Assembly: GCA_026710155.1 (NCBI GenBank)
Contig: JAPORQ010000031.1
Span: 1 to 61,967, forward strand
DNA: 61,967 nucleotides
From: Paracoccaceae bacterium
GTDB taxonomy: Bacteria; Pseudomonadota; Alphaproteobacteria; Rhodobacterales; Rhodobacteraceae
Direction: 5' to 3'
The number at the start of each line of letters is the position of its first letter. Within the stretch, counting starts at the first letter, position 1. A program made the translations under genes and the position numbers. A model generated the notes under the pieces. That model saw only the letters and a list, made by a program, of their open reading frames with translations, was not told where the DNA came from and did no database searches. Positions 1-61,967 of the stretch are shown piece after piece.

Positions 1-290
<290 letters not shown>

Positions 291-342
291 ATTATGATCC
301 AGAAAAAGCTGGGTATGAACTTGGAAGGGTGTTTTCTTTTGG

Positions 343-459
343 TTTGGTGGTCATAGCGCGAGTGAAACACCGGATTCCATTCCGAACTCCTTGGTTAAGC
401 ACCGTTGCGCCGATTGTACTGCGTCTCAAGGCGTGGGAGAGTAGGTCGCTGCCAACCTT
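343..459 (+). rRNA. rrf: 5S ribosomal RNA
   Basis: A sequence of about 117 nt with typical 5S features: GGTGGTCATAGCGC near the 5' end, the conserved CCATTCCGAACTC core, and GGGAGAGTAGGTCGCTGCC near the 3' end. The ends (TTTGGTGG / CTGCCAACC) can pair as helix I. It lies ~50 nt behind 23S rRNA and 60 nt before tRNA-fMet. Exact termini are estimated. Confidence 0.93.
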
Positions 460-518
460 AAAGAAAACACATGTTTGTTGCTTTTACAACTCAAATGATT
501 ATAGTTTATTTCGAATGA

Positions 519-595
519 CGCGGGGTGGAGCAGTCTGGTAGCTCATCAGGCTCATAACCTGAAGGCCGCAGGTTCAAATCCTGCCCCCGCAACCA
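519..595 (+). tRNA. Initiator tRNA-fMet (anticodon CAT)
   Basis: A 77-nt cloverleaf with encoded CCA. The acceptor stem CGCGGGG / CCCCGCA leaves a C1-A72 mismatch, the hallmark of initiator tRNA. The anticodon loop is CTCATAA and the T-arm is GCAGGTTCAAATCCTGC. Its place directly after 5S rRNA is typical for alphaproteobacteria. Everything from here to about 12.5 kb is accessory DNA, so the 3' end of this tRNA is a plausible insertion hotspot, but I found no integrase and no second copy of the tRNA end. Confidence 0.97.
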
Positions 596-621
596 AATTA
601 TTGATAGGAATGAACTGAAAC

Positions 622-1029
622 ATGATTATTCAGCCAGATATATCCACTTGTTCTATTGTCCTGGTTGGTCAATTCAATCCAGCGATATTCCATCCCGCTT
701 GGCTCAAGGCAAGGGATATCGAACCCGAATATTCCCAAGTTGATAATAATAGTAATTTCAGTTTTCCAAATAGGGTTGCATAATTTACTGTAGATACACG
801 TAGATATGTAATTCAAGAAAACCGATTTCAGATCAGTAATTCCCGCCAACATCCATTACCCCGTATTCATGGTGATTATCTATCAGATTCTGATTTCAAA
901 GGTTTGAAAGAACTGCAACGATTAACAGGTGATGATTTTATCTGTGGAATAGTCCTGTATCGTGGTCGAGATGTAGTATCGTTTGGCCAAAATCTTTGGG
1001 CAGTACCAATTAATAATCTGTGGGGATAA
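622..1029 (+). pseudogene. Chimeric gene relic: uncharacterised N-terminus joined to a DUF4143-type C-terminus
   Basis: One reading frame from ATG 622 to TAA 1027-1029, interrupted by an in-frame TAA at 781-783. The first part reads IVLVGQFNPAIFHPAWL, which resembles the N-terminus of a family of uncharacterised proteins I only recognise by its opening motif. The last ~45 codons (DFKGLKELQR, then GIVLYRGRDVVSFG and LWAVPINNLW) look like the C-terminal end of AAA/DUF4143 ATPases. The two parts are in the same frame although they belong to different families, so this looks like a deletion fusion of two dead genes. No RBS stands out. Confidence 0.55.
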
Positions 1030-1155
1030 ATATTAGGGCCCGAAGATTTGAAGTTGGTAATTTTAACCATTCAAGGAGTGAAGCTATTTTGACGATTACA
1101 TGAGATGTTACTATTATTTAGGGGTCATTTTGGAGATTTTTTGTTCCAGTCAAAA

Positions 1156-1219
1156 TAAGTGTTTTTCATAAAAAATGCTCAAAAATAAGTATTATTCACG
1201 GTTTGTAAGTGTTTTTCAT
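1156..1219 (+). promoter_or_regulatory. Three iterated TAAGTnTTwTTCAy boxes upstream of the broken fic gene
   Basis: The 14-mer TAAGTGTTTTTCAT occurs exactly at 1156-1169 and again at 1206-1219, with a related copy, TAAGTATTATTCAC, at 1186-1199. The starts are 30 and 20 bp apart, close to whole helical turns, and the last box ends 15 bp before the ATG at 1234. This looks like an array of protein-binding sites, perhaps for autoregulation of the Fic gene; that role is inference. Confidence 0.5.
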
Positions 1220-1233
1220 GGAATAATACCATT

Positions 1234-2736
1234 ATGATTGATAGAATCTTACCTGAACCTGATGCCAAAATTGTTGGTTATGCATATCTTGTTCAAAGCT
1301 ATGAACTTCGTGTACCATTACCTATAATTTTATCAACAATTGGGAAAAAACATACGATATATGAAGTAGATGGCTGGAAGGTTTACACACCACGCCATGC
1401 TCCCAAAGAAAGTTTTTTATGACCATTTAGTTTTTGCTTTGAGGTATGAAGGCATTGATTTGGCTGTATTGAATGCCTTGTTTGCAAAAATCAATAAATC
1501 CGATCTTGAGCAGGCAATAATACGACAACCAAATAGTTTATATGCACGGCGTATTTGGTTCTTGTTTGAATATCTTCAAGAAATTGAGCTTGATATCCCT
1601 GATCTTACGCAAGGTAATTTTGTTCATCTCATTGATATTAAATTACAATATGCCGGACCATCAAGTAATTCTAAGCGCCATCGCATTCGGAACAACTTAC
1701 CGGGTGTAAAAAATTTTGTCCACTTATCAGACGTACAGAAAAAATCGATGCGTTTATCAAGCAAGATTTATCAAAACAAGCTCTGGGTCTTTTCGGTGCT
1801 ATTCATCCCGATGTATTATTTCGTGCTGCAAGTTTTCTATTATTGGAAGATTCACAAGCTTCACATGCTATTGAGAAAGAAACCCCACCACAAAATCGAG
1901 TGGAACGCTGGGGGCGTATTATTGGTCAAGCAGGAAAGATTCCCTTATCAAAAGCACACCTGGAGTACCTATAAAATGAGGTGATTGGTGATAGAAGATC
2001 TATACAAATGGGGTATCGTAGAGAAGGAGGATTTATCGGTAGGCGTTGCCTTTCAACAAATATGCCAATCCCTAGTCATATTTCCGCTAACCATGAGGAT
2101 CTAGATGTTTTGATGGAAGGATTGATTGAAACTGCACAACTTCTTAAAGACAGTGATTACTCCCCAGTGTTGGCGGCAACATTGATTGCTTTTGGTTTTG
2201 TATTTATTCATCCGTTTGAAGATGGTAATGGTCGCCTGCATAGATACTTAATGCATCACGTATTGATAGAGACAGGTTTTACACCCAATGGATTAGTATT
2301 TCCCGTGTCCTCAGTTATCTTAAAGCGTATTTCGGATTACGCAACTGTACTAGAAACTTATTCGCAACCACGTTTGTCTTTTGTTGATTGGCGTCCTACC
2401 GACAGGGGTAATGTTGAAATCTTGAATGAGACGATTGATCTTTACCACTTTTTTTGATGCCACCCTCAAGCTGAATTCTTTTTTGAATGCGTACATGAGA
2501 CCATCACCAAGACACTCCCTGATGAAATTAAGTTTCTTCAGCAGTATGATGAAATGAAAACATTCGTGAATAATTATATTGATATACCGGACCGTACAGC
2601 AACTCTTTTAATAAGCTTTTTACATCAAAATGATGGGAAACTATCTAAGCGAGCACTTAAGAAAGAATTCTCAGCCTTAACGAATGAAGAGGTTAAGGCG
2701 TTTGAGAACAAATTCAAAGAATTATTCAAATCATAA
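1234..2736 (+). pseudogene. Fic-family protein (AMPylator-type), multiply frameshifted
   Basis: Pieced together across frames this is a full-length Fic/DOC protein of about 500 residues. The N-terminus reads VGYAYLVQSYELRVPLPI, then VYTPRHAPKESF. The Fic core motif HPFEDGNGRLHRY is intact at about 2209-2250, and a C-terminal part (DIPDRTATLLISFLHQ...) ends at 2736. Fic enzymes transfer AMP (or other groups) from a nucleotide to a target protein hydroxyl. The gene is broken at least four times: a frame change near 1370-1422, another in the A/T run near 1710, an in-frame TAA near 1972, and a frame change at the T-run near 2452. It is therefore dead, although the catalytic loop survives. The IS1595 element begins 40 bp downstream. 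Confidence 0.8.
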
Positions 2737-2767
2737 TGTAGGCCTTCCCCAGTTAGTACAGATATGA

Positions 2768-2775
2768 TATATTTT
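2768..2775. repeat. Left 8-bp target-site duplication of the IS1595-family element
   Basis: TATATTTT immediately left of the element is repeated exactly at 5153-5160 on the right. Eight bp is the usual duplication length of IS1595-family transposition. Confidence 0.88.
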
Positions 2776-2798
2776 GGGGATTATATACTTGACTGAAT
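2776..2798 (+). repeat. Left terminal inverted repeat of the IS1595-family element
   Basis: It begins GGGGATTATATACTTGACTG, continues AAT, and matches the right end with about four mismatches. It is followed by the RBS AAAGGAGA ahead of the transposase start. Confidence 0.85.
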
Positions 2799-2837
2799 CG
2801 GGATAAATCATATGTTGCATGTCAAAGGAGATTTGAT

Positions 2838-3812
2838 ATGGCAATTCAGGCACCGGGAAAAGCATACAGGAAGGGGATTTCACTCATGGAATTCATGGAG
2901 GAAATCGTTCCCACCGAACAATTTGCACAGGAATGGTTTGAAAAATTGATTTGGCCTGATGGCCGCAGATGTTCGCACTGCAATTCAGCCGATACCGTTA
3001 CCAACAATGGCAATTCGGAATGCCAACCCTATCATTGCCGAACCTGCAAAAAGCATTTCAGTCCCCGAATAGGGACGATTCTGGAAAGAAGCCGTGTAGG
3101 CTACAGGAAATGGGCAATGGCCATTTACCTCTTTACAACCTCTTTGAAGGGTGTATCATCAATGAAACTGCACAGGGATATCAATGTTACACAGAAAACG
3201 GCCTGGTTCATGCTTCAGAGATTGAGAACCGCATTTGAGCAGTCGCCCTCCATGTTCGAGGGAGTTGTCGAGGTGGATGAGATGTATGTTGGTGGCAAGG
3301 ACCGCAACAAGCATGAAAGGGATGTTGATGATGGTCGGGGAAGCAAGGGCAAGAAACCCGTTTTAGGTGCCAAGAACCGTGAATCAAAACAGGTTCGGGC
3401 AAAGGTTGTTGATGATACGAAGGGGGAGACCCTGAGGGGTTTTGTCCATGAGAATGTCAATGTCGGTGACAAGACAAGGGTTTTTACCGATTCCAGTTTC
3501 GGCTATCGCAAACTGCCAAATCAGGAAGCGGTCAAGCATAGTGCCAGGGAATATGTGAGGGGTATGGTTCACACCAACGGCATTGAATCATTCTGGGCAA
3601 TGTTCAAGCGTTCCCACAAGGGAACCTACCACAAGATGAGTCCCAAGCATTTGCAGAAATATGTTGACGAGTTTGTCTGGCGCCAGAACAACCGCCCTTT
3701 GGACATGGCCAAGATCATGAGCGAGTTGGTCAGGGGGTTGGTTGGCAAGCGCCTGACCTACCGGAATTTGACCAGTGAGGGTTTGTACAATGCCGGAAGA
3801 TTCGGGTTCTAG
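2838..3812 (+). CDS. IS1595-family DDE transposase
   Basis: This 324-residue enzyme would cut and join the element's ends. An N-terminal zinc ribbon is visible (CSHC ... CRTC, about residues 46-71). It is followed by a DDE/RNase H-like core: VEVDEMYVGGK, then VFTDSSFGY, and a final HTNGIESFWAMFKR that supplies the Asn/Glu of the family's third motif. Length and motif order are normal, and no stop or frameshift is seen. The ATG at 2838 has AAAGGAGA 8 bases upstream. Its stop overlaps the stop of the convergent passenger gene by 4 bp, so both genes sit tightly inside the inverted repeats. The protein looks functional. Confidence 0.93.
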   Translation: MAIQAPGKAYRKGISLMEFMEEIVPTEQFAQEWFEKLIWPDGRRCSHCNSADTVTNNGNSECQPYHCRTCKKHFSPRIGTILERSRVGYRKWAMAIYLFTTSLKGVSSMKLHRDINVTQKTAWFMLQRLRTAFEQSPSMFEGVVEVDEMYVGGKDRNKHERDVDDGRGSKGKKPVLGAKNRESKQVRAKVVDDTKGETLRGFVHENVNVGDKTRVFTDSSFGYRKLPNQEAVKHSAREYVRGMVHTNGIESFWAMFKRSHKGTYHKMSPKHLQKYVDEFVWRQNNRPLDMAKIMSELVRGLVGKRLTYRNLTSEGLYNAGRFGF

Positions 3813-5081
3813 TATCCTCTTCTTGTATTATCACTCTTCAATCTGGCAATCAGATATTCCATTCCCCTATTACCTTTGACCCGATTGCAGTTCCCACACA
3901 GTAATTGAAGATTGTCCAAATGATCGGTTCCCCCAACTTTCCGACCGATAATATGATCCACTTCCAGATTTCTCATTTCAAAATGGGTGGAACACCCATT
4001 GCAATATCCCTGCTGCTCTCCATAAAGTCTGGTTTTGTTTGCAGGTGAATTGTATTTCGGAAGTTTTCCCAAATCGGTTCTTTGTGGAATGTCTGTCCGG
4101 TGGATTCCATCATACAACATTCCCAGATTTTCCTTCATTCTCATCTGAACGAGATCGGCGGCTTTTTCACCAATGTCAATGCCAACCCATTGTCGTTGCA
4201 ATTCCTCGGCTGCCACACATGAGGTTGCACAACCGCAAAAGGGATCCAGTATCATGTCGCCTTCGTTTGAGCTGGCAGTTATAATCCTGCGTAGAAGGGT
4301 CAGGGGTTTTTGGGTTCTATATCCAGTTCGTTCCCGTGAACCTTGACCCAATTGAAGTCCTTTTTCAACCCACAAATTACCTATTGCCGATCCGGGGCTT
4401 TCATCAAGATATATTCGTTTTTCACCACCTTCGGTCTCGTATCCCTTTCCACGCCGTGCCATACGATAATTTCTCCCGTCTCTGTCGATGTGTCGGTATT
4501 CCTTGATGGCTTCTGGTGAAAGAGGTTCAAAAACGGTTTTGAAAAATGCCTGTTCGGACAACACGAAGAACAAAATCGTATCGTGCTGGGTTGTAAATTT
4601 GTGCTTGGCATTGTTCTTTCTTCCACTGTATTTTCGCCAAACAATCTCATTCCTGAAATTCCTGCGTCCAAATATTGCATCCATTACCAGCTTGAGGTAA
4701 TGGCTCATGGTCGGGTCACAATGTAGGTAGATGCCCCCCCCCATCGGGTTTTAAAAGCCTTTTCATCTCAAGTAACCTAACCGCCATGTAGATCAGGTAT
4801 GATTTGTCACTGTCGGTCATGGCAGCCTGTATAACCCGATTGAGTTGTGGGTGCTTTGCCTCGATCAAGTCCAGCCAGGCAATATCAATGTCTGTAAGAT
4901 TCCATGTATCCTTGAATTCAGCTCCTGCTGCCTTGCTTCCAATGGGAGCTGCATAGTTGGCATTTGTATTGAATGGAGGGTCAAGGTAGATCAGGTCAAC
5001 GGATTCGGAGTTCATGCCCCTCATAATATGAAGGTTGTCACCAGTCCATATCGTTTTGTTCTCCCAGTTCGGCTTTTGCAT
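3809..5081 (-). pseudogene. DNA methyltransferase fused to HNH endonuclease domain (IS passenger; frameshifted or phase-variable)
   Basis: Joined across one frameshift it would be a ~424-residue beta-type amino-DNA methyltransferase. DLIYLDPPFNTN is motif IV; MILDPFCGCATSCVAAEE near the C-terminal third is motif I. A zinc-containing HNH nuclease domain follows (YCNGCSTHF, LEVDHIIGRKVGG, LLCGNCNRVKGNRG). Reading breaks at a run of nine G on the minus strand (C's at 4734-4742). With nine the frame ends ...PDGGGHLPTL and stops. With eight it would continue PDGGGIYLHCDPT into the downstream half. The likely start is ATG 5081 (MQKPNWENKTIWTGDN), preceded by GGAAAT. The order methyltransferase then HNH suggests a self-contained modify/cut protein. 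Whether it is dead, a sequencing error or slip-strand phase-variable cannot be told here. Confidence 0.82.
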
Positions 5082-5129
5082 TGTAATTTCCATTTTTTGA
5101 AAATGGAAATGTATTATCTGATCAGCAAA

Positions 5130-5152
5130 ATTCAATCAGGTATATAATTCCC
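5130..5152 (-). repeat. Right terminal inverted repeat of the IS1595-family element
   Basis: On the + strand it starts ATTCAATCAGGTATATAATT and ends CCC; its reverse complement matches the left end. It is followed directly by the TATATTTT duplication. Confidence 0.85.
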
Positions 5153-5160
5153 TATATTTT
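5153..5160. repeat. Right 8-bp target-site duplication of the IS1595-family element
   Basis: TATATTTT, identical to 2768-2775. Confidence 0.88.
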
Positions 5161-5452
5161 CATAAACCGGATAACTCCAAGGATGATTTTAAACATGAAA
5201 TGCGATCAGGAAATTTACCTTGCTTCATTTCCTATGGCCCTAGTTTACATTGTAATGTATGAACAATATTTGGGACTGTTTTGCAATCGAACATGGAGTA
5301 CTTTCTTTACGGTATATTCAAATACTTTGGTAAGTACAAAGACTTGATTTGATGACTTGTTAAGGAAATTTACTTGTCTGCCATAATTGGTGAAGAGCCA
5401 AAAAGGAAATCATGCACCAAATGTTAGAATTGGGTTACAAAATCCAATCAAT
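5161..5452. other. Non-coding stretch between the IS element and hipA
   Basis: About 290 AT-rich bases. I see no open frame with a start and RBS, no tRNA and no clear terminator. The nonamer GAAATTTAC occurs twice (near 5211 and 5376) without obvious meaning. Confidence 0.5.
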
Positions 5453-6686
5453 TTACACATTCAGTTTTTTCTTTATCAACTTAATATTTACACCACTGAC
5501 GCCATATTGCTTTGCAAGCATGGGCCACTTGGATAGGCTAACTCTTGTGGATTTAATGATTTCTTGAGCCTGCGTTTTATTAATCTTTGCAACTTCTGCG
5601 AGTTTTAATAGATGCTTCTCATTTGGGTTAAGACCTTCTCCCATGACCATTGTGCTTTGCTCACCACCTAGACCAGAGGAGTATGTTATGTCATAAGCAG
5701 GTGATAGTTTCCACAGTTCCTCAAGATTCATCAGGAAACTAAAGTTCTTTGAATGATCATCCCGGTTATATGCAAGTACATTAAACACAGCCAGCTGGTA
5801 CATTTTTTTTATTTCGCGTATATCACGAGTCAATTTACACGTTAGTGCTATAAGATCCTCATAATCAAGCATGGGTGTACGAAAATCTGAGTGTAATAAA
5901 CCACAGGCTGTATGCATATGGCATCGTTTCGTGCCATCCCGATCAAAGCGCTTAGTAGCAAAGTAACCAGCACCTTTTTGTGCAGGAAAAAGATGTACAT
6001 CTGGCATTGCAATGCCAGCTCCCTTGGCCATCAGAGCATACACATATTCAATCGCTCCTGCGTCTTGACCATCTTGAGTGTTTGGAAATTTAACAATCCA
6101 TGGTGCAAAACCTTCAGGTAAATCATGAAGGCCATGAATAATATTGTCCTTAATTATCATTAACGCCTATCAACGCCTTAGGTCTTGCACCGGCAGAAGA
6201 ACCATTTAGAGCAATTAACTCCACAAGAACATCATCTGATGCCCCAACAAGAACTTCTTGTGTCTGCCTTGCAAGGGTGTCCAGGGAAATATTATCTTGC
6301 ATGTCATTTTGACTGTAATCAGGTTCAAACACTAGTGCACCGAGTGCATTCGGTCCAACATTTGCCAACCGATCAAGTGGGGTTATATCTGCCGGCATCA
6401 CATTATGGGAGCGTACAAAACGATCAAAGATCAAACGCCCCCAACCATCTGGCAGGCTATCATTAAATACACCTGGCAATCCTTCGAATAGGGAATTATC
6501 AAAACTCTGTAATCCAGGTTTCAGTGGCAGGTAAATTGGTGATAATTCTATGCCGCTTGCGATAAATCTACTGTCATATTTAAAATAAATGATACGCTTA
6601 TGCAATGCCAAGCGCCCAACTGGCATTGTCTCTTCACCAAAATTCAAAGTGATTATAACTTCCTTGGTGGGGAAAAGTTGTTTCAA
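5453..6686 (-). pseudogene. hipA: HipA-family kinase, frameshifted
   Basis: HipA kinases phosphorylate a cellular target (glutamyl-tRNA synthetase in the E. coli example) and are neutralised by HipB. The N-terminal half (6150-6686) has the HipA N-domain, FNDSLPDGWGRLIFDRF, and the nucleotide-loop motif SSAGARPKALIG. The C-terminal half (5453-6160) has the catalytic NRDDHSKNFSF and the metal-binding DITYS. The halves lie in different frames: one extra T in the TTAATTA run at 6150-6156 turns a probable NDNKDNIIHG into a stop. The second half has its own ATG (6160) overlapping that stop by 11 bp. Split HipA homologues exist (HipS/HipT), but there the break falls earlier, so frameshift inactivation is more likely than a natural split. 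The ATG at 6686 overlaps the hipB stop (ATGA). Confidence 0.82.
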
Positions 6687-6991
6687 TTGCGGTGCCCTCT
6701 TTTACGTGGGATGAAACGATCAGCTTCCAGTACATCGTCGATACTAGAGAAGTGCATATTTTTGATTTGAGTGGCTTTGATGATTTCTTCCAACCCACCA
6801 AGCACCATTTGAATCTTGAGAAATGATTCCAACGATATAAGTCCCTTTTGCTCGAACTTGCGTAGTGTTGGCAAGGGTACACCAGAACGTTCAGAAAGAC
6901 CTTTTTGTGTTAAACCCAATTGTAACCGTTGAGCACGTGTATTCACCACAAGTAGTTTGTGTGCTTTTTCGGGTGTTATAAGTAATACCAT
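6683..6991 (-). CDS. hipB: HipB-like XRE-family antitoxin/repressor
   Basis: A 102-residue protein with a Cro/C1-type helix-turn-helix (RAQRLQLGLTQKGLSERSG, then VPLPTLRKFEQKG; about residues 20-51). It is the first gene of the hipBA pair and its stop overlaps the hipA start by 4 bp. In this family HipB binds HipA and represses the operon through palindromes in the promoter; a 16-bp palindrome lies 33 bp upstream of the start. The gene is intact although its kinase partner is broken, as expected if the antitoxin is harmless to keep. Confidence 0.85.
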   Translation of the reverse strand: MVLLITPEKAHKLLVVNTRAQRLQLGLTQKGLSERSGVPLPTLRKFEQKGLISLESFLKIQMVLGGLEEIIKATQIKNMHFSSIDDVLEADRFIPRKRGHRN

Positions 6992-7023
6992 AACATTACT
7001 AATTATTATAATTCATATACTAG

Positions 7024-7039
7024 TAATATTATAATATTA
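7024..7039. promoter_or_regulatory. 16-bp palindrome upstream of hipB, candidate operator
   Basis: TAATATTATAATATTA is a perfect palindrome about 33-48 bp upstream of the hipB ATG. A second AT-rich near-repeat (ATTACTAATTATTATAAT) lies between it and the gene. The position fits autorepression by HipB, but an AT-only palindrome is weak evidence on its own. Confidence 0.45.
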
Positions 7040-7140
7040 GTTAAGTTAGATATGAATGAGGGAGAGTATAAATTTATTTTCCAGATGTTTGAGCATCCAG
7101 AACCAATTTATTCCACTATAATCCTGACTATCATTAAATT

Positions 7141-10125
7141 CTAGCTATCAGTTTTTGGTACTTGTGAAATAGCTTGATCCACAAAATTTTCGTAATTACT
7201 GGCCCTTAAATAACGAGCTTCCTCGCCCAATGCTTTGAAGTGTTCTTCACTACATTGGATTTTAGCCTCCTCTATATCTCGTAACATATCTCTATAGATT
7301 GTACCTTTACTCTCGACTACGAAGTACAATTTCTCTTGACCATCAAGTTTGAACAAAACTGCCCAATCAGGGTTATATGACCCAAGTGGGGTATCATTCT
7401 TGAACCACGCAGGTAATTTTACGTAAACTTTGATCTCTTCGTTTTTCTCGAAGGATTGCGCAAAGTCAGATTCAATATTTGAGTCATATACAACATGATC
7501 ATAGGCTGACTTTTGGGTTTTAATCATATTCTTGTTCAAGTATCCAACCAACTCTTCACTTTCAAAAAGTTCCTGTGCATAATAATGATCATCACCTATT
7601 TTTTGATATTTGATGCCATCAACTATAAAGCTACGCATCTCCCGTTTGATTAATTCTTTCACTTCATCAATAAACTTCTGGGGATTATTCTTGAAATCAT
7701 TCAGACGTCCAGATTTAATTAGGATATCAAGTATCGACTTTCTCTTGAGGTTTGTTTCGTTTTGTAGATAGCTTAGAATATCCGGTATCGGATAATCCCG
7801 CACGTCATAAATATGTGTGGATTGGTGGCTCTCGGTAGCATGCACCCCGCTTCTTTTGATTTCGGTTTGTGCACGAATGTAATTGAACTTCGTTTTACCA
7901 ACAATCAGGTCGTTTTTAATGCTCTCAGCACATTTGTCGATCAGTTTTTCTGGATTGAAATCTACGTTATAGATTGTCTTGAATTTAATGCGATCCCAAA
8001 GTTCCTTAAATTCGGGGCCATCAAATACGGCCTTGTTGAGACACACCTTTCGTTTATCATCGTTATTCTTGATATTTAGGCCACCAGCCACTTTCTTTAG
8101 AGTTGTCCTTATCGCTTCTCGTTGTTCTTCAAATTGTTTGGGAAGCTTCAGATCATTTTCTTGAAGTGCTATTTTCAACTCATCCCTTACCATTCCGTAC
8201 TGGTCAATGTAATCGTTTTTCAGAAGGGAATTCCAAATGGTATCTGAAGCTTCTGCTCCAAGGAATGCTTGTTCTCCGTTTTCTTCTTCAATGACGATAT
8301 TGGCAAAACAATGATTTTCAACAATACCAAATTTTATTCCTTCTTCCTTCTCGATTTCGTTCTGTAAACCTTCAACAAAGTCTTCGTATGATTCATTGGC
8401 CATGACAGTCAGTGTATTGACATCAAACCCTGGAACCCGCTCCCCTTCTTGATTAACTGATATGCGTAGACCGCGACCGATCTCCTGGCGCTTCTTGATG
8501 GTTGAACTTGTTTCATTCAGCGTACAGATTTGGAAAACATTCGGATTATCCCATCCTTCCTTCAAGGTAGAGTGGGTGAAGATAAATTTCAGTTTTGAAT
8601 CAAAATTAAGAAGTTTCTCTTTATCCTTCATTATAAGGCTATAGGTGTCCTCATCCGCCGCTGTTGTCCCTCTGGTATCCTTTAGAATACCTTTATTATC
8701 CTGTGAAAAATAACCATCGTGAACAATACCTGGAAGGCTATCTGTGTCTATTTCAGCAAGGAGGTCATTATATTTCGGCTTTATTATTGCTTTCGCATAC
8801 TCTTCTTCAAAGATAAGGGCATATTTGCCTTTTAGATCCGGTGCTTCATAATCGCGGTAATTTGCAACCCTATCAATGAAGAAGAGACTGAGAACCTTTA
8901 TACCCTTTGGTGTGAGTTTGAGTTCCTTTTCCAAATGTTCTTCAATGGTTTTGCGGATTTGCAGGCGCTTATACTCATCTACATCCACATCACCAATCGT
9001 CTGGTGGAGTTTTACTATGTCTTCCTTGCTCTGGAAATCAATATACTCCTTTCCTTCTTCGCAATAGATATCATTGATGATATAACCTTCATAAATACTT
9101 CGCTTGGTGACATCCTCAAAAAGATCTGTACCCTGCTTAACCCAAAAGGTCTTTCTTTTTGTACCTGACTCGTGTTTTACATCGACTTCAACACGGGCAC
9201 GGTGCCCTTTTTTATTATCAACTGCAAGAAGCTTGATGAAAGCCTTGTTATGACCATCTCTTACCTGAATGGAGGCTACTTCTATTTGCTTGACCAGCTT
9301 TTGTTCATAGGCATCGATGGAATCCAGCTTATACAACATATTGTGCTTGTCAACATGAGTAGCTGAATATCGAAACGTACACAGCGGATTAAGGGATTTT
9401 ATTGCTTCGGCCGATTTGACCGTGGTGTCTACACTTTGCGGTTCATCAATAATCACAATCGGATTAATTGAATTGATGAAATCAATTGGCACCCCTTGCA
9501 TTTTATCATTCCAGCGGTGGATAATGTTGGCTTTGGACTCATTGGTTGGATCAGTAAAACTCTTTCGGAAGGCATCAATATTGATCACCATGATTTGCAG
9601 ATAGTCATTGGTTGCAAAACTACGGACTTGTTCAAGCCTTGATGAATCGTATTGGAAATAATCATACGGGGTATTGTCGTATTGTTCCTTGAGGTGGCTC
9701 TCTGTCATCTGCAAGGATTTCAAAACACCTTCCTTAATCGCAATGCTCGGTACAACAATTATGAATTTGGTGAAGCCGTATTTCTTGTTCATCTCAAGGA
9801 TGGAACGCAGATAGACATATGTCTTGCCGGTTCCGGTCTCCATCTCGATAGTGAAATCACGTCCCTGCAGCTCTTTGGTTTGTTTCAAGCCATTGCTGAG
9901 TTGAATCTTTTGGATATTTTGAAGTATTTCGTCATCAATTAATTGCAGCCGGTTGCCAATACCATTATCAACTTGGCTAGGAATATTATCATCAAACAAA
10001 TCAATCGGGCTAATTCTTGGCATGGAAAAGATGGTCTTGTTCAGTTCTTGACCCTCAAACACGCCAACAGCGGATTCCCATGCTCGGCGTTGGTGATCCT
10101 GGTTGGGATCAAATTTGATCTTCAT
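7141..10125 (-). CDS. res: Type III restriction enzyme, Res subunit (helicase-nuclease)
   Basis: A 994-residue Res subunit. It translocates or switches on ATP hydrolysis and cuts DNA when complexed with Mod. Helicase motifs in order: METGTGKTYVYLRSILEM (Walker A), VIIDEPQSV (DExx box, with the DEPQ form usual for Res), FRYSATHVDK (motif III), FTHSTLKEGWDNPNVFQI and KKRQEIGRGLRI (motifs V-VI). Near the C-terminus YNPDWAVLFKLDG and LYFVVESKGT give the PD-(D/E)xK nuclease site. Length is normal and no lesion is visible. It follows mod by 11 bp on the same strand, the standard mod-res order, so the system looks intact. Confidence 0.93.
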   Translation of the reverse strand: MKIKFDPNQDHQRRAWESAVGVFEGQELNKTIFSMPRISPIDLFDDNIPSQVDNGIGNRLQLIDDEILQNIQKIQLSNGLKQTKELQGRDFTIEMETGTGKTYVYLRSILEMNKKYGFTKFIIVVPSIAIKEGVLKSLQMTESHLKEQYDNTPYDYFQYDSSRLEQVRSFATNDYLQIMVINIDAFRKSFTDPTNESKANIIHRWNDKMQGVPIDFINSINPIVIIDEPQSVDTTVKSAEAIKSLNPLCTFRYSATHVDKHNMLYKLDSIDAYEQKLVKQIEVASIQVRDGHNKAFIKLLAVDNKKGHRARVEVDVKHESGTKRKTFWVKQGTDLFEDVTKRSIYEGYIINDIYCEEGKEYIDFQSKEDIVKLHQTIGDVDVDEYKRLQIRKTIEEHLEKELKLTPKGIKVLSLFFIDRVANYRDYEAPDLKGKYALIFEEEYAKAIIKPKYNDLLAEIDTDSLPGIVHDGYFSQDNKGILKDTRGTTAADEDTYSLIMKDKEKLLNFDSKLKFIFTHSTLKEGWDNPNVFQICTLNETSSTIKKRQEIGRGLRISVNQEGERVPGFDVNTLTVMANESYEDFVEGLQNEIEKEEGIKFGIVENHCFANIVIEEENGEQAFLGAEASDTIWNSLLKNDYIDQYGMVRDELKIALQENDLKLPKQFEEQREAIRTTLKKVAGGLNIKNNDDKRKVCLNKAVFDGPEFKELWDRIKFKTIYNVDFNPEKLIDKCAESIKNDLIVGKTKFNYIRAQTEIKRSGVHATESHQSTHIYDVRDYPIPDILSYLQNETNLKRKSILDILIKSGRLNDFKNNPQKFIDEVKELIKREMRSFIVDGIKYQKIGDDHYYAQELFESEELVGYLNKNMIKTQKSAYDHVVYDSNIESDFAQSFEKNEEIKVYVKLPAWFKNDTPLGSYNPDWAVLFKLDGQEKLYFVVESKGTIYRDMLRDIEEAKIQCSEEHFKALGEEARYLRASNYENFVDQAISQVPKTDS

Positions 10126-10136
10126 CTGAGCGACTC

Positions 10137-12014
10137 TTAAAAACTCTTGATATCATCAATACCGTAACGCTTGAGCGTTTGCAGTGCATTGGTTTTAACG
10201 ACATCATCTCTGAAACAATCATCCTTGAACACAACCCGCATGATTTCGGGTTCTAGTTCCTCTTTCAATGCACCAATGCCATTCACTACATCCATGGAAA
10301 TGTCTTCTTCCAAACACACCACCAAGGCCCCCAAACCGATTGAGTAAACGGTCTTTCCTTTAATGGTAAGGGTTTCAATCTGTACTGTTAGCTTAAGGCC
10401 TTGTTTCAGAAGAAGTTCAAATAGAATATCTTCGTTGGTGCGATCTTGCTTAATATTTTCAATGGCATTTAATAGATCTTGCTCAAGCGTATTAAAATCA
10501 GCTTCCCAGCGTTTAATGTTAGAACTATCAAGTTTGAAGACTTTAAAACCAAGATCGCCTTTATAATCAGGATTTTCTAATTGAATTTTTTTTGCAGCTC
10601 TACGAAGACGCTCTTTGGAAATTTCACTTATTTTCAAAGGAATTTTTTTCTGTTTACAAAATTCTATAGCCTGTAAATTGTCCTGATCATTTTCATCAAT
10701 ATTTTCTGGTAATTGAACTAACAGTAATTTTCTAATTGCACCTTTATTTACATTAAGTTGATAAACAGAATGTCCCGTTGTTGAGCTCCCAGAAAAGAAA
10801 TCTAGTACTATCCCTTTATTTGTATGGTCACCCAGTTCTATAAAGCGAGATATCAAATCAATTGGTTTGGGGTTAGAGAAAACAGACTTTCCTTCAAATA
10901 AATCCTTTACAGATTGCGTTCCACTAGTAGTTGTTCCCAAATCATCCCACCAAGTCTTTGAGACCTTTCCCCTGTTCTCTGCCTCTGATAAATAACGCTT
11001 TCTCTGTGGACCGCCATCTCCAGTTAAACCAAAGATAATACGCCCTTCTTCCATAAGTTCTTTGAAACGGCTATGATCATTTTTCCAACTACAACCATCA
11101 TTGGGGAAATAAACTTTACCATTGTTAGGGTTAATAATTTCATATTGCTGATTTGGTCTCCATCCCCCTACTTGAAAAGGATCAGCCTTCCATGGACCTT
11201 TAGGGTCATTATCGGGGTTTGAAAAACCATCACCATCTTCTGGCAACCTGAAATGGTGTCTATTCACTTTGAAATAATCTCTCCGACGAGCATAGACCAG
11301 ATTATAGGTATGTCCAACTGAAATAATTGCTGTATTAGTTACTGATTTGGTACTATTCCACATAACACAACCTATGAAGTTATCCTCACCAAAAATCTCA
11401 TCAGATATTTTTTTTAAGTTTTCTGACTCGTTATCATCTATTGAAATGATAATTACACCATCATCACGAAGCAGATTTCTTGCCAATTTTAGACGTGGAT
11501 ACATCATATTCAGCCAATTGGTATGGTAACGTCCGGCAGTACTGGAATTCGTTCCCATTTTTTTACCTTTGCTATCGAGCTGACCTGTCATTTCGAGATA
11601 GTGGTTTATGCCATCTTTGAAGTTATCTTTGTATACAAAATCATTACCGGTATTGTATGGTGGATCGATATAGATCATTTTCACTTGGCGGTGATAGGAT
11701 TTTTGTAGCAGTTTGAGAACTTCAAGATTTTCACCTTCGATAAATAGGTTCTGCGTGGTATCCCAATAAACGCTTTCTTCCTTGCAAGGTCTTAATGTTC
11801 CTAGACTCGGTGTTTGTGCTAAACGACCAGCCTTGCGTTTGCCATACCATTTAAAATTATAATGATCCTCATCTTCAACCAAATATTCCCCAAGCAGTTC
11901 TTTGAGTTGTTCAAAATTTATTTTTCCTTCTGAAAAAACTTCTGGAAACAGCTCTTTCAACTTTCCAATATTATGTTCCACAATATTCATGCCTTCGCCG
12001 TCAAGTTTTTCCAT
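10137..12014 (-). CDS. mod: Type III DNA methyltransferase, Mod subunit
   Basis: A beta-class N6-adenine methyltransferase of about 625 residues. DPPYNTGNDFVYKDNF is motif IV and GIVLDFFSGSSTTGHSV is motif I, with the target-recognition region between them. Mod recognises the site, methylates one strand and guides Res. I chose ATG 12014 (MEKLDGEGMN) because GAAGGAACAAGT sits directly upstream; an in-frame ATG at 12035 is the alternative. No long simple repeat is seen in the coding region, so it does not look like a phase-variable mod. It forms an operon with res, 11 bp downstream. Confidence 0.92.
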   Translation of the reverse strand: MEKLDGEGMNIVEHNIGKLKELFPEVFSEGKINFEQLKELLGEYLVEDEDHYNFKWYGKRKAGRLAQTPSLGTLRPCKEESVYWDTTQNLFIEGENLEVLKLLQKSYHRQVKMIYIDPPYNTGNDFVYKDNFKDGINHYLEMTGQLDSKGKKMGTNSSTAGRYHTNWLNMMYPRLKLARNLLRDDGVIIISIDDNESENLKKISDEIFGEDNFIGCVMWNSTKSVTNTAIISVGHTYNLVYARRRDYFKVNRHHFRLPEDGDGFSNPDNDPKGPWKADPFQVGGWRPNQQYEIINPNNGKVYFPNDGCSWKNDHSRFKELMEEGRIIFGLTGDGGPQRKRYLSEAENRGKVSKTWWDDLGTTTSGTQSVKDLFEGKSVFSNPKPIDLISRFIELGDHTNKGIVLDFFSGSSTTGHSVYQLNVNKGAIRKLLLVQLPENIDENDQDNLQAIEFCKQKKIPLKISEISKERLRRAAKKIQLENPDYKGDLGFKVFKLDSSNIKRWEADFNTLEQDLLNAIENIKQDRTNEDILFELLLKQGLKLTVQIETLTIKGKTVYSIGLGALVVCLEEDISMDVVNGIGALKEELEPEIMRVVFKDDCFRDDVVKTNALQTLKRYGIDDIKSF

Positions 12015-12035
12015 ACTTGTTCCTTCTTCCTTCAT

Positions 12036-12529
12036 AAATCTTGTTCCAATTGCTTATTTGCCGTTTGTCGTTCTTTGGCGCGAATGTTTAAATCCAGTTA
12101 TAACTATTTAGAGCCTGTTCCATAAGTCCAAAAATGTAGCAAATTCAATACATTTCCAGACAAAAAACCCATCTTTGGTTCCAAATCAATTCTGAAATTC
12201 AAGGTAAACAGCATCATTATTTATTGTTTTTGTGACTTATGATTGAGGCACTTAGGTATCCTGAGTGCGCTGTAGATAGGTAAAATCGGAATTTATCAAT
12301 ATATATTCCGTATAATCCTTTACATTTTTGTCTATAAAATTCTAAATTTTTCAAGTTATAGACAAAAGATCTACTGAAATTCGATTTAATGACAAATTCC
12401 TTACCTGAATAGTTACAAAAAACTGACAATTTACCATGGCCAAATGTGTTCTTGAATTGAAATCAATTTGTCTTGTGTTAAGGAATCCAAGATATTGCAG
12501 TAGGCTTTTATTGATCAAGAGGGATAACC
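12036..12529. other. Intergenic region between mod and the ThDP enzyme gene
   Basis: About 490 AT-rich bases, probably the right edge of the island behind tRNA-fMet. It contains the ~90-bp repeat at 12253-12342, described separately. The short open frames on the minus strand lack RBSs and resemble nothing I know. A GAGGGA RBS for the next gene lies at about 12519. Confidence 0.5.
12253..12342. repeat. Dispersed ~90-bp repeat, copy 1
   Basis: It starts TAGGTATCCTGAGTGC and ends TTTTTGTCTATAAAATTC. It matches 61877-61967 over its whole length at roughly 85% by eye. Read on the minus strand, both copies encode EFYRQKCKGLY, so it could be the tail of a lost mobile-element gene. Copy 2 runs off the window, so the true repeat may be longer than 90 bp. 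Confidence 0.75.
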
Positions 12530-14155
12530 ATGACAATGAAAGTAGCTGAATTAGTAATAAGATCGTTGATCAAAAATAAGATTGATCAACTTTACTGCTT
12601 GCCTGGTGTTCAAAACGATCCTTTTTTTGATACACTCTATGACTATACGGATTCAATTACTCCCATCGTTTCCCGCCACGAACAGGGGGCTGCTTACATG
12701 GCAACTGGAGCAGCACTAGCAACCGGAAACAAACAGGCATTCTGCGTGGTTCCCGGTCCGGGTTTCCTGAATACCACTGCAGCGTTGTGTACAGCTTATG
12801 CCGTCAATGCTCCCGTCCTGGGAATTATTGGTCAAATACCTCTGGAAGAAATCGGCAAGGGTCATGGGTTGTTACATGAGATTCCAAATCAATTGGGTAT
12901 TTTATCAAGCCTGACGAAGTATTCTGATCGTATTATCGGAGGTGGCAATGCAAGAGAAGTCATTGAAAATGTTTTCAATGCACTTTCCAATGGCAGGCCT
13001 CAACCCATTGGAGTGGAAATCCCGGTAAATGTCTGGGACCGACTTGTTGGGGAGTGTGGTGAAAGCAAACAAAAATCAAGTCAACTCCCAGTTGATCTGG
13101 ACAAAATTGAAGAAGCCAAAAATATATTGATCGAAGCCAAGGCACCAGTGATTGTTGTTGGAAGTGGTGCACAAAATCACAGTTTGCTGGTTAATAGACT
13201 TATGGAGACGCTGTCAGCACCAGTTATGTCATATCAAAACGGTCAGGGTGTTGTATCTGCGGATCATCCGTTGAAAATCAATTTGCCGATAGGATATGAC
13301 CTTTGGCATGAAGTTGATGTTGTTCTCGGGTTGGGTACCAGACTTCAAAGTCAGGTTCATCAATGGGGACAGGATGAGAACCTGAAGGTAATCCACATTG
13401 ATATTGATGAGACCCAACTTGGCAGAAGTGCCAGGACAGATGTGGCGATAAATGCTGATTTGGCAGATGCCTTGCCAGAATTGATATGTGTACTTGAAGG
13501 GAATGAAATCAAGCGAAGTGATTGGGTGAAGAGGGTAGGGGAAGTATCTGAACGGAGATGGAAGGAAATCAGACATAAATTGAAACCCCAAATAGCTTAT
13601 CTTGAAGCAATTCGTGATGTACTGCCAAAAGAGGGAATTTATGTCGATGAGCTTACCCAGGTAGGTTATGTGTCACGATTTGCTTATAAGGCATATTTGC
13701 CCAGGACATATATTTCTACCGGATATCAGGGAACATTGGGGTATGGCTTTCCAACGGCGCTGGGTGTTGCTCATGCCAGAAGGGATGTTCCGGTTGTGGC
13801 TATTGCTGGCGATGGCGGTGCCTTGGTTGGCTTGGGTGAACTGGCAACAGCCGTGAAATACAATATTCCCCTTACGACAATAGTTTTTCAAGATCATGCC
13901 TATGGAAATGTTCAGCACTTTCAAAGAGATGTATACGGTGGTCGGATCATTGCCACTGATCTTACCAGCCCCGATTTTGTCAAATATGCCGAGGCATTTG
14001 GGGCCATGGGTTTGCGAGCCAATTCGCCAGAGGAATTGAAGCCCGTTTTGAAACGAGCAATCAATCACGATGGTCCATGTATAATTGAAGTACCGGTGGG
14101 TGTATTTCCCAGCCCTTGGGAGTTTCTGGTGCTTCCCAAGATCAGGGGTGTATAA
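12530..14155 (+). CDS. Thiamine-diphosphate-dependent enzyme, acetolactate synthase-like
   Basis: A 541-residue ThDP enzyme with the three-domain layout of acetolactate synthase and 2-oxo acid decarboxylases. The N-terminal Pyr domain has the catalytic glutamate in SRHEQGAAYMATGAA. A central FAD/NAD-like domain includes APVIVVGSGAQNHS and HIDIDETQLGRSARTD. The C-terminal PP domain has the cofactor motif GDGGALVGLGELATA running to HAYGN. The final substrate is not evident, and with no small ALS subunit or biosynthetic neighbour I would not call it IlvB. ATG 12530 follows GAGGGA. It stands alone; the S49 peptidase starts 83 bp downstream. Confidence 0.82.
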   Translation: MTMKVAELVIRSLIKNKIDQLYCLPGVQNDPFFDTLYDYTDSITPIVSRHEQGAAYMATGAALATGNKQAFCVVPGPGFLNTTAALCTAYAVNAPVLGIIGQIPLEEIGKGHGLLHEIPNQLGILSSLTKYSDRIIGGGNAREVIENVFNALSNGRPQPIGVEIPVNVWDRLVGECGESKQKSSQLPVDLDKIEEAKNILIEAKAPVIVVGSGAQNHSLLVNRLMETLSAPVMSYQNGQGVVSADHPLKINLPIGYDLWHEVDVVLGLGTRLQSQVHQWGQDENLKVIHIDIDETQLGRSARTDVAINADLADALPELICVLEGNEIKRSDWVKRVGEVSERRWKEIRHKLKPQIAYLEAIRDVLPKEGIYVDELTQVGYVSRFAYKAYLPRTYISTGYQGTLGYGFPTALGVAHARRDVPVVAIAGDGGALVGLGELATAVKYNIPLTTIVFQDHAYGNVQHFQRDVYGGRIIATDLTSPDFVKYAEAFGAMGLRANSPEELKPVLKRAINHDGPCIIEVPVGVFPSPWEFLVLPKIRGV

Positions 14156-14238
14156 CTACTGTCGCAAATCAAGGTGAATTGTGGAAATAAATTTTCCGAC
14201 ACTTGTTTTGCCTTTAATCATCACTAGTTCTGGTGCTT

Positions 14239-15096
14239 ATGAAAAAGCTTTTCAAAAGATCAAAAAACAAAGATTCCTCTAAAAAATCACCTCGGCGATT
14301 AAGAATACCCTTCAGGAAATCCAAACCGGTAGTTTCCGTCATTAGACTTGAGGGTGTAATTGCCTCTGGTGGTAGAATGAGGCAATCCCAACTATCTGAC
14401 GAAGGTGTTGCTCCCTTTGTTGAAAAAGCCTTTACAAGAGGAAAGCCCGTTGCAGTAGCTATGGTGATTAACTCACCAGGCGGTTCACCAGTTCAAAGTT
14501 CACTTATTGCTGCCAGAATAATCAGATTGTCGCAGGAAAAGGAAGTTCCAATCTATACTTTTGTAGAAGATGTTGCTGCCTCAGGGGGCTACTGGTTAGC
14601 AGCAATTGGTGATGAGATTTATGCGGATGAAAACTCGATTGTTGGCTCGATTGGTGTCATATCATCTTCATTCGGATTTCAGGAACTGTTGAACAAGGTT
14701 GGCATTGAAAGACGGGTTCATACTTCTGGGGAAGAAAAAAACATTCTTGATCCATTCCTTCCGGAAAACCCTGATGATGTTGAAAAACTCAAGGAGATTC
14801 AGAAGGAGATTCATGAGAACTTCATTTCCTATGTCACGGAAAGAAGAAAGGGAAAGGAAATTGATGAATCGGCCTTTACTGGTAGATTCTGGACAGGCCG
14901 CAAGGCAATAGAAATCGGATTGGTCGACCAGATCGGGCATATGGTTCCGGTGATGAAGGAAAAATTCGGTGAAGATTTGAAATTCAATTCCTATGTCAAA
15001 AAGAAGAAATTCCTATCTTCCCTTGGGGCACAGGTCACAAGTTCAACATTGGATTATTTCAAGGCGAATTCACTTTGGGAGAAGTTTCGACTCTAG
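14239..15096 (+). CDS. S49-family serine peptidase (SppA-like, single-domain)
   Basis: A protein of about 285 residues. After a basic N-terminal stretch come VISVIRLEGVI-like sequence, the oxyanion segment INSPGGSPVQSS, the nucleophile serine in DVAASGGYWLAAIGD, and NSIVGSIGVISSSFGF. This is the single-domain form common in alphaproteobacteria (the E. coli protein is twice the size). Family members cut leftover signal peptides in the membrane. No clear transmembrane helix is seen, only the KKLFKRSKNK basic start, so this one may be peripheral or cytoplasmic. ATG 14239 was chosen over GTG 14233. Confidence 0.85.
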   Translation: MKKLFKRSKNKDSSKKSPRRLRIPFRKSKPVVSVIRLEGVIASGGRMRQSQLSDEGVAPFVEKAFTRGKPVAVAMVINSPGGSPVQSSLIAARIIRLSQEKEVPIYTFVEDVAASGGYWLAAIGDEIYADENSIVGSIGVISSSFGFQELLNKVGIERRVHTSGEEKNILDPFLPENPDDVEKLKEIQKEIHENFISYVTERRKGKEIDESAFTGRFWTGRKAIEIGLVDQIGHMVPVMKEKFGEDLKFNSYVKKKKFLSSLGAQVTSSTLDYFKANSLWEKFRL

Positions 15097-15295
15097 GTCA
15101 CTTAATTTGCTATCCTACAAATATCTTTTCCAATCAACTTTCAATTTCTGACATTTTTGCCCTTGTTTTAATGCACTGTAAGTCAAAAAAAGGTTTATTC
15201 ACAATTGTTCATAAGCCAGTTAAGAAGACATGAAGAAACGTCACTTGCGTAAGAGGGGCCGACACAGCGCAAAACCTTGAATGAACCAAAAGATC
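15097..15295. other. Intergenic region after the S49 peptidase gene
   Basis: About 200 bases without a supported gene. A 16-codon frame (15231-15281, beginning MKKRHLRKRG) is too short and too isolated to call. The IS5-like relic follows. Confidence 0.4.
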
Positions 15296-15688
15296 TGCAA
15301 AGTATGGGGTATTTGGCAGACTAGGATTATTTTACCTCAGTCCTTGAAGAGATATTTGGTCCCCCAACAAGTAAGTATTAATGGTGGGTCTTCTTGGAAT
15401 TACCTTGTAATCTTCCGTTAACTTCTGCTAGGAGAGATGAATGGCCTGAGTAACAAACAGCTGAAATCCATGCTCTTGGACAGGATGTCCTTCAAGAAAT
15501 TTGTTGGCCTTGAAACATTGGATTTGGTTCCAGACCATAAGACCTTGTTTAAGTATCGCTTCATGCTCAAACAATCGGGTCACTTTGATGAATTGGTTGA
15601 GGCTTTTAAGAAACAGTTGCTAGCCAAAGGTTACAAGATACAAAAGGGCAACTATGTAGAACCAAAGTTGGTTCCTTTACCCAAGTAG
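15296..15688 (+). pseudogene. IS5-like transposase remnant (N-terminal part)
   Basis: The readable part (15437-15688) encodes GLSNKQLKSMLLDRMSFKKF, then GLETLDLVPDHKTLFKYR and GHFDELVEAFKKQLLAKGYK, the N-terminal region of IS5-group DDE transposases. Upstream, DYFTSVLEEIFGPP in another frame may be the earlier N-terminus. The frame stops at 15688, before the catalytic DDE core, and no inverted repeats were found, so this is a dead fragment. Confidence 0.72.
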
Positions 15689-16047
15689 GGTGATAATTGA
15701 AATCATGGAAGAATAATAAGTACTTACTCTTAAATTGAGGGGATAATCGCATTCGCAAAAGAATGGAATTTACATCCAATTTCTCTTCTTTGATTATCCT
15801 CCTCACTCTTGAGCTACCATCCACATTAGATACATTTCATTTCACTGGTTTAGAGGGATCTCAAATTAAGCGTGAACATTCCCATAGTTCAATTTAGCAA
15901 TTATATTCACCATAATTTAGTCTATATCGGGATATAAAGTTTTGAATACCGAATTACCTCTGGTATTATCAGCTATGGTGGATAATCCAACCCATTCACA
16001 TTTAAGAAAGTATTTGAATTGTATTTTGATAGACAGGTATGACGTAA
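15689..16047. other. Intergenic region upstream of the SDR gene
   Basis: About 360 AT-rich bases. The sequence GGGGATAATCGCATTC (15739) loosely resembles an IS1595-type end but has no partner. I see no gene here. Confidence 0.4.
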
Positions 16048-16845
16048 ATGAATGAATCAGTCAGGAATCGGGCAGCATTGATAACCGGTGGTGCAACGAG
16101 ATTGGGCAAGGAGATGGCTTCTGCCTTGGCAAAAAGGGGTTTTGATCTGGTCATTCATTACAACAGTTCAGAGAATGAGGCTATAACTCTAACAAATTTA
16201 TTATCTTCATTGGGGATAAAAGCTTTAACAGTGAAGGCAAATTTACTTGAACACGAACAAACAATCGATGTGATTGCTCATGCCAGGGAAGCCTTGGGAA
16301 AGCCCTTGAACCTGTTGATAAACAATGCTTCCATTTTCACCAATGATTCTATCGAAAATGCTACCCTGACCAGTTGGGACAATCACATTTCATCAAATCT
16401 ACGGGCCCCTTTTTTTCTGACACAAGCCTTTGCCCATCAGGTTCCAGATGAAATAATCGATGAAAGGGGAGAGTTTCTTGCCCAAGGGATGGTTATCAAC
16501 ATGGTTGATCAGAGAGTACTAAAGCCCACGTCCCATTTTGCTACATATACCTTGGCCAAAATGGCTCTTTGGTCATTTACCCAAACTGCAGCCATTTCGT
16601 TGGCACCAAGGATCAGGGTCAATGCAATTGGACCAGGACCCACGATAAAAATGGATAAACAATCGGAGGAGCATTTTTCAAATCAACGCTACAATACCAT
16701 CCTGAGGAGAGGTTCCAATCCCCAGGATATTGTCGGAGCGATGAATTATTTTATCGATTCCCCTTCCGTAACAGGCCAGTTGATTTGTACAGACAGTGGG
16801 CAACATCTAACCTGGAATCCTAAATACCTTGGTGAAGATTATTAA
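16048..16845 (+). CDS. Short-chain dehydrogenase/reductase, FolM/pteridine-reductase-like
   Basis: A 265-residue SDR with the NADP-binding start ALITGGATRLGKEMA, the structural motif NLLINNASIF, a Tyr-x-x-x-Lys pair in TYTLAKMALWS, and VNAIGPGP. The TGGATRLG form of the glycine motif is typical of the FolM/pteridine reductase-like branch, whose members reduce dihydromonapterin or dihydrofolate. In many alphaproteobacteria an SDR of this kind stands just before uvrC-pgsA-moaD-moaE. Here that order is kept but interrupted by 3.7 kb holding the ABC-3C genes. ATG 16048 was chosen; no strong RBS is seen. Confidence 0.83.
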   Translation: MNESVRNRAALITGGATRLGKEMASALAKRGFDLVIHYNSSENEAITLTNLLSSLGIKALTVKANLLEHEQTIDVIAHAREALGKPLNLLINNASIFTNDSIENATLTSWDNHISSNLRAPFFLTQAFAHQVPDEIIDERGEFLAQGMVINMVDQRVLKPTSHFATYTLAKMALWSFTQTAAISLAPRIRVNAIGPGPTIKMDKQSEEHFSNQRYNTILRRGSNPQDIVGAMNYFIDSPSVTGQLICTDSGQHLTWNPKYLGEDY

Positions 16846-17336
16846 CTTTCAGATTTCTTAACTTTGGGTCTCTTTTAATCACTATCAATGCAATTTTAAC
16901 TTGAAAATGCCGTTTACAATAGGTGATGTGGCTCCATAATTTAATCAATGTTGAGCCTTTATCCCCAATAATTATAGGAACTGTCCGGATCAAGTTAGAA
17001 AATTCATTTTGTACAGAAAAGTCATAACAATACTTATTAATCCTATCAGATAAGAAATTATGTTTTTGCACTTAAATTTCTAATTCCTAGTGTACAAGTT
17101 AGGCTAATTTTTTGAACCAATTACTTGGGATCAGGAATTTTAAATCAATGAAAATTAGTTCAGCCGTGCAATTTTCCCTGAAGTAAAGGTTTTAGATTTT
17201 GGTATTAATAAAGTGTGGATAGTTGAGATAATAAATAATCACGTGCTGAGTTACATTTGCCTGGAAAGACAAGTTCAATACTTTTGGATTTGTGTTTGAC
17301 CAACTTCTACTTTGCAGAATACCTTTTTGATTTTGA
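16846..17336. other. Left flank of the inserted ABC-3C system
   Basis: About 490 AT-rich bases with no supported gene. It marks the junction between the SDR gene and the foreign cassette. I found no inverted repeat, integrase or clear direct repeat shared with the right flank (20269-20607). The octamer TTACAATAGG occurs in both flanks (near 16915 and 20575), but that is too short to trust. Confidence 0.45.
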
Positions 17337-18266
17337 GTGAAGAAAAAATATTTAAATTCCATGAAAGAAGCATTTTACAAAATTAATTTTAAATATGATT
17401 TTCTTGCAAAAAAAGGATTGGAATTTCAAGATTGGTTTTGCGAATTAGCCAAGTATGTTTGGAGTGATGATTTCGAACGGATTCGTCCCAATGGAAAACA
17501 AGGGGATTGGAAATGTGATGGAAGGCAAATTAGTACTGGAACTATATTTCAGGCTTATGCTCCTGAAAGACCTAGGATTACCAATACGATAAATAAAATC
17601 AACTCAGATTTTGAAGGAGCAAAGAAACATTGGCCTGATTTTATGAAAAAATGGATCTTTGTTTATAATGACCCAAATGGTTTGCCTCCAGAAGTTGCAC
17701 GAACACTTGATAAATTAAGAAATGATAACCCTTGCATAAGTATTTCTTCTTGGACCAAAGAAGATTTATTCACAAATTTGTATTCAAGGTTAAATCATGA
17801 AAGTAAGGAAATGATTTTTGGACCAGTTCCAGAAGAAGAAACATTTAAAAGCATGACATTGGAAGATTTGGAACCAGTTATTGATAGTTTAATGACAGCT
17901 GATCTAGACCCAATACAAGAACTTCCACCCCCTCCATCTCACCTAAAATTGGAAAAAAACAATCTATCTGAAGATGCTTCTAACCTTCTACTTCTTGGAC
18001 GGAGTCGAGTTAGGTTAGTAGAAATATTATTTCAAAAATCAGGACCCGTCGAAATGGGGGAAAAAATTGCTGAATCATTTAGAAATCGATACTGTGAGTT
18101 AAATGCCTATAACCTATCAGCTGATGAAATTTTCATGTATCTACAAAAATTTGCCCATTTTTTTGAAAAGAAAAGCCCAAATCATCAGGCTGCTGTAATG
18201 GCAGTTTTGGCTTACTTGTTTGACAATTGTGATATCTTTGAAGATCCAGAACTTGATGAAGAATGA
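17337..18266 (+). CDS. ABC-3C system effector: REase-like N-domain with C-terminal ABC-3C domain
   Basis: A ~309-residue protein (GTG 17337, or ATG 17361 for 301). Residues ~27-80 read LEFQDWFCELAKYVW, then RIRPNGKQGDWKCDG and TIFQAYAPERP. That matches restriction-endonuclease-like effectors in which GDxxxDG and the (F)QxYAPE strand form the active-site sheet. A proline-rich linker (QELPPPPSH) leads to a C-terminal helical domain that I read as the partner-binding part. The next two genes overlap in series (4 bp each), giving effector, middle component, ABC ATPase: the published plan of ABC three-component conflict systems. The effector would cut nucleic acid when the ATPase senses a threat; that role is inference from the family. 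Confidence 0.75.
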   Translation: MKKKYLNSMKEAFYKINFKYDFLAKKGLEFQDWFCELAKYVWSDDFERIRPNGKQGDWKCDGRQISTGTIFQAYAPERPRITNTINKINSDFEGAKKHWPDFMKKWIFVYNDPNGLPPEVARTLDKLRNDNPCISISSWTKEDLFTNLYSRLNHESKEMIFGPVPEEETFKSMTLEDLEPVIDSLMTADLDPIQELPPPPSHLKLEKNNLSEDASNLLLLGRSRVRLVEILFQKSGPVEMGEKIAESFRNRYCELNAYNLSADEIFMYLQKFAHFFEKKSPNHQAAVMAVLAYLFDNCDIFEDPELDEE

Positions 18267-18511
18267 TTTTACCTACCAAACATATAAGGTTAGATCGGTC
18301 ACTCATTGGTTTGGGGGGTGAAATTCTTGGTTTGTTAACCAGACCTTTAACAATTGCTGGGTTGTGGGATGAAATCAGAAGAAGCCGCTCCACAGATAAA
18401 AAATTATCTCCAGTGAGTTATTCCTGGTTTATACTTTGTCTGGATTTCCTATTTATAATAGGTGCCATCAGGTTGACAGAAAACCAATTGATAGTTCGAG
18501 CTTCATTATGA
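18263..18511 (+). CDS. ABC-3C system middle component, MC6-type
   Basis: An 82-residue protein beginning MILPTKHIRLDRSLIGLGGE, then LLTRPLTIAGLWDEIR, FILCLDFLFIIGAIRL and a short tail. This pattern fits the small middle component 6 of ABC-3C systems, which is thought to bridge effector and ATPase. It overlaps the effector stop by 4 bp and its own stop overlaps the ATPase ATG (ATGA at 18508-18511), so the three proteins are translationally coupled and probably made in fixed ratio. The hydrophobic LCLDFLFIIGAI stretch is a domain core rather than a convincing membrane helix. Confidence 0.78.
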   Translation: MILPTKHIRLDRSLIGLGGEILGLLTRPLTIAGLWDEIRRSRSTDKKLSPVSYSWFILCLDFLFIIGAIRLTENQLIVRASL

Positions 18512-20268
18512 TTAGAACTATTGAGAGTGACCTGAAATCATTCAAGACAATTAACTTTCTTCCCGGTCTAAATATTCTCCTTGCTCAGAAAAGTCCAAAT
18601 GCAACCAAATTGCAAACCCGAAATGGTGCTGGAAAAACAAGTCTTCTAGAATTGGTTCATTTCCTTTTTGGCGCTAGATCAACTCCCAAGAGCATATTTC
18701 GAAAACCAGAATTAAAGAACTGTAAATTTAGCATGGCTTTTGAACTGAATGGGGAAAATATGGTAGTCTCCAGGGTTGGAAGTACTAATCAAAAAATTTC
18801 GCTCAAAGGCAACACCCAAAACTGGCCAATTGTACCTCAAACTAATCCCCCAAAAGGCGAAGTAGAAATTTCTAATGAAGATTGGAAGAAAGTACTAGGC
18901 CATTTTTTGTTCAAATTAAAATTCGAAACTGATGCGGACCAAGATTTCACCCCTACTTTCCGGTCTCTATTTCCCTACTTTGCTCGCAGAATCAAGGATG
19001 GTGCTTTCCAGAAGCCCACCAAATTTTTTAATCAGCAACAAACTTGGAACGAGCAGGTGGCAATTTCCTATCTATTAGATTTAGATTGGAATATCGCTAC
19101 AGATTTCCAAAAACTCAAAGTTGAAATTAAGGATACAAGGGACCTTAAAAGTATTGGGGCTAGGGGTTCGACTGCTTATAAAATTGGAAAGCCGGCAGAG
19201 ATAAGGTCACAAATTGCAGTTAAAACACATGATCTACAACAGATCAAGTCAAATTTTGATTCATTTAAAATTGTTAATGAATATCGGGAACTTGAAAAAG
19301 AAGCTGACGAATTGACAGGGAAAATTGCTTTATTGGGTGAAGAAAATTTAATTGATAGGAGGTCAATCAGTGAGAATGAGAATTCACTTATTGAAGAAAC
19401 AGAACCAGGGGAGATGGATTTAGAAACTCTGTATAATGAAGCGGGTATTTTAATACCAGAACTGATAAATTTACGAATTAAAACGGCCAAGGAGTTTCAT
19501 AGAAAGATAATCTCAAACAGAAAAAACCATTTGGAAAAAGAAATTTCTTCAGCCAAAAATCGGATCAAGAAACGAGAAAAAGAAAAAACGAGGTTAGATC
19601 AACGTCGGTCTACGATAATGGATATTTTGAAAACTGGGGGCGCTCTGGACCAGTATTTAAAATTGCAAGAAGAGCTTGGTCGGTTAGAAGGTGATATTCA
19701 AACTCTCCAACGGGAATTAGAGGTGGCTCAAGAATTAAAAGAGCGTGAAACACAGCATAAAATTGACATGAATGAGCTTGAAAAAAAACTATCCCAAGAT
19801 ATCAATGAACGTTCACAAATAGTTCACAAGGCCATATGGACTTTCGAGGAATTATCCAAATCCTTATATGAAAGGGCTGGGCAATTGATAATTGATAGCG
19901 GGGAAAAAGGGCCCAAATTCGATGTAAAAATTGAAGGTCAAAGTAGTGAAGGAATAGCAAAAATGCAGATTTTCTGTTTTGATCATATGCTAATGGATTT
20001 AAACTCCCAGATGGATAGATCCACCGGTTTCTTAATTCATGATAGCCATTTGTTTGATGGAGTTGATGGCCGTCAGGTCGCCAAGGTATTGCAAATTGGT
20101 GCCCAGCGCGCTGAAGAAAAAAAATTCCAGTATATCGTAACCCTTAATTCGGATGCACTTCCAATAGATGAATTCCCCCCTGATTTTGATATACAGAAAT
20201 ATATCCTGGATGTGGAACTTACTGATAAAACAGAAACCGGCGGTCTTTTTGGATTGAGATTTGATTAA
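18508..20268 (+). CDS. ABC-3C system ATPase (DUF2326-type, SMC/Rad50-like)
   Basis: A 586-residue ATPase from ATG 18508. Walker A is RNGAGKTSLLELVHFLFG (about residues 38-55). A long charged helical region (about 240-450, rich in E/K/R/Q heptads such as KNRIKKREKEKTRLDQR) forms a coiled coil as in SMC/Rad50 proteins. The C-terminal lobe has GFLIHDSHLFDGVDGRQVA, with the D-S-H form of the Walker B/D-loop region seen in DUF2326 proteins. In ABC-3C systems it is the presumed sensor and switch. It is the last gene of the cassette; uvrC begins 340 bp downstream. Confidence 0.84.
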   Translation: MIRTIESDLKSFKTINFLPGLNILLAQKSPNATKLQTRNGAGKTSLLELVHFLFGARSTPKSIFRKPELKNCKFSMAFELNGENMVVSRVGSTNQKISLKGNTQNWPIVPQTNPPKGEVEISNEDWKKVLGHFLFKLKFETDADQDFTPTFRSLFPYFARRIKDGAFQKPTKFFNQQQTWNEQVAISYLLDLDWNIATDFQKLKVEIKDTRDLKSIGARGSTAYKIGKPAEIRSQIAVKTHDLQQIKSNFDSFKIVNEYRELEKEADELTGKIALLGEENLIDRRSISENENSLIEETEPGEMDLETLYNEAGILIPELINLRIKTAKEFHRKIISNRKNHLEKEISSAKNRIKKREKEKTRLDQRRSTIMDILKTGGALDQYLKLQEELGRLEGDIQTLQRELEVAQELKERETQHKIDMNELEKKLSQDINERSQIVHKAIWTFEELSKSLYERAGQLIIDSGEKGPKFDVKIEGQSSEGIAKMQIFCFDHMLMDLNSQMDRSTGFLIHDSHLFDGVDGRQVAKVLQIGAQRAEEKKFQYIVTLNSDALPIDEFPPDFDIQKYILDVELTDKTETGGLFGLRFD

Positions 20269-20607
20269 ATGGGAATTGTTGGATCTAAAGAATTTTTAAT
20301 TCCAAAACCTAGTTAAGATTTAACTTCACATTAATGACAGGACAATTTTATCCAAATCATTTTTTCATTCCGGTTAATTCAAGAAAGTTTTGTTTTTCTG
20401 AAAACATTGATGCTAAATAAATTCCTTTACAAGCGTATTTTTGAAAAGTTAGAAAAATAGGTAAGATTTAGTTCCCCTTCAAAAGGATTTTAGAATTTGT
20501 AAATCCTCTGAGTCTTTACTTTGAGATAGCCTTGAAACAAATATTTATTTCTTTTTCAAATTGTTTCCATCTGCTTACAATAGGATTTATGATTCAGGCT
20601 ATAAGCG
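20269..20607. other. Right flank of the ABC-3C cassette / uvrC upstream region
   Basis: About 340 AT-rich bases. It must hold the uvrC promoter, but I cannot assign -35/-10 boxes with confidence. I see no gene and no clean terminator. Confidence 0.4.
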
Positions 20608-22479
20608 ATGACTAATGAAGCCGACCATCAAATTGGCTTGCGAGGGGTCGATTGCATCAGGCATTATGCCAAAACACTCGATGGGAGTCCCGGCGTTTAC
20701 AGAATGCTGGGTTCCAAGGGTGAGGTTTTGTATGTTGGAAAAGCCAAACACCTCAAAAACAGGATAAGAAACTATCTCAATCCCATGGCCATGGGAGGAA
20801 GAATCGAAAGAATGGTTTCGTTGACAGCATCCATGATGTTTTTGACAACCAAAACCGAAACCGAGGCTCTGTTGCTTGAACAAAATCTCATCAAGCAATT
20901 GAAACCTCATTTCAATGTACTGCTCAGGGACGACAAGAGTTTCCCTACCATCTACATTTCAACAGATCATCCCTTTCCTCAAATAAGGAAACACAGGGGC
21001 AAAAGGGAGTTGAACGGCAAGCATTATGGCCCGTTTGCCTCTGCTGCTGCCGTCAACAGGACAATCAATCAACTTCAAAAGGTATTCCTGATAAGAAACT
21101 GTTCTGATACAATTTTCAACAACCGGACAAGACCTTGCCTGCAATACCAGATCAAGAGATGTTCAGCCCCCTGTGTAGGACTTATCGAAGAAGAAAGTTA
21201 TGCCGAGCTCGTCAATGATGCTCAAGGTTTCCTACGAGGGAAAACCTCCAATATTCAACAGAATTTGGCTTCAAAAATGGAACTTGCCTCAAAGGCGCTG
21301 GAGTTTGAGAAAGCCGCGGCCTTCAGAGACAGGATTCAGGCATTGACACAGATACAGTCGGTACAGGGCATCAATCCGCAAACAGTTTCCGAAGCCGATG
21401 TGATTGGGTTGAGTCTGGAAAATGGCAAGGCTTGTGTACAGGTCTTCTTCATCAGGTCCCATCAGAATTGGGGAAACAAATCCTTTTTTCCAAAAACGGG
21501 AGAAGGGGCTGGCGAAGCAGAAATTCTCAAGGCCTTTCTGGGTCAGTTTTATTCCAACAAGCACCCTCCAAGGGAAATATTGCTATCCCATCCCATTGAG
21601 GATTATGATCCGATGGTAAAGGTGCTTAGTGAACTAAGGGGCGCCAAGGTAAAACTGAACATTCCAAAAAGGGGGGAGAGAGCCCTTTTGATCGAGAATG
21701 CAGTACGAAATGCAAGGGAATCACTGACCCGGAAACTATCGGAGGTGGCAAGCCAGATATTGTTGTTCAAAAGACTTGCAGAAAAGGTTGGTTTGGATGA
21801 AATACCGGAAATAATCGAGGTTTATGACAATTCACACATTCAGGGATCGTACCAGTACGGAACAATGATTTGTGTCGGCAAGGAAGGGTTTCTCAAATCC
21901 TCCTATCGTAAATACAAAATCAGGGACGAGCAACTGACCCCTGGTGATGACTATGGCATGATGCGGGAAGTCTTCACTCGCCGATTTCGTAGATTGCTGG
22001 AGGAAGATCCAGAGAAGAACAGTATGCTTTGGCCAAATCTCATAATAGTTGATGGGGGGCAGGGCCAGCTGATGGCTGCCAAGGAAGTTCTGGAGAATTT
22101 CGGACTTGATGAAATCTCTCTCATCAGCGTTTCCAAAGGGCCCAATCGAGATCATGATATCGAAACCATACACCTTGCCGATTCGTCCAGATTCAAGCTG
22201 GAAAAGAATGACTCATTACTGTTTTTTATCCAGCGGATCAGGGATGAAGCCCACAGGTTTGCCATTGGAACACATAGGTCGGCAAGAAGAAAAAATCTTC
22301 GAAAGTCATCATTGGATTCCATACCTGGGATAGGAGCAGGAAGAAAGCATGCCCTTTTGCATCACTTTGGGTCAGCCAAGGAGATAAAAAATGCTGGTAT
22401 TGACGATCTGAAGGCTGTTCAAGGCATATCGGAAAGCATGGCCCGAACCATCCATGCGTTTTATCACGATACCGAATAA
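20608..22479 (+). CDS. uvrC: UvrABC excinuclease subunit C
   Basis: A 623-residue UvrC, which makes both incisions in nucleotide excision repair with UvrB. It has an N-terminal GIY-YIG nuclease (GVYRMLGSKGEVLYVGKAKHL), a cysteine-rich patch (RPCLQYQIKRCSAPCVG), a UvrB-binding UVR motif (ASKALEFEKAAAFRDRI), an RNase H-like C-terminal nuclease (EVYDNSHIQGSYQYGTM ... IIVDGGQGQ), and a tandem helix-hairpin-helix end (SLDSIPGIGAGRKHALLHHF). Length and domains are complete. It heads uvrC-pgsA-moaD-moaE, with pgsA 20 bp downstream. Confidence 0.97.
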   Translation: MTNEADHQIGLRGVDCIRHYAKTLDGSPGVYRMLGSKGEVLYVGKAKHLKNRIRNYLNPMAMGGRIERMVSLTASMMFLTTKTETEALLLEQNLIKQLKPHFNVLLRDDKSFPTIYISTDHPFPQIRKHRGKRELNGKHYGPFASAAAVNRTINQLQKVFLIRNCSDTIFNNRTRPCLQYQIKRCSAPCVGLIEEESYAELVNDAQGFLRGKTSNIQQNLASKMELASKALEFEKAAAFRDRIQALTQIQSVQGINPQTVSEADVIGLSLENGKACVQVFFIRSHQNWGNKSFFPKTGEGAGEAEILKAFLGQFYSNKHPPREILLSHPIEDYDPMVKVLSELRGAKVKLNIPKRGERALLIENAVRNARESLTRKLSEVASQILLFKRLAEKVGLDEIPEIIEVYDNSHIQGSYQYGTMICVGKEGFLKSSYRKYKIRDEQLTPGDDYGMMREVFTRRFRRLLEEDPEKNSMLWPNLIIVDGGQGQLMAAKEVLENFGLDEISLISVSKGPNRDHDIETIHLADSSRFKLEKNDSLLFFIQRIRDEAHRFAIGTHRSARRKNLRKSSLDSIPGIGAGRKHALLHHFGSAKEIKNAGIDDLKAVQGISESMARTIHAFYHDTE

Positions 22480-22499
22480 ATCATGGGAAATATTATTTC

Positions 22500-23120
22500 A
22501 TGACCATCACCATTCCAACCATACTGAGCATAATTCGTTTATTTGCCGGATTTTTGATCTTGCTTGGCTTCCTGTTTCTGGCAAGGCCCGTAGCTGATAT
22601 TCTGGCCTTTGTGGTATTTGCATGTGCTGCAACAACCGATTTCATTGATGGTTACATTGCCAGAAAATTCAACATGGTTTCAGAACTGGGGAAAATCCTT
22701 GATTCGATTGCCGATAAAATTCTGGTCACCATGGCATGGATCATCATCATCACTTATTATGAATTCAATTCATGGATTATTTTACCCATAGGATTAATAA
22801 TCTTCAGGGAATTGTTTATTTCAGGTTTGCGGGAATACCTGGCCTCCAAAAGCTTGAATCTTCAGGTTACCTTCATAGCCAAACTGAAAACCACCCTTCA
22901 GATGATCGCGATTTCATTGACCTTTTTCTCGGGTATAATCGTTGACGGAAGTAGTTCGTTTACTGCCTTTTTATTGCAACCTGTTGCGGGTTCAGGGACA
23001 ACCCTTATGGACATGGCTTGTATCGTGCTTATTTGGTTATCAGCAATTCAAACAATTTATACCGGCTTGGAGTATTTCAAAACGGCACTTGGCTTGATGG
23101 GAACCAAAAATGATGGTTAG
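22500..23120 (+). CDS. pgsA: CDP-diacylglycerol--glycerol-3-phosphate 3-phosphatidyltransferase
   Basis: A 206-residue integral membrane enzyme making phosphatidylglycerolphosphate, the first step to PG and cardiolipin. The CDP-alcohol phosphotransferase signature is clear in ATTDFIDGYIARKFNMVSELGKILDSIADK (in parts: TDFIDGYIAR, then GKILDSIADK). Several hydrophobic segments surround it (LIRLFAGFLILLGFLFLA and others). It begins 20 bp after uvrC and its end overlaps moaD by about 8-11 bp. Confidence 0.94.
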   Translation: MTITIPTILSIIRLFAGFLILLGFLFLARPVADILAFVVFACAATTDFIDGYIARKFNMVSELGKILDSIADKILVTMAWIIIITYYEFNSWIILPIGLIIFRELFISGLREYLASKSLNLQVTFIAKLKTTLQMIAISLTFFSGIIVDGSSSFTAFLLQPVAGSGTTLMDMACIVLIWLSAIQTIYTGLEYFKTALGLMGTKNDG

Positions 23121-23361
23121 GGTATTGTATTTTTCCTGGTTGAGGGAACGGATTGGTGTTCCCTCTGAATCAATAGAAACTGATGCCGTCAGGGTTAATG
23201 AGCTGCTCGATGAACTCAGGGAAAAGGGTGAAAGATACAAATTGGCCTTCAGACAAACCTCATCCCTATGCGTCGCGATTAATCAGGAATTGGGAGATAT
23301 GGATTCGGATATTACCGAGGCTGATGAAATTGCTTTTTTCCCGCCTATGACTGGGGGGTGA
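23110..23361 (+). CDS. moaD: Molybdopterin synthase small subunit
   Basis: An 83-residue ubiquitin-fold protein with the C-terminal diglycine (FFPPMTGG) that is adenylated by MoeB and becomes the thiocarboxylate sulfur donor for molybdopterin. It starts MMVRVLYFSWLRERIG; ATG 23110 or 23113 are equivalent candidates, both inside the end of pgsA. moaE follows after a single base, so MoaD and MoaE are produced together. Confidence 0.95.
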   Translation: MMVRVLYFSWLRERIGVPSESIETDAVRVNELLDELREKGERYKLAFRQTSSLCVAINQELGDMDSDITEADEIAFFPPMTGG

Positions 23362-23362
23362 C

Positions 23363-23809
23363 ATGAAACTGTCTGTTCAGGAGGAACCATTTTTCCCGGA
23401 TGGGAAAATTGGTCACTTTTCCAACCTGAATCAAGAAACCGGAGCGATTGTCACTTTCTTGGGCAAGGTTCGCAGTGACCCTGAAAATCACCTCGATTAC
23501 ATGCTCATCGAGCACTATCCGGGAATGACCGAAAAGGCCATTGAAAAGATGATGGCTGAAGCCGTAAAACGGTGGAAGCTCATCGATTGCCTCGTTATTC
23601 ACAGATACGGCAAATTGGTTCCTGGTGAGGATATTGTTCTGGTGGCCACATCTTCCAAACATCGCAGGGAGGCTTTTGAAGCGGCCGATTACCTCATGGA
23701 TTTTCTGAAATCAAGAGCCCCATTTTGGAAGAAGGAAATATCTCAAAACGGCGAAGCATGGGTCGAAAGCAAGGAAATTGATGAGCTAGCCTTGGATCGA
23801 TGGAAATAG
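23363..23809 (+). CDS. moaE: Molybdopterin synthase catalytic subunit
   Basis: A 148-residue MoaE that converts precursor Z (cPMP) to molybdopterin with MoaD. Visible motifs: GAIVTFLGKVR, LMIEHYPGMTEKAIEKM, the conserved HRYGKLVPGEDIVLVA, and FLKSRAPFWKKE, which holds the catalytic lysine region. The stop of moaD and the RBS-like GGGGGGTGAC run directly into its ATG. It ends the uvrC operon, with a hairpin 85 bp on. Confidence 0.96.
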   Translation: MKLSVQEEPFFPDGKIGHFSNLNQETGAIVTFLGKVRSDPENHLDYMLIEHYPGMTEKAIEKMMAEAVKRWKLIDCLVIHRYGKLVPGEDIVLVATSSKHRREAFEAADYLMDFLKSRAPFWKKEISQNGEAWVESKEIDELALDRWK

Positions 23810-23892
23810 CAACAGCAGCAAATTCCATTTAATTGTATGGATTGAAACTGAATTCAAACTTTTCCCAGAGAAAATAAAGCAGATTACAGAAA

Positions 23893-23916
23893 AAATCATG
23901 GTTATAGTCATGATTT
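23893..23916. terminator. Hairpin after moaE, likely transcription end
   Basis: AAATCATG and CATGATTT pair perfectly around an 8-base loop, with A's before and TT after. It sits 84 bp behind moaE. The stem is AT-rich and the T-tract short, so terminator strength is uncertain. Confidence 0.45.
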
Positions 23917-24395
23917 CCTTAATTAACAGGCACCTCTATTTTCAGCTGAATTCAAAATGGAACCGGGAATATTTTTAAACAACATGTTCATCACCAGTTA
24001 CATTTTAGGCGAAAGCTCCCAAAAATGTCCAAATCACTAACAAGATCCGCCCCCCCCCTCTTTACACATCACTACCTTCATTTTAACCATCCGGACACAC
24101 TTCTTCCTTTGATCAGAACTCAGCCTACTCCTCAAATGTACCAAACCTCTTCATGTTGCCACACAAATCCCACAAGCCTATCTAGGCATTCAATTCCTTC
24201 ATAGTCTTGTACGGGGCTGATCGGGATGGCATCAATTGTCTAACGGGTAAAATACCTGGATCCACGTCATGAATCTGGACGGGTATGTTCTTGTCACACA
24301 TGGCCAACTTGGCATATTCCATTATGGTGTAGTTGCAGGTTATGGCCAACCGGCAATCCAAAACAGTGATTCCAAGCAGGGAAATTAATGGGACT
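23917..24395. other. Intergenic region between moaE and the NACHT-nuclease gene
   Basis: About 480 bases with no supported gene. A run of nine C lies at 24050-24058. The minus-strand frame at 24182-24505 has no recognisable domain, and its 5' part lies in the dispersed repeat described next, so I do not call it. Confidence 0.45.
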
Positions 24396-24532
24396 TGTAA
24401 AGATAGGTTGACCACGAAACAATCCACCTGCCTGTCAAGACAATTCAAGCCGGTTCTGCGCCGGAACGGCATGTCCTCTTCACGGTCGGGAGGAAAATCG
24501 CACATCCGCCCACCTATCTTTATAAACCCCCA
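24396..24532 (+). repeat. Dispersed repeat, copy C (deleted mini-element relic)
   Basis: The first ~68 bases (TTGTAAAGATAGGTTGACC onward, including CAATCCACC and TGTCAAGA) align with 29940-30000 at roughly 75% by eye. The later part (GGTCGGGAGGAAAATCGCA) matches the reverse strand of 47397-47460. So both ends of the 47.4-kb mini-element seem present here with the middle missing. The right end, ATCTTTATAAACCCCC, is a poor match to the IS1595-type end. Confidence 0.5.
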
Positions 24533-24545
24533 TGATTAACGTATT

Positions 24546-27500
24546 TTAATTGATTGGGATGAAGTTGGTATGTACTTGTGAGAAATTTAACCACTGAACG
24601 GATAGTAATGTATGAAGAGTCATGATTTTAGGAAATCTTTTGGTTTGAAACATCAATAACGCATACTTTAATTTATTTTTTTGCTCTGAAGTGAGAGAAT
24701 TTACCAATTGTTGATGAAGTTCATCAGGACTTGATGGCCTTGTTCCTTTTGGAGATATTTGTGGCTTACAACTTTCAGATTCACCAAACCAGAAAACAAC
24801 ATAAATTCCATAACCCTCCGAATGAGGATCCCTTGTGTATTTAGCAATCAATTGCGATTGAATTGATGTCCAAAGATTCTTGTGACAACTTCTCTTTATT
24901 TCGATAGGCACATTAAACGGAGGAAAGGAGATGCGAATATCAGATCGCTTGTCGTTAGCGTAAGTACCTTCTGGTTGACCATCTATCCCTAGTGATTGAA
25001 GTTTGTAATTCAAATCAGATAATAAATTATCCCTACATAAATTCTCTTGCAAAGGTTTTTGGGGACTCTCATGACTATCTACAATCCAGTATTGCTTCCA
25101 ATCTGAAGAACTGGAATTACGAATATTGTTTCCAATTTCATTCAGATAATCGCAAGTCAGAGCTGTTAGGTCAGCTGGATTTGAAGGTTTTTTATTTTCT
25201 AAGGTTCCAAGGACATTTTCCAAACCGCAATATTTGAATTCAGCTTCACGACGGGTTACCATTTGTTGCTGGTGAGCATCTTCCAGATAGTTTTTCCAAC
25301 GTATTAGTTGTTTATCTGAAACCAGTTCCTTTAAGGCATGAGTTGCCTTCTCAGAAGAAATATTAGACAGTTGGTTAACATAATCTTTGACAATATCTGC
25401 AATGGTCATTTCTCTGGTTACGAATCCAGCTTTGCCAGAAACTAATTGATAGGGGAAAAATGAACTTCCAATATGTTTTACTATCAGTTTAATTACTTTA
25501 ACCTTTAGTCTGACCTCCAAGTCAGGTTGAAAGGCAAAGAATTCCTCTTCTAAAGTATTGGCAAAGTATCTTATTCTTCTCTCATTCCTTGGAATTTCAT
25601 CTATTACATTTTTAATATAAGTTTCTGGGTCTATGCATAAACCCAGTGCCAACCAGTAAATACGCTGCTCTATGTTCATGCTTTTGTGCTTGAGCTTTTT
25701 GCTAACTAATTCTGGTAGATTTTGAGAATTATGCTTTCTTGCAGCGAAAAAAAGATAACCGAGCTGAGTTAATTGATCAGCTTTGCACCTGACTGGAAAT
25801 CGTTTCAAAATTCTAAAAGCAGCATATTTCGCAACCTCTTCATACTCTTTGGAGAATGACAAATCATAGAGATGTTTAGTTCTACTCGTTTTTGATCTAA
25901 GAGTGGTTAAAGCATACTCCACCAATACATCAGCTACTATCATAGGATGATTTGACAATATCCAATTGTACCATGAGGGAGGGTATTGTTGCTCAAGATA
26001 TTTACTCAAGATGGAAGTAATATAAACAGCAACACACAAACGCAAATATTTGTCTTCCAATTTTGGTAGGAATGATTCACCTTCCTTTGATTTTTCTTCA
26101 AAACCAGCCAGTAATGGTGAGGATAGTGGATGTCGTTTATATTGCGAGTCAAGCTTTATAATATTGCTAACTGTGGGTAGATCATTTCGTAAGAGACTTT
26201 CAGAAAAGCTTAATATAACTGCATCAACCAAATCTTGGTCTCCGTTTAAGACATGCTCCAATCTTTCCTTTGGTGAATTGCCCTCAGGAACATCATCAAA
26301 TTCACCAAAATATACTTCAGCAAGATTGTGAAGCAAAACTGGACTAACTGTGTTATTGCGAATTTCTTTTTCATATGGTTTCACTTGGTCATGCCAATTA
26401 GGTCTTTGTTGCAAACCTCTATTAGTCCATCCAGAATTAGTTTCAGCTGATTGTTGGTTGTTTGATAATTCTTCTATTCTTGTGTTAAATATCTTATAGA
26501 GGTCACCCTTATTCTCTAAGGCATTGGATGTGGTTTTGAGGTTAAGGTTTTTATTGAAACTTCCTTCATAAAAGTGGTCAGCTAACTGTGTAATGTACCA
26601 TCTAGCAACTATCGGGTTTTCAGCTATTAAAGCTTGGTCAAGACACCAATCGCAAAAATCTGAGGGGGATACAAAATCAAACAATCTTCCCTTTTTTTCT
26701 AAATGCAAACAACGAAACAATTCGTCATAGCTTTCAGAATTTTTGGAGCACTCATTTACACTTTTACTTAATAATGATTTCCAAATATCTGGATGATTAC
26801 TTAACCACTGACGTATCTGTGAGCTCTCGGAAGAATTAAGTTTATGCGTTGAATTTGCCTTATACGTAACACCCAACCATTTGAACAATTTGTCCGGATC
26901 AATATCATTTTCTGATTTCTGTAGAAAATGATACAAAATTATTGAAGTGAAACACCTTGGACTATACCGGGTTATTCCTTTTGATCGTACTTCTAGAGGC
27001 AGTGCGTAGAATTTTTCTGTAAGTTGATCAAGTATTACGCTTAATTGTTTAGGGTTGGATTTGTTAGGTAATTCGTAACGCCAGAAATATTCGTATTGTT
27101 CCAATAAACTAAATGATTCCCTAGGAAGTTTAAGGTACTTAAGTATTTCCAGTTCCGATATTGCTGTAGGATAGAGAATCGACAAAACGCGACCAAGCAA
27201 ACTATCTTGAGGATCATTTATCTTACCTGAATATATTTCTTCACATATTTCCCTGAGTTTTATTATATTTCCTTCTTGATAATTCGCCAATACATCTACC
27301 GCCAATAACTTGATTCCTGTCCACCATCCATCATCACAAATTATCTTAACCAAGTTATCTGTAATACTAGGTAGAGGCTTTCCTTGTTGAAGTGCTTGTA
27401 GCAGGACTAAAAGGAAAGATTGCTCAGTATTCGAATATGAAATTGAATTGAGAATTTTACATATCTCACTTTCCATATCTGGAGTAATTAGATCACCGTA

Positions 27501-28610
27501 GAGTATTGTTCCCAAGGGATCTCTCGCAAAAATTTCAGTTCTGCTAAGTTTGTTATGTGATGCAAACCATGCTGAAAGGCCTCTGAGTTCTGAAACCACC
27601 CTATCATCATATCCAGTGATCAACGCAAGAATTCTTGCTGTTGGGAGCCCTTCATTTACAAGTTTTGACAAATATCTTCCTGCCAGAAACTCTGCAACCT
27701 GCCGATGTATTGGTATGTATTTTCCAGGAGATGGTGAACTGAACAACTTGCTTTGTAGACAAAATCTAATAGTATTTTGCTTTATTCCCGATATTTCATC
27801 CAATAAAATGTGATTATGATTTTCATTATCGGCGAAACCCTCAAGACCTTTTAGAAGAAGGATTGTACAAAGTTGACCACAATCATTTATCAAAGCATTG
27901 ATGTTACTGCGATTAGACCTTGTTGCTATAGAATGTTCCTCATTGTGTTCTTTTACTAGTGATTCACATGCCAATTCAAAAACTGCTTTTCTGTTTTCAG
28001 GCCAATTGTTTCCAGTTCCGACTGCCAAGGCCAGCATTTTTAGACTCTGTGGGTTTGTAAATAGCCCATCAAGACCATTGATTTTAGCTTGGGAAATAAA
28101 TTGATCTGGGTCTGGGATATTAAATTCATCACTTTTGAGAATTTGGCGAATATCTTCTAAATTGAGAGGATCAAGTTGAAGAATCTTTATATTATTGTCT
28201 TGGGATACCTTTTTGATATTTTCCTCGTCATTAGAACCTAACCAGTCTGCTTCACGGCAAGAAAGACGAAATTTTGGTTTGTTAAGTTTGTTGAGTTTAT
28301 TTCTGATTTTGTCCAATGTTGTGCGCCCATCACCTTCACCGGCCCTTTGTTCGTCAAGTCCATCGATAAATAGTGGGGTTTTGTTATATTCTTGATCAAG
28401 AGTGATAAAATCCCTTGCAGTAATAAAGTCCCCACCTTGTTGCTCAGCTTCTTGCTTGAAAATCGTTGTCTTTCCTGAACCTGGTGGTCCAAGCAATATA
28501 TAAGCGGAACAATCCTGCCATTTCTTAATAGAATGAGATTGGGATATTCGTAAATCATTAGAATTAGAAGATTTTATTTCATGACATGTTCGTTCAACGT
28601 ATTTGGTCAT
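24546..28610 (-). CDS. NACHT-like NTPase with helical repeats and C-terminal PD-(D/E)xK nuclease
   Basis: A 1354-residue protein that I cannot assign to a named defence family. Residues 41-48 are Walker A (GPPGSGKT); 79-87 are PLFIDGLDE, a NACHT/STAND-style Walker B; 115-123 read RLSCREADW, a sensor-1-like motif. Residues ~230-1200 are almost all helical and leucine-rich, as in HEAT/TPR-like sensor regions. The C-terminus has a nuclease site: D1224 (SDIRISF), E1237-x-K1239 (VPIEIKRS) and Q1253-x4-Y1258 (QLIAKY), a QxxxY-like motif as in RecB/Mrr-type enzymes. The upstream DUF4143 ATPase stop overlaps its ATG by 4 bp, so the two are coupled. The expected role is sensing followed by nucleic-acid cleavage; this is inference. 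No lesion is seen. Confidence 0.72.
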   Translation of the reverse strand: MTKYVERTCHEIKSSNSNDLRISQSHSIKKWQDCSAYILLGPPGSGKTTIFKQEAEQQGGDFITARDFITLDQEYNKTPLFIDGLDEQRAGEGDGRTTLDKIRNKLNKLNKPKFRLSCREADWLGSNDEENIKKVSQDNNIKILQLDPLNLEDIRQILKSDEFNIPDPDQFISQAKINGLDGLFTNPQSLKMLALAVGTGNNWPENRKAVFELACESLVKEHNEEHSIATRSNRSNINALINDCGQLCTILLLKGLEGFADNENHNHILLDEISGIKQNTIRFCLQSKLFSSPSPGKYIPIHRQVAEFLAGRYLSKLVNEGLPTARILALITGYDDRVVSELRGLSAWFASHNKLSRTEIFARDPLGTILYGDLITPDMESEICKILNSISYSNTEQSFLLVLLQALQQGKPLPSITDNLVKIICDDGWWTGIKLLAVDVLANYQEGNIIKLREICEEIYSGKINDPQDSLLGRVLSILYPTAISELEILKYLKLPRESFSLLEQYEYFWRYELPNKSNPKQLSVILDQLTEKFYALPLEVRSKGITRYSPRCFTSIILYHFLQKSENDIDPDKLFKWLGVTYKANSTHKLNSSESSQIRQWLSNHPDIWKSLLSKSVNECSKNSESYDELFRCLHLEKKGRLFDFVSPSDFCDWCLDQALIAENPIVARWYITQLADHFYEGSFNKNLNLKTTSNALENKGDLYKIFNTRIEELSNNQQSAETNSGWTNRGLQQRPNWHDQVKPYEKEIRNNTVSPVLLHNLAEVYFGEFDDVPEGNSPKERLEHVLNGDQDLVDAVILSFSESLLRNDLPTVSNIIKLDSQYKRHPLSSPLLAGFEEKSKEGESFLPKLEDKYLRLCVAVYITSILSKYLEQQYPPSWYNWILSNHPMIVADVLVEYALTTLRSKTSRTKHLYDLSFSKEYEEVAKYAAFRILKRFPVRCKADQLTQLGYLFFAARKHNSQNLPELVSKKLKHKSMNIEQRIYWLALGLCIDPETYIKNVIDEIPRNERRIRYFANTLEEEFFAFQPDLEVRLKVKVIKLIVKHIGSSFFPYQLVSGKAGFVTREMTIADIVKDYVNQLSNISSEKATHALKELVSDKQLIRWKNYLEDAHQQQMVTRREAEFKYCGLENVLGTLENKKPSNPADLTALTCDYLNEIGNNIRNSSSSDWKQYWIVDSHESPQKPLQENLCRDNLLSDLNYKLQSLGIDGQPEGTYANDKRSDIRISFPPFNVPIEIKRSCHKNLWTSIQSQLIAKYTRDPHSEGYGIYVVFWFGESESCKPQISPKGTRPSSPDELHQQLVNSLTSEQKNKLKYALLMFQTKRFPKIMTLHTLLSVQWLNFSQVHTNFIPIN

Positions 28611-29878
28611 TCAATCTCCAATAATTCATCTGCTGGAGTCATGAAAAATTCTGAAAATGGGATTCCTCCCTCACCAACGATGAAAGATTTAGTAGGTTGG
28701 AAACGCTCTTTAAATTTAAACAGACCGTCTAAATTTGGTTTACGAGCTCCACTTTTTACCTCTATGGCTATTAAATCTGGGCCTACTTTCAGTACAAAAT
28801 CCACCTCATGATATTTTTCACGCCAATAATACAATTTTGTATTGTATTTTCTTGTATTCAAAAGATGTGCCCCAACAGCACTTTCGACTAAGTGTCCCCA
28901 ATAGCTTCTATCAGATTTGGCTTGACTAAATGAATAATCTGAACTTGCGGAAATTAGAGCCGTGTTAAACACATTCAATTTTGGGCTTGATGACCTTATC
29001 CGATATGGTTTCAATGAATAAGTCTCAAGACCAGTAATGAGACCGGCCATTGACAAGAGTTCGAGGTACCTGGCTAAAGTTGTTGTATTGCCGGCATCAT
29101 CTAGTTGCCCAAGCATTTTATTATATGACAAAATTTGTCCTGAATAATCTGTACCTAAATGAAAAAGCTTTTTTAGTAGAGCCGGTTTGGCTACACGTTG
29201 TAATTTTAAGATATCTTTTTCTATATTTGGTTCGATTATTGCTTCGGTAATATATTCTCTCCATCTGTCCTGATCACTGACCAAATAAGCTGCTTCTGGA
29301 TATCCTCCAAAGTAAATGAATTGATCAAGGTCAAATTCGAAAGCCTCCAACATTTCAGAAAACGACCAGTGCATAAGCTGAATTGTTTCAAATCTACCTG
29401 CAAGGCTTTCGTTCAACCCCTTCTGCATTAGCAAGGGTGCTGAACCTAGCAATATTACGTGGAATTGTTGATTCTTCCTTCGGTCTGCATCCCAAAGCCC
29501 TTTGACAATTTCTGACCAATTCGGAATTTTCTGGATTTCATCAATGGCAAGAATAAAACCCTTTTCACTTTTATTAAATAATGTCCTAGCCTTCTCCCAT
29601 TCTCTTACTAACCACCTTCCGTCTCTTATGTTACTATCCAGTAAATAGAGATCCCTATTTTCCTGGGTTGGGTCAAAATCTGGATTCAAGGTATTTTCGA
29701 TTGAGTAGGGCTCATCTGTTGAAACAAACTTAAATGGTAAAGCCTGATTGTGTAAAGTTTGTTTCACTAGTGTTGTTTTTCCAACCTGCCGGGGTCCAAA
29801 AACATAAATTATACGTCTTGGCTTTTCATTCAAGCGACTTAACAAAGTTGAAAACTGAGGATGTGTAAATTCTACCAT
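28607..29878 (-). CDS. AAA ATPase with DUF4143 (PD-(D/E)xK-like) domain
   Basis: A 423-residue protein with Walker A GPRQVGKTT (28-36), Walker B FILAIDEIQKIPNW (D113, E114), the sensor strand VILLGSAPLLMQKG, FGGYPEA, and a C-terminal DUF4143 region. In the latter, EVDFVLKVG (358-366) and LIAIEVKSG (E373, K375) preserve a nuclease-like E/D...ExK site. Such ATPases are widespread and common in accessory DNA, but their function is unknown. The start follows GGAAGA. A perfect 36-bp palindrome covers the bases just upstream, and the stop overlaps the start of the NACHT-nuclease gene. It looks like the first gene of a two-gene unit. Confidence 0.85.
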   Translation of the reverse strand: MVEFTHPQFSTLLSRLNEKPRRIIYVFGPRQVGKTTLVKQTLHNQALPFKFVSTDEPYSIENTLNPDFDPTQENRDLYLLDSNIRDGRWLVREWEKARTLFNKSEKGFILAIDEIQKIPNWSEIVKGLWDADRRKNQQFHVILLGSAPLLMQKGLNESLAGRFETIQLMHWSFSEMLEAFEFDLDQFIYFGGYPEAAYLVSDQDRWREYITEAIIEPNIEKDILKLQRVAKPALLKKLFHLGTDYSGQILSYNKMLGQLDDAGNTTTLARYLELLSMAGLITGLETYSLKPYRIRSSSPKLNVFNTALISASSDYSFSQAKSDRSYWGHLVESAVGAHLLNTRKYNTKLYYWREKYHEVDFVLKVGPDLIAIEVKSGARKPNLDGLFKFKERFQPTKSFIVGEGGIPFSEFFMTPADELLEIE

Positions 29879-29886
29879 TATCTTCC

Positions 29887-29922
29887 ATTACTGTATTGAG
29901 TAATTTTACTCAATACAGTAAT
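29887..29922. promoter_or_regulatory. Perfect 36-bp palindrome upstream of the DUF4143 ATPase gene, candidate operator
   Basis: ATTACTGTATTGAGTAA and TTACTCAATACAGTAAT are exact inverted repeats of 17 bp around TT. The near edge is 8 bp from the ATG, so it overlaps the leader and RBS region. It could be a binding site for a dimeric regulator (possibly the ATPase itself) or an RNA hairpin hiding the RBS. No other copy is in the window. Confidence 0.65.
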
Positions 29923-29939
29923 TAAAATTGGAACCTATA

Positions 29940-30063
29940 AAGACGGTTGGCAACGAATCAATCCACCAGTTTGTCAAGATGGTATTCAAACTGCCTCTGC
30001 CTCAATTCGCTTTCCCTCGTCAGTTCCTCCTAGCAATAAAGTTTTCAGACAATTCCCACCTGT
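29940..30063 (+). repeat. Dispersed repeat, copy A
   Basis: It contains CAATCCACC, TTGTCAAGATGGTATTC and CTGCCTCTGCCTCAATTC. It aligns with the reverse strand of 47849-47956 over ~105 bp (about 80% by eye) and in its first half with 24396-24463. No IS1595-type terminus is visible beside it, so it looks like an old fragment. Confidence 0.6.
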
Positions 30064-30383
30064 TCCTCGATGGGGGAGGGAAAGGCATGAGAATGGTTTG
30101 TAGATCTCCAATGTAAACATGCGGAATCCCGGCATGGATTGAAAAGGAAACGGACAGCCGGACAGGACTTGTCAGGCTAAATCCACGAGACAGTTTTGCT
30201 CTGACATGTTTCACCTGCCTTGATGATATTATTCTTGTTGATGTCAATATAATTATTCTATCGTGTTTGAAAGAAAAATCGACTCGGATAGCCGTGAGGC
30301 CGTACCCCATTCAGCAAACAATAAATTGATGATCCTTTTTCAGGTGCTGCTGATATTGATTGGCCAATGTTGATCACGAATGA
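30064..30383. other. Intergenic region between repeat copy A and the peptide-binding protein gene
   Basis: About 320 bases. No gene, tRNA or clean terminator could be supported. It may be the rest of the repeat element or relic DNA at the edge of the inserted unit. Confidence 0.4.
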
Positions 30384-32288
30384 TCATCCGGCTTCTTCGT
30401 AAATTTTGGCTTTTTCCTCGTCATACCACCAAAGATACATTTCCCCCAGATCATAAGGTGGCAGGTTTTCGGGACGGGAATAAATGTTTCTATAGGCAAC
30501 CCGATGTGTTCCGGAATACCAGTTGGGAACCCAAATGTGCATGGATCGCAAGACCCTGTCCAGAGCCTGTACAGCAATCGTGAGTTCATCTCTGGTTTCG
30601 GCACTCTCAACTGCATCCAGAAGAGCATCAATGGCAGGGCTTGAGACGCCCGCAATGTTGTAGCTTCCAGTCAATTCCGCACTCGCCGAACCAAATATGG
30701 AGCGGAGATTTTGCCCCGGAGTCAGGGAAAGGCTGTAACGACGGGAGGTAATGTCGAAATCAAAATTTTTCTCCAGATTCTTGACCTGAGCAGAATCCGG
30801 TGAATATATGGATGCATCAATCCCCAAGGCCTGCAGGTTTTCAATGAAAGGGGTGATAATCCTATGGGAAGATTCACCTTCCGATAAAAATTGAATCTTC
30901 AGTTTCTCTCCTTCGGCGTTGACCCTTTGCCCCTCCTCAAGTACCCATCCGGCCTCGTCCAGCAAAGCGCCAGCCTTTCGTATAATTCTTCTGTCGGCCA
31001 ACTTGTCTGGGTCAGATTTTGGGGGAGTGAATGCAGGTTCAGTGAATACCGTTTCCGGGATTAGCCCTCGCAGGGGGTCCAGCAGTGCCAGTTCACCTTC
31101 GGAAGGTAAACCTTCTGCCTGCAGGTAGGAATTCTCCCAAAAACTGTCAGTACGCTTGTATGCATCGTAGAACAGCGTTTTGTTTGACCATTCGAAATTG
31201 AATGCCATGGCGATTGCTTCCCTTACCCGCGAGTCTGTTAATTTTTCCCGGCGTAGGTTGAACCAATAGCCTTGGGCTCCTGAGGGACGACCATCCGGAA
31301 TTACTTCACGTGTGATCCGGCCACTTTCTATTTCAGGAAAATCATAACTTGTTGCCCAAAGTTTGGAATAATACTCTTCCCTGAAGTCGTAATCCCCACC
31401 CTTGAAACCTTCAAATGCAGTGGTGTAATCGTTGTAATATACAACTTTTATCGCATCATAGTTAAATCGACCCTTGTTGACAGGCAAGTCTGCTCCCCAA
31501 TAATCATCTCGTCGGCGAAGTTGGGCAAATTGACCGGCATCAGCCTTTTCAACAATATAAGGACCCGAGGCAAGAATTGGATCAAGGGATGAATCTTCAA
31601 AGTTTCTGTCGTTGAAATGGGCTTTTGAAAAAACCGGTATTGATCCTGCCAGTACAGGTAAATCGCGTGTCTGGTGTCCTTCCCTGAAACTGAATTTGAC
31701 CTGGGTATCACTGAGTGCTTCAGCTTTTTCAATTTTTTCAAAGGACAGTCGAAAGGCAGGTGTTCCCTTTGTTTTCAGCATTTCAAAAGAGAATACCACA
31801 TCATCGGCTGTTACAGGACTCCCATCGGAAAATCGGGCCTCCTCGCGAAGATTGAATATGGCCCAGCTTCTGCTTGGCTCCGGATAGGTAATTGATTGGG
31901 CCAGGAGTCCATAACTCGAGTCAGGTTCATCATCAGATTCTGTCATCAGGGTATCGAAGGCAATTCTAAGGTAATAGATGTGTATGGAATTCCCCTTGAC
32001 AATGAAGGGGTTCAAACTGTCAAAGGTACCAAACCCCCAGACCGACATGTTTCCACCCTTTGGGGCATCGGGATTCACATAATCGAAGTGCAGGAAGTTC
32101 TCATCATATTTCAAATCACCGAATACGGAGATGCCATGTGATGTAATTATTTCATCAATTTCATCTGCAAGGAGTTGGTTTACCACAATCAGGTTGATTG
32201 AGAACAAGACAGTAAAAATTTTCCGGAAAAGGTTTTGAAATATCAATTTATCCATTTGGAAAGAATAATTTCGAGAAACTGTTTTCAT
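30384..32288 (-). CDS. Extracellular solute-binding protein family 5 (YejA-like peptide-binding)
   Basis: A 634-residue periplasmic binding protein. The N-terminus has a basic start, then a hydrophobic stretch (IFTVLFSINLIVVNQLLA) and a likely signal-peptidase site before DEIDEII. Mature sequence features GISVFGDLKYDENFLHFDYV, KGGNMSVWGFGTFDSLNPFI and VTADDVVFSFEMLKTKGT, typical of family 5 dipeptide/oligopeptide binders. The YejA subtype takes up peptide antibiotics such as microcin C or murein peptides with YejBEF. No permease or ATPase gene is adjacent here, so it is an orphan in this window. Confidence 0.87.
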   Translation of the reverse strand: MKTVSRNYSFQMDKLIFQNLFRKIFTVLFSINLIVVNQLLADEIDEIITSHGISVFGDLKYDENFLHFDYVNPDAPKGGNMSVWGFGTFDSLNPFIVKGNSIHIYYLRIAFDTLMTESDDEPDSSYGLLAQSITYPEPSRSWAIFNLREEARFSDGSPVTADDVVFSFEMLKTKGTPAFRLSFEKIEKAEALSDTQVKFSFREGHQTRDLPVLAGSIPVFSKAHFNDRNFEDSSLDPILASGPYIVEKADAGQFAQLRRRDDYWGADLPVNKGRFNYDAIKVVYYNDYTTAFEGFKGGDYDFREEYYSKLWATSYDFPEIESGRITREVIPDGRPSGAQGYWFNLRREKLTDSRVREAIAMAFNFEWSNKTLFYDAYKRTDSFWENSYLQAEGLPSEGELALLDPLRGLIPETVFTEPAFTPPKSDPDKLADRRIIRKAGALLDEAGWVLEEGQRVNAEGEKLKIQFLSEGESSHRIITPFIENLQALGIDASIYSPDSAQVKNLEKNFDFDITSRRYSLSLTPGQNLRSIFGSASAELTGSYNIAGVSSPAIDALLDAVESAETRDELTIAVQALDRVLRSMHIWVPNWYSGTHRVAYRNIYSRPENLPPYDLGEMYLWWYDEEKAKIYEEAG

Positions 32289-32401
32289 TCTTCTATTTTC
32301 CTTGATTCAATGAGGCATTGGATTTTGTACTACAATTTGGGGAATAACTCAAAGGATTGATGCCTACAACCCAAAAGCCATATGGGGAAAGTTTCTTTGA
32401 A

Positions 32402-32722
32402 TCAGTAACCGCTATCCCGGAGTTTTTGCTCCAATTCAAAAATTTTATCCTGATAGAGCCTATGGGTTTTCAGGTAATCGTTGTTCTCTTCCTTAAGCCG
32501 GTCAATTTCTTCTTGCCAATATTGTTCCTGCTGGGTCTGGTGAGCTAACAATTCTTCATTCTGATGCTGGGCATTATTGATTTGCCGATACAATCCTGTG
32601 ATGATTTTCTGATCATCGGTTTTTTGGAAAAACTTGGTATGGATCAATGAGCCAACCCAACCCAAAACAAACATCAATCCTGCAAGCAGTGATAAAATAA
32701 CAATCAGTTCAAGTCGTTCCAT
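32402..32722 (-). CDS. Small membrane-anchored coiled-coil protein
   Basis: A 106-residue protein with one N-terminal membrane helix (LIVILSLLAGLMFVLGWVGSL), then a charged, glutamine-rich helix from about residue 45 to 103 (EELLAHQTQQEQYWQEEIDR and so on) that should form a coiled coil facing the cytoplasm. I do not recognise a named family. It lies between the OmpA-like gene and the peptide-binding protein on the same strand, 52 bp after the OmpA-like stop. Similar small proteins are often found next to ubiA/OmpA-like genes in related bacteria, from memory only. Confidence 0.68.
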   Translation of the reverse strand: MERLELIVILSLLAGLMFVLGWVGSLIHTKFFQKTDDQKIITGLYRQINNAQHQNEELLAHQTQQEQYWQEEIDRLKEENNDYLKTHRLYQDKIFELEQKLRDSGY

Positions 32723-32774
32723 AGTTCAAATATTGACTATCATTTTTTGAGGTGGGGAAAAGCTGCCCCCTGTA

Positions 32775-34643
32775 CTATTCAATTCCATCTTCAAGTATCC
32801 GGATTACAATTCTTCGATTTTTTTCCCGACCTGCTTCAGTTCTGTTGTTGGCAATCGGAAATTTTTCTCCATATCCAATGGCAGTTAATATATCACTTGT
32901 TACTCCTTCCTCAACCAGTGCATCAAGAATGGCAACAGCTCTTTTCGAACTGAGTTCAATGTTCATCGATTCTCTACCCTGACTGTCTGTATGTCCTCCA
33001 ATTTCCCAGGTCAAATGATCACATTTCATTAATACTTCGGCAATGTCTGGAAGAATGGCACCAGTTTGTTCGTTTATCTCGACCGAACCAGAATCAAAGG
33101 TGATTTTTTTGTCAACCAACACCTCCGAAATTCCACTCCTGCATTCTTCGGCAGAAAGCAGGGGGAGAGGTATCACATCTTTATCTATTTCGACATTGGA
33201 TATAAAATCTCCACGATTCAGTTCTGATGTCAAATGATTAATGAATGAATCATACTTTTCAGAGGAAGAAACCTTGCCCGAAAAATACAATCCTTTTTCA
33301 GGAACAACCAATTCTCCCACGTCAAGTTGGGTCAATGATTTTATTCCGGTCGCAATCAATTCCAAATCAATTGAAGCGCTTGCTTCTTCAATCTGAATAA
33401 AATCACGTATTTCTTCCTTCAGGAAATAGGCGCTCGTTATATCTAGCAAGAGAGACTTGATGGAATTGTCCGGTATTGTTCCAAAAATGGTTAAATTGTT
33501 TTCCAAATCCTTGGTAATCCTGAGAAAGTCCGGGTTCAATTGGGTGAATTCATCAGTATTGCTCAATATTTGGAGATTAAATTCTTCACCATATGAGCTA
33601 TTGAAGATTTTCTCAAGGGAATCAGTAACCTGATCAGATAATTCATTCTTGCTCATCACGATTACGGAGAAATCAGAAATCCTCAGGTGTGTTTCCTCGG
33701 AATTGGTCAATGCCTCAAGTAATTGGCTGATTAAGTCTGACCAGACTGGTGAAGGTGTTCCATGGGCGATTTGGCAACTCAAATCCTGGTCCGGAATGAT
33801 GGAGTTAAGCAATGAAATGAGCCTGTTCTGGCTTGCAGCATCCGCAACATGACAGATTTCCAATCTGGAATCTTGGTCATTCAGGAACACGCCGAAGCGA
33901 TATGGCTTGAAAAGCGGTATCGGATAGGAAAGATTCAATTCCAAATCTACTTCACCAGGTTGGTCATGCATCAATTGGGCAGCAATTTTTTCAGTTGCTT
34001 CCTGGGTGTCAAAGTGTGACGTCACACGGACAGTATTACCAGAAATTGCAACTAGTCCATCTGGCAAGCCATTCAACAAACTGGTTCCGTATTCGACCAC
34101 AAAATTTAATTCTGAAGCCACGACATCAGATTTCAGAGTACTGAAGTCATTTATGGTTTTTTCAGGATGGGCCGTACGCAATAATTCAAGAGTTGAGGTT
34201 TTTTGCTCCTGGCTGAAAAACGAACCAAAAATAAAAATCGTGCTGCCTCTGGAATACATTACGAGTTCTAGTTTCTGTGAAGGGGTATAGGGTGTTTCGG
34301 TTGTCTGAATGTTGTTGATGATTCTGTCAGGGTCAAAATTCAGGTTGACCAGTGATATTAAACCGAAATATTCAAGTTGATTGGGTGGTGTTCCTGAAAG
34401 TTCCACCTTCGTCCCATTGGGCTTGGCAGTCAGCCACTCTAGGGAAAAATCACTGGTGAGGTTTTCAAATTTTGACAGGGTTCGATTTTCGATAAATAAT
34501 ATCGAAAGATGGGTCAACCCATAAATCAAGGCTAGAATTAATCCGAACAGACAAAAATGATACCTTCTTTGACTTTGAAATAGCCAGCCATTTGCATATT
34601 TTTCCAGGTTCAATCCTGAATTATGGAAGGAAAGGGATTTCAT
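32775..34643 (-). CDS. OmpA-family protein with N-terminal membrane anchor
   Basis: A 622-residue protein. A hydrophobic helix (FCLFGLILALIYGLTHLSILFI, in two halves) anchors it near residue 30-50. A long middle region with repeated alpha/beta units resembling BON domains (LPDGLVAISGNTVRVTSHFD is one) spans most of the length. The C-terminal ~110 residues are an OmpA peptidoglycan-binding domain: ITFDSGSVEINEQTGAIL, the GGHTDSQG loop, SSKRAVAILDALVEEGV and NRRIVIRI. It probably links the envelope to the cell wall. The ubiA stop overlaps its start by 4 bp. Confidence 0.85.
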   Translation of the reverse strand: MKSLSFHNSGLNLEKYANGWLFQSQRRYHFCLFGLILALIYGLTHLSILFIENRTLSKFENLTSDFSLEWLTAKPNGTKVELSGTPPNQLEYFGLISLVNLNFDPDRIINNIQTTETPYTPSQKLELVMYSRGSTIFIFGSFFSQEQKTSTLELLRTAHPEKTINDFSTLKSDVVASELNFVVEYGTSLLNGLPDGLVAISGNTVRVTSHFDTQEATEKIAAQLMHDQPGEVDLELNLSYPIPLFKPYRFGVFLNDQDSRLEICHVADAASQNRLISLLNSIIPDQDLSCQIAHGTPSPVWSDLISQLLEALTNSEETHLRISDFSVIVMSKNELSDQVTDSLEKIFNSSYGEEFNLQILSNTDEFTQLNPDFLRITKDLENNLTIFGTIPDNSIKSLLLDITSAYFLKEEIRDFIQIEEASASIDLELIATGIKSLTQLDVGELVVPEKGLYFSGKVSSSEKYDSFINHLTSELNRGDFISNVEIDKDVIPLPLLSAEECRSGISEVLVDKKITFDSGSVEINEQTGAILPDIAEVLMKCDHLTWEIGGHTDSQGRESMNIELSSKRAVAILDALVEEGVTSDILTAIGYGEKFPIANNRTEAGREKNRRIVIRILEDGIE

Positions 34644-35605
34644 AAGAACGAGGCCAACAACAATCCGGCAACAATTATCAATCCAGCATCTCTATTGGAA
34701 CGGAATAGTTTCAAACAAATTTCAGGTGAATTCAGTTCCAGCCTTTTGATCTGCCACATCATATGGAACCCGAATAAGGCTATCGATGTAAAAGCCAGAG
34801 TAATTCTTGTTCCCCCTCCGTTTGCAAACAATACAATACCCACCGCAAAAGTTACACAAAGCAGCGAACCAAGCAGGAAATACACTAACCACTCCTTGGT
34901 TTTTTTGCCAAATAACAATCCTGTTGATTTTATACCTGTCAATTTATCATCTGTTGTATCCTGATGGGAATAAATTGTATCGTAGAACAATGTCCAGAAA
35001 ATCCCGGATATGTATAGGATTAGGGGAGGCAATCCCAACGAACCCATATGGGCAGACCAACCCAACAAGGCTCCCCAATTGAAGGCCACTCCCAGGAAAA
35101 ACTGTGGCCACCATGTAAATCTCTTGGCAAAGGGATAAATTGTTGCCGGGAAGATGGATAGCAGTCCCAGAATTATGGAAAAAGTGTTGAAAGACAGGAG
35201 AATCAGGGCAGCCAAAAGCGACTGTATGACGAGCCAGATGAAAGCGTTTTTTCGGGATAACCTACCGGATGGCAGTGGTCTGGATTTGGTTCTTTCCACC
35301 TGTGCATCCATTTTGTGGTCCATAAGGTCATTCCATGTACAACCCGCTCCTCGCATGAGCAAGGCACCGATTCCAAAGGCCACAAATAGCCAAAGGTCAT
35401 GAATTGAAAACTGTCCTGACGAGGTAGTTGCAAGAAATAGGCCCCACCAACAGGGGATCAGTAGCAACCATGTTCCAATAGGCCGGTCCCACCTTGCAAT
35501 CTGGAGGTATGGCAGTGCCCAGGCAGGTGAGAATTTATATACGAAGTTGTCGACTGATGCATCGGAAACCCTTACCATTTGTGAACTGTATTCCTTGCTG
35601 GTCAT
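34640..35605 (-). CDS. ubiA: 4-hydroxybenzoate polyprenyltransferase
   Basis: A 321-residue membrane enzyme that prenylates 4-hydroxybenzoate in ubiquinone synthesis. Both Mg-diphosphate motifs are present: NDLMDHKMDAQVERTKSRPL (first Asp-rich) and DTIYSHQDTTDDKLTGIKS (second). About eight hydrophobic segments follow (WLLLIPCWWGLFLATT and so on). The length is slightly over the usual 290 because of a ~25-residue N-terminal lead before ALPYLQIARWDRPIG; a shorter start is possible. It is transcribed divergently from rsmE, 213 bp away. Confidence 0.95.
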   Translation of the reverse strand: MTSKEYSSQMVRVSDASVDNFVYKFSPAWALPYLQIARWDRPIGTWLLLIPCWWGLFLATTSSGQFSIHDLWLFVAFGIGALLMRGAGCTWNDLMDHKMDAQVERTKSRPLPSGRLSRKNAFIWLVIQSLLAALILLSFNTFSIILGLLSIFPATIYPFAKRFTWWPQFFLGVAFNWGALLGWSAHMGSLGLPPLILYISGIFWTLFYDTIYSHQDTTDDKLTGIKSTGLLFGKKTKEWLVYFLLGSLLCVTFAVGIVLFANGGGTRITLAFTSIALFGFHMMWQIKRLELNSPEICLKLFRSNRDAGLIIVAGLLLASFL

Positions 35606-35818
35606 AACGGCTTTACATTATTAGATTACCAGGTCAAAATGGCAGAGAAACCTGAATCCCATTTGCCAATCAGATTGCGGTTTATCAGGTATGAAACTGC
35701 AATTAATGGGTTGGTTAGGGGTGTAACTCATGTAAATCTGTCTTGAGCAATACATCTTTCCTATTCTTTTACCCTGGTTTAGTGGCAATTGTTATACTCC
35801 AATCATAAGTTATGGGGC

Positions 35819-36559
35819 ATGTCTTTTCGAAAAAACAGAGCAAGATTATTTGTGGAATCTCCTCTTGGGCATGGTATCGGTGTTAAAATAACGGGACAGC
35901 AATTTCATTATTTGAAAAACGTTTTACGAATTCGGTCAAACCAGTCAGTTTCCCTTTTTAATGGTTGCGAAGGCGAATGGAAGGCAAAAGTAAAAGAAAT
36001 TGCCACAAAAAAGATAGTTTTGTTTTGTGAAGCGAAAACAAGGAAACAGTTAAGCCCACCCGACTTTTGGTATCTTTTTGCCCCATTGAAGAAAGCGCGT
36101 CTGGATTTTGCCATCGAAAAGGTAACCGAGATAGGGGTTTCCAAGATAATACCCGTGATCACGGAATTTACCCAAAGCACCAGAATTTCCACCAAACGGC
36201 TTCAGGCCATTGCAATGGAAGCCACGGAACAATGTGGGGGACTTAAGGTGCCTGAAGTGATGCCTCCCGGATCCTTGTCTGAAATCATTGGCGGTTGGCC
36301 TCCGGACAGGGATTTGATCTATTGTGACGAGTTGGCAGAATGCACAGGGGAAATACCATCAGTGGTTTCAAGGGGAGGGAAATTGGCGATACTTATTGGT
36401 CCTGAGGGTGGTTTTTCACAGAAGGACAGGGAGTTGATTGATACCCTGGATGAATCATGCCGATTTTCCCTCGGAAAAAGGATTTTGCGAGCAGAAACAG
36501 CGGCGGTTTCAGCTTTTTCGTTGATCAGATGGCATTACGGTAATGGTTCTCTTGAATAG
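35819..36559 (+). CDS. rsmE: 16S rRNA m3U1498 methyltransferase
   Basis: A 246-residue SPOUT-fold methyltransferase acting on U1498 of 16S rRNA. Features: the N-terminal PUA-like part (RLFVESPLGHG, HYLKNVLRIRSNQSVSLFNG), then KKARLDFAIEKVTEIGVSKI, TEFTQ, MEATEQCGG, and the SAM-binding knot LAILIGPEGGFSQKDREL with SLGKRILRAETA. ATG 35819 (MSFRKNRARLF) was preferred to a TTG 30 bases upstream because it matches the family length. gshA follows after 153 bp on the same strand. Confidence 0.95.
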   Translation: MSFRKNRARLFVESPLGHGIGVKITGQQFHYLKNVLRIRSNQSVSLFNGCEGEWKAKVKEIATKKIVLFCEAKTRKQLSPPDFWYLFAPLKKARLDFAIEKVTEIGVSKIIPVITEFTQSTRISTKRLQAIAMEATEQCGGLKVPEVMPPGSLSEIIGGWPPDRDLIYCDELAECTGEIPSVVSRGGKLAILIGPEGGFSQKDRELIDTLDESCRFSLGKRILRAETAAVSAFSLIRWHYGNGSLE

Positions 36560-36712
36560 GAAGCCAGTTGTTCCTTCTTTGTTCGAGTCGGATTTTATCC
36601 AAAATGATCAAATGGTTGTTATGAATGGCCAATTTTACGTATAGGTAACACGATGAAAATCGAGCAGTTTGTATTTTTTGTTTTCATGAATAATTTTCGG
36701 AATATCGAATAA

Positions 36713-38083
36713 ATGTCCATTCCCCAACAAGGCAACAAGGTAATTGAACATTACCATGATCTTGTCGAATATCTAGAGCAGGGGTGCAAACCCAAAAATC
36801 AATGGCGAATAGGTACCGAACACGAAAAATTTGGATTTGTCCAAAGCAACCGGAACCCTTTGCCCTACCGCGGGGATTGTTCGATTGTTGCCCTTCTGGA
36901 GGGACTCAGGGATGAGTTTTCATGGCACCCGGTCCTTGAAGGAGATAACCTTATAGGTTTAATGAAGGACGGAGCAAATGTCTCGCTTGAACCCGGAGGG
37001 CAGATCGAACTATCGGGGGCTCCATTGGAAACACTTCATGAAACCTGTGATGAGGTAAACAACCATCTAAAGGAAGTCCGTACCATAGGTGACCTTATTG
37101 GTGCCGGCTTCATGGGTATCGGAGCTGCACCGGAATGGTCCCATGAACAAATGCCCATCCTGCCCAAGGGCAGGTATCAACTGATGACAGACTATATGAA
37201 AAAGGTTGGTCAATTGGGTGTTCAAATGATGTACAGGACCTGTACAGTTCAGGTCAATCTGGATTTCAGTTCCGAGTCCGACATGATCAGAAAACTCAGG
37301 GTAGCCCTGGCACTTCAGCCGATTGCAACGGCTTTTTTTGCCAATTCACCTTTTTTTGAAGGTAAGTTTACCGATCATTTGAGTTGGCGAAGCAGGGTTT
37401 GGAGGGATTTGGATCCTGACAGGACAGGCATGTTGCCATTTGTTTTTGATGATGGTTTCGGTTTTGAAGCCTGGACAGAATATGCTTTGGATGTTCCCAT
37501 GTATTTCGTATTCAGGAATAACCGCTATCTTGATGCAAGGGGGCTTTCGTTTCGGGACTTTCTAAAGGGAAAGTTACCCATATTGCCTGGTGAACTCCCT
37601 CTGGATTCGGATTGGGGCGATCATTTGACGACAATATTTCCAGAAGCCAGAATAAAAAGGTTTATTGAAATGAGAGGTGCTGATGGCGGGACCTGGGGCA
37701 GGCTCTGTGCACTTCCTGCACTTTGGGTGGGTCTGCTATATGATCAGGATGCACTGGATGAAGCATGGCAACTGGTAAAGTCATTCGATCACGAAACCCG
37801 GGAAGCCTTGCGGGTGGAAAGTTCCCGACATGGATTTGAAGCCCGGGTTGGTGAAATCAAAATTCTGGATCTGGCCAGAAAGGTTCTTGCCATTGCAGAT
37901 AGGGGCTTGCAGGCAAGGCAAAAGTTTTCTTCCAGTCAACCACTTGTGGACGAGCGGCATTTTCTCAATGCTCTCTGGGACAGTTTGGACACCAAAATGA
38001 CACCCGCCGACGAACTGCTCAAAAAATTCCATGGTGAATGGGGAGGCAAACTGGGACCGATTTACGATGAGTGCAGCTATTGA
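36713..38083 (+). CDS. gshA: Glutamate--cysteine ligase, plant/alphaproteobacterial type
   Basis: A 456-residue enzyme joining glutamate and cysteine, the first step of glutathione synthesis. Diagnostic stretches are WRIGTEHEKFGF, ISLEPGGQIELSGAP-like sequence (here VSLEPGGQIELSGAP), MTDYMKKVGQLGVQMMYRTC, VQVNLDFSSE, FANSPFFEGK and FIEMRGADGG. This is the class found in plants and alphaproteobacteria rather than the E. coli GshA. ATG 36713 follows TAA directly and has no clear RBS; a 19-codon frame (36652-36711) ends just before it. Confidence 0.95.
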   Translation: MSIPQQGNKVIEHYHDLVEYLEQGCKPKNQWRIGTEHEKFGFVQSNRNPLPYRGDCSIVALLEGLRDEFSWHPVLEGDNLIGLMKDGANVSLEPGGQIELSGAPLETLHETCDEVNNHLKEVRTIGDLIGAGFMGIGAAPEWSHEQMPILPKGRYQLMTDYMKKVGQLGVQMMYRTCTVQVNLDFSSESDMIRKLRVALALQPIATAFFANSPFFEGKFTDHLSWRSRVWRDLDPDRTGMLPFVFDDGFGFEAWTEYALDVPMYFVFRNNRYLDARGLSFRDFLKGKLPILPGELPLDSDWGDHLTTIFPEARIKRFIEMRGADGGTWGRLCALPALWVGLLYDQDALDEAWQLVKSFDHETREALRVESSRHGFEARVGEIKILDLARKVLAIADRGLQARQKFSSSQPLVDERHFLNALWDSLDTKMTPADELLKKFHGEWGGKLGPIYDECSY

Positions 38084-38226
38084 AAGGTTCATAGCTGTTA
38101 GTGCAACCCTATATATTGGGTTTTATAACGGATTGATGAGCGTCATTGCATGATTTTAGGTGAGTACTTTGACTCGTCAAAAGATTGTGATACATAAACA
38201 ACAGTTATGTTGTGAGCTCGGTAAGG

Positions 38227-38777
38227 CTAACTGTAACCTCTACTACCGGGTAGAACCAACGGGCCAACGTAATTCCAGAGCACAATGCCAACGATGGTGC
38301 TTGTGAAGAGTACAATTGGTTGGGACACTCCCTCCATGCGATAGGCTCGCGTCAGGAAAAGTATCATTCCACCAACACCCAGCACCACAGCAACCAAAGC
38401 GAAGGGTAGCGGGTGAGTTCCCAACGCTTATGCCGCTTTCACCTCGTCCCCAGAAAAGCTGGAGACATCTCTACCCATCAGCGTTTTCACTGTGAACGGT
38501 AGAGAACGAGGTTTCGGCTGCAAGCTCCGAGACCAAGTGATAAAGCAGCGACACTTGATGCCCGACTTAGCCAGACACTAGGAATAATCACATGAGTCAA
38601 GAACGGTCCTGCAAGCTACGTTTGCGCAACGCCAAATGCATCAAGAGTGTTCTTTTTGTAGGTAACATCTGCCCAATGCATCTTTATTTCCTCAGCACCC
38701 ATTACCATTGCGCCTACGAAATGCGCAATTTCATGAACAAGGATCGTGAGGACAGTCAAAATAACCGCGATGGCAAG
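38227..38777 (-). pseudogene. Relic of a membrane metalloprotease-like (HExxH) protein
   Basis: Read on the minus strand, AIAVILTVLTILVHEIAHFV (about 38775-38715) gives a membrane helix with an HEIAH zinc motif, as in site-2-protease/M50-like enzymes, followed by GAEEIKMHWADVTY. The frame then has an in-frame TAG, continues LAGPFLTHVIIPSVWLSRAS, and shifts. After another stop it reads FALVAVVLGVGGMILFLTRA and VLFTSTIVGIVLWNYVGPLV to 38227. No start codon remains at the 5' end. At least three lesions make it dead. Base composition is richer in GC than its neighbours, suggesting transfer. It lies between the convergent gshA and plsY genes. Confidence 0.6.
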
Positions 38778-38873
38778 CTAGCTAGGAAATTTCTTTAAGG
38801 TTTGCATTCATTAAAGCTTCGTTTGGAGTGGTTTTATACCCTGATCGGCGATCAGGGATGAGGTCCCTGCAAT

Positions 38874-39488
38874 TCAATTGTTCAATTTGATTTTGGATTC
38901 ATTGCCAGACAATAACCTTTTCAAATTGGATAGATGGCATAACCAAACCATTATGGTGATAATTACTGCAACGGGCAGGAAGTCATGAATATCCAACAGA
39001 TACAGCCCGATTGGGAAGAACAGGACAGAAATCAGGGCCGACAGGGAGGCAAATCTGGATAAAAAGGCACAGGACAACCAAATCACTGCACAGATTAAGC
39101 CACCCGGAAAGGAGATTCCGAAAACTATGCCAAAGTAGGTTGCAACTCCCTTGCCACCCTTGAATTTGTGCCAGATGGGAAAAAGATGTCCTAAAAAAGG
39201 CGCAAATGCTACGATTTGAAGTTGAATCGTATCGTCAAGAATAATAATGGCAGCCAATACTGGTATCAAACCCTTGGCAAAATCCAACAGGAGAGTCAGC
39301 CCCGCCGCCCAATGATTTCCGGTTCTAAGTACATTGGTCGTGCCAATGTTGCCCGACCCGATTTCACGCAGATTGCCGAGGTTGAACAATCTTGCCAATA
39401 GAATTCCGAAGGAAATTGATCCAAGACAATAAGACAGAATTGTCAAGGACAGAAAAGTTATTGATGATTGACCAAACAGTTCAGACAT
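38874..39488 (-). CDS. plsY: Acyl-phosphate glycerol-3-phosphate acyltransferase
   Basis: A 204-residue membrane enzyme that acylates glycerol-3-phosphate with acyl phosphate, starting phospholipid synthesis. Motifs: LGSISFGILLARLF, IGSGNIGTTNVLRTG (motif 1), GHLFPIWHKFKGGKGVATYFG (motif 2, in parts) and a C-terminal NLKRLLSGNE (motif 3). About five hydrophobic helices are seen. ATG 39488 overlaps the stop of the dihydroorotase-like gene by 8 bp. It is the last gene of pyrB, pyrC-like, plsY. Confidence 0.95.
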   Translation of the reverse strand: MSELFGQSSITFLSLTILSYCLGSISFGILLARLFNLGNLREIGSGNIGTTNVLRTGNHWAAGLTLLLDFAKGLIPVLAAIIILDDTIQLQIVAFAPFLGHLFPIWHKFKGGKGVATYFGIVFGISFPGGLICAVIWLSCAFLSRFASLSALISVLFFPIGLYLLDIHDFLPVAVIITIMVWLCHLSNLKRLLSGNESKIKLNN

Positions 39489-40794
39489 CTTCTTCCCGGT
39501 TGAAAACAATTCTTCCAGCGACAATGGTTTTCAGTACTTTTCCCTGGAGTGATTGACCATCAAAAGGGGTATTCTTGGATTTGGATGCCAGTGTTGTTCG
39601 GTCCAGAATATATGGATAGTCCGGATCAAACAATACAAAATCAGCTTGATAACCCTTGGCAATTCTTCCCGAGCTCAAACCAAACCTTTTTGATGGATTG
39701 TAGGAAAGAACCTTGAATATGAGAGGCAGGTCAAGATCTTCCGAATGATATAATCTGAGTAGGGCAGGGAGGAGCGTTTCAAGACCGACCGCTCCACTTG
39801 AAGCCCTGTCAAAGGGTATGCGTTTTGATTCCTCATCCTGGGGTGTATGCATGGAGCAGGCTATGGTGATCACACCTCTTTTCAAGCCATCAATGACGGA
39901 CTGTCTATCATCCTCTGAACGCAAAGGCGGTTTTACCTTGAAGAAGGTTCTGTAATCTCCAACATCCAGATCATTCAGGGTTAGGTGATGAATGGAGATT
40001 CCTGCCGAAACATTGAGTCCCCTGTCCAGGGATTGTTCCATTACCATCAAACCCTCACGGGTTGTAATTTGGTCGGCATGATAATCTGCCTTGGTCATTT
40101 CAACGAGTGCCAGATCTCTTTCCAGACCTATTCTTTCGGCCATAGGAGATACCCCTGAAAGACCCCTGAGAGTGGCAAATTTGCCTGAAGTTGCAGAAGT
40201 TCCACCGGACAGCCATGGATCCTGTGGATGTCCTATGACAAGGGAGTTGTTTTGTGAACAATAGGTCAGGCAATTGGCCATGACCTTGGAATTGTTTATG
40301 AAGGAATCGCAATCTGTAAAACCTACGGCACCAGCATCAAGCAACAGAGAAACTTCAGTCATCTGTTCCCCCAACCTCTGTTTGGTCAAAGTCGCAAGTG
40401 GATAAATGGGAATTTCAGAGGCCGATTTGGCCCTCCTTGTAAAGAATTCCAGGGTTTCCGGATTATCTATTGGTGGAGATGTATCAGGTCTGGATATCAT
40501 GGCGGTAACACCACCCCTTGAAGCTGCCAGGCCTGCTGTACCAAAACTTTCCTTGTGGCGTTCACCGGGTTCGCCAATCTTCACCCCGAAATCAACTATA
40601 CCCGGAGCAAGATACCTTCCTTTGCAATCGATAATCGTCCAATCTTCGGGTGAATCAATCCTTTTTTCGCTTACTTCGACAACCTGACCATCGGATACAA
40701 CCACTTCACCATTGTAAACCCTGTCTTCCTCCGGGTCGACAATTCTAGCATTCCTGTAAATATCCACTCTACGATTCCACTGTTCACATATCAA
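39481..40794 (-). CDS. Dihydroorotase homologue lacking the catalytic metal ligands (PyrX-like)
   Basis: A 437-residue amidohydrolase-fold protein, clearly related to class I dihydroorotases ([65 protein letters not shown]). The metal site is gone: active enzymes have D-x-H-x-H where this has DFGVK (68-72), and T/S-D-H-A-P-H where this has ACSMHTPQ (312-319). Such inactive homologues (PyrX/PyrC') serve as structural partners of aspartate transcarbamoylase, and it overlaps pyrB here. An active dihydroorotase should be encoded elsewhere. The start is TTG 40794 overlapping pyrB by 4 bp, or GTG 40767. Confidence 0.88.
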
Positions 40795-41690
40795 TCATTC
40801 TGACAAAGGTGGCATATCACGGCCATTCTGGCAGCGACGCCAAATTCCACCTGATTTTGTATGACCGAATGGTTGATATCATCAGCCAGATTACCATCAA
40901 TTTCAGTACCACGGTTCATTGGGCCTGGATGCATGACGATGGCATCTTTCCCGGCATGTTGCAATTTTTCATAAGTCAATCCGTATGTCTTGTAATATTC
41001 CCTGATCGAAGGAATCATCGCACCGGCCATCCTTTCCTTTTGCAACCGGAGCATCATGACGACATCCACCCCTTTCAAACCCTGCTCCAAATCATGATAG
41101 ATTTCAACTCCCAACTCTTCAATTTCCGAAGGCATAAGTGTTCGGGGTCCCACCAATCTGATCAGATTGCCCTTTTTACCGAGCAACTGTATGTTTGATC
41201 TGGCAACCCTGGAATGTTTGATATCTCCACAAATGGCTACCTTCAAACCGGAAAGGGTCTTTTTTGTCCGCTGGATTGTCAAGGCATCCAGAAGAGCTTG
41301 GGTAGGATGTTCATGGATACCGTCCCCGGCATTGATTACCGAACAATGAACCTTGTCTGACAAAAGATTGGCTGCACCAGAACTGGGGTGTCTAATGACC
41401 AAAATATCAGGTTGCATGGCATTGAGGGTCAGGGCCGTATCAATCAGCGTTTCACCTTTCCCCACTGAACTTTTTTCAACCCCCAAATTCATCACATCGG
41501 CACCAAGTCTCTTGCCGGCAAGTTCAAAACTGGCCTGTGTTCTGGTGGAATTTTCAAAAAATATGTTGATTTGGGTCTTGCCTTCCAATTCACGGGAATG
41601 TTTGTTCGATTGGCGATTAAGATTTACAAAATCATTTGCCCGATCAAGGATGGTGTCAATTTCCTGAACGGAAAGATTTTCTATTCCCAA
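40791..41690 (-). CDS. pyrB: Aspartate carbamoyltransferase catalytic subunit
   Basis: A ~300-residue enzyme condensing carbamoyl phosphate with aspartate in pyrimidine synthesis. Motifs: [20 protein letters not shown] (carbamoyl-phosphate loop), [16 protein letters not shown] (80s loop), [27 protein letters not shown] and [13 protein letters not shown]. No ATG or GTG starts the frame properly. TTG 41690 would cut off residues KHLLGI that are conserved in relatives. ATC at 41702, 8 bases after AAGGG, would restore them, so a rare AUC start is possible. It is the first gene of the pyrB, pyrX-like, plsY run. Confidence 0.95.
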
Positions 41691-41849
41691 TAGGTGTTTG
41701 ATGTTATCATCCCTTCAAGGCTACTATCCAACTGGAAGAAAATTCCTAATTTCTGATTTAAGAATTTAAGTGCATAATTGGTAGTTAATTTAAAAAACAG
41801 TTCATAATTTTGAAGAAAAATCTTTTCCAAATCTAGACTGATCAATCAG

Positions 41850-42665
41850 ATGGCAGATATTAAGGACAATATAGAGATCCTCAAATGGCAAATTGAAATG
41901 GGGGTCGATGAAATCATTGGTGAAAAGCCGGTGAATCGATTTCTCGAAGAAGACCCAAAAGTTGCCAAACCAACCTTGAATGTGTCCCCTTCGCACGACA
42001 TTAAGCCTCCAGATCCAAAATCAGTTGAAAAACCACCACAAGAAAACATCAATTCCCAAGATGCAGTAACAGAGGCAACAAAACTGGTTGCTGATGTCAA
42101 CAACCTCGAGGATTTAAGAAAAGCGATATTGGAATTTCCACATTGCTCGTTTAGAAATACTTCAAATAATCTGGTTTTTTCTGATGGTAATCCTGAAGCC
42201 TGGTTAATGATTTTGGGTGAAGCACCAGGTTACGAAGAGGATATGAAGGGAAAACCGTTTGTGGGTAAATCAGGCCGGCTTTTGGACAAGATATTTTCTG
42301 AAACCGGAATTTCCCGATCCAATTCAAAGCCTCATGATTCATTCTATATCACCAATACCATAAATTGGAGACCACCCGGAAATCGCAACCCTATTAAAAA
42401 TGAAATCGAAATGTTTCGGCCATTTGTCATAAAGCATATTGAATTGATCAACCCTAAAATATTGGTTTTGTCAGGTAACATCGCTTGTACTGCAATTTTA
42501 AACCAGCAGGGTATAACCAAATTGCGGGGAAAATGGTTGAATATCGATAATTTGCACATTATGCCGATTGTTCATCCAGCCTTCCTGTTGAGAAATCCTA
42601 CTTTCAAAAAAAACACTTGGCAGGATGTACTGGCAATCAAGAAAAAGCTAGTGGAGCTGATATGA
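41850..42665 (+). CDS. Family 4-like uracil-DNA glycosylase
   Basis: A 271-residue protein whose last ~190 residues have the uracil glycosylase fold: ILGEAPGYEEDMKGKPFVGK (motif A with GEAPG and GKPFVG), YITNTINWRPPGNRNP, ILVLSGNIACTAIL and the C-terminal IVHPAFLLRNP (motif B). The first ~85 residues are a variable, proline- and acid-rich lead. Only two cysteines are present (HCSFRN and IACTA), so the four-cysteine iron-sulfur site of classical family 4 enzymes cannot form; alphaproteobacterial homologues I recall share this. Its stop overlaps moaB by 4 bp. Confidence 0.88.
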   Translation: MADIKDNIEILKWQIEMGVDEIIGEKPVNRFLEEDPKVAKPTLNVSPSHDIKPPDPKSVEKPPQENINSQDAVTEATKLVADVNNLEDLRKAILEFPHCSFRNTSNNLVFSDGNPEAWLMILGEAPGYEEDMKGKPFVGKSGRLLDKIFSETGISRSNSKPHDSFYITNTINWRPPGNRNPIKNEIEMFRPFVIKHIELINPKILVLSGNIACTAILNQQGITKLRGKWLNIDNLHIMPIVHPAFLLRNPTFKKNTWQDVLAIKKKLVELI

Positions 42666-43195
42666 ATTCCGGTGATTTGCATCCTTTTGTACCAGTCAAT
42701 ATTGCTGTATTGACCATTTCCGATACCAGGACTAAGGAAGATGATAAATCAGGCAAGCTTTTGGCACATAAAGCAGCCGGTGAAGGTCACAAGGTGGTCT
42801 GTCAAGAAATAATACCGGATGAGTTTAACCTCATTAGGAAAAGACTGTTGGAATTGGGTGAAAAATCTGACGTGGATGTGGTGATAACCACTGGGGGAAC
42901 AGGTTTAACCGGCAGGGATGTTTCAGTTGAAGCTCACCACAGTATCTATGAAAAGGAAATAACTGGTTTCTCGGCTTTGTTTACGTTGCTGTCCTACAAT
43001 AAAATTGGAGCATCAGCCATACAGTCAAGAGCTTGTGGAGGTGTCTATGCCGGAACCTATTATTTTGCCATACCAGGTTCTCCAAGTGCTTGTAAGGATG
43101 CTTGGGATGGCATACTGAAATCACAATTGGACCTACGAAATCTTCCCTGTAATCTTGTAGAGATAATGCCTCGTTTGGAAGAGCACCGGAAATAA
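42662..43195 (+). CDS. moaB: Molybdenum cofactor biosynthesis protein B
   Basis: A 177-residue MogA/MoaB-fold protein, thought to adenylylate molybdopterin. Motifs: NIAVLTISDTRTKEDDKSGK, DVVITTGGTGLTGRDVSVEA, GFSALFTLLSYNKIGASAIQ and AIPGSPSACKDAW. ATG 42662 lies in the stop of the glycosylase gene (ATGA). An upstream in-frame start exists but would overlap 48 bp. Together with moaD/moaE at 23 kb this shows active molybdopterin synthesis. Confidence 0.94.
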   Translation: MNSGDLHPFVPVNIAVLTISDTRTKEDDKSGKLLAHKAAGEGHKVVCQEIIPDEFNLIRKRLLELGEKSDVDVVITTGGTGLTGRDVSVEAHHSIYEKEITGFSALFTLLSYNKIGASAIQSRACGGVYAGTYYFAIPGSPSACKDAWDGILKSQLDLRNLPCNLVEIMPRLEEHRK

Positions 43196-43595
43196 AATGG
43201 TTTTAAATTAACGAAGAAAAAGGAATACCCCAAGATAATAAATCCAATGATGTGAATGTAATTGGCACTTGCAAGGGTTTTTGGAGCAATCCTGCATACA
43301 AATGAAAACGATCTAGCCAATGACTTTAAAAATAGAAACTTGGTTGGTGGAAAGGTATATCGGGCAGAACGACCAAAATAATCTTACTGATCATACAAAG
43401 TTTACTAGAAGTAAAAGACGACTACTAGAGGAAGCAAATTGTCGGTAATAAAAATTGGAAAATCTTTGGATAAATACATGGAGCAATTTTACTACAAATG
43501 AAGCAACAAAACTTAGTATATTTCCATTGGAGGTATCCTTATAAACAGAAACTATTGTTTGTAAGAAATATATTTGAGATATAAAATCTGACTTC
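43196..43595. other. Intergenic region between convergent moaB and the DsbD-like gene
   Basis: About 400 AT-rich bases. Short frames exist but have no RBS or known motif. I see no gene; a terminator for the converging genes is expected but no strong stem with a T-run is evident. Confidence 0.4.
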
Positions 43596-44492
43596 TTAAC
43601 ATCCCTGGATTTCATAGGTATGGTTATCGGTAAGTATTGTTAGCAGGATTTTGGAAGTATCCAGTTTCTTGCTACTGTCTTTCAGGAATTCAAAATTGGT
43701 ATAGATGACACTAAATTCACGGTTTTCCAGAATTTCCATGGGCTTGTAGAAAAATACCGGATCGGCTGTACTTTCGTAAATCGCAAGGAATGGTTTCTCA
43801 GGATTGAGCAGTGATGTACTGATACTTGTCGAAATCACCGGAGGATCCGTTTCATAATTTATTGTACAATCAATCTCATCCTGGTGGCTTGCAGGAGCCC
43901 AAACTGTTGGTTTGCTCAGTAAGGAATCATGTAAAGCTGGCCAATCCATTTCAAGGAATGGCAAAAGGTCAATTGAAATTTCCTCGAAAACAGGAATGCA
44001 GACATCCTTGCAAACTCCCATGAAAATTGTTCCAATACCACTTATGGGCATTCCTGACTTTTCAGGTTTGATTTGCAATGGAAATATGACCCTATCGGTA
44101 TAACCAATGGACTGTTCTCCAGCCATCTCGACAATGGATGGATTGGGCCAGTGAATTTCGTAGTCCTGGAAATTGTTTTTGGCAAGCCATTCAATAGATA
44201 GGGGAATTCCTGTATTTCCTGTTTTGCGCCAATAGGTTTTCCAACCTTCAACCAATTTTATGTCAATGCCTGCATTGTGAACCTCAATGCCATTCTTCTC
44301 CTCCCTCCATCCATGCAGAATTTCAATGGTGTAGATATCTTCTGGTATGCTCGCATTATAGAGGGCCAGACCAGAATTTTCAGGTTCGCTTGCCATTGAG
44401 GGGTTAAAATAACCTATCAGTAGCAGTATGTAGAAGAACCTGATAAAGGAAATCTTTATTAATGGTCGTTTTTGTTTTTTCATTTTTTTCAT
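43596..44492 (-). CDS. Exported DsbD N-terminal-domain-like protein
   Basis: A 298-residue protein with a signal peptide: a K-rich start, ISFIRFFYILLLIGYF, and a cut after SMA before SEPENSG. The mature part has VEGWKTYWRKTGNTGIPLSI, VIFPLQIKPEKSG and the redox pair GVCKDVCIPVFEEI. This resembles the periplasmic alpha domain of DsbD/ScsB, which passes electrons to partner proteins. There is no transmembrane electron-carrier part, so a separate CcdA-like partner is presumed. It is divergent from algH; only 21 bp separate the likely starts, so at least one promoter lies inside the other gene or one start is wrong. Confidence 0.8.
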   Translation of the reverse strand: MKKMKKQKRPLIKISFIRFFYILLLIGYFNPSMASEPENSGLALYNASIPEDIYTIEILHGWREEKNGIEVHNAGIDIKLVEGWKTYWRKTGNTGIPLSIEWLAKNNFQDYEIHWPNPSIVEMAGEQSIGYTDRVIFPLQIKPEKSGMPISGIGTIFMGVCKDVCIPVFEEISIDLLPFLEMDWPALHDSLLSKPTVWAPASHQDEIDCTINYETDPPVISTSISTSLLNPEKPFLAIYESTADPVFFYKPMEILENREFSVIYTNFEFLKDSSKKLDTSKILLTILTDNHTYEIQGC

Positions 44493-44513
44493 AACAAGTT
44501 ATTCTATCTGCCA

Positions 44514-45149
44514 ATGATTAAGTTTGAAGTACCTTTCAAGTTTGAAAGCAATAAAATGGATGACGGTCCAATTTCAGGTTCCACAAAACCTCCCGTACAT
44601 TACCTGACCGGCAAACTGTTGATTGCCATGCCGGCAATGGATGATCCTTACTTTCAAGATAGTGTCATATTGATTCTTGACCATGATGAATCCAAAGCCG
44701 TGGGAGTTGTAATCAACAAACCCGCGGGTTTCATTCAATTTGGTAAGCAGGTAGGAAAGGAAAAAGCTGAGGTATGGGATAATTTACAGATACCCGTTTA
44801 CTTTGGTGGACCGGTTGATAGTGAGTTGGCAATGATTTTACACTCATGCGATATAACCGATTACGAGTCATCGCAAGTAATTAATGAACACTTTTGTGTT
44901 ACCAGTAGCTTGCACATACTGGAGGAGATTTCCAAAGGGGAAGGTCCTGACAAGCGTCTTTTCTCATTGGGGTATGCCAGTTGGGCCCCGGGTCAACTTG
45001 AGAATGAACTACAGGCAAATGTTTGGCTTGTTGGAGAAGGTTCAAAGGATCTGGTATTTGATACGGATGCCCACGATATTTGGTCATCCGCAATTCAATC
45101 AATCGGAGTAGACCCAGGTTTACTGTCAACCAAAGGTGGTACGGCCTAA
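44514..45149 (+). CDS. algH: YqgE/AlgH family protein
   Basis: A ~211-residue UPF0301 protein. The family signatures are LTGKLLIAMPAMDDPYFQDS, VILILDHDESKAVGVVINKP, VYFGGPVDSELAMILHS, YASWAPGQLENEL and ANVWLVGEGS. The biochemical role of the family is not settled. ATG 44514 was chosen; ATG 44556 (MDDGPISG) is an alternative that leaves more room for divergent promoters. Confidence 0.92.
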   Translation: MIKFEVPFKFESNKMDDGPISGSTKPPVHYLTGKLLIAMPAMDDPYFQDSVILILDHDESKAVGVVINKPAGFIQFGKQVGKEKAEVWDNLQIPVYFGGPVDSELAMILHSCDITDYESSQVINEHFCVTSSLHILEEISKGEGPDKRLFSLGYASWAPGQLENELQANVWLVGEGSKDLVFDTDAHDIWSSAIQSIGVDPGLLSTKGGTA

Positions 45150-45166
45150 CCATTTTCCCAGGCAGT

Positions 45167-46126
45167 TCAATCCTTTCGTGCTGCTCTTTCCAATCTGTCA
45201 TTGATCGTCAATCCCAATCCCGAATTTGGAACAGGTGAGACTATGATGCGCATTGAATTGGCAGATTGGGCTTTCTGGTCTGCTTCTCTCAAGACATGAT
45301 AAAGATTTTTTGCTGCCTCAACTAAATCGCCCTTTTCAGAAAGGTTGAATTCAGCATCAGCAGACTCTCCAAATCCAATCAAAATATCATCTTTTCCTTT
45401 TTCCTGACAATTGATGACAATTGAAGTCTCCGGGGAATAATGACGAAATTTGGAACCTGGTGAAGGTACGCTTTCTCCCTCAAGGCAGGATTCAATGTTC
45501 AAGTCGGACAATTTTTCTGAAATTTCCTTTTTGGTAACAAACCCTAGTCTAAGTATCCGGATCTTGGCATGATCACACATCAATATCGTTGATTCCAATC
45601 CCATGGGACAGTCTTTGCCATCAATTATGGCATCTATTTTGCCATTGAAGTCGGATAAGACATGGTTGGGTGAGGTTGAACTGATTTTTCCGGACAGATT
45701 AGCAGATGGACCCACAATGGGCTTTCCGAACAGTCCAATTAGATTGTGCATGATGGCATTTGATGGTATCCGAAGGGCAATGTATCCTGAATTTGCAGTC
45801 ACTATATCGGGTATTTTTGAGGATTTCTTTATCGGTAGGATCAAGGTTAGGGGACCAGGCCAAAATATTTTTGCGAGGTGACGGGATGTATCATCAAACA
45901 AAGCCAGTTCCGAAGCCATTTCCAAATCCTTGACATGAACAATCAAAGGGTTTGATGATGACCTTCCCTTGACCTTGAATACCTTGGCGACGGCTTTCAC
46001 ATTGAATGAATCTGCTCCCAAACCATATACGGTCTCAGTCGGAAAAGCCACCATTCCGCCATCTTCCAGAATACCTGAAGCCACAACCAGTGACTTTTTC
46101 GTGGGAGGGAGTAGAAGTGTTTTCAT
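45167..46126 (-). CDS. tsaC: L-threonylcarbamoyladenylate synthase
   Basis: A 319-residue Sua5-type enzyme making threonylcarbamoyl-AMP for the t6A37 tRNA modification. The YrdC domain has GGMVAFPTETVYGLGADSFN, FKVKGRSSSNPLIVHVKDLE, FWPGPLTLILPIKKSS, VGPSANLSGKISSTSP and LESTI. A linker with SPGSKFRHYSPET leads to the C-terminal Sua5 domain, which shorter TsaC proteins lack. ATG 46126 (MKTLLLPP) fits relatives better than ATG 46156. It converges on algH, 17 bp apart. Confidence 0.94.
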   Translation of the reverse strand: MKTLLLPPTKKSLVVASGILEDGGMVAFPTETVYGLGADSFNVKAVAKVFKVKGRSSSNPLIVHVKDLEMASELALFDDTSRHLAKIFWPGPLTLILPIKKSSKIPDIVTANSGYIALRIPSNAIMHNLIGLFGKPIVGPSANLSGKISSTSPNHVLSDFNGKIDAIIDGKDCPMGLESTILMCDHAKIRILRLGFVTKKEISEKLSDLNIESCLEGESVPSPGSKFRHYSPETSIVINCQEKGKDDILIGFGESADAEFNLSEKGDLVEAAKNLYHVLREADQKAQSANSMRIIVSPVPNSGLGLTINDRLERAARKD

Positions 46127-46371
46127 ATTGAATTTAAGGGAATCTCTTTTATCCATTAATTGGAGATGGCATGATTTTCAAATATCGGTTTTTCAATTTT
46201 ATAATCCTCAAAAACCACAGGCTTTTCACAAATTTTTTCCAAATCCAATCAAATTCTGGCCAAAGCCGACCACATTTGACAAGATTGCAAACTCTTGTCT
46301 CAAGTTCTGGGGCATTGTGAAACAATTTTTCCAAACCACCATTCCAGCAAGCTCCGGATATTCAAACCATT

Positions 46372-46541
46372 GGGGATTACATACTTTAAGTAACCTTTGC
46401 AGGATCTAACCTGCTTTTTTTGGATTTTGCTTGTGCCTCTATCGAGTTGATTTTGGTTCGGCTTTCAACAAAGGGCTCATGACATTTGGTGATACGCCAT
46501 TCTTTCAAACTTGAAAGAATGGTCACTTAAGTATAATCCCC
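46372..46541. mobile_element. 170-bp mini-element (MITE-like) with IS1595-type ends
   Basis: The left end reads inward GGGGATTACATACTTTAAGT; the right end, read inward on the other strand, is GGGGATTATACTTAAG. Both resemble the ends of the full IS1595-family element at 2776-5152. There is no coding capacity. The flanking 8-mers (AAACCATT / AAAATTTA) do not match, so the element is either old, or its flanks have rearranged. Confidence 0.6.
46497..46522. other. 12-bp perfect hairpin inside the mini-element
   Basis: CCATTCTTTCAA and TTGAAAGAATGG around AC. It sits just inside the right end of the mini-element. It may be part of the element's structure rather than a terminator, since no T-run follows. 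Confidence 0.5.
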
Positions 46542-46574
46542 AAAATTTAAATTAACTCGCTTCCGGGGGACATA

Positions 46575-46610
46575 GGTACAATAACAGCAGGAGTATTGCG
46601 TTATTGTACC
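46575..46610. other. 11-bp inverted repeat downstream of the Calx-beta gene
   Basis: GGTACAATAAC and GTTATTGTACC pair perfectly around a 14-base loop. It lies 66 bp after the stop of the minus-strand Calx-beta gene. It may form the 3' end hairpin of that transcript, but no T-run follows on the minus strand. Confidence 0.4.
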
Positions 46611-46676
46611 ATTTGAGAGTAGATCGATGCACAAACGATACGATGCCCCCTTTATATGGAGAAGCAAAATGGAGTG

Positions 46677-47303
46677 TCATTCACCGAACGTTTGGCCCTC
46701 ATACCCTTCGCCATACTTCTGGTCCTCGTAACTGGTGCCACTGGGGTCCACGATGCTAGCAGTGATGGCGCGGGTGCGCGGGAGACGGTCAAACCCTTCA
46801 ACCCATTGACTAGGGCAGGGCTGGTAGGGGGTATGCCAATAATTCCATTGGGGTGACCAGTTTACCTCTGGGTCATACAACTCCAGCTCGAAGGTTTCGG
46901 TTTCCTCGGCAATATGGTCTCGGAGGGTTTCAACTCGGACCTCTTTATGAGTATCGAACCTATGAAAGGTTATGGTACCTTCCTTTGGTACATAATCCTG
47001 ACTGCCAGCTGTGCCGTTTTTGGTGCGAAATTTGTAGCGAACAACCCCATAGGTTTTGCGCGGTTTCATGATACTGAATACGACGGTTTCAGACTCCTCC
47101 ACAAGCTGAGAAGGCGTTACGATAGGCTCGGCGAGTTGCGGCGACCTGCACTGGCTATCATCATTGGTATTATCACTTGGGGAGGATTGAAGCTGAAAGG
47201 GGTGGTAGACCCATGAAAGCGCGGACTGCGGCATGAGCAAAAAGGCAAAACAAAATGACAGGATCAAGGCCATAATAGAAGGAAATATAATCAATTTTCT
47301 CAT
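46677..47303 (-). CDS. Small exported Calx-beta-domain protein
   Basis: A 208-residue protein with a signal peptide (MRKLIIFPSIMALILSFCFA, then FLLMPQSALS). The middle (about residues 68-180) is one Calx-beta domain: VEESETVVFSIMKPRKTYGV, VRYKFRTKNGTAGSQDYVP, GTITFHRFDTHKEVRVETL, and EETETFELELYDPEVN. Calx-beta units are calcium-binding beta-sandwiches found in surface and adhesion proteins, usually in large tandem arrays; a lone one in a short protein is unusual. The C-terminus ends with two YGEGYEGQTFGE-like repeats. ATG 47303 has GGAGAAA upstream. It lies between two mini-elements. Confidence 0.72.
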   Translation of the reverse strand: MRKLIIFPSIMALILSFCFAFLLMPQSALSWVYHPFQLQSSPSDNTNDDSQCRSPQLAEPIVTPSQLVEESETVVFSIMKPRKTYGVVRYKFRTKNGTAGSQDYVPKEGTITFHRFDTHKEVRVETLRDHIAEETETFELELYDPEVNWSPQWNYWHTPYQPCPSQWVEGFDRLPRTRAITASIVDPSGTSYEDQKYGEGYEGQTFGE

Positions 47304-47396
47304 TGTTTTTCTCCATTAAGTTTTTTCGTCGATGCCTATTATGGATGATTTCGCTGGCCAATGTAAAGTACTTTTTCCTGACTTCAGACATTTTTT

Positions 47397-47989
47397 GGGA
47401 TTACATACCTGACCATGCAGGCTTGCAATTTTCCTCCCGACCTGAACAATCCCGCCTGATGAAAACCGGAGATGTCACCGATATCCGAACCGGAACCCGG
47501 TTGAATGAAACCTCCATGGCCATGACGGGTGAGTATCCTGTCATGAACGGTGGTATCAAGCCATCCGGCCATCACAATCAATTCAATGCCGAACCGGCTT
47601 CCATTGCCATGAGCCAGGGCGGTGCATCGGCAGGCCATGTGGATTTGATGTCCATTCGGTTGTGGGCAGGGGCCGATTGTTGTGTTGCAACGTCGAAAAC
47701 ACCGGATGTCATGACAAGACACCTGTTTCATGTAGTGCGGAAGAGGGAGGGAATTCTTGCGGCATTCCAATCGGGAAGGGGACATGGGATTCCGGGACTT
47801 GGGAAGGCGGTTCCTGAAAATCCTGCAATCAGCCCCTTCATTGTGGGGCAGGTGGGGATTGTTGAACGGCTGGATTGCCGGTAGGAATTGACGAGGGAAC
47901 GGGAGTTGAGGCAGAGGCAGTTCGAATATCATCTTGACAAGTTGGTGGGGTGATTGCTTCAGGAGTGCGTAGTCAAGTATATAATCCCC
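47397..47989. mobile_element. ~590-bp non-autonomous element with IS1595-type ends, dispersed repeat copy B
   Basis: The left end reads inward GGGATTACATACCTGAC; the right end, read inward on the other strand, is GGGGATTATATACTTGAC, identical to the first 18 bases of the full IS1595-family element. No transposase is encoded. Long open frames exist on both strands (about 47303-47884 + and 47384-47932 -) but look like composition artefacts or a decayed passenger. Parts recur at 24396-24532 and 29940-30063. Flanking 8-mers do not match (CATTTTTT / AAAAAATT), though the A/T flanks extend the inverted repeat. Confidence 0.65.
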
Positions 47990-48104
47990 AAAAAATTGCT
48001 ATAGATTGCTTGGGTTTGAATAAACAGTTGTGCCCTTTATTTTGATTGCAATTCAGGGAATAGCATCTATAAATAAATTAGCAGTCATATAAGGCAATAA
48101 TAAT

Positions 48105-48776
48105 ATGAGATTTTATATTGATTCTGCCGACATATCAGTTTGGCATGATCTCATGTCCACAGATTTGTTTTATGGGATTACAACAAATCCAACCTTGGCT
48201 TACAGATCGGGCCTTTCTTACCCGACAATTGATTGGGGTAAGATGGCTCGTCAGGCAGCTGACCTTGGTGCCATGGAACTTCATGCACAGGTATATGGGC
48301 CTGTGGAGGGTTATACCGATTGGGCTGGTACCTTTTATGAACACGGCAATGCCGCAGGACTTCGCCCCGTTGTCAAAGTACCACTAACTGAAGATGCTGT
48401 CAGAAATATTGGAGCCATAAAAGAACTTGGCGGGGCTTTACTGTTAACTGCCGCCTATGATGCCAAGCAAATGCTCATCGCAACTCTTTTAAGTGTTGAT
48501 TACATTGCTCCTTATTTCGGTCGAATGATTGATAATGGTATTCCAGCCCTAGGTGTGCTTTCTGATATGCTGGCGATTCGGAACAAGACCAAAGAAACAG
48601 CACCACATATTCTTGTGGCTTCATTACGGACAACAGATCAATTGGTTCGACTTGCGGCTCAGGGTCATGACCACTTTACCATTGCTCCAAATATTTCACG
48701 TGCTCTATTAAATGACAAAAGAACATTATTGGCAGTGGAGGAATTCGAAGATGCCGCTACAAAACTCATGAATTGA
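48105..48776 (+). CDS. Transaldolase-family (fructose-6-phosphate aldolase-like) protein
   Basis: A 223-residue class I aldolase. It has MRFYIDSADISVWHDLMS, GITTNPTLAYRSG, the Schiff-base lysine K91 in LRPVVKVPLTEDAV, GGALLLTAAYDAKQMLIATL and ILVASLRTTDQLVRLA. Size and motifs match the short FSA/TalC branch rather than the longer pentose-phosphate transaldolases. FSA members join or split dihydroxyacetone or similar donors and aldehydes. It converges on the sugar ABC transporter operon, 160 bp apart, so it may belong to the deoxysugar pathway; that is inference. Confidence 0.85.
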   Translation: MRFYIDSADISVWHDLMSTDLFYGITTNPTLAYRSGLSYPTIDWGKMARQAADLGAMELHAQVYGPVEGYTDWAGTFYEHGNAAGLRPVVKVPLTEDAVRNIGAIKELGGALLLTAAYDAKQMLIATLLSVDYIAPYFGRMIDNGIPALGVLSDMLAIRNKTKETAPHILVASLRTTDQLVRLAAQGHDHFTIAPNISRALLNDKRTLLAVEEFEDAATKLMN

Positions 48777-48936
48777 AATCTCGCCTCATGGAAGAATTTG
48801 AATGCATCCAATATTGAAGTTCAGTGTACAAACAGAATATGAAGCAATAGTTCTTCAGCCAATTCAATCAAATATTCTGATTTCCAATCAGAAGTTTTGA
48901 CACAAAAACACCATTGATGTTTCACCAAATCAATTT

Positions 48937-50034
48937 TTAAATCTGGTTTGCGTGGAGTCGTGGTCCATGCTCGCTGTCAAAAAAGTAAGCTTGGTTTTTA
49001 TCAAGTGTAATACCCGCTGATATTCCCGTTGCAATTTCAAAATCCTTGGGCATTTTTACAACAAGATGACCTCCCCGAAGGTCAAAAGTCACAAGAACTT
49101 GATCACCAGTCATCTCAACGGTGTAAACATTCGCATCAATTAGCCCTTTTCCGGCAGCAACCACCTTGCAGTCTTCAGGTCGAAATCCAAAAGTGGCTTG
49201 TTTGGTGTCGGGAATACCTGATGCATCAATTTCTGCATCACTGGTCAAAAATTTTCCGGCTGTGATTGTCCCATTTATGAAATTCATTGGAGGTAAACCC
49301 ATAAAACCTGCAACAAATAAATTGACTGGGTCGGAATATACCTCCTTTGGTGTTCCAATCTGCTGAATGACACCGTCCTTCATGATCGCAACTCTATTCG
49401 CCAATGTCATTGCCTCAATCTGGTCATGGGTAACATAGATTGTGGTGATACCCAGCTCACTTTGCATGTGCTTAAGTTCGGCACGCATATTTCCGCGAAG
49501 CTTTGCGTCAAGGTTGCTAAGTGGTTCATCCATAAGAAAAACCGAGGGTCGACGAACAATGGCTCTTGCCAGGGCGACTCGTTGCCTTTGACCACCAGAT
49601 AATTGACTAGGAAACCGATCAAGGTGGTTGTGCAATTCAACCTGTTCAGCAGCAACTTGTACGGCTGCGTGCCTCTCGTTTGTTGGAACCTTGGCCATTT
49701 TCAATGGAAAGCCGATGTTTTCAGCAACGGTTTTATGTGGATAGAGTGCATAGGATTGAAAAACCATGGCAATATCGCGATACTTGGGTAAGACCTCTGT
49801 AACGTTGGTATCACCAATCAGTAACTCACCTGAAGAAATGCTTTCAAGACCGGCGATCATACGTAGTGCGGTTGACTTTCCACAGCCGGAAGGACCAAGA
49901 ATAACCAGAAATTCCCCCGCTTCAACTTCAATTGAGAAGTCCTTCAGCGCATGGAAACTTCCATAGTATTTGTTCATTGAACGGATTGAAATTGATTTTG
50001 CTGACCCGTTTCTGTTTTCGGTTTCTTCTGCCAT
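48937..50034 (-). CDS. Sugar ABC transporter ATP-binding protein (UgpC/MalK type)
   Basis: A 365-residue ATPase with Walker A GPSGCGKST, the Q-loop VFQSYALYPHKTVAENI, signature LSGGQRQRVALARAI, Walker B VFLMDEPLSNLDA, the switch histidine in TIYVTHDQIEAM, and a C-terminal TOBE regulatory domain (FGFRPEDCKVVAAGKG). It powers the transporter formed with the next two genes; the permease stop is 3 bp upstream. It is last in the minus-strand operon UxaA, binding protein, two permeases, ATPase. Confidence 0.94.
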   Translation of the reverse strand: MAEETENRNGSAKSISIRSMNKYYGSFHALKDFSIEVEAGEFLVILGPSGCGKSTALRMIAGLESISSGELLIGDTNVTEVLPKYRDIAMVFQSYALYPHKTVAENIGFPLKMAKVPTNERHAAVQVAAEQVELHNHLDRFPSQLSGGQRQRVALARAIVRRPSVFLMDEPLSNLDAKLRGNMRAELKHMQSELGITTIYVTHDQIEAMTLANRVAIMKDGVIQQIGTPKEVYSDPVNLFVAGFMGLPPMNFINGTITAGKFLTSDAEIDASGIPDTKQATFGFRPEDCKVVAAGKGLIDANVYTVEMTGDQVLVTFDLRGGHLVVKMPKDFEIATGISAGITLDKNQAYFFDSEHGPRLHANQI

Positions 50035-50037
50035 TGG

Positions 50038-51087
50038 CTATCCTTTTACCGCTCCAACCAGAAGGCCCTTGGAAATATATTTTTGTAGAATTACTGCAAG
50101 CAAGACGACGGGCAAGATCATGATGATGATGGCGACACTCATTGTCCACCATAGTATACCCCGCTCTCCGGCATTCATGGCAGCAACAAGTATAGGCATT
50201 GTCTGCGCTTTGGTCGTTGATAGAAAAAGAGCAAAAAGATATTCGTTCCAGCTGAGAATCATAACCAAAAGTGTCGTTGCAGCTAACCCTGCACGAGAAA
50301 GTGGCAGTACAATTTCCCTGAATGTTCCAAACATTGTGGCTCCATCAAGTTGGGCACTTTCCTCCAAATCTCTTGGAATTGTATTAAAGAAGTCAAACAT
50401 CAACCAGACCACAATGGGCATGTTCACAACACAATATGTCAGGATGAGAGCCATATGGGTATCCAGCAGGCGTACTGACTGGAACATCATGTAGATTGGT
50501 ACGACGACAACAATCGGGGCAAGTATACGCTGTGATATGATCCAGAACAGAATATCACCATTGTGAAGGTGTATCTGGTGGAGACGCCCCACACCCCGGG
50601 CTAGGAAAAAGAATAATGCCACACCTACAGCCAGGGCCACTCGCCAGTCAACATCAAAAGCACTGATGGAAACCCAGGTCAGTGCTACCAGAAAAACGAA
50701 GAATAGAATGGTGATGAGGTTGGGGGCATAGTGTACTCGACTAAGTGCATAAGCAGCCATCGATCCGATAAGGACAGAAAGGGCAGTTGCCGACAATGAA
50801 ATGATGATTGAATTGATGTAGGCTCGGAGGGTGTCCTCATAATCGCTGACAAATAATTCATACCAAGCATGCATACTGGGTTGAAAGTCAATCCAAGGCA
50901 GAAAATAAGGCCCTTGATTAACTGTTGCTGCATTTTTGAACGAAGTGATAATCAGCCAATAGATGGGAAATAAAACAAATGCAGACCATCCTAAAAGCAA
51001 TGTATACAGAATAATACGCGATGCCAATGCCATTTCACCTATGGCGCGCGACTCAAATAGGCCGGATTTTGGATGGAGAGTCTTCAT
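50038..51087 (-). CDS. Sugar ABC transporter permease (MalG/UgpE-like)
   Basis: A 349-residue membrane protein with about seven hydrophobic helices and the EAA loop ESAQLDGATMFGTFREIVLP, which contacts the ATPase. The N-terminus (YTLLLGWSAFVLFPIYWLII) is MalG-like. It is some 70 residues longer than typical permeases of this kind, with an extra hydrophobic stretch after SALSVLIGSM (LITILFFVFLVALTW and VALAVGVALFFFLARG). Its start overlaps the other permease by 4 bp. Confidence 0.92.
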   Translation of the reverse strand: MKTLHPKSGLFESRAIGEMALASRIILYTLLLGWSAFVLFPIYWLIITSFKNAATVNQGPYFLPWIDFQPSMHAWYELFVSDYEDTLRAYINSIIISLSATALSVLIGSMAAYALSRVHYAPNLITILFFVFLVALTWVSISAFDVDWRVALAVGVALFFFLARGVGRLHQIHLHNGDILFWIISQRILAPIVVVVPIYMMFQSVRLLDTHMALILTYCVVNMPIVVWLMFDFFNTIPRDLEESAQLDGATMFGTFREIVLPLSRAGLAATTLLVMILSWNEYLFALFLSTTKAQTMPILVAAMNAGERGILWWTMSVAIIIMILPVVLLAVILQKYISKGLLVGAVKG

Positions 51088-52172
51088 CGTTGCTTTCTAA
51101 TCCGCGAGTGGATAACCAGGTTAAAGAATGAGGCACATGTTACCACAGTCACGAATAAAAGGATATAGGCAATGGCCGAAGCGGCCCCCAAATCCAGGGA
51201 TCGCCAGGCATAGTAGGCTTGTAAAGATACTGACTCCGTTGCAATTCCTGGTCCACCAGAAGTCATGATGTTGGGCAAATCAACGATCTTGAAGGCCTCG
51301 ATTGCCCGAATAAGCATTACCGTTGCAGCAATAGGCAATACATGAGGCCAGATGATTTCTCGAAATTTTTGCCAAGGTCCCGCACAATCTAACTCGGCTG
51401 CTTCTGTCAGGTCACGGGGTACACTTTCAAAGGCAGCCAGCATCATTATGAACACAAAAGGAATCCACTGCCAACTATCGGCCACAACAATGAAAATGCG
51501 TGCTGCCCAGGGATTCGTTGCCCATGCAAACTCACCCAAACCCACCCACTGCCAGACGTCCGCAAAGGGTCCCTTGGTTGTGTCAGCCATCATGCGGAAA
51601 ATATAACCGACTCCAATGGGGGTAATCATCATCGGCACAAAGAATATAACGCGAAAGGCATTTTTGCCCATGATACGCTGTGAACAGGCAAAGGCCAGGG
51701 ATGTTCCAATCAAGAACTGTATTCCACACCCTACGAAAACATAAAAAAGAGTCACTCCGACAGTACCAAATGGATTGCCGCTGAGGAGCGTTGCGGAAAA
51801 CAACCAACAAAGACCTAGAGCCATTGCGAACGTGATCATTCGTCCAATGAAACCAACCCAGGTGAAATGACTCCTGATATACTTGATTATCCACCCCAGA
51901 AGCACTGCAGTGAATGCAAGACCCACAATCCAGCCGAGAACCGAAATCTCTGTAAAAGTTCCAATGAGATGGAATTGTTCAGAACCGAAAAACTGCTTTT
52001 CAAAATTCTTCCAGCCGACAAAGCGGATTTTGAAACCACCACCTGATAACCGTACACGGGTAAAGGACAACAATAAGGATGCAACAAGTGGAAATATTGA
52101 GAAAACAAGAATGAGGGTTACAGCAGGTGCAAGAAACACTCGCCCCATATTCCTGTCGATCCATTCGTTCAT
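51084..52172 (-). CDS. Sugar ABC transporter permease (MalF/UgpA-like)
   Basis: A 362-residue membrane protein with a MalF-like start (VFLAPAVTLILVFSIFPLVA), extra N-terminal helices (WIVGLAFTAVLLGWIIKYI), GTSLAFACSQRIMGKNAFR, and the EAA loop EAAELDCAGPWQKFREIIWP. It forms the channel with the MalG-like permease. It is preceded by an 81-bp gap with a strong hairpin separating it from the binding-protein gene. Confidence 0.92.
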   Translation of the reverse strand: MNEWIDRNMGRVFLAPAVTLILVFSIFPLVASLLLSFTRVRLSGGGFKIRFVGWKNFEKQFFGSEQFHLIGTFTEISVLGWIVGLAFTAVLLGWIIKYIRSHFTWVGFIGRMITFAMALGLCWLFSATLLSGNPFGTVGVTLFYVFVGCGIQFLIGTSLAFACSQRIMGKNAFRVIFFVPMMITPIGVGYIFRMMADTTKGPFADVWQWVGLGEFAWATNPWAARIFIVVADSWQWIPFVFIMMLAAFESVPRDLTEAAELDCAGPWQKFREIIWPHVLPIAATVMLIRAIEAFKIVDLPNIMTSGGPGIATESVSLQAYYAWRSLDLGAASAIAYILLFVTVVTCASFFNLVIHSRIRKQR

Positions 52173-52213
52173 TGCGTGATTGGTGGAGAGCTAAAAGGTA
52201 CTGATTGTTGTTG

Positions 52214-52245
52214 AAATGCAGGCAGTCAAGCGACCGCCTGCATTT
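52214..52245. other. Intercistronic hairpin after the sugar-binding-protein gene
   Basis: AAATGCAGGC and GCCTGCATTT pair perfectly (10 bp) around a 12-base loop, starting 9 bp after the binding-protein stop on the minus strand. No T-run follows, so it is more likely an mRNA-stabilising or attenuating hairpin that favours high binding-protein expression than a full terminator. Confidence 0.6.
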
Positions 52246-52253
52246 TTGAATGC

Positions 52254-53750
52254 TCAGTTGGTTATACCAAGAGACAGACGATAAAGTTCAGCCTGCTCTT
52301 CACGGCCGAAATCGTCAGTGATTTCTTCCCAGGCTTCCTCGATATTCTCCAAGGCCTGTTCAACTGTGATTTCACCAGCCAGATAACGGGCCAGTTCACG
52401 GTCCAGTACAACACCAGTGTATTGCTGAGCCCCTGGAATACGGAAGTCAGATGCCATGTTGGGATGATTCAGGCTTTCCTTGATCGCGCCAAGATAATTC
52501 TCAGCTGCTTCCTGGCTAAATCCAGCATCAACCCAAGCTGCGGTATCGTTAAGCTGCGAATTTCTGTATGGATTATACCCTGTCCATCCCATGGTTACAT
52601 CAACATTCGACTGTGCGGCCTGGTTCATGTAACTCAGAAAATCGTATGCGGCCTGCTTGGCCTTGTCACCTGATCCTTTGTTAATGGCTGCTGTCCAACC
52701 GCCAAATGCGGCAAAAGGAGCATAATTAATGCCATCAATCGCATGGGGACAGGTATTGGCATCACAAGCAACAAGTTCACCGGTTTCCGGATCAAGAACT
52801 TCAGTTGATCCCGGCATGATGACAGCACCGATCTTGTCTTTGATCATACTACCTTCTTCAATTGACAATGGCCCAATATCTCCCCAGTCAATTGCCAAAC
52901 CACAACGACCCCCGACAACCAATCCTCGAGTATCACCGATATCCTGATTGAGTTCATCAGGTGGTCCGTATTCACCGGTGGCCTTGTAAAGCTCAAACGA
53001 CTTGTCCCAAGCTTCGTTATTGATTTTGGGTTTCATGGATTCGTGGTGAAAATAAATACCCTCACTCGTACCCATTGATTGTACCCGGCTAGCGGCTACA
53101 GACTGGATGGCAAAGTAGGATTGGGCATTACGCTTTTTAAATATGCAAGAGCCATAATCAGCTTCGCCATCGCCATTCATATCCTGACCGTGTATTTTTG
53201 AAGCAACATCAAGATATTCTTCCCAAGTACGTGGTGGTTCCAGCCCATTGGCCGCAAGTACATCTGTACGGTAATAAAGCATCTGGAAGTCACCATCCAA
53301 TGTAATGAAGTAGGTTGAGCCAGATACCTTTTGATTGAAGTCACGGAAATATGGAGCAATGTCATCAAGGTCAATCTTGTCATCCTTGGCCAGATAAGGG
53401 TCAAGGTTTTCAACCAGGTCTCCACCTACGAGTTCAATACCCCAGCCCGATGCAAATACCCCAACATCAATTGAGTTTGTGCCGGTTGCCCAGTCAGTAA
53501 GTATCTTCTGAAAGAGTTCTGCAAAAGGTGCTTCGGCAACACGAATCTCGGCACCGGTCATCTCTTTGAACTCTTCGGCACGGTCAACGATTCTACCGGC
53601 AATGACCGGTCCTGGTCTCGTCAAAATATTCACTACAACCCCATCATAATGGCCGTCAGCACTCGCGGTTAGGGGGGGGAATACCACACCACCTGCCACG
53701 ATTAAGGCCGAAACCTTGATCAGATTGCGAACTACATTAATTTTTAGCAT
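52254..53750 (-). CDS. Sugar ABC transporter substrate-binding protein (family 1)
   Basis: A 498-residue periplasmic protein with a signal peptide (MLKINVVRNLIKVSALIVAG, cut near ASADG). Mature features: VVNILTRPGPVIAGRIVDRA, FKEMTGAEIRVAEAPFAELF, MLYYRTDVLAANGLEPPRTW and YGSCIFKKRNAQ. These fit the large family 1 carbohydrate binders. Substrate cannot be read from sequence alone; the downstream catabolic genes point to L-fucose or a related sugar. It follows the UxaA-like gene by 53 bp and is separated from the permeases by the 52214-52245 hairpin. Confidence 0.9.
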   Translation of the reverse strand: MLKINVVRNLIKVSALIVAGGVVFPPLTASADGHYDGVVVNILTRPGPVIAGRIVDRAEEFKEMTGAEIRVAEAPFAELFQKILTDWATGTNSIDVGVFASGWGIELVGGDLVENLDPYLAKDDKIDLDDIAPYFRDFNQKVSGSTYFITLDGDFQMLYYRTDVLAANGLEPPRTWEEYLDVASKIHGQDMNGDGEADYGSCIFKKRNAQSYFAIQSVAASRVQSMGTSEGIYFHHESMKPKINNEAWDKSFELYKATGEYGPPDELNQDIGDTRGLVVGGRCGLAIDWGDIGPLSIEEGSMIKDKIGAVIMPGSTEVLDPETGELVACDANTCPHAIDGINYAPFAAFGGWTAAINKGSGDKAKQAAYDFLSYMNQAAQSNVDVTMGWTGYNPYRNSQLNDTAAWVDAGFSQEAAENYLGAIKESLNHPNMASDFRIPGAQQYTGVVLDRELARYLAGEITVEQALENIEEAWEEITDDFGREEQAELYRLSLGITN

Positions 53751-53803
53751 GTCTAAATCTCCTTTACTGACTAATAGCTAATATTTAAAGTTACTCCTTG
53801 GTT

Positions 53804-55324
53804 TCACATCACGGCACCAATTTGCCATGGAACAAATTCCACTCCACCAAACCCAAGCCTTTCACTTCGGGTTTGTTCACCATTTGCAACCTTGATGATG
53901 AGTTCAAAGATTTCTTCGCCCTTTTGTGCAATGGAGACTCCATTGTCAACGATGTCTCCACAATTTAAATCCATATCATCAGACATGCGCCTGTACATAT
54001 CGGAATTCGTTGCAAGTTTAATGCAGGGTGTCGGCTTGTAGCCGGATACCGATCCCCTTCCCGTGGTAAAGACAATAATTGTTGAACCGGCTGCGATCTG
54101 ACCCGTGACTGAACAAGGATCAAATCCAGGACTGTCCATGAAAACAAATCCTTGTTCTGTGACTTTTTCACCAAACCGAAAGACACCATTCAATGGAGCA
54201 GTGCCGCTTTTTGCAGTTGCTCCAAGTGATTTTTCCAGAATTGTAGTCAGTCCACCGCGCTTGTTTCCAGGGCTTGGATTATTATCCATTTCACCACCGT
54301 TGAGGGCAGTGTAATCTTCCCACCAGGTTATTCTCTCGATTAGTTTCTTGCCAATCTCCACCGTTTTTGCCCGTCGGGTCAAGAGATGTTCAGCCCCATA
54401 GATTTCAGGTGTTTCAGACAGAATCGTTGTCGCTCCATGTCTGACAAGAAGGTCCGATGCATATCCGAGAGCAGGATTGGCCGTGATACCGGAATAACCA
54501 TCCGAACCCCCACACTGCATGCCAAGCATGATTTTGTCCACTGGTGCCAACTCACGACGGGTCGTGTTGGCGATGGCAAGGATTTCAGAAAGTTCGGCCA
54601 GTCCCCGTTCAACCGTCCGTCTTGTACCTCCTTCATTTTGAATTGTCATGTACCGGAACTCTCCATCAGGTCGAATTGTCCTGCCACCCACAAGATCCGC
54701 CACCTGCATGACTTCGCAACCCAAGCCAATCAAAAGGATTCCTGCAAAGTTAGGATGTTGGGCGTAGCCAGAAATAGTCCGAAAAAGGGTAGCGTATCCT
54801 TCATCTTTGGCAGATAGTCCACAGCCTCCTCCGTGAACAATCGGCACAACCCCATCAACATTCTCAAACGCATCGACCAGACCAGATTTCTCTGCTTCCT
54901 CCGCAATGAAGCGAGCCACAGAGCCTGAACAATTGACCGTGGTGATGATGCCGACATAGTTGCGGGTTCCAACACAACCGTCAGCACGATGGTATCCCAT
55001 GAAAGTGCGTTTGGTTTCGATTTTGGGAAGCGTATTGGCCTTGCTGGCGAATGCATAGTCCTGTTTGTGCGGACTCATTTCAAGGTTATGGACATGAACA
55101 TGCTCACCGATATTAATATCGCATTTTGCCTGACCAATTATCTGTCCGTACCGCAATATGGCATCCCCTTTGCCTATGGGTCTTGAAGCAACTTTATGAC
55201 CGCGTTTGATGCTGGTGTCCAAGGCTGAGTTCAATTTATAAAAGTGGTCACCCTTGGTCAGGTCACGCAATGCAATAAGAACATTATCTTGATGGCTGAG
55301 CTGGATAACGGGTCGATCTTGCAT
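53804..55324 (-). CDS. UxaA-family hydrolyase (altronate/galactarate dehydratase type)
   Basis: A 506-residue protein with the N-terminal SAF domain (NVLIALRDLTKGDHFYKL, KGDAILRYGQIIGQA) and the large catalytic domain: GYHRADGCVGTRNYVGIITT, VNCSG, VHGGGCGLS, GLGCEVMQ, MLGMQCGGSDGYSGITANPA, ETPEIYGAE and MDSPGFDPCSVTGQIAAGS. Family enzymes use iron to dehydrate sugar acids such as D-altronate and D-galactarate. Here, next to fucose-type genes, L-fuconate is a plausible substrate, normally handled by an unrelated enolase-superfamily enzyme. It is the first gene of the minus-strand transporter operon and is divergent from the GntR gene. Confidence 0.92.
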   Translation of the reverse strand: MQDRPVIQLSHQDNVLIALRDLTKGDHFYKLNSALDTSIKRGHKVASRPIGKGDAILRYGQIIGQAKCDINIGEHVHVHNLEMSPHKQDYAFASKANTLPKIETKRTFMGYHRADGCVGTRNYVGIITTVNCSGSVARFIAEEAEKSGLVDAFENVDGVVPIVHGGGCGLSAKDEGYATLFRTISGYAQHPNFAGILLIGLGCEVMQVADLVGGRTIRPDGEFRYMTIQNEGGTRRTVERGLAELSEILAIANTTRRELAPVDKIMLGMQCGGSDGYSGITANPALGYASDLLVRHGATTILSETPEIYGAEHLLTRRAKTVEIGKKLIERITWWEDYTALNGGEMDNNPSPGNKRGGLTTILEKSLGATAKSGTAPLNGVFRFGEKVTEQGFVFMDSPGFDPCSVTGQIAAGSTIIVFTTGRGSVSGYKPTPCIKLATNSDMYRRMSDDMDLNCGDIVDNGVSIAQKGEEIFELIIKVANGEQTRSERLGFGGVEFVPWQIGAVM

Positions 55325-55429
55325 TGTGATTCATTTAAAGAATTGAGTATCAAAAACTCGATGATCAAACTTGAAAAAAGTGTAATGGAAACTAACATGT
55401 CAGATTATAGTTGTCAAATTTTTTTTGTA

Positions 55430-55439
55430 TATCATGATA
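55430..55439. promoter_or_regulatory. Palindrome at the GntR start, candidate operator
   Basis: TATCATGATA is a perfect 10-bp palindrome overlapping the GntR ATG at 55434 and close to the 100-bp divergent promoter region. FCD-type regulators bind short palindromes in such places, but 10 bp is weak evidence. Confidence 0.3.
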
Positions 55440-56150
55440 ACCCATCTTTCCCAACAGGTTGACTTAAAAAAAGTCTCTCTACCGGACTACCATTCTGAAT
55501 CATTTGCCGAGGGAATCTACAGAGTATTTCGTGAAGCGATTTTATCTCTTGACTTCAAACCAGGTGAAATCATTCGAAAAAGACCGATTTGTCAGAAGTT
55601 TGGGGTATCGCGCACCCCTGTTGCCGATGCCATGCTCCGTTTAGAGAGCGAATCACTTGTTGAAATAATACCACAATCAATAACACGTGTTGCCAAACTA
55701 TCGCTCCGATCAATCCATGATGAATCCTTTCTGCGCGAGGCTCTGGAAGTAGCTGCTGTCGCTTATGCAGCAAAGCATCGCACCCAAGAACAAGTAGACA
55801 ACCTTATATCCAACTTGCGATCTCAAAAGTTGTTTGCCGAATCCAAAGATTTAAACGCCTTTTACCAGCTTGATGAAAAGTTCCACCTCATTATTCTGGA
55901 GTGCTGCCAGGTTTCCAACCTTCCGGCAACGTTGGAAAAGTTATCCACTCAGGTTCGACGAGCCCGCCTTTTACTGTTACCGAACCCGAGCCGTATCAAT
56001 AACACCGTTAATGAGCATGAGGCAATAGTTAAGGCCATCCAAATGGGAAATCCAGATTCTGCCACCAGTGCAATGCGTTCACATCTTCAGCAACTTATCA
56101 AGCATTTGGAACCTCTTGAGAAGCAATGTCCAGAATTGTTCAATGTTTGA
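55434..56150 (+). CDS. GntR-family transcriptional regulator, FCD subfamily
   Basis: A ~238-residue regulator. The winged helix (about residues 25-80) includes AEGIYRVFREAILSLDFKPG, RPICQKFGVSRTPVADAMLR and LVEIIPQSIT. The FCD ligand domain has the metal-binding residues in LDEKFHLIILECC, NEHEAIVKAI and MRSHLQQL. FCD regulators of sugar-acid loci usually sense the acid or its keto-deoxy product and repress the divergent operons. It lies between the transporter operon (-) and the AKR-fucU-lactonase operon (+). The start may be ATG 55434 or TTG 55425. Confidence 0.9.
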   Translation: MITHLSQQVDLKKVSLPDYHSESFAEGIYRVFREAILSLDFKPGEIIRKRPICQKFGVSRTPVADAMLRLESESLVEIIPQSITRVAKLSLRSIHDESFLREALEVAAVAYAAKHRTQEQVDNLISNLRSQKLFAESKDLNAFYQLDEKFHLIILECCQVSNLPATLEKLSTQVRRARLLLLPNPSRINNTVNEHEAIVKAIQMGNPDSATSAMRSHLQQLIKHLEPLEKQCPELFNV

Positions 56151-56165
56151 CAAGTCAGGATTTTA

Positions 56166-57236
56166 ATGGTTGATGCAGTACACATGAAAGCAAGCGATAC
56201 AACAGCACTCAATTCTCGCACCCGCCAACCGGTTAATTTAACTCGAATGGGCTTTGGGGGTGCACCTCTGGGAAATTTGTACAGAAAAATCAGTGAAGAC
56301 AATGCACAGTCGGCCCTTCAGGCCGCTTTTGATGCAGGCATTCGATTCTTTGATACGGCACCTCAGTATGGGCTCGGACGTTCAGAGATGCGTTTCAATC
56401 CTGCCATCCAACGTTTTGGGCGCCAGAAAATTAAATTATCAACCAAGGTTGGTCGGCTTCTTGAAGATTGTACTCCGGAAGAAGTAACTCCTGAAGCCTT
56501 TGTGGATGTTCCTCAAAAATGTATTGTCTATGACTATACATATGACGGAATAATGAAATCCTTTGAAACAAGCAAAGAGCGACTGGGAGTATCAGAGGTT
56601 GACCTTCTTTTCGTACATGATGTGGATGTTTTTACCCATGGCAGTCAGGAAGCGAGCGATGCCAAGGTGCGGGAGTTGTTTGAAGAGAGGGGGTATCATG
56701 CACTTGAGGAGCTTAGAAATAATGGCGATATTCTGGCCATCGGCGCAGGTGTCAACGAATGGCAGGTTTGCCAAAGACTTATGAATCTTGGTGATTTTGA
56801 CTGTTTCCTTTTGGCTGGTCGTTACACACTTCTGGAACAGGACGCACTCGAAACTTTCCTTCCTTCCTGCCTTAAACGAGATGTAGGCATTATTCTCGGA
56901 GGACCATATAATTCAGGAATCCTTGCTACCGGTCCTGTTGCAGGAGCAAAATATAATTACATTGAGGCTCCAAAGGATATTTTAAATCAAGTGGGCAAGA
57001 TTGATAAAGTTTGCCATTCTCATGGCGTAAGATTGATCGAAGCAGCTCTTCAATTCGTATTCGGACATCCGGCAGTGAAGTCCGTTATTCCAGGGGCTTC
57101 AAATGCTTCGGAGGTAGAAGAAAACGTTTCTATTCTTGAGAGTCGGATACCTGCACAACTTTGGTCTGATCTACAAGGGGAAGGCTTGATCCGTTCTGAT
57201 GCCCCAATTTCCAAGGAGATGCTTAATGTTACGTGA
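56166..57236 (+). CDS. Aldo/keto reductase, L-fucose (D-threo-aldose) dehydrogenase-like
   Basis: A 356-residue AKR. The tetrad is visible: Asp and Tyr in FDTAPQYGLGRSEMRF, Lys in LSTKVGRLL, and His in LLFVHDVDVF. The subgroup matches D-threo-aldose 1-dehydrogenases, which oxidise L-fucose or L-galactose to the lactone with NAD(P). Other recognisable parts: TRMGFGGAPLGNLY, AIGAGVNEWQVC and VKSVIPGASNASEVEENV. It overlaps fucU by 11 bp. Together with mutarotase and lactonase it forms the oxidative entry to the pathway. The start is ATG 56166 after AGGA, or ATG 56184. Confidence 0.9.
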   Translation: MVDAVHMKASDTTALNSRTRQPVNLTRMGFGGAPLGNLYRKISEDNAQSALQAAFDAGIRFFDTAPQYGLGRSEMRFNPAIQRFGRQKIKLSTKVGRLLEDCTPEEVTPEAFVDVPQKCIVYDYTYDGIMKSFETSKERLGVSEVDLLFVHDVDVFTHGSQEASDAKVRELFEERGYHALEELRNNGDILAIGAGVNEWQVCQRLMNLGDFDCFLLAGRYTLLEQDALETFLPSCLKRDVGIILGGPYNSGILATGPVAGAKYNYIEAPKDILNQVGKIDKVCHSHGVRLIEAALQFVFGHPAVKSVIPGASNASEVEENVSILESRIPAQLWSDLQGEGLIRSDAPISKEMLNVT

Positions 57237-57657
57237 TATTGATCCTGTATTGTCACCTGATTTGCTTTTTGCCTTGGCTTCAATGGGTCATGGCGACGAT
57301 ATAGTCATAGCTGATGCAAATTACCCTGGAGCCAGCTGTGGACCACTTTGCATTCGTGCTGACGGACTAAGTGCAAGTGTCGTTTTGAAAGCAATACTGA
57401 CTATCCTGCCATTAGATACGTTTGTTTCAGATCCAGCAATTTCAATGCAGGTCGTTGGTAAGCCAGAGGTTGTTCCAGATGCAGTTCAAGACTTTCAATC
57501 CATCATAAACAAATATGCTGATCATCCGGCAACGATCACAAGCTTGGAGAGGTTCAAGTTCTATGAAAGAGCATCACAAGCTTATGCAGTTGTGCTAACC
57601 GGAGAGCGCCGGCTGTACGGCAACATCATTCTCAAGAAAGGTGTAATTGGCTCGTGA
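57226..57657 (+). CDS. fucU: L-fucose mutarotase (FucU/RbsD family)
   Basis: A 143-residue RbsD/FucU protein interconverting the alpha and beta anomers of the sugar. The family motif with the catalytic histidine is ALASMGHGDDIVIADANYPG, followed by DGLSASVVLKAILTILPLDT, RFKFYERASQAYAVVLTGE and YGNIILKKGV. ATG 57226 has AAGGAGAT upstream, which decides it over an earlier in-frame start inside the AKR gene. It overlaps the lactonase start by 4 bp (GTGA). FucU-type sequence is the best pointer to L-fucose as the substrate. Confidence 0.9.
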   Translation: MLRDIDPVLSPDLLFALASMGHGDDIVIADANYPGASCGPLCIRADGLSASVVLKAILTILPLDTFVSDPAISMQVVGKPEVVPDAVQDFQSIINKYADHPATITSLERFKFYERASQAYAVVLTGERRLYGNIILKKGVIGS

Positions 57658-58487
57658 GAATTGATGCCCATCAGCATTTCTGGAAGCTGGACCGAGGGGA
57701 TTATGGATGGTTGAACCCTGAACTAGGAACGATTTATCGAGATTTTTTACCCGAAGACATCAAGCCGTTTCTTTCACACCATAATATTTCTGGTACAATA
57801 CTTGTCCAGGCTGCTCCAACAGTTGCTGAAACAGAATTCCTTCTCCAACTTGCCGAAGAGGTACCTTTCATAAAAGGAGTTGTTGGGTGGGTTGATTTTG
57901 AAAGATCTGATTCAGCCGAAGAAATTTTTTGCCTTGCTGAACATTCCTCCCTTGTGGGGCTTAGGCCGATGATTCAAGATATTGATGACATTGATTGGAT
58001 GCTTGGTGACAGATTGCAACCTGCATTTGAAGCCCTGATCGAAGCCAATCTTGCATTTGACGCGTTAACATTGCCACTGCACCTAGCAAATTTACTCAAA
58101 ATCCTTGCCAAATACAATGAGATGCGCGTGGTTATTGATCACGCTTCCAAACCACAGATTAGAAGCGAACAATATTCTGATTGGGCAATGAACATGAAGA
58201 TAATAGCATCTGAAACAAATGCTTTTTGCAAATTGTCGGGGCTAGTTACAGAAGCAAGTGATAAATGGACAGTTGATGACATCAGGCCATATGTGGACCA
58301 TTTACTTGATACATTTGGCACAGGGAGACTTATCTGGGGAAGTGATTGGCCAGTTTGTACACTTGCAGCCAGCTATGACCGTTGGTTTGAGGTCACCAGT
58401 AGACTACTCGAAAGTCTGAGTGAAAAAGAACGGCAAGCCATTTTGGGTTATAATGCCAGGATAGCATATAAATTAGGTGATGGCTAA
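57654..58487 (+). CDS. L-fuconolactonase-like amidohydrolase
   Basis: A 277-residue amidohydrolase-2 protein starting MRIDAHQHFWKLDRGDYGWL with the H-x-H metal motif. Further features: GTILVQAAPTVAETEFLLQL, GVVGWVDFER, LVGLRPMIQDIDD, VVIDHASKP, CKLSGLVTEA and LIWGSDWPVCTLAASY, which has the essential aspartate. It would open L-fucono-lactone to L-fuconate. The start is GTG 57654 inside the fucU stop. It is the last gene of the operon, with a terminator 44 bp downstream. Confidence 0.9.
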   Translation: MRIDAHQHFWKLDRGDYGWLNPELGTIYRDFLPEDIKPFLSHHNISGTILVQAAPTVAETEFLLQLAEEVPFIKGVVGWVDFERSDSAEEIFCLAEHSSLVGLRPMIQDIDDIDWMLGDRLQPAFEALIEANLAFDALTLPLHLANLLKILAKYNEMRVVIDHASKPQIRSEQYSDWAMNMKIIASETNAFCKLSGLVTEASDKWTVDDIRPYVDHLLDTFGTGRLIWGSDWPVCTLAASYDRWFEVTSRLLESLSEKERQAILGYNARIAYKLGDG

Positions 58488-58530
58488 CGGAATTGATAAA
58501 CAAAAGTGGTTTGGCTTTCATAAACAAATT

Positions 58531-58560
58531 AGGGGGATGTACTTATTTCCCCCTTTATTT
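58531..58560 (+). terminator. Rho-independent terminator after the lactonase gene
   Basis: AGGGGGA and TCCCCCT form a GC stem around a ~10-base loop, followed by TTATTT. It ends the AKR-fucU-lactonase operon. A second inverted repeat (ATTAAGG / CCTTAAT, about 58563-58588) lies just behind it. Confidence 0.7.
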
Positions 58561-58702
58561 AATATTAAGGTGCCCTTGACCCTTAATTATATTGAGGGGT
58601 AAGAATTCGTTGGTTTGTGTAAATGATTCGACTGTTCTTGAAAGAATAGTACTGGTTTTTCAGGTCTCAATGGACTGTCACTCGTAAAGGGATATTGATT
58701 TG

Positions 58703-60406
58703 ATGGGATTCAAGGCTCCCATAGAAGAATACAGATTTCTGTTCAACCGGATTTTTGATCTGGATGATCTGTTGCAAACAGGAGATTTTGGTGATGTCGA
58801 TAAGGAAGACATTGATTTTTTTCTTGAAACCATAGCCAAAGTTGCCGAGGAGACAATCGCCCCGCTTCAAAGGGCTGGTGACAGGCATCCGGCTCAATTG
58901 GAAAACGGTGTGGTGAAAACCTCACCTGGTTACAAGAAAGGTTATGAGGTCTTGACCGAATCCGGTTTGGTCGGAGTTTCAGCCGACATGAAATATGGCG
59001 GATTGGGATTACCCAAGCTCGTACAAAATGCCCTGAATGAATTTGTCAACGGTGCATGCATGTCGTTGGGATTAAATCCACTTCTAACCCAGGGTCAAAT
59101 TGAAGCACTCGAGCTTTTCGCCTCCGAGGAGATCAAGGACCATGTCATTCCCAAACTATTATCGGGGGAATGGTATGGAACCATGAACATCACTGAACCA
59201 CAAGCGGGTTCTGATGTTGGTGGAATTAAAACTGTGGCTCGACAGATCGATTCCAGCGAGTATGAAATCACAGGGCAAAAAATTTTCATCAGCTGGGCGG
59301 ATGCGGATTTCAGCCAAAATGTGTGCCATTTGGTACTGGCAAGGCTTTCGGATTCTCCACCTGGTTCAAAAGGACTTTCACTCTTTCTGGTTCCCAAATA
59401 CCTTCCTGATGGTGAGGGTCATTACAAAATCCGGAATCAGCTCCAAATTCTTTCTCTTGAGGATAAATTGGGGTTGCATGGTTCCCCGACAGCTGTGGTT
59501 AGTTATGATCGGGCCTTGGGCAAGATTGTTGGTCAACCCAATGAAGGATTGAAAGCCATGTTTGCAATGATGAACAGTGCAAGATTGGGGGTAGGATCTC
59601 AGGGGGTTGGTGTTGCCGAAGCTTCATTACAATCAGCAGAATACTATTCCAGGGAAAGGATTCAGGGGAAAAACAGGGATGGCCAATCATTATCATTAAG
59701 TGAGCACCCGGATATTAAGCGAATGCTTGCAGTAATGAGGGCCCAGGTATTTGTGGCCAGAGCCATTTGTTCATACTGTGCCTATTCACTTGATAAGGCC
59801 AAAATGACCAATGATCAGAAATGGATTGATAGGGCAGGGTTGTTAACACCGATTGCCAAGTATTTTGGGTCGGAAACAGGGGTTGATGTATCCATGGCCG
59901 GCATCAGGATTCATGGAGGCATCGGTTATATTGAGGAAACTGGTGTTTCACAGTATTTCCGGGACTCGATCGTTACGACCATATATGAGGGAACCAATGG
60001 TATCCAGGCCAATGATCTCCTGTTGAGAAAGCTGGGCAAGAATGGTGTCACCGTTCACACTTTGATTGATGAAATCATTGAAAAAATATCCTCAATGGAG
60101 CCACATGATTCAATAGATGCTTCATTTGTTCTGGAAGCAGCCAACAAAATCAAGGAAGCAACCAATTGGCTTATGCGGCAATCAGACCAATCAAGCAGGT
60201 TGACGGGCGCTCAAGCCTATTTAAGATCGATTGGTCTTTTATTGGGCGGTTATTTCCACTATTTGGCAAGTACTCATTCTGATGCCAATGATAACAAAAA
60301 GGTAATCGCCTTGGTCTACTTCAAAAGATTATTTCCCAAGATCCATGCACTTTGTGATGAGGTGATGGCTGGCTGTTCTGATCTGGATGCCATCAAGTTC
60401 GATTGA
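58703..60406 (+). CDS. Acyl-CoA dehydrogenase (long, C-terminal-extended DmdC/AcdA-like type)
   Basis: A 567-residue flavoprotein. It has YGGLGLPKLVQNALNEF, the FAD/substrate motif MNITEPQAGSDVGGIKTVA, ITGQKIFISWAD, NSARLGVGSQGVGVAEASLQ, IHGGIGYIEETGVSQYFRDS, TTIYEGTNGIQANDLLLRKL and a C-terminal extra helical domain. This length class includes 3-methylmercaptopropionyl-CoA dehydrogenases (DmdC) and medium-chain AcdA-like enzymes; the substrate cannot be told here. ATG 58703 was preferred to TTG 58700. The MBL-fold gene follows after 25 bp. Confidence 0.9.
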   Translation: MGFKAPIEEYRFLFNRIFDLDDLLQTGDFGDVDKEDIDFFLETIAKVAEETIAPLQRAGDRHPAQLENGVVKTSPGYKKGYEVLTESGLVGVSADMKYGGLGLPKLVQNALNEFVNGACMSLGLNPLLTQGQIEALELFASEEIKDHVIPKLLSGEWYGTMNITEPQAGSDVGGIKTVARQIDSSEYEITGQKIFISWADADFSQNVCHLVLARLSDSPPGSKGLSLFLVPKYLPDGEGHYKIRNQLQILSLEDKLGLHGSPTAVVSYDRALGKIVGQPNEGLKAMFAMMNSARLGVGSQGVGVAEASLQSAEYYSRERIQGKNRDGQSLSLSEHPDIKRMLAVMRAQVFVARAICSYCAYSLDKAKMTNDQKWIDRAGLLTPIAKYFGSETGVDVSMAGIRIHGGIGYIEETGVSQYFRDSIVTTIYEGTNGIQANDLLLRKLGKNGVTVHTLIDEIIEKISSMEPHDSIDASFVLEAANKIKEATNWLMRQSDQSSRLTGAQAYLRSIGLLLGGYFHYLASTHSDANDNKKVIALVYFKRLFPKIHALCDEVMAGCSDLDAIKFD

Positions 60407-60431
60407 AACAATCGGTTTTGAAAGAAATTTA

Positions 60432-61457
60432 ATGACCATAGCCTTCCCATACTCTGAAAAGCCAGAGGATGAACATCCCGTCATCATTGAGGAGGGGATC
60501 CTTTGGTTTAGATTGCCACTTCCCATGGCCCTTGATCATGTCAATGTTTTTGTCTTTGAAGAAGATCATGGCTGGACAATAATCGATACCGGGTTTTATA
60601 CCAGGCGAGGGGTTGAAATCTGGCAGAATATAATTGCTAAGCACCTTGATCCAAAACCTGTAAACCGGGTAATAGTAACTCATTATCACCCTGACCACAT
60701 TGGTATGGCTGGTTGGCTTGGATCAGAATTTAATGCCGAAATAGTTACTACCAGGATTTCCTGGTTGTTGGCTCGTATGCTGGTTCTTGATGTTCAGGAA
60801 AAACCCACCGATGAAATCATTTCCTACTTTAAGAATGCAGGCATGACAAAGGAGAAACTGGAAGAAAGGAAAAATTCCAGACCATTTAATTTTGCTGACG
60901 TGGTTCATCACATTCCCCTGGGGTACACCAGAATATCCGAGGCTGATACCATTATGATAGGTAAAAGGAACTGGACCGTCAGGATTGGCCATGGCCATGC
61001 TCCCTCACATGCAACCTTTTGGTCAGAGGATGGAAGTATGTGTTTGGGAGGGGATCAGTTTCTACCAGATATTACTCCCAATATCGGTGTTTATGCCACG
61101 GAACCCGAAGCAAATCCCTTGAAAGAATGGTTGGAGTCTTGCCGGATATTTTATGAAACGACAAATAATGAAACATTGGTGCTGGCTGGACACAAGTCTC
61201 CCTTTAGGGGTGTCAAGGAGCGTTTGGGTCAACTCATCGATCATCATAAGGTCTGTCTGGACAGTTTGTTGTCTTATTTATCCGAGCCAAGAACAGTTAT
61301 TGAGTGCTTTGAAATCCTATTTGGAAGAAGAATCCCCGAAAGGGAATTCGGGTTGGCAACAGCCGAGGCATATGCCCACCTGAATTTTTTGTGGAAGGAA
61401 GGGAAAATTAGCAGAACCCTTCATGAGGAAGGTTATTTCACCTGGCAATTGAAGTGA
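60432..61457 (+). CDS. MBL-fold metallo-hydrolase
   Basis: A 341-residue metallo-beta-lactamase-fold hydrolase. VNVFVFEEDHGWTIIDTGFY is the N-terminal strand pair, VIVTHYHPDHIGMAG holds the H-x-H-x-D-H metal motif, IGHGHAPSHATFW a further metal histidine, CLGGDQFLPDITPN the bridging aspartate, and LVLAGHKSPFRG the final histidine. The C-terminal ~70 residues are a helical winged-like tail seen in several such hydrolases next to CoA-metabolism genes. Substrate unknown. It is probably co-transcribed with the acyl-CoA dehydrogenase. ATG 60432 was chosen over a start overlapping that gene. Confidence 0.88.
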   Translation: MTIAFPYSEKPEDEHPVIIEEGILWFRLPLPMALDHVNVFVFEEDHGWTIIDTGFYTRRGVEIWQNIIAKHLDPKPVNRVIVTHYHPDHIGMAGWLGSEFNAEIVTTRISWLLARMLVLDVQEKPTDEIISYFKNAGMTKEKLEERKNSRPFNFADVVHHIPLGYTRISEADTIMIGKRNWTVRIGHGHAPSHATFWSEDGSMCLGGDQFLPDITPNIGVYATEPEANPLKEWLESCRIFYETTNNETLVLAGHKSPFRGVKERLGQLIDHHKVCLDSLLSYLSEPRTVIECFEILFGRRIPEREFGLATAEAYAHLNFLWKEGKISRTLHEEGYFTWQLK

Positions 61458-61612
61458 TCTTTCCAGTCATAAAGGGATTCATTTTTGCTATATATTTTGA
61501 CTAAACATTGTGAATTTGTTGGGTTCCAAGAAAATATGATTATATTAATGCACAACCATCAATTGGTAATTTGAAATATTGCACTACAACTTTTTAAATT
61601 AAGGAAAACCTC

Positions 61613-61747
61613 GTGTCGGAATATGAACATGGTTCGATGAATGTTGAGCAAAACGAAAAGGATTTTGCTTCCTTTATAAAATATTCAAGAAATGTAATCA
61701 TTATCGCAATCCTGGTCCTGATCTTTCTCGCAATATTCAACAGTTGA
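61613..61747 (+). CDS. aa3-type cytochrome c oxidase subunit IV
   Basis: A 44-residue protein, MSEYEHGSMNVEQNEKDFAS then FIKYSRNVIIIAILVLIFLA and IFNS, with one membrane helix. The pattern (short acidic start with HGSM, QExxF-like motif, then a single helix) is that of the small subunit IV found almost only in alphaproteobacterial aa3 oxidases. The start is GTG 61613 with AAGGAAAA 8-13 bases upstream. It is monocistronic here; the large oxidase subunits lie outside the window. Too short for many gene finders. Confidence 0.88.
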   Translation: MSEYEHGSMNVEQNEKDFASFIKYSRNVIIIAILVLIFLAIFNS

Positions 61748-61876
61748 TCAGCAATTTCCCTCAAAAGGGCCAACTCCCAGAGTGAAGATATATTTGAATA
61801 CGTTTTTGAAAACTGCTTACGATAATTTCGCTTCTGTGACCGCCAATACCAATTAGAATCTATCTTTGTAACTATT

Positions 61877-61967
61877 CAGGTATCCTGAGTGCCATGAAAA
61901 TAGGTAAAATCGGCATTTCCCAATATATTTTTCTGTACAATCCTTTGCATTTTTGTCTATAAAATTC
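61877..61967. repeat. Dispersed ~90-bp repeat, copy 2 (cut by the window end)
   Basis: From CAGGTATCCTGAGTGCC to TTTTTGTCTATAAAATTC at the last base, matching 12253-12342. On the minus strand the frame is open from the window end to TAG at 61872-61874 (EFYRQKCKGLYRKIYWEMPI, then LPIFMALRIPE), so this may be the 3' end of a gene lying beyond the window, of which copy 1 is a decayed piece. Confidence 0.7.

What the first reader, a model, noticed from the sequence alone, without database searches (positions are those of the whole stretch)
24546..29922. Two-gene DUF4143 ATPase / NACHT-nuclease unit, a candidate undescribed defence system
Seen: an AAA-DUF4143 gene whose stop overlaps by 4 bp the start of a 1354-residue protein with an N-terminal NACHT-like NTPase (Walker A 41-48, FIDGLDE 81-87), ~1000 residues of helical repeat, and a C-terminal PD-(D/E)xK site (D1224, E1237, K1239, Q1253). 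Both proteins keep nuclease-like residues. Known: Avs/STAND defence proteins usually carry the nuclease at the N-terminus and the sensor at the C-terminus; here the order is reversed, and a coupled DUF4143 ATPase partner is not part of any described system I know. Inference: the ATPase regulates or restrains the nuclease, or both form one abortive-infection complex.
Basis: partly seen in the sequence, partly recalled or inferred. Interest (0 to 1): 0.78.

Follow-up and report, generated by a model that had tools for sequence, protein, structure and literature searches.

The report
Antiphage-type NACHT nuclease with ATPase partner
This is a two-gene unit in which a bacterial relative of animal NLR immune receptors, carrying a nuclease-type domain at its tail, is encoded together with a partner ATPase of unknown function; the pairing recurs in many bacterial groups and probably forms an immune device against viruses.

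Summary
In detail: a 423-aa AAA-DUF4143 gene (28607-29878, minus strand) overlaps by 4 bp a 1354-aa gene (24546-28610). The large protein has an NLR-type NACHT module, a helical superhelix and a C-terminal PD-(D/E)xK site. It is not family-less: it matches NCBIfam NF058535, 'NACHT domain-containing antiphage protein EruA', at 838 bits, under the 1000-bit cut-off. The DUF4143 protein matches PADLOC candidate PDC-S01.

The pairing is real within one branch. 63 of the 80 best relatives in the genome collection have a DUF4143 gene just upstream; 38 of 63 measurable pairs share the exact 4-bp overlap; on the tree pairing needs 3 changes against 23.4 for shuffled labels. Yet none of the 9 loci above NCBI's EruA cut-off in a Pseudomonadota sample has it, nor do 13 relatives from the window's own family. 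So this is a DUF4143-coupled branch of a named antiphage family: a new variant of a known kind.

Defence, complex formation and the partner's role are inferred. The window copy departs from relatives at its extreme C-terminus.

The parts
24546..28610 (-). EruA-like NACHT / helical-repeat / C-terminal PD-(D/E)xK protein, 1354 aa
   Evidence: open frame; NCBIfam NF058535 838 bits, E 1.5e-251
27651..28523 (-). NACHT NTPase with winged-helix region, about residues 30-320 (limits by eye from the model); Walker A at 28467-28490, FIDGLDE at 28350-28370
   Evidence: AlphaFold pLDDT 90.8; Foldseek NOD2 E 1.3e-9, NLRC4, NLRP3; motif conservation
25101..27593 (-). HEAT/ARM-like alpha-helical superhelix, about residues 340-1170 (putative sensor or scaffold)
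   Evidence: models; Foldseek hits are karyopherin/HEAT-type proteins
24651..25046 (-). C-terminal PD-(D/E)xK-type domain, about residues 1189-1320 (D1224, E1237, K1239, Q1253)
   Evidence: near-invariant residues; alpha-beta-beta-beta-alpha-beta order in the model
24546..24670 (-). tail that departs from relatives; their conserved ending lies in another frame here
   Evidence: three-frame comparison; a congener's remnant reads into the conserved ending
28607..29878 (-). AAA_14-DUF4143 ATPase, 423 aa, first gene of the unit; 4-bp overlap with the next gene
   Evidence: Pfam DUF4143 2.2e-27, AAA_14 1.4e-24; PADLOC PDLC04791 (PDC-S01) 542 bits
28754..28885 (-). stretch with the nuclease-like residues of the DUF4143 domain: E332, D360, E373, K375
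   Evidence: conserved in paired and unpaired DUF4143 proteins
23929..30366 (.). about 6.4-kb stretch that carries the unit and is absent at the same place in close congeners
   Evidence: window 23928 and 30366/30367 lie about 10 bp apart in L144, L145 and L146; L147 also lacks the unit there, with looser limits
24383..24537 (.). dispersed repeat with inverted ends beside the unit (MITE-like, by inference)
   Evidence: inverted repeat, 26-nt arms, 77% complementary; many further genomic matches of this stretch
29945..30134 (.). dispersed repeat upstream of the unit; 35 nt at 83% identity with 24406-24440
   Evidence: many further genomic matches

Best explanation
A two-gene NLR-like antiphage unit. 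The EruA-like protein is sensor and effector in one: its helical superhelix senses an infection cue, the NACHT module then binds or exchanges ATP and oligomerises, and this brings the C-terminal PD-(D/E)xK domains together to cut DNA (or RNA), stopping the phage or the cell. The DUF4143 ATPase is a dedicated enzymatic partner, probably made in step through translational coupling, that works with this complex as a second ATP-driven, nuclease-like arm (processing or delivering nucleic acid, or feeding the trigger). Shown here: architecture, intact catalytic residues in both proteins, conserved order and overlap, few changes of the paired state on the tree, joint inheritance. Inferred: defence, complex formation, cutting, coupling, and what the partner does.
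For: Near end-to-end match to NCBIfam antiphage EruA. NLR-type fold of residues 1-500. PD-(D/E)xK residues invariant or nearly so. DUF4143 just upstream on the same strand (within 240 bp) in 63 of 80 loci; of the 17 without it, 3 have under 300 bp of upstream sequence. Exact 4-bp overlap in 38 of 63 measurable pairs. Pairing needs 3 changes on the tree, shuffled mean 23.4. Distances of the two proteins correlate over 56 pairs (window and 55 loci with an EruA-like protein over 1200 aa), r 0.867, 0 of 2000 permutations as high. A DUF4143 search independent of EruA found 3 other paired genomes. The partner's Walker B residues (63 of 63) and nuclease-like residues (61-63 of 63) are kept, which speaks for an active enzyme. 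Some paired and some solo relatives pass NCBI's cut-off (paired L074, L094; solo L041, L122, L137).
Against: No experiment. The NCBIfam label could not be traced to a paper. The window protein scores below the family's curated cut-off. The neighbour sample shows no clear defence-island signal. The core EruA lineage, plasmid relatives and the 13 same-family relatives have no DUF4143 neighbour, so the partner is not needed for the basic activity. The 63 of 80 comes from the relatives most like the window (best 80 of 125) and overstates pairing in the family at large. The window copy's C-terminus departs from relatives. PD-(D/E)xK identity rests on motif and predicted fold: no nuclease family appears in Pfam scans of 61 members, only scattered weak matches in one or two members each, and the profile comparison with the DUF4143 nuclease-like domain is weak (12.8%).
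Confidence: 0.6

Rival explanations
1. The DUF4143 ATPase is a restraint (antitoxin-like): it holds the NACHT nuclease inactive until infection removes it.
For: It is the first gene and overlaps the nuclease gene, an order often seen in toxin-antitoxin pairs (recalled); joint inheritance.
Against: EruA relatives without a DUF4143 neighbour are common, so the nuclease needs no such restraint in general; the ATPase and nuclease-like residues of the partner are conserved, which a passive inhibitor would not need.
Confidence: 0.2
2. The DUF4143 protein is the trigger or adaptor: it senses phage nucleic acid or a phage protein and switches on the NACHT protein.
For: Conserved AAA_14 ATPase core; few changes of the paired state on the tree.
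Against: Solo EruA must sense without it; nothing here shows ligand binding.
Confidence: 0.15
3. The unit is a mobile or selfish cassette whose function is self-maintenance, not phage defence.
For: A discrete 6.4-kb stretch absent in close congeners, beside repeats dispersed in the genome; no clear defence-gene signal around relatives.
Against: Besides the two genes the stretch holds no transposase- or integrase-sized ORF; the one further ORF of 100 aa or more outside them (107 aa, 24182-24505) was not searched. Mobility is usual for defence cassettes (recalled); the family is named antiphage.
Confidence: 0.05

Closest known systems
EruA (NCBIfam NF058535, 'NACHT domain-containing antiphage protein EruA')
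   Same: Near full-length similarity, similar length, NACHT at the N-terminus and same C-terminal region
   Different: Window protein scores 838 bits, cut-off 1000; none of the 9 loci above cut-off in the sample has a DUF4143 gene within the 1.5 kb read on each side
HyoA (NCBIfam NF058534)
   Same: Partial similarity; best stretch is residues 872-1280
   Different: 143 bits against a cut-off of 1200
PADLOC candidate PDC-S01 (DUF4143 ATPase)
   Same: The partner matches model PDLC04791 at 542 bits
   Different: Its PDC-S name marks, as I recall, a one-gene candidate; here it is paired with a NACHT nuclease
bNACHT25/bNACHT32 (bacterial NACHT proteins)
   Same: NACHT plus a PD-(D/E)xK DNase (PMC12169576, passages seen)
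   Different: Their nuclease is N-terminal; here it is C-terminal, and there is a DUF4143 partner
Avs (AVAST) STAND proteins
   Same: STAND NTPase plus a long C-terminal part; Avs4 is a weak fold match (E 4e-4)
   Different: By Foldseek the NACHT region is nearer to animal NLRs (NOD2 E 1.3e-9); the effector is at the other end (Avs order recalled)

Membership tests
EruA (NF058535) | whole-protein score above the curated 1000-bit cut-off | tested here: not met
   838.4 bits; six paired relatives scanned range from 919.9 to 1023.4, two of them above 1000
EruA (NF058535) | end-to-end similarity to the profile | tested here: met
   two stretches, profile positions 18-363 and 401-1311 of 1318
EruA (NF058535) | antiphage activity | not testable with these tools
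   needs phage assays; no paper found
NACHT / NLR-type STAND NTPase | Walker A, hhhDGLDE Walker B, NLR-like fold | tested here: met
   Pfam NACHT in 12 of 62 members, best 4.5e-6, but not in the window protein itself
bacterial NACHT tripartite rule | effector at the N-terminus, sensor at the C-terminus | tested here: not met
   nuclease-type domain at residues about 1189-1320; rule from PMC12169576
PD-(D/E)xK nuclease | D...(D/E)xK on an alpha-beta-beta-beta-alpha-beta core | tested here: met
   D1224, E1237, K1239, Q1253; element order in the predicted model
PD-(D/E)xK nuclease | match to a known nuclease family or solved fold | tested here: inconclusive
   no nuclease family in Pfam; whole-model fold search dominated by helical repeats
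DUF4143 AAA_14 ATPase / PDC-S01 | AAA_14 plus DUF4143; PADLOC model | tested here: met

The most novel reading that the evidence does not exclude
The pair is a distinct two-enzyme immune system: an NLR-like NACHT protein with a C-terminal nuclease and an obligate DUF4143 ATPase-nuclease partner act as one machine, giving the large and uncharacterised DUF4143 ATPase family its first assigned role.
Probability: 0.45. Interest if true: 0.75.

Novelty: new variant of a known kind. Interest (0 to 1): 0.58.

Why it matters
DUF4143 ATPases can be numerous (7 places in this genome), and the only paper with the term DUF4143 in the library searched concerns Argonaute in Thermus (search listing). A fixed pairing with a protein of a named antiphage family makes the role of one DUF4143 clade directly testable, and it offers a natural comparison, paired against solo EruA, for how an NLR-like receptor with its nuclease at the 'wrong' end is controlled.

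Tried and rejected
Chance adjacency: rejected. No pairing at all: plasmid relatives in Pantoea, Bradyrhizobium and Vibrio are solo and so are relatives in the window's own family, which at first pointed against the pair; the genome scan showed that the window's own branch is paired. Phage-borne origin: one phage record with 27% of the query covered and no relative in viral contigs, by a search that reaches close relatives only. Defence-island test: 110 of 390 neighbour genes of 37 paired loci against 110 of 192 genes of 16 random regions of other genomes (selection; proteins over 1200 aa left out). At E <= 1e-20 the neighbours matched 46 PADLOC families and the controls 27, but the models overlap heavily, each table shows only 25 families with at most 2 or 3 proteins each, and I could not count matching proteins; the control held a type III restriction system. 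I call it inconclusive. Solved relatives by sequence: none convincing. E. coli genomes: no DNA match with three relatives as queries. Literature on EruA/HyoA as antiphage proteins or on the pair: nothing relevant in the listings (one search lists an unrelated E. coli regulator also called EruA); the library lacks most subscription journals.

Rows dropped before counts: four loci with a match but no single open frame (L044, L084, L109, L136) and L050, L054, L130, L133, L166 were left out of the EruA tree; L167 was labelled paired by hand from tblastn coordinates; L051, L075, L105 and L139 bore no label; L086b and L125 were too short for the DUF4143 tree.
Full report
What is there. Two genes on the minus strand, 28607-29878 (423 aa) then 24546-28610 (1354 aa), overlap by 4 bp. 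The first is an AAA_14-DUF4143 ATPase (Pfam) that matches PADLOC candidate family PDC-S01 (PDLC04791, 542 bits). The second has no PADLOC match and only sub-threshold Pfam NTPase matches, but NCBIfam gives NF058535, 'NACHT domain-containing antiphage protein EruA', at 838 bits, E 1.5e-251, below the 1000-bit cut-off.

Anatomy. Residues 1-500 model at mean pLDDT 90.8 and match NOD2 (E 1.3e-9), NLRC4 and NLRP3, with Avs4 far behind (E 4e-4). Residues 501-1354 model at 86.9, pTM 0.61, as helical hairpins followed by an alpha/beta domain; the fold search returns HEAT-type proteins. In the alpha/beta domain D1224, E1237 and Q1253 are identical in 56 of 56 paired and 29 of 29 other relatives that reach them, and K1239 in 55 of 56 and 29 of 29 (7 of 63 paired and 3 of 32 other rows have a gap). 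In the DUF4143 protein, among 63 pairs, D113, E114 and E332 are kept in 63, K34, E373 and K375 in 62, D360 in 61. A profile comparison lines up D..ExK of the two nuclease-like domains but is weak (12.8%).

The pair. A scan of the genome collection with an alignment of six sequences (A1) found 125 relatives and kept the best 80, so the set leans to those most like the window and to two conserved motifs. In 63 of 80 a DUF4143 gene 42-85% identical to the window's lies within 240 bp upstream on the same strand; of the other 17, three (L075, L105, L139) have under 300 bp of upstream sequence. For 63 pairs where both frames could be read (61 of these loci plus L165 and L166), the spacing is exactly -4 in 38. 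On a tree of 94 rows, 63 labelled paired, 27 solo and 4 unlabelled, the label needs 3 changes against a shuffled mean of 23.4 (FastTree, no bootstrap, letter make-up uneven). On the DUF4143 tree (80 rows, 65 paired) it needs 2, with the unpaired near relatives nested among the paired, so pairing may have been lost there (quick tree with long branches flagged). Protein distances correlate over 56 pairs, r 0.867. Titles of the paired loci name ten phyla; most are metagenome bins whose assignment I did not check, and the closest one, 'Ekhidna' L063 (DUF4143 85%, large protein 69% identical), may be misbinned (inference).

Limits of the pair. In 398 Pseudomonadota genomes, 35 have an EruA-family match and 9 exceed the cut-off; 29 loci were read with up to 1.5 kb on each side: DUF4143 in 3 (G489, G738, G685), each below the cut-off, and in none of the 9 above it. 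In 390 genomes of the window's order 17 had a match, and of 13 loci fetched from its own family (L045-L057) none has a DUF4143 neighbour, although two are fragments or have little upstream sequence. Conversely, of 10 genomes with a close DUF4143 match (E <= 1e-60), 4 have the EruA-like gene adjacent (window, G738, G685, G489) and 6 show none, of which two (L168, L170) have under 350 bp of downstream sequence. In the plasmid collection the nearest DUF4143 proteins (Thermus, Bacteroides, Collinsella; 41-46% identical) stand alone among ordinary genes. Paired and solo relatives both occur above NCBI's cut-off. So the pair marks one branch of the EruA family.

Setting. Three congeners have the empty site: window 23928 and 30366/30367 lie about 10 bp apart there, and a fourth (G005) also lacks the unit at that place, so about 6.4 kb came or went as one piece. 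Both flanks inside it carry stretches that match many other places in the genome. Congener G005 holds a decayed remnant of a related gene elsewhere. The window copy's last 30 or so residues depart from relatives, whose conserved ending lies in another frame; this may be an assembly error or early decay.

Mechanism and standing. Bacterial NACHT proteins are described with a C-terminal sensor and an N-terminal effector (PMC12169576, passages seen), and a 2026 discovery paper says that NACHT domains of other defence systems typically activate an N-terminal effector (PMC13092281, passages seen). Here the order is reversed. The conserved active sites of both proteins and the recurring pairing favour a two-enzyme machine; solo EruA shows that the partner is an addition, not a basic requirement. 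Defence itself rests on the NCBIfam name and on analogy. I found no paper on EruA/HyoA as antiphage proteins or on the pair (listings only).

Noticed in passing
17337-20268 (+): An ABC-three-component pair: CTD10 protein and DUF2326 ATPase, matching PADLOC candidate PDC-M68.
   Followed up: partly
7141-12035 (-): Looks like a type III restriction-modification pair (994 aa and 632 aa) by reading the ORFs; no family search run.
   Followed up: no
3809-6686 (-): Apparently broken genes read from the ORF list: a DNA methyltransferase in two pieces and a HipA-like kinase in two overlapping pieces; no family search run.
   Followed up: no
24383-24537 and 29945-30134: Dispersed repeats (MITE-like) flank the unit; several contigs of this genome begin at matches to them, so they probably break the assembly.
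   Followed up: partly
L044 6291-7238 (congener G005): Decayed remnant of a close EruA-like gene, 51% identical to the end of the window protein, with stops; its end reads into the conserved ending that the window copy lacks in frame.
   Followed up: yes
L058 and L059 (congeners G007, G004): HyoA-sized proteins (open frames of 1443 and 1455 aa) matched by NF058535 at E 1.6e-41 and 1.6e-31.
   Followed up: no
whole genome G000: Seven DUF4143 places; only the one in this window was examined for a NACHT neighbour.
   Followed up: no
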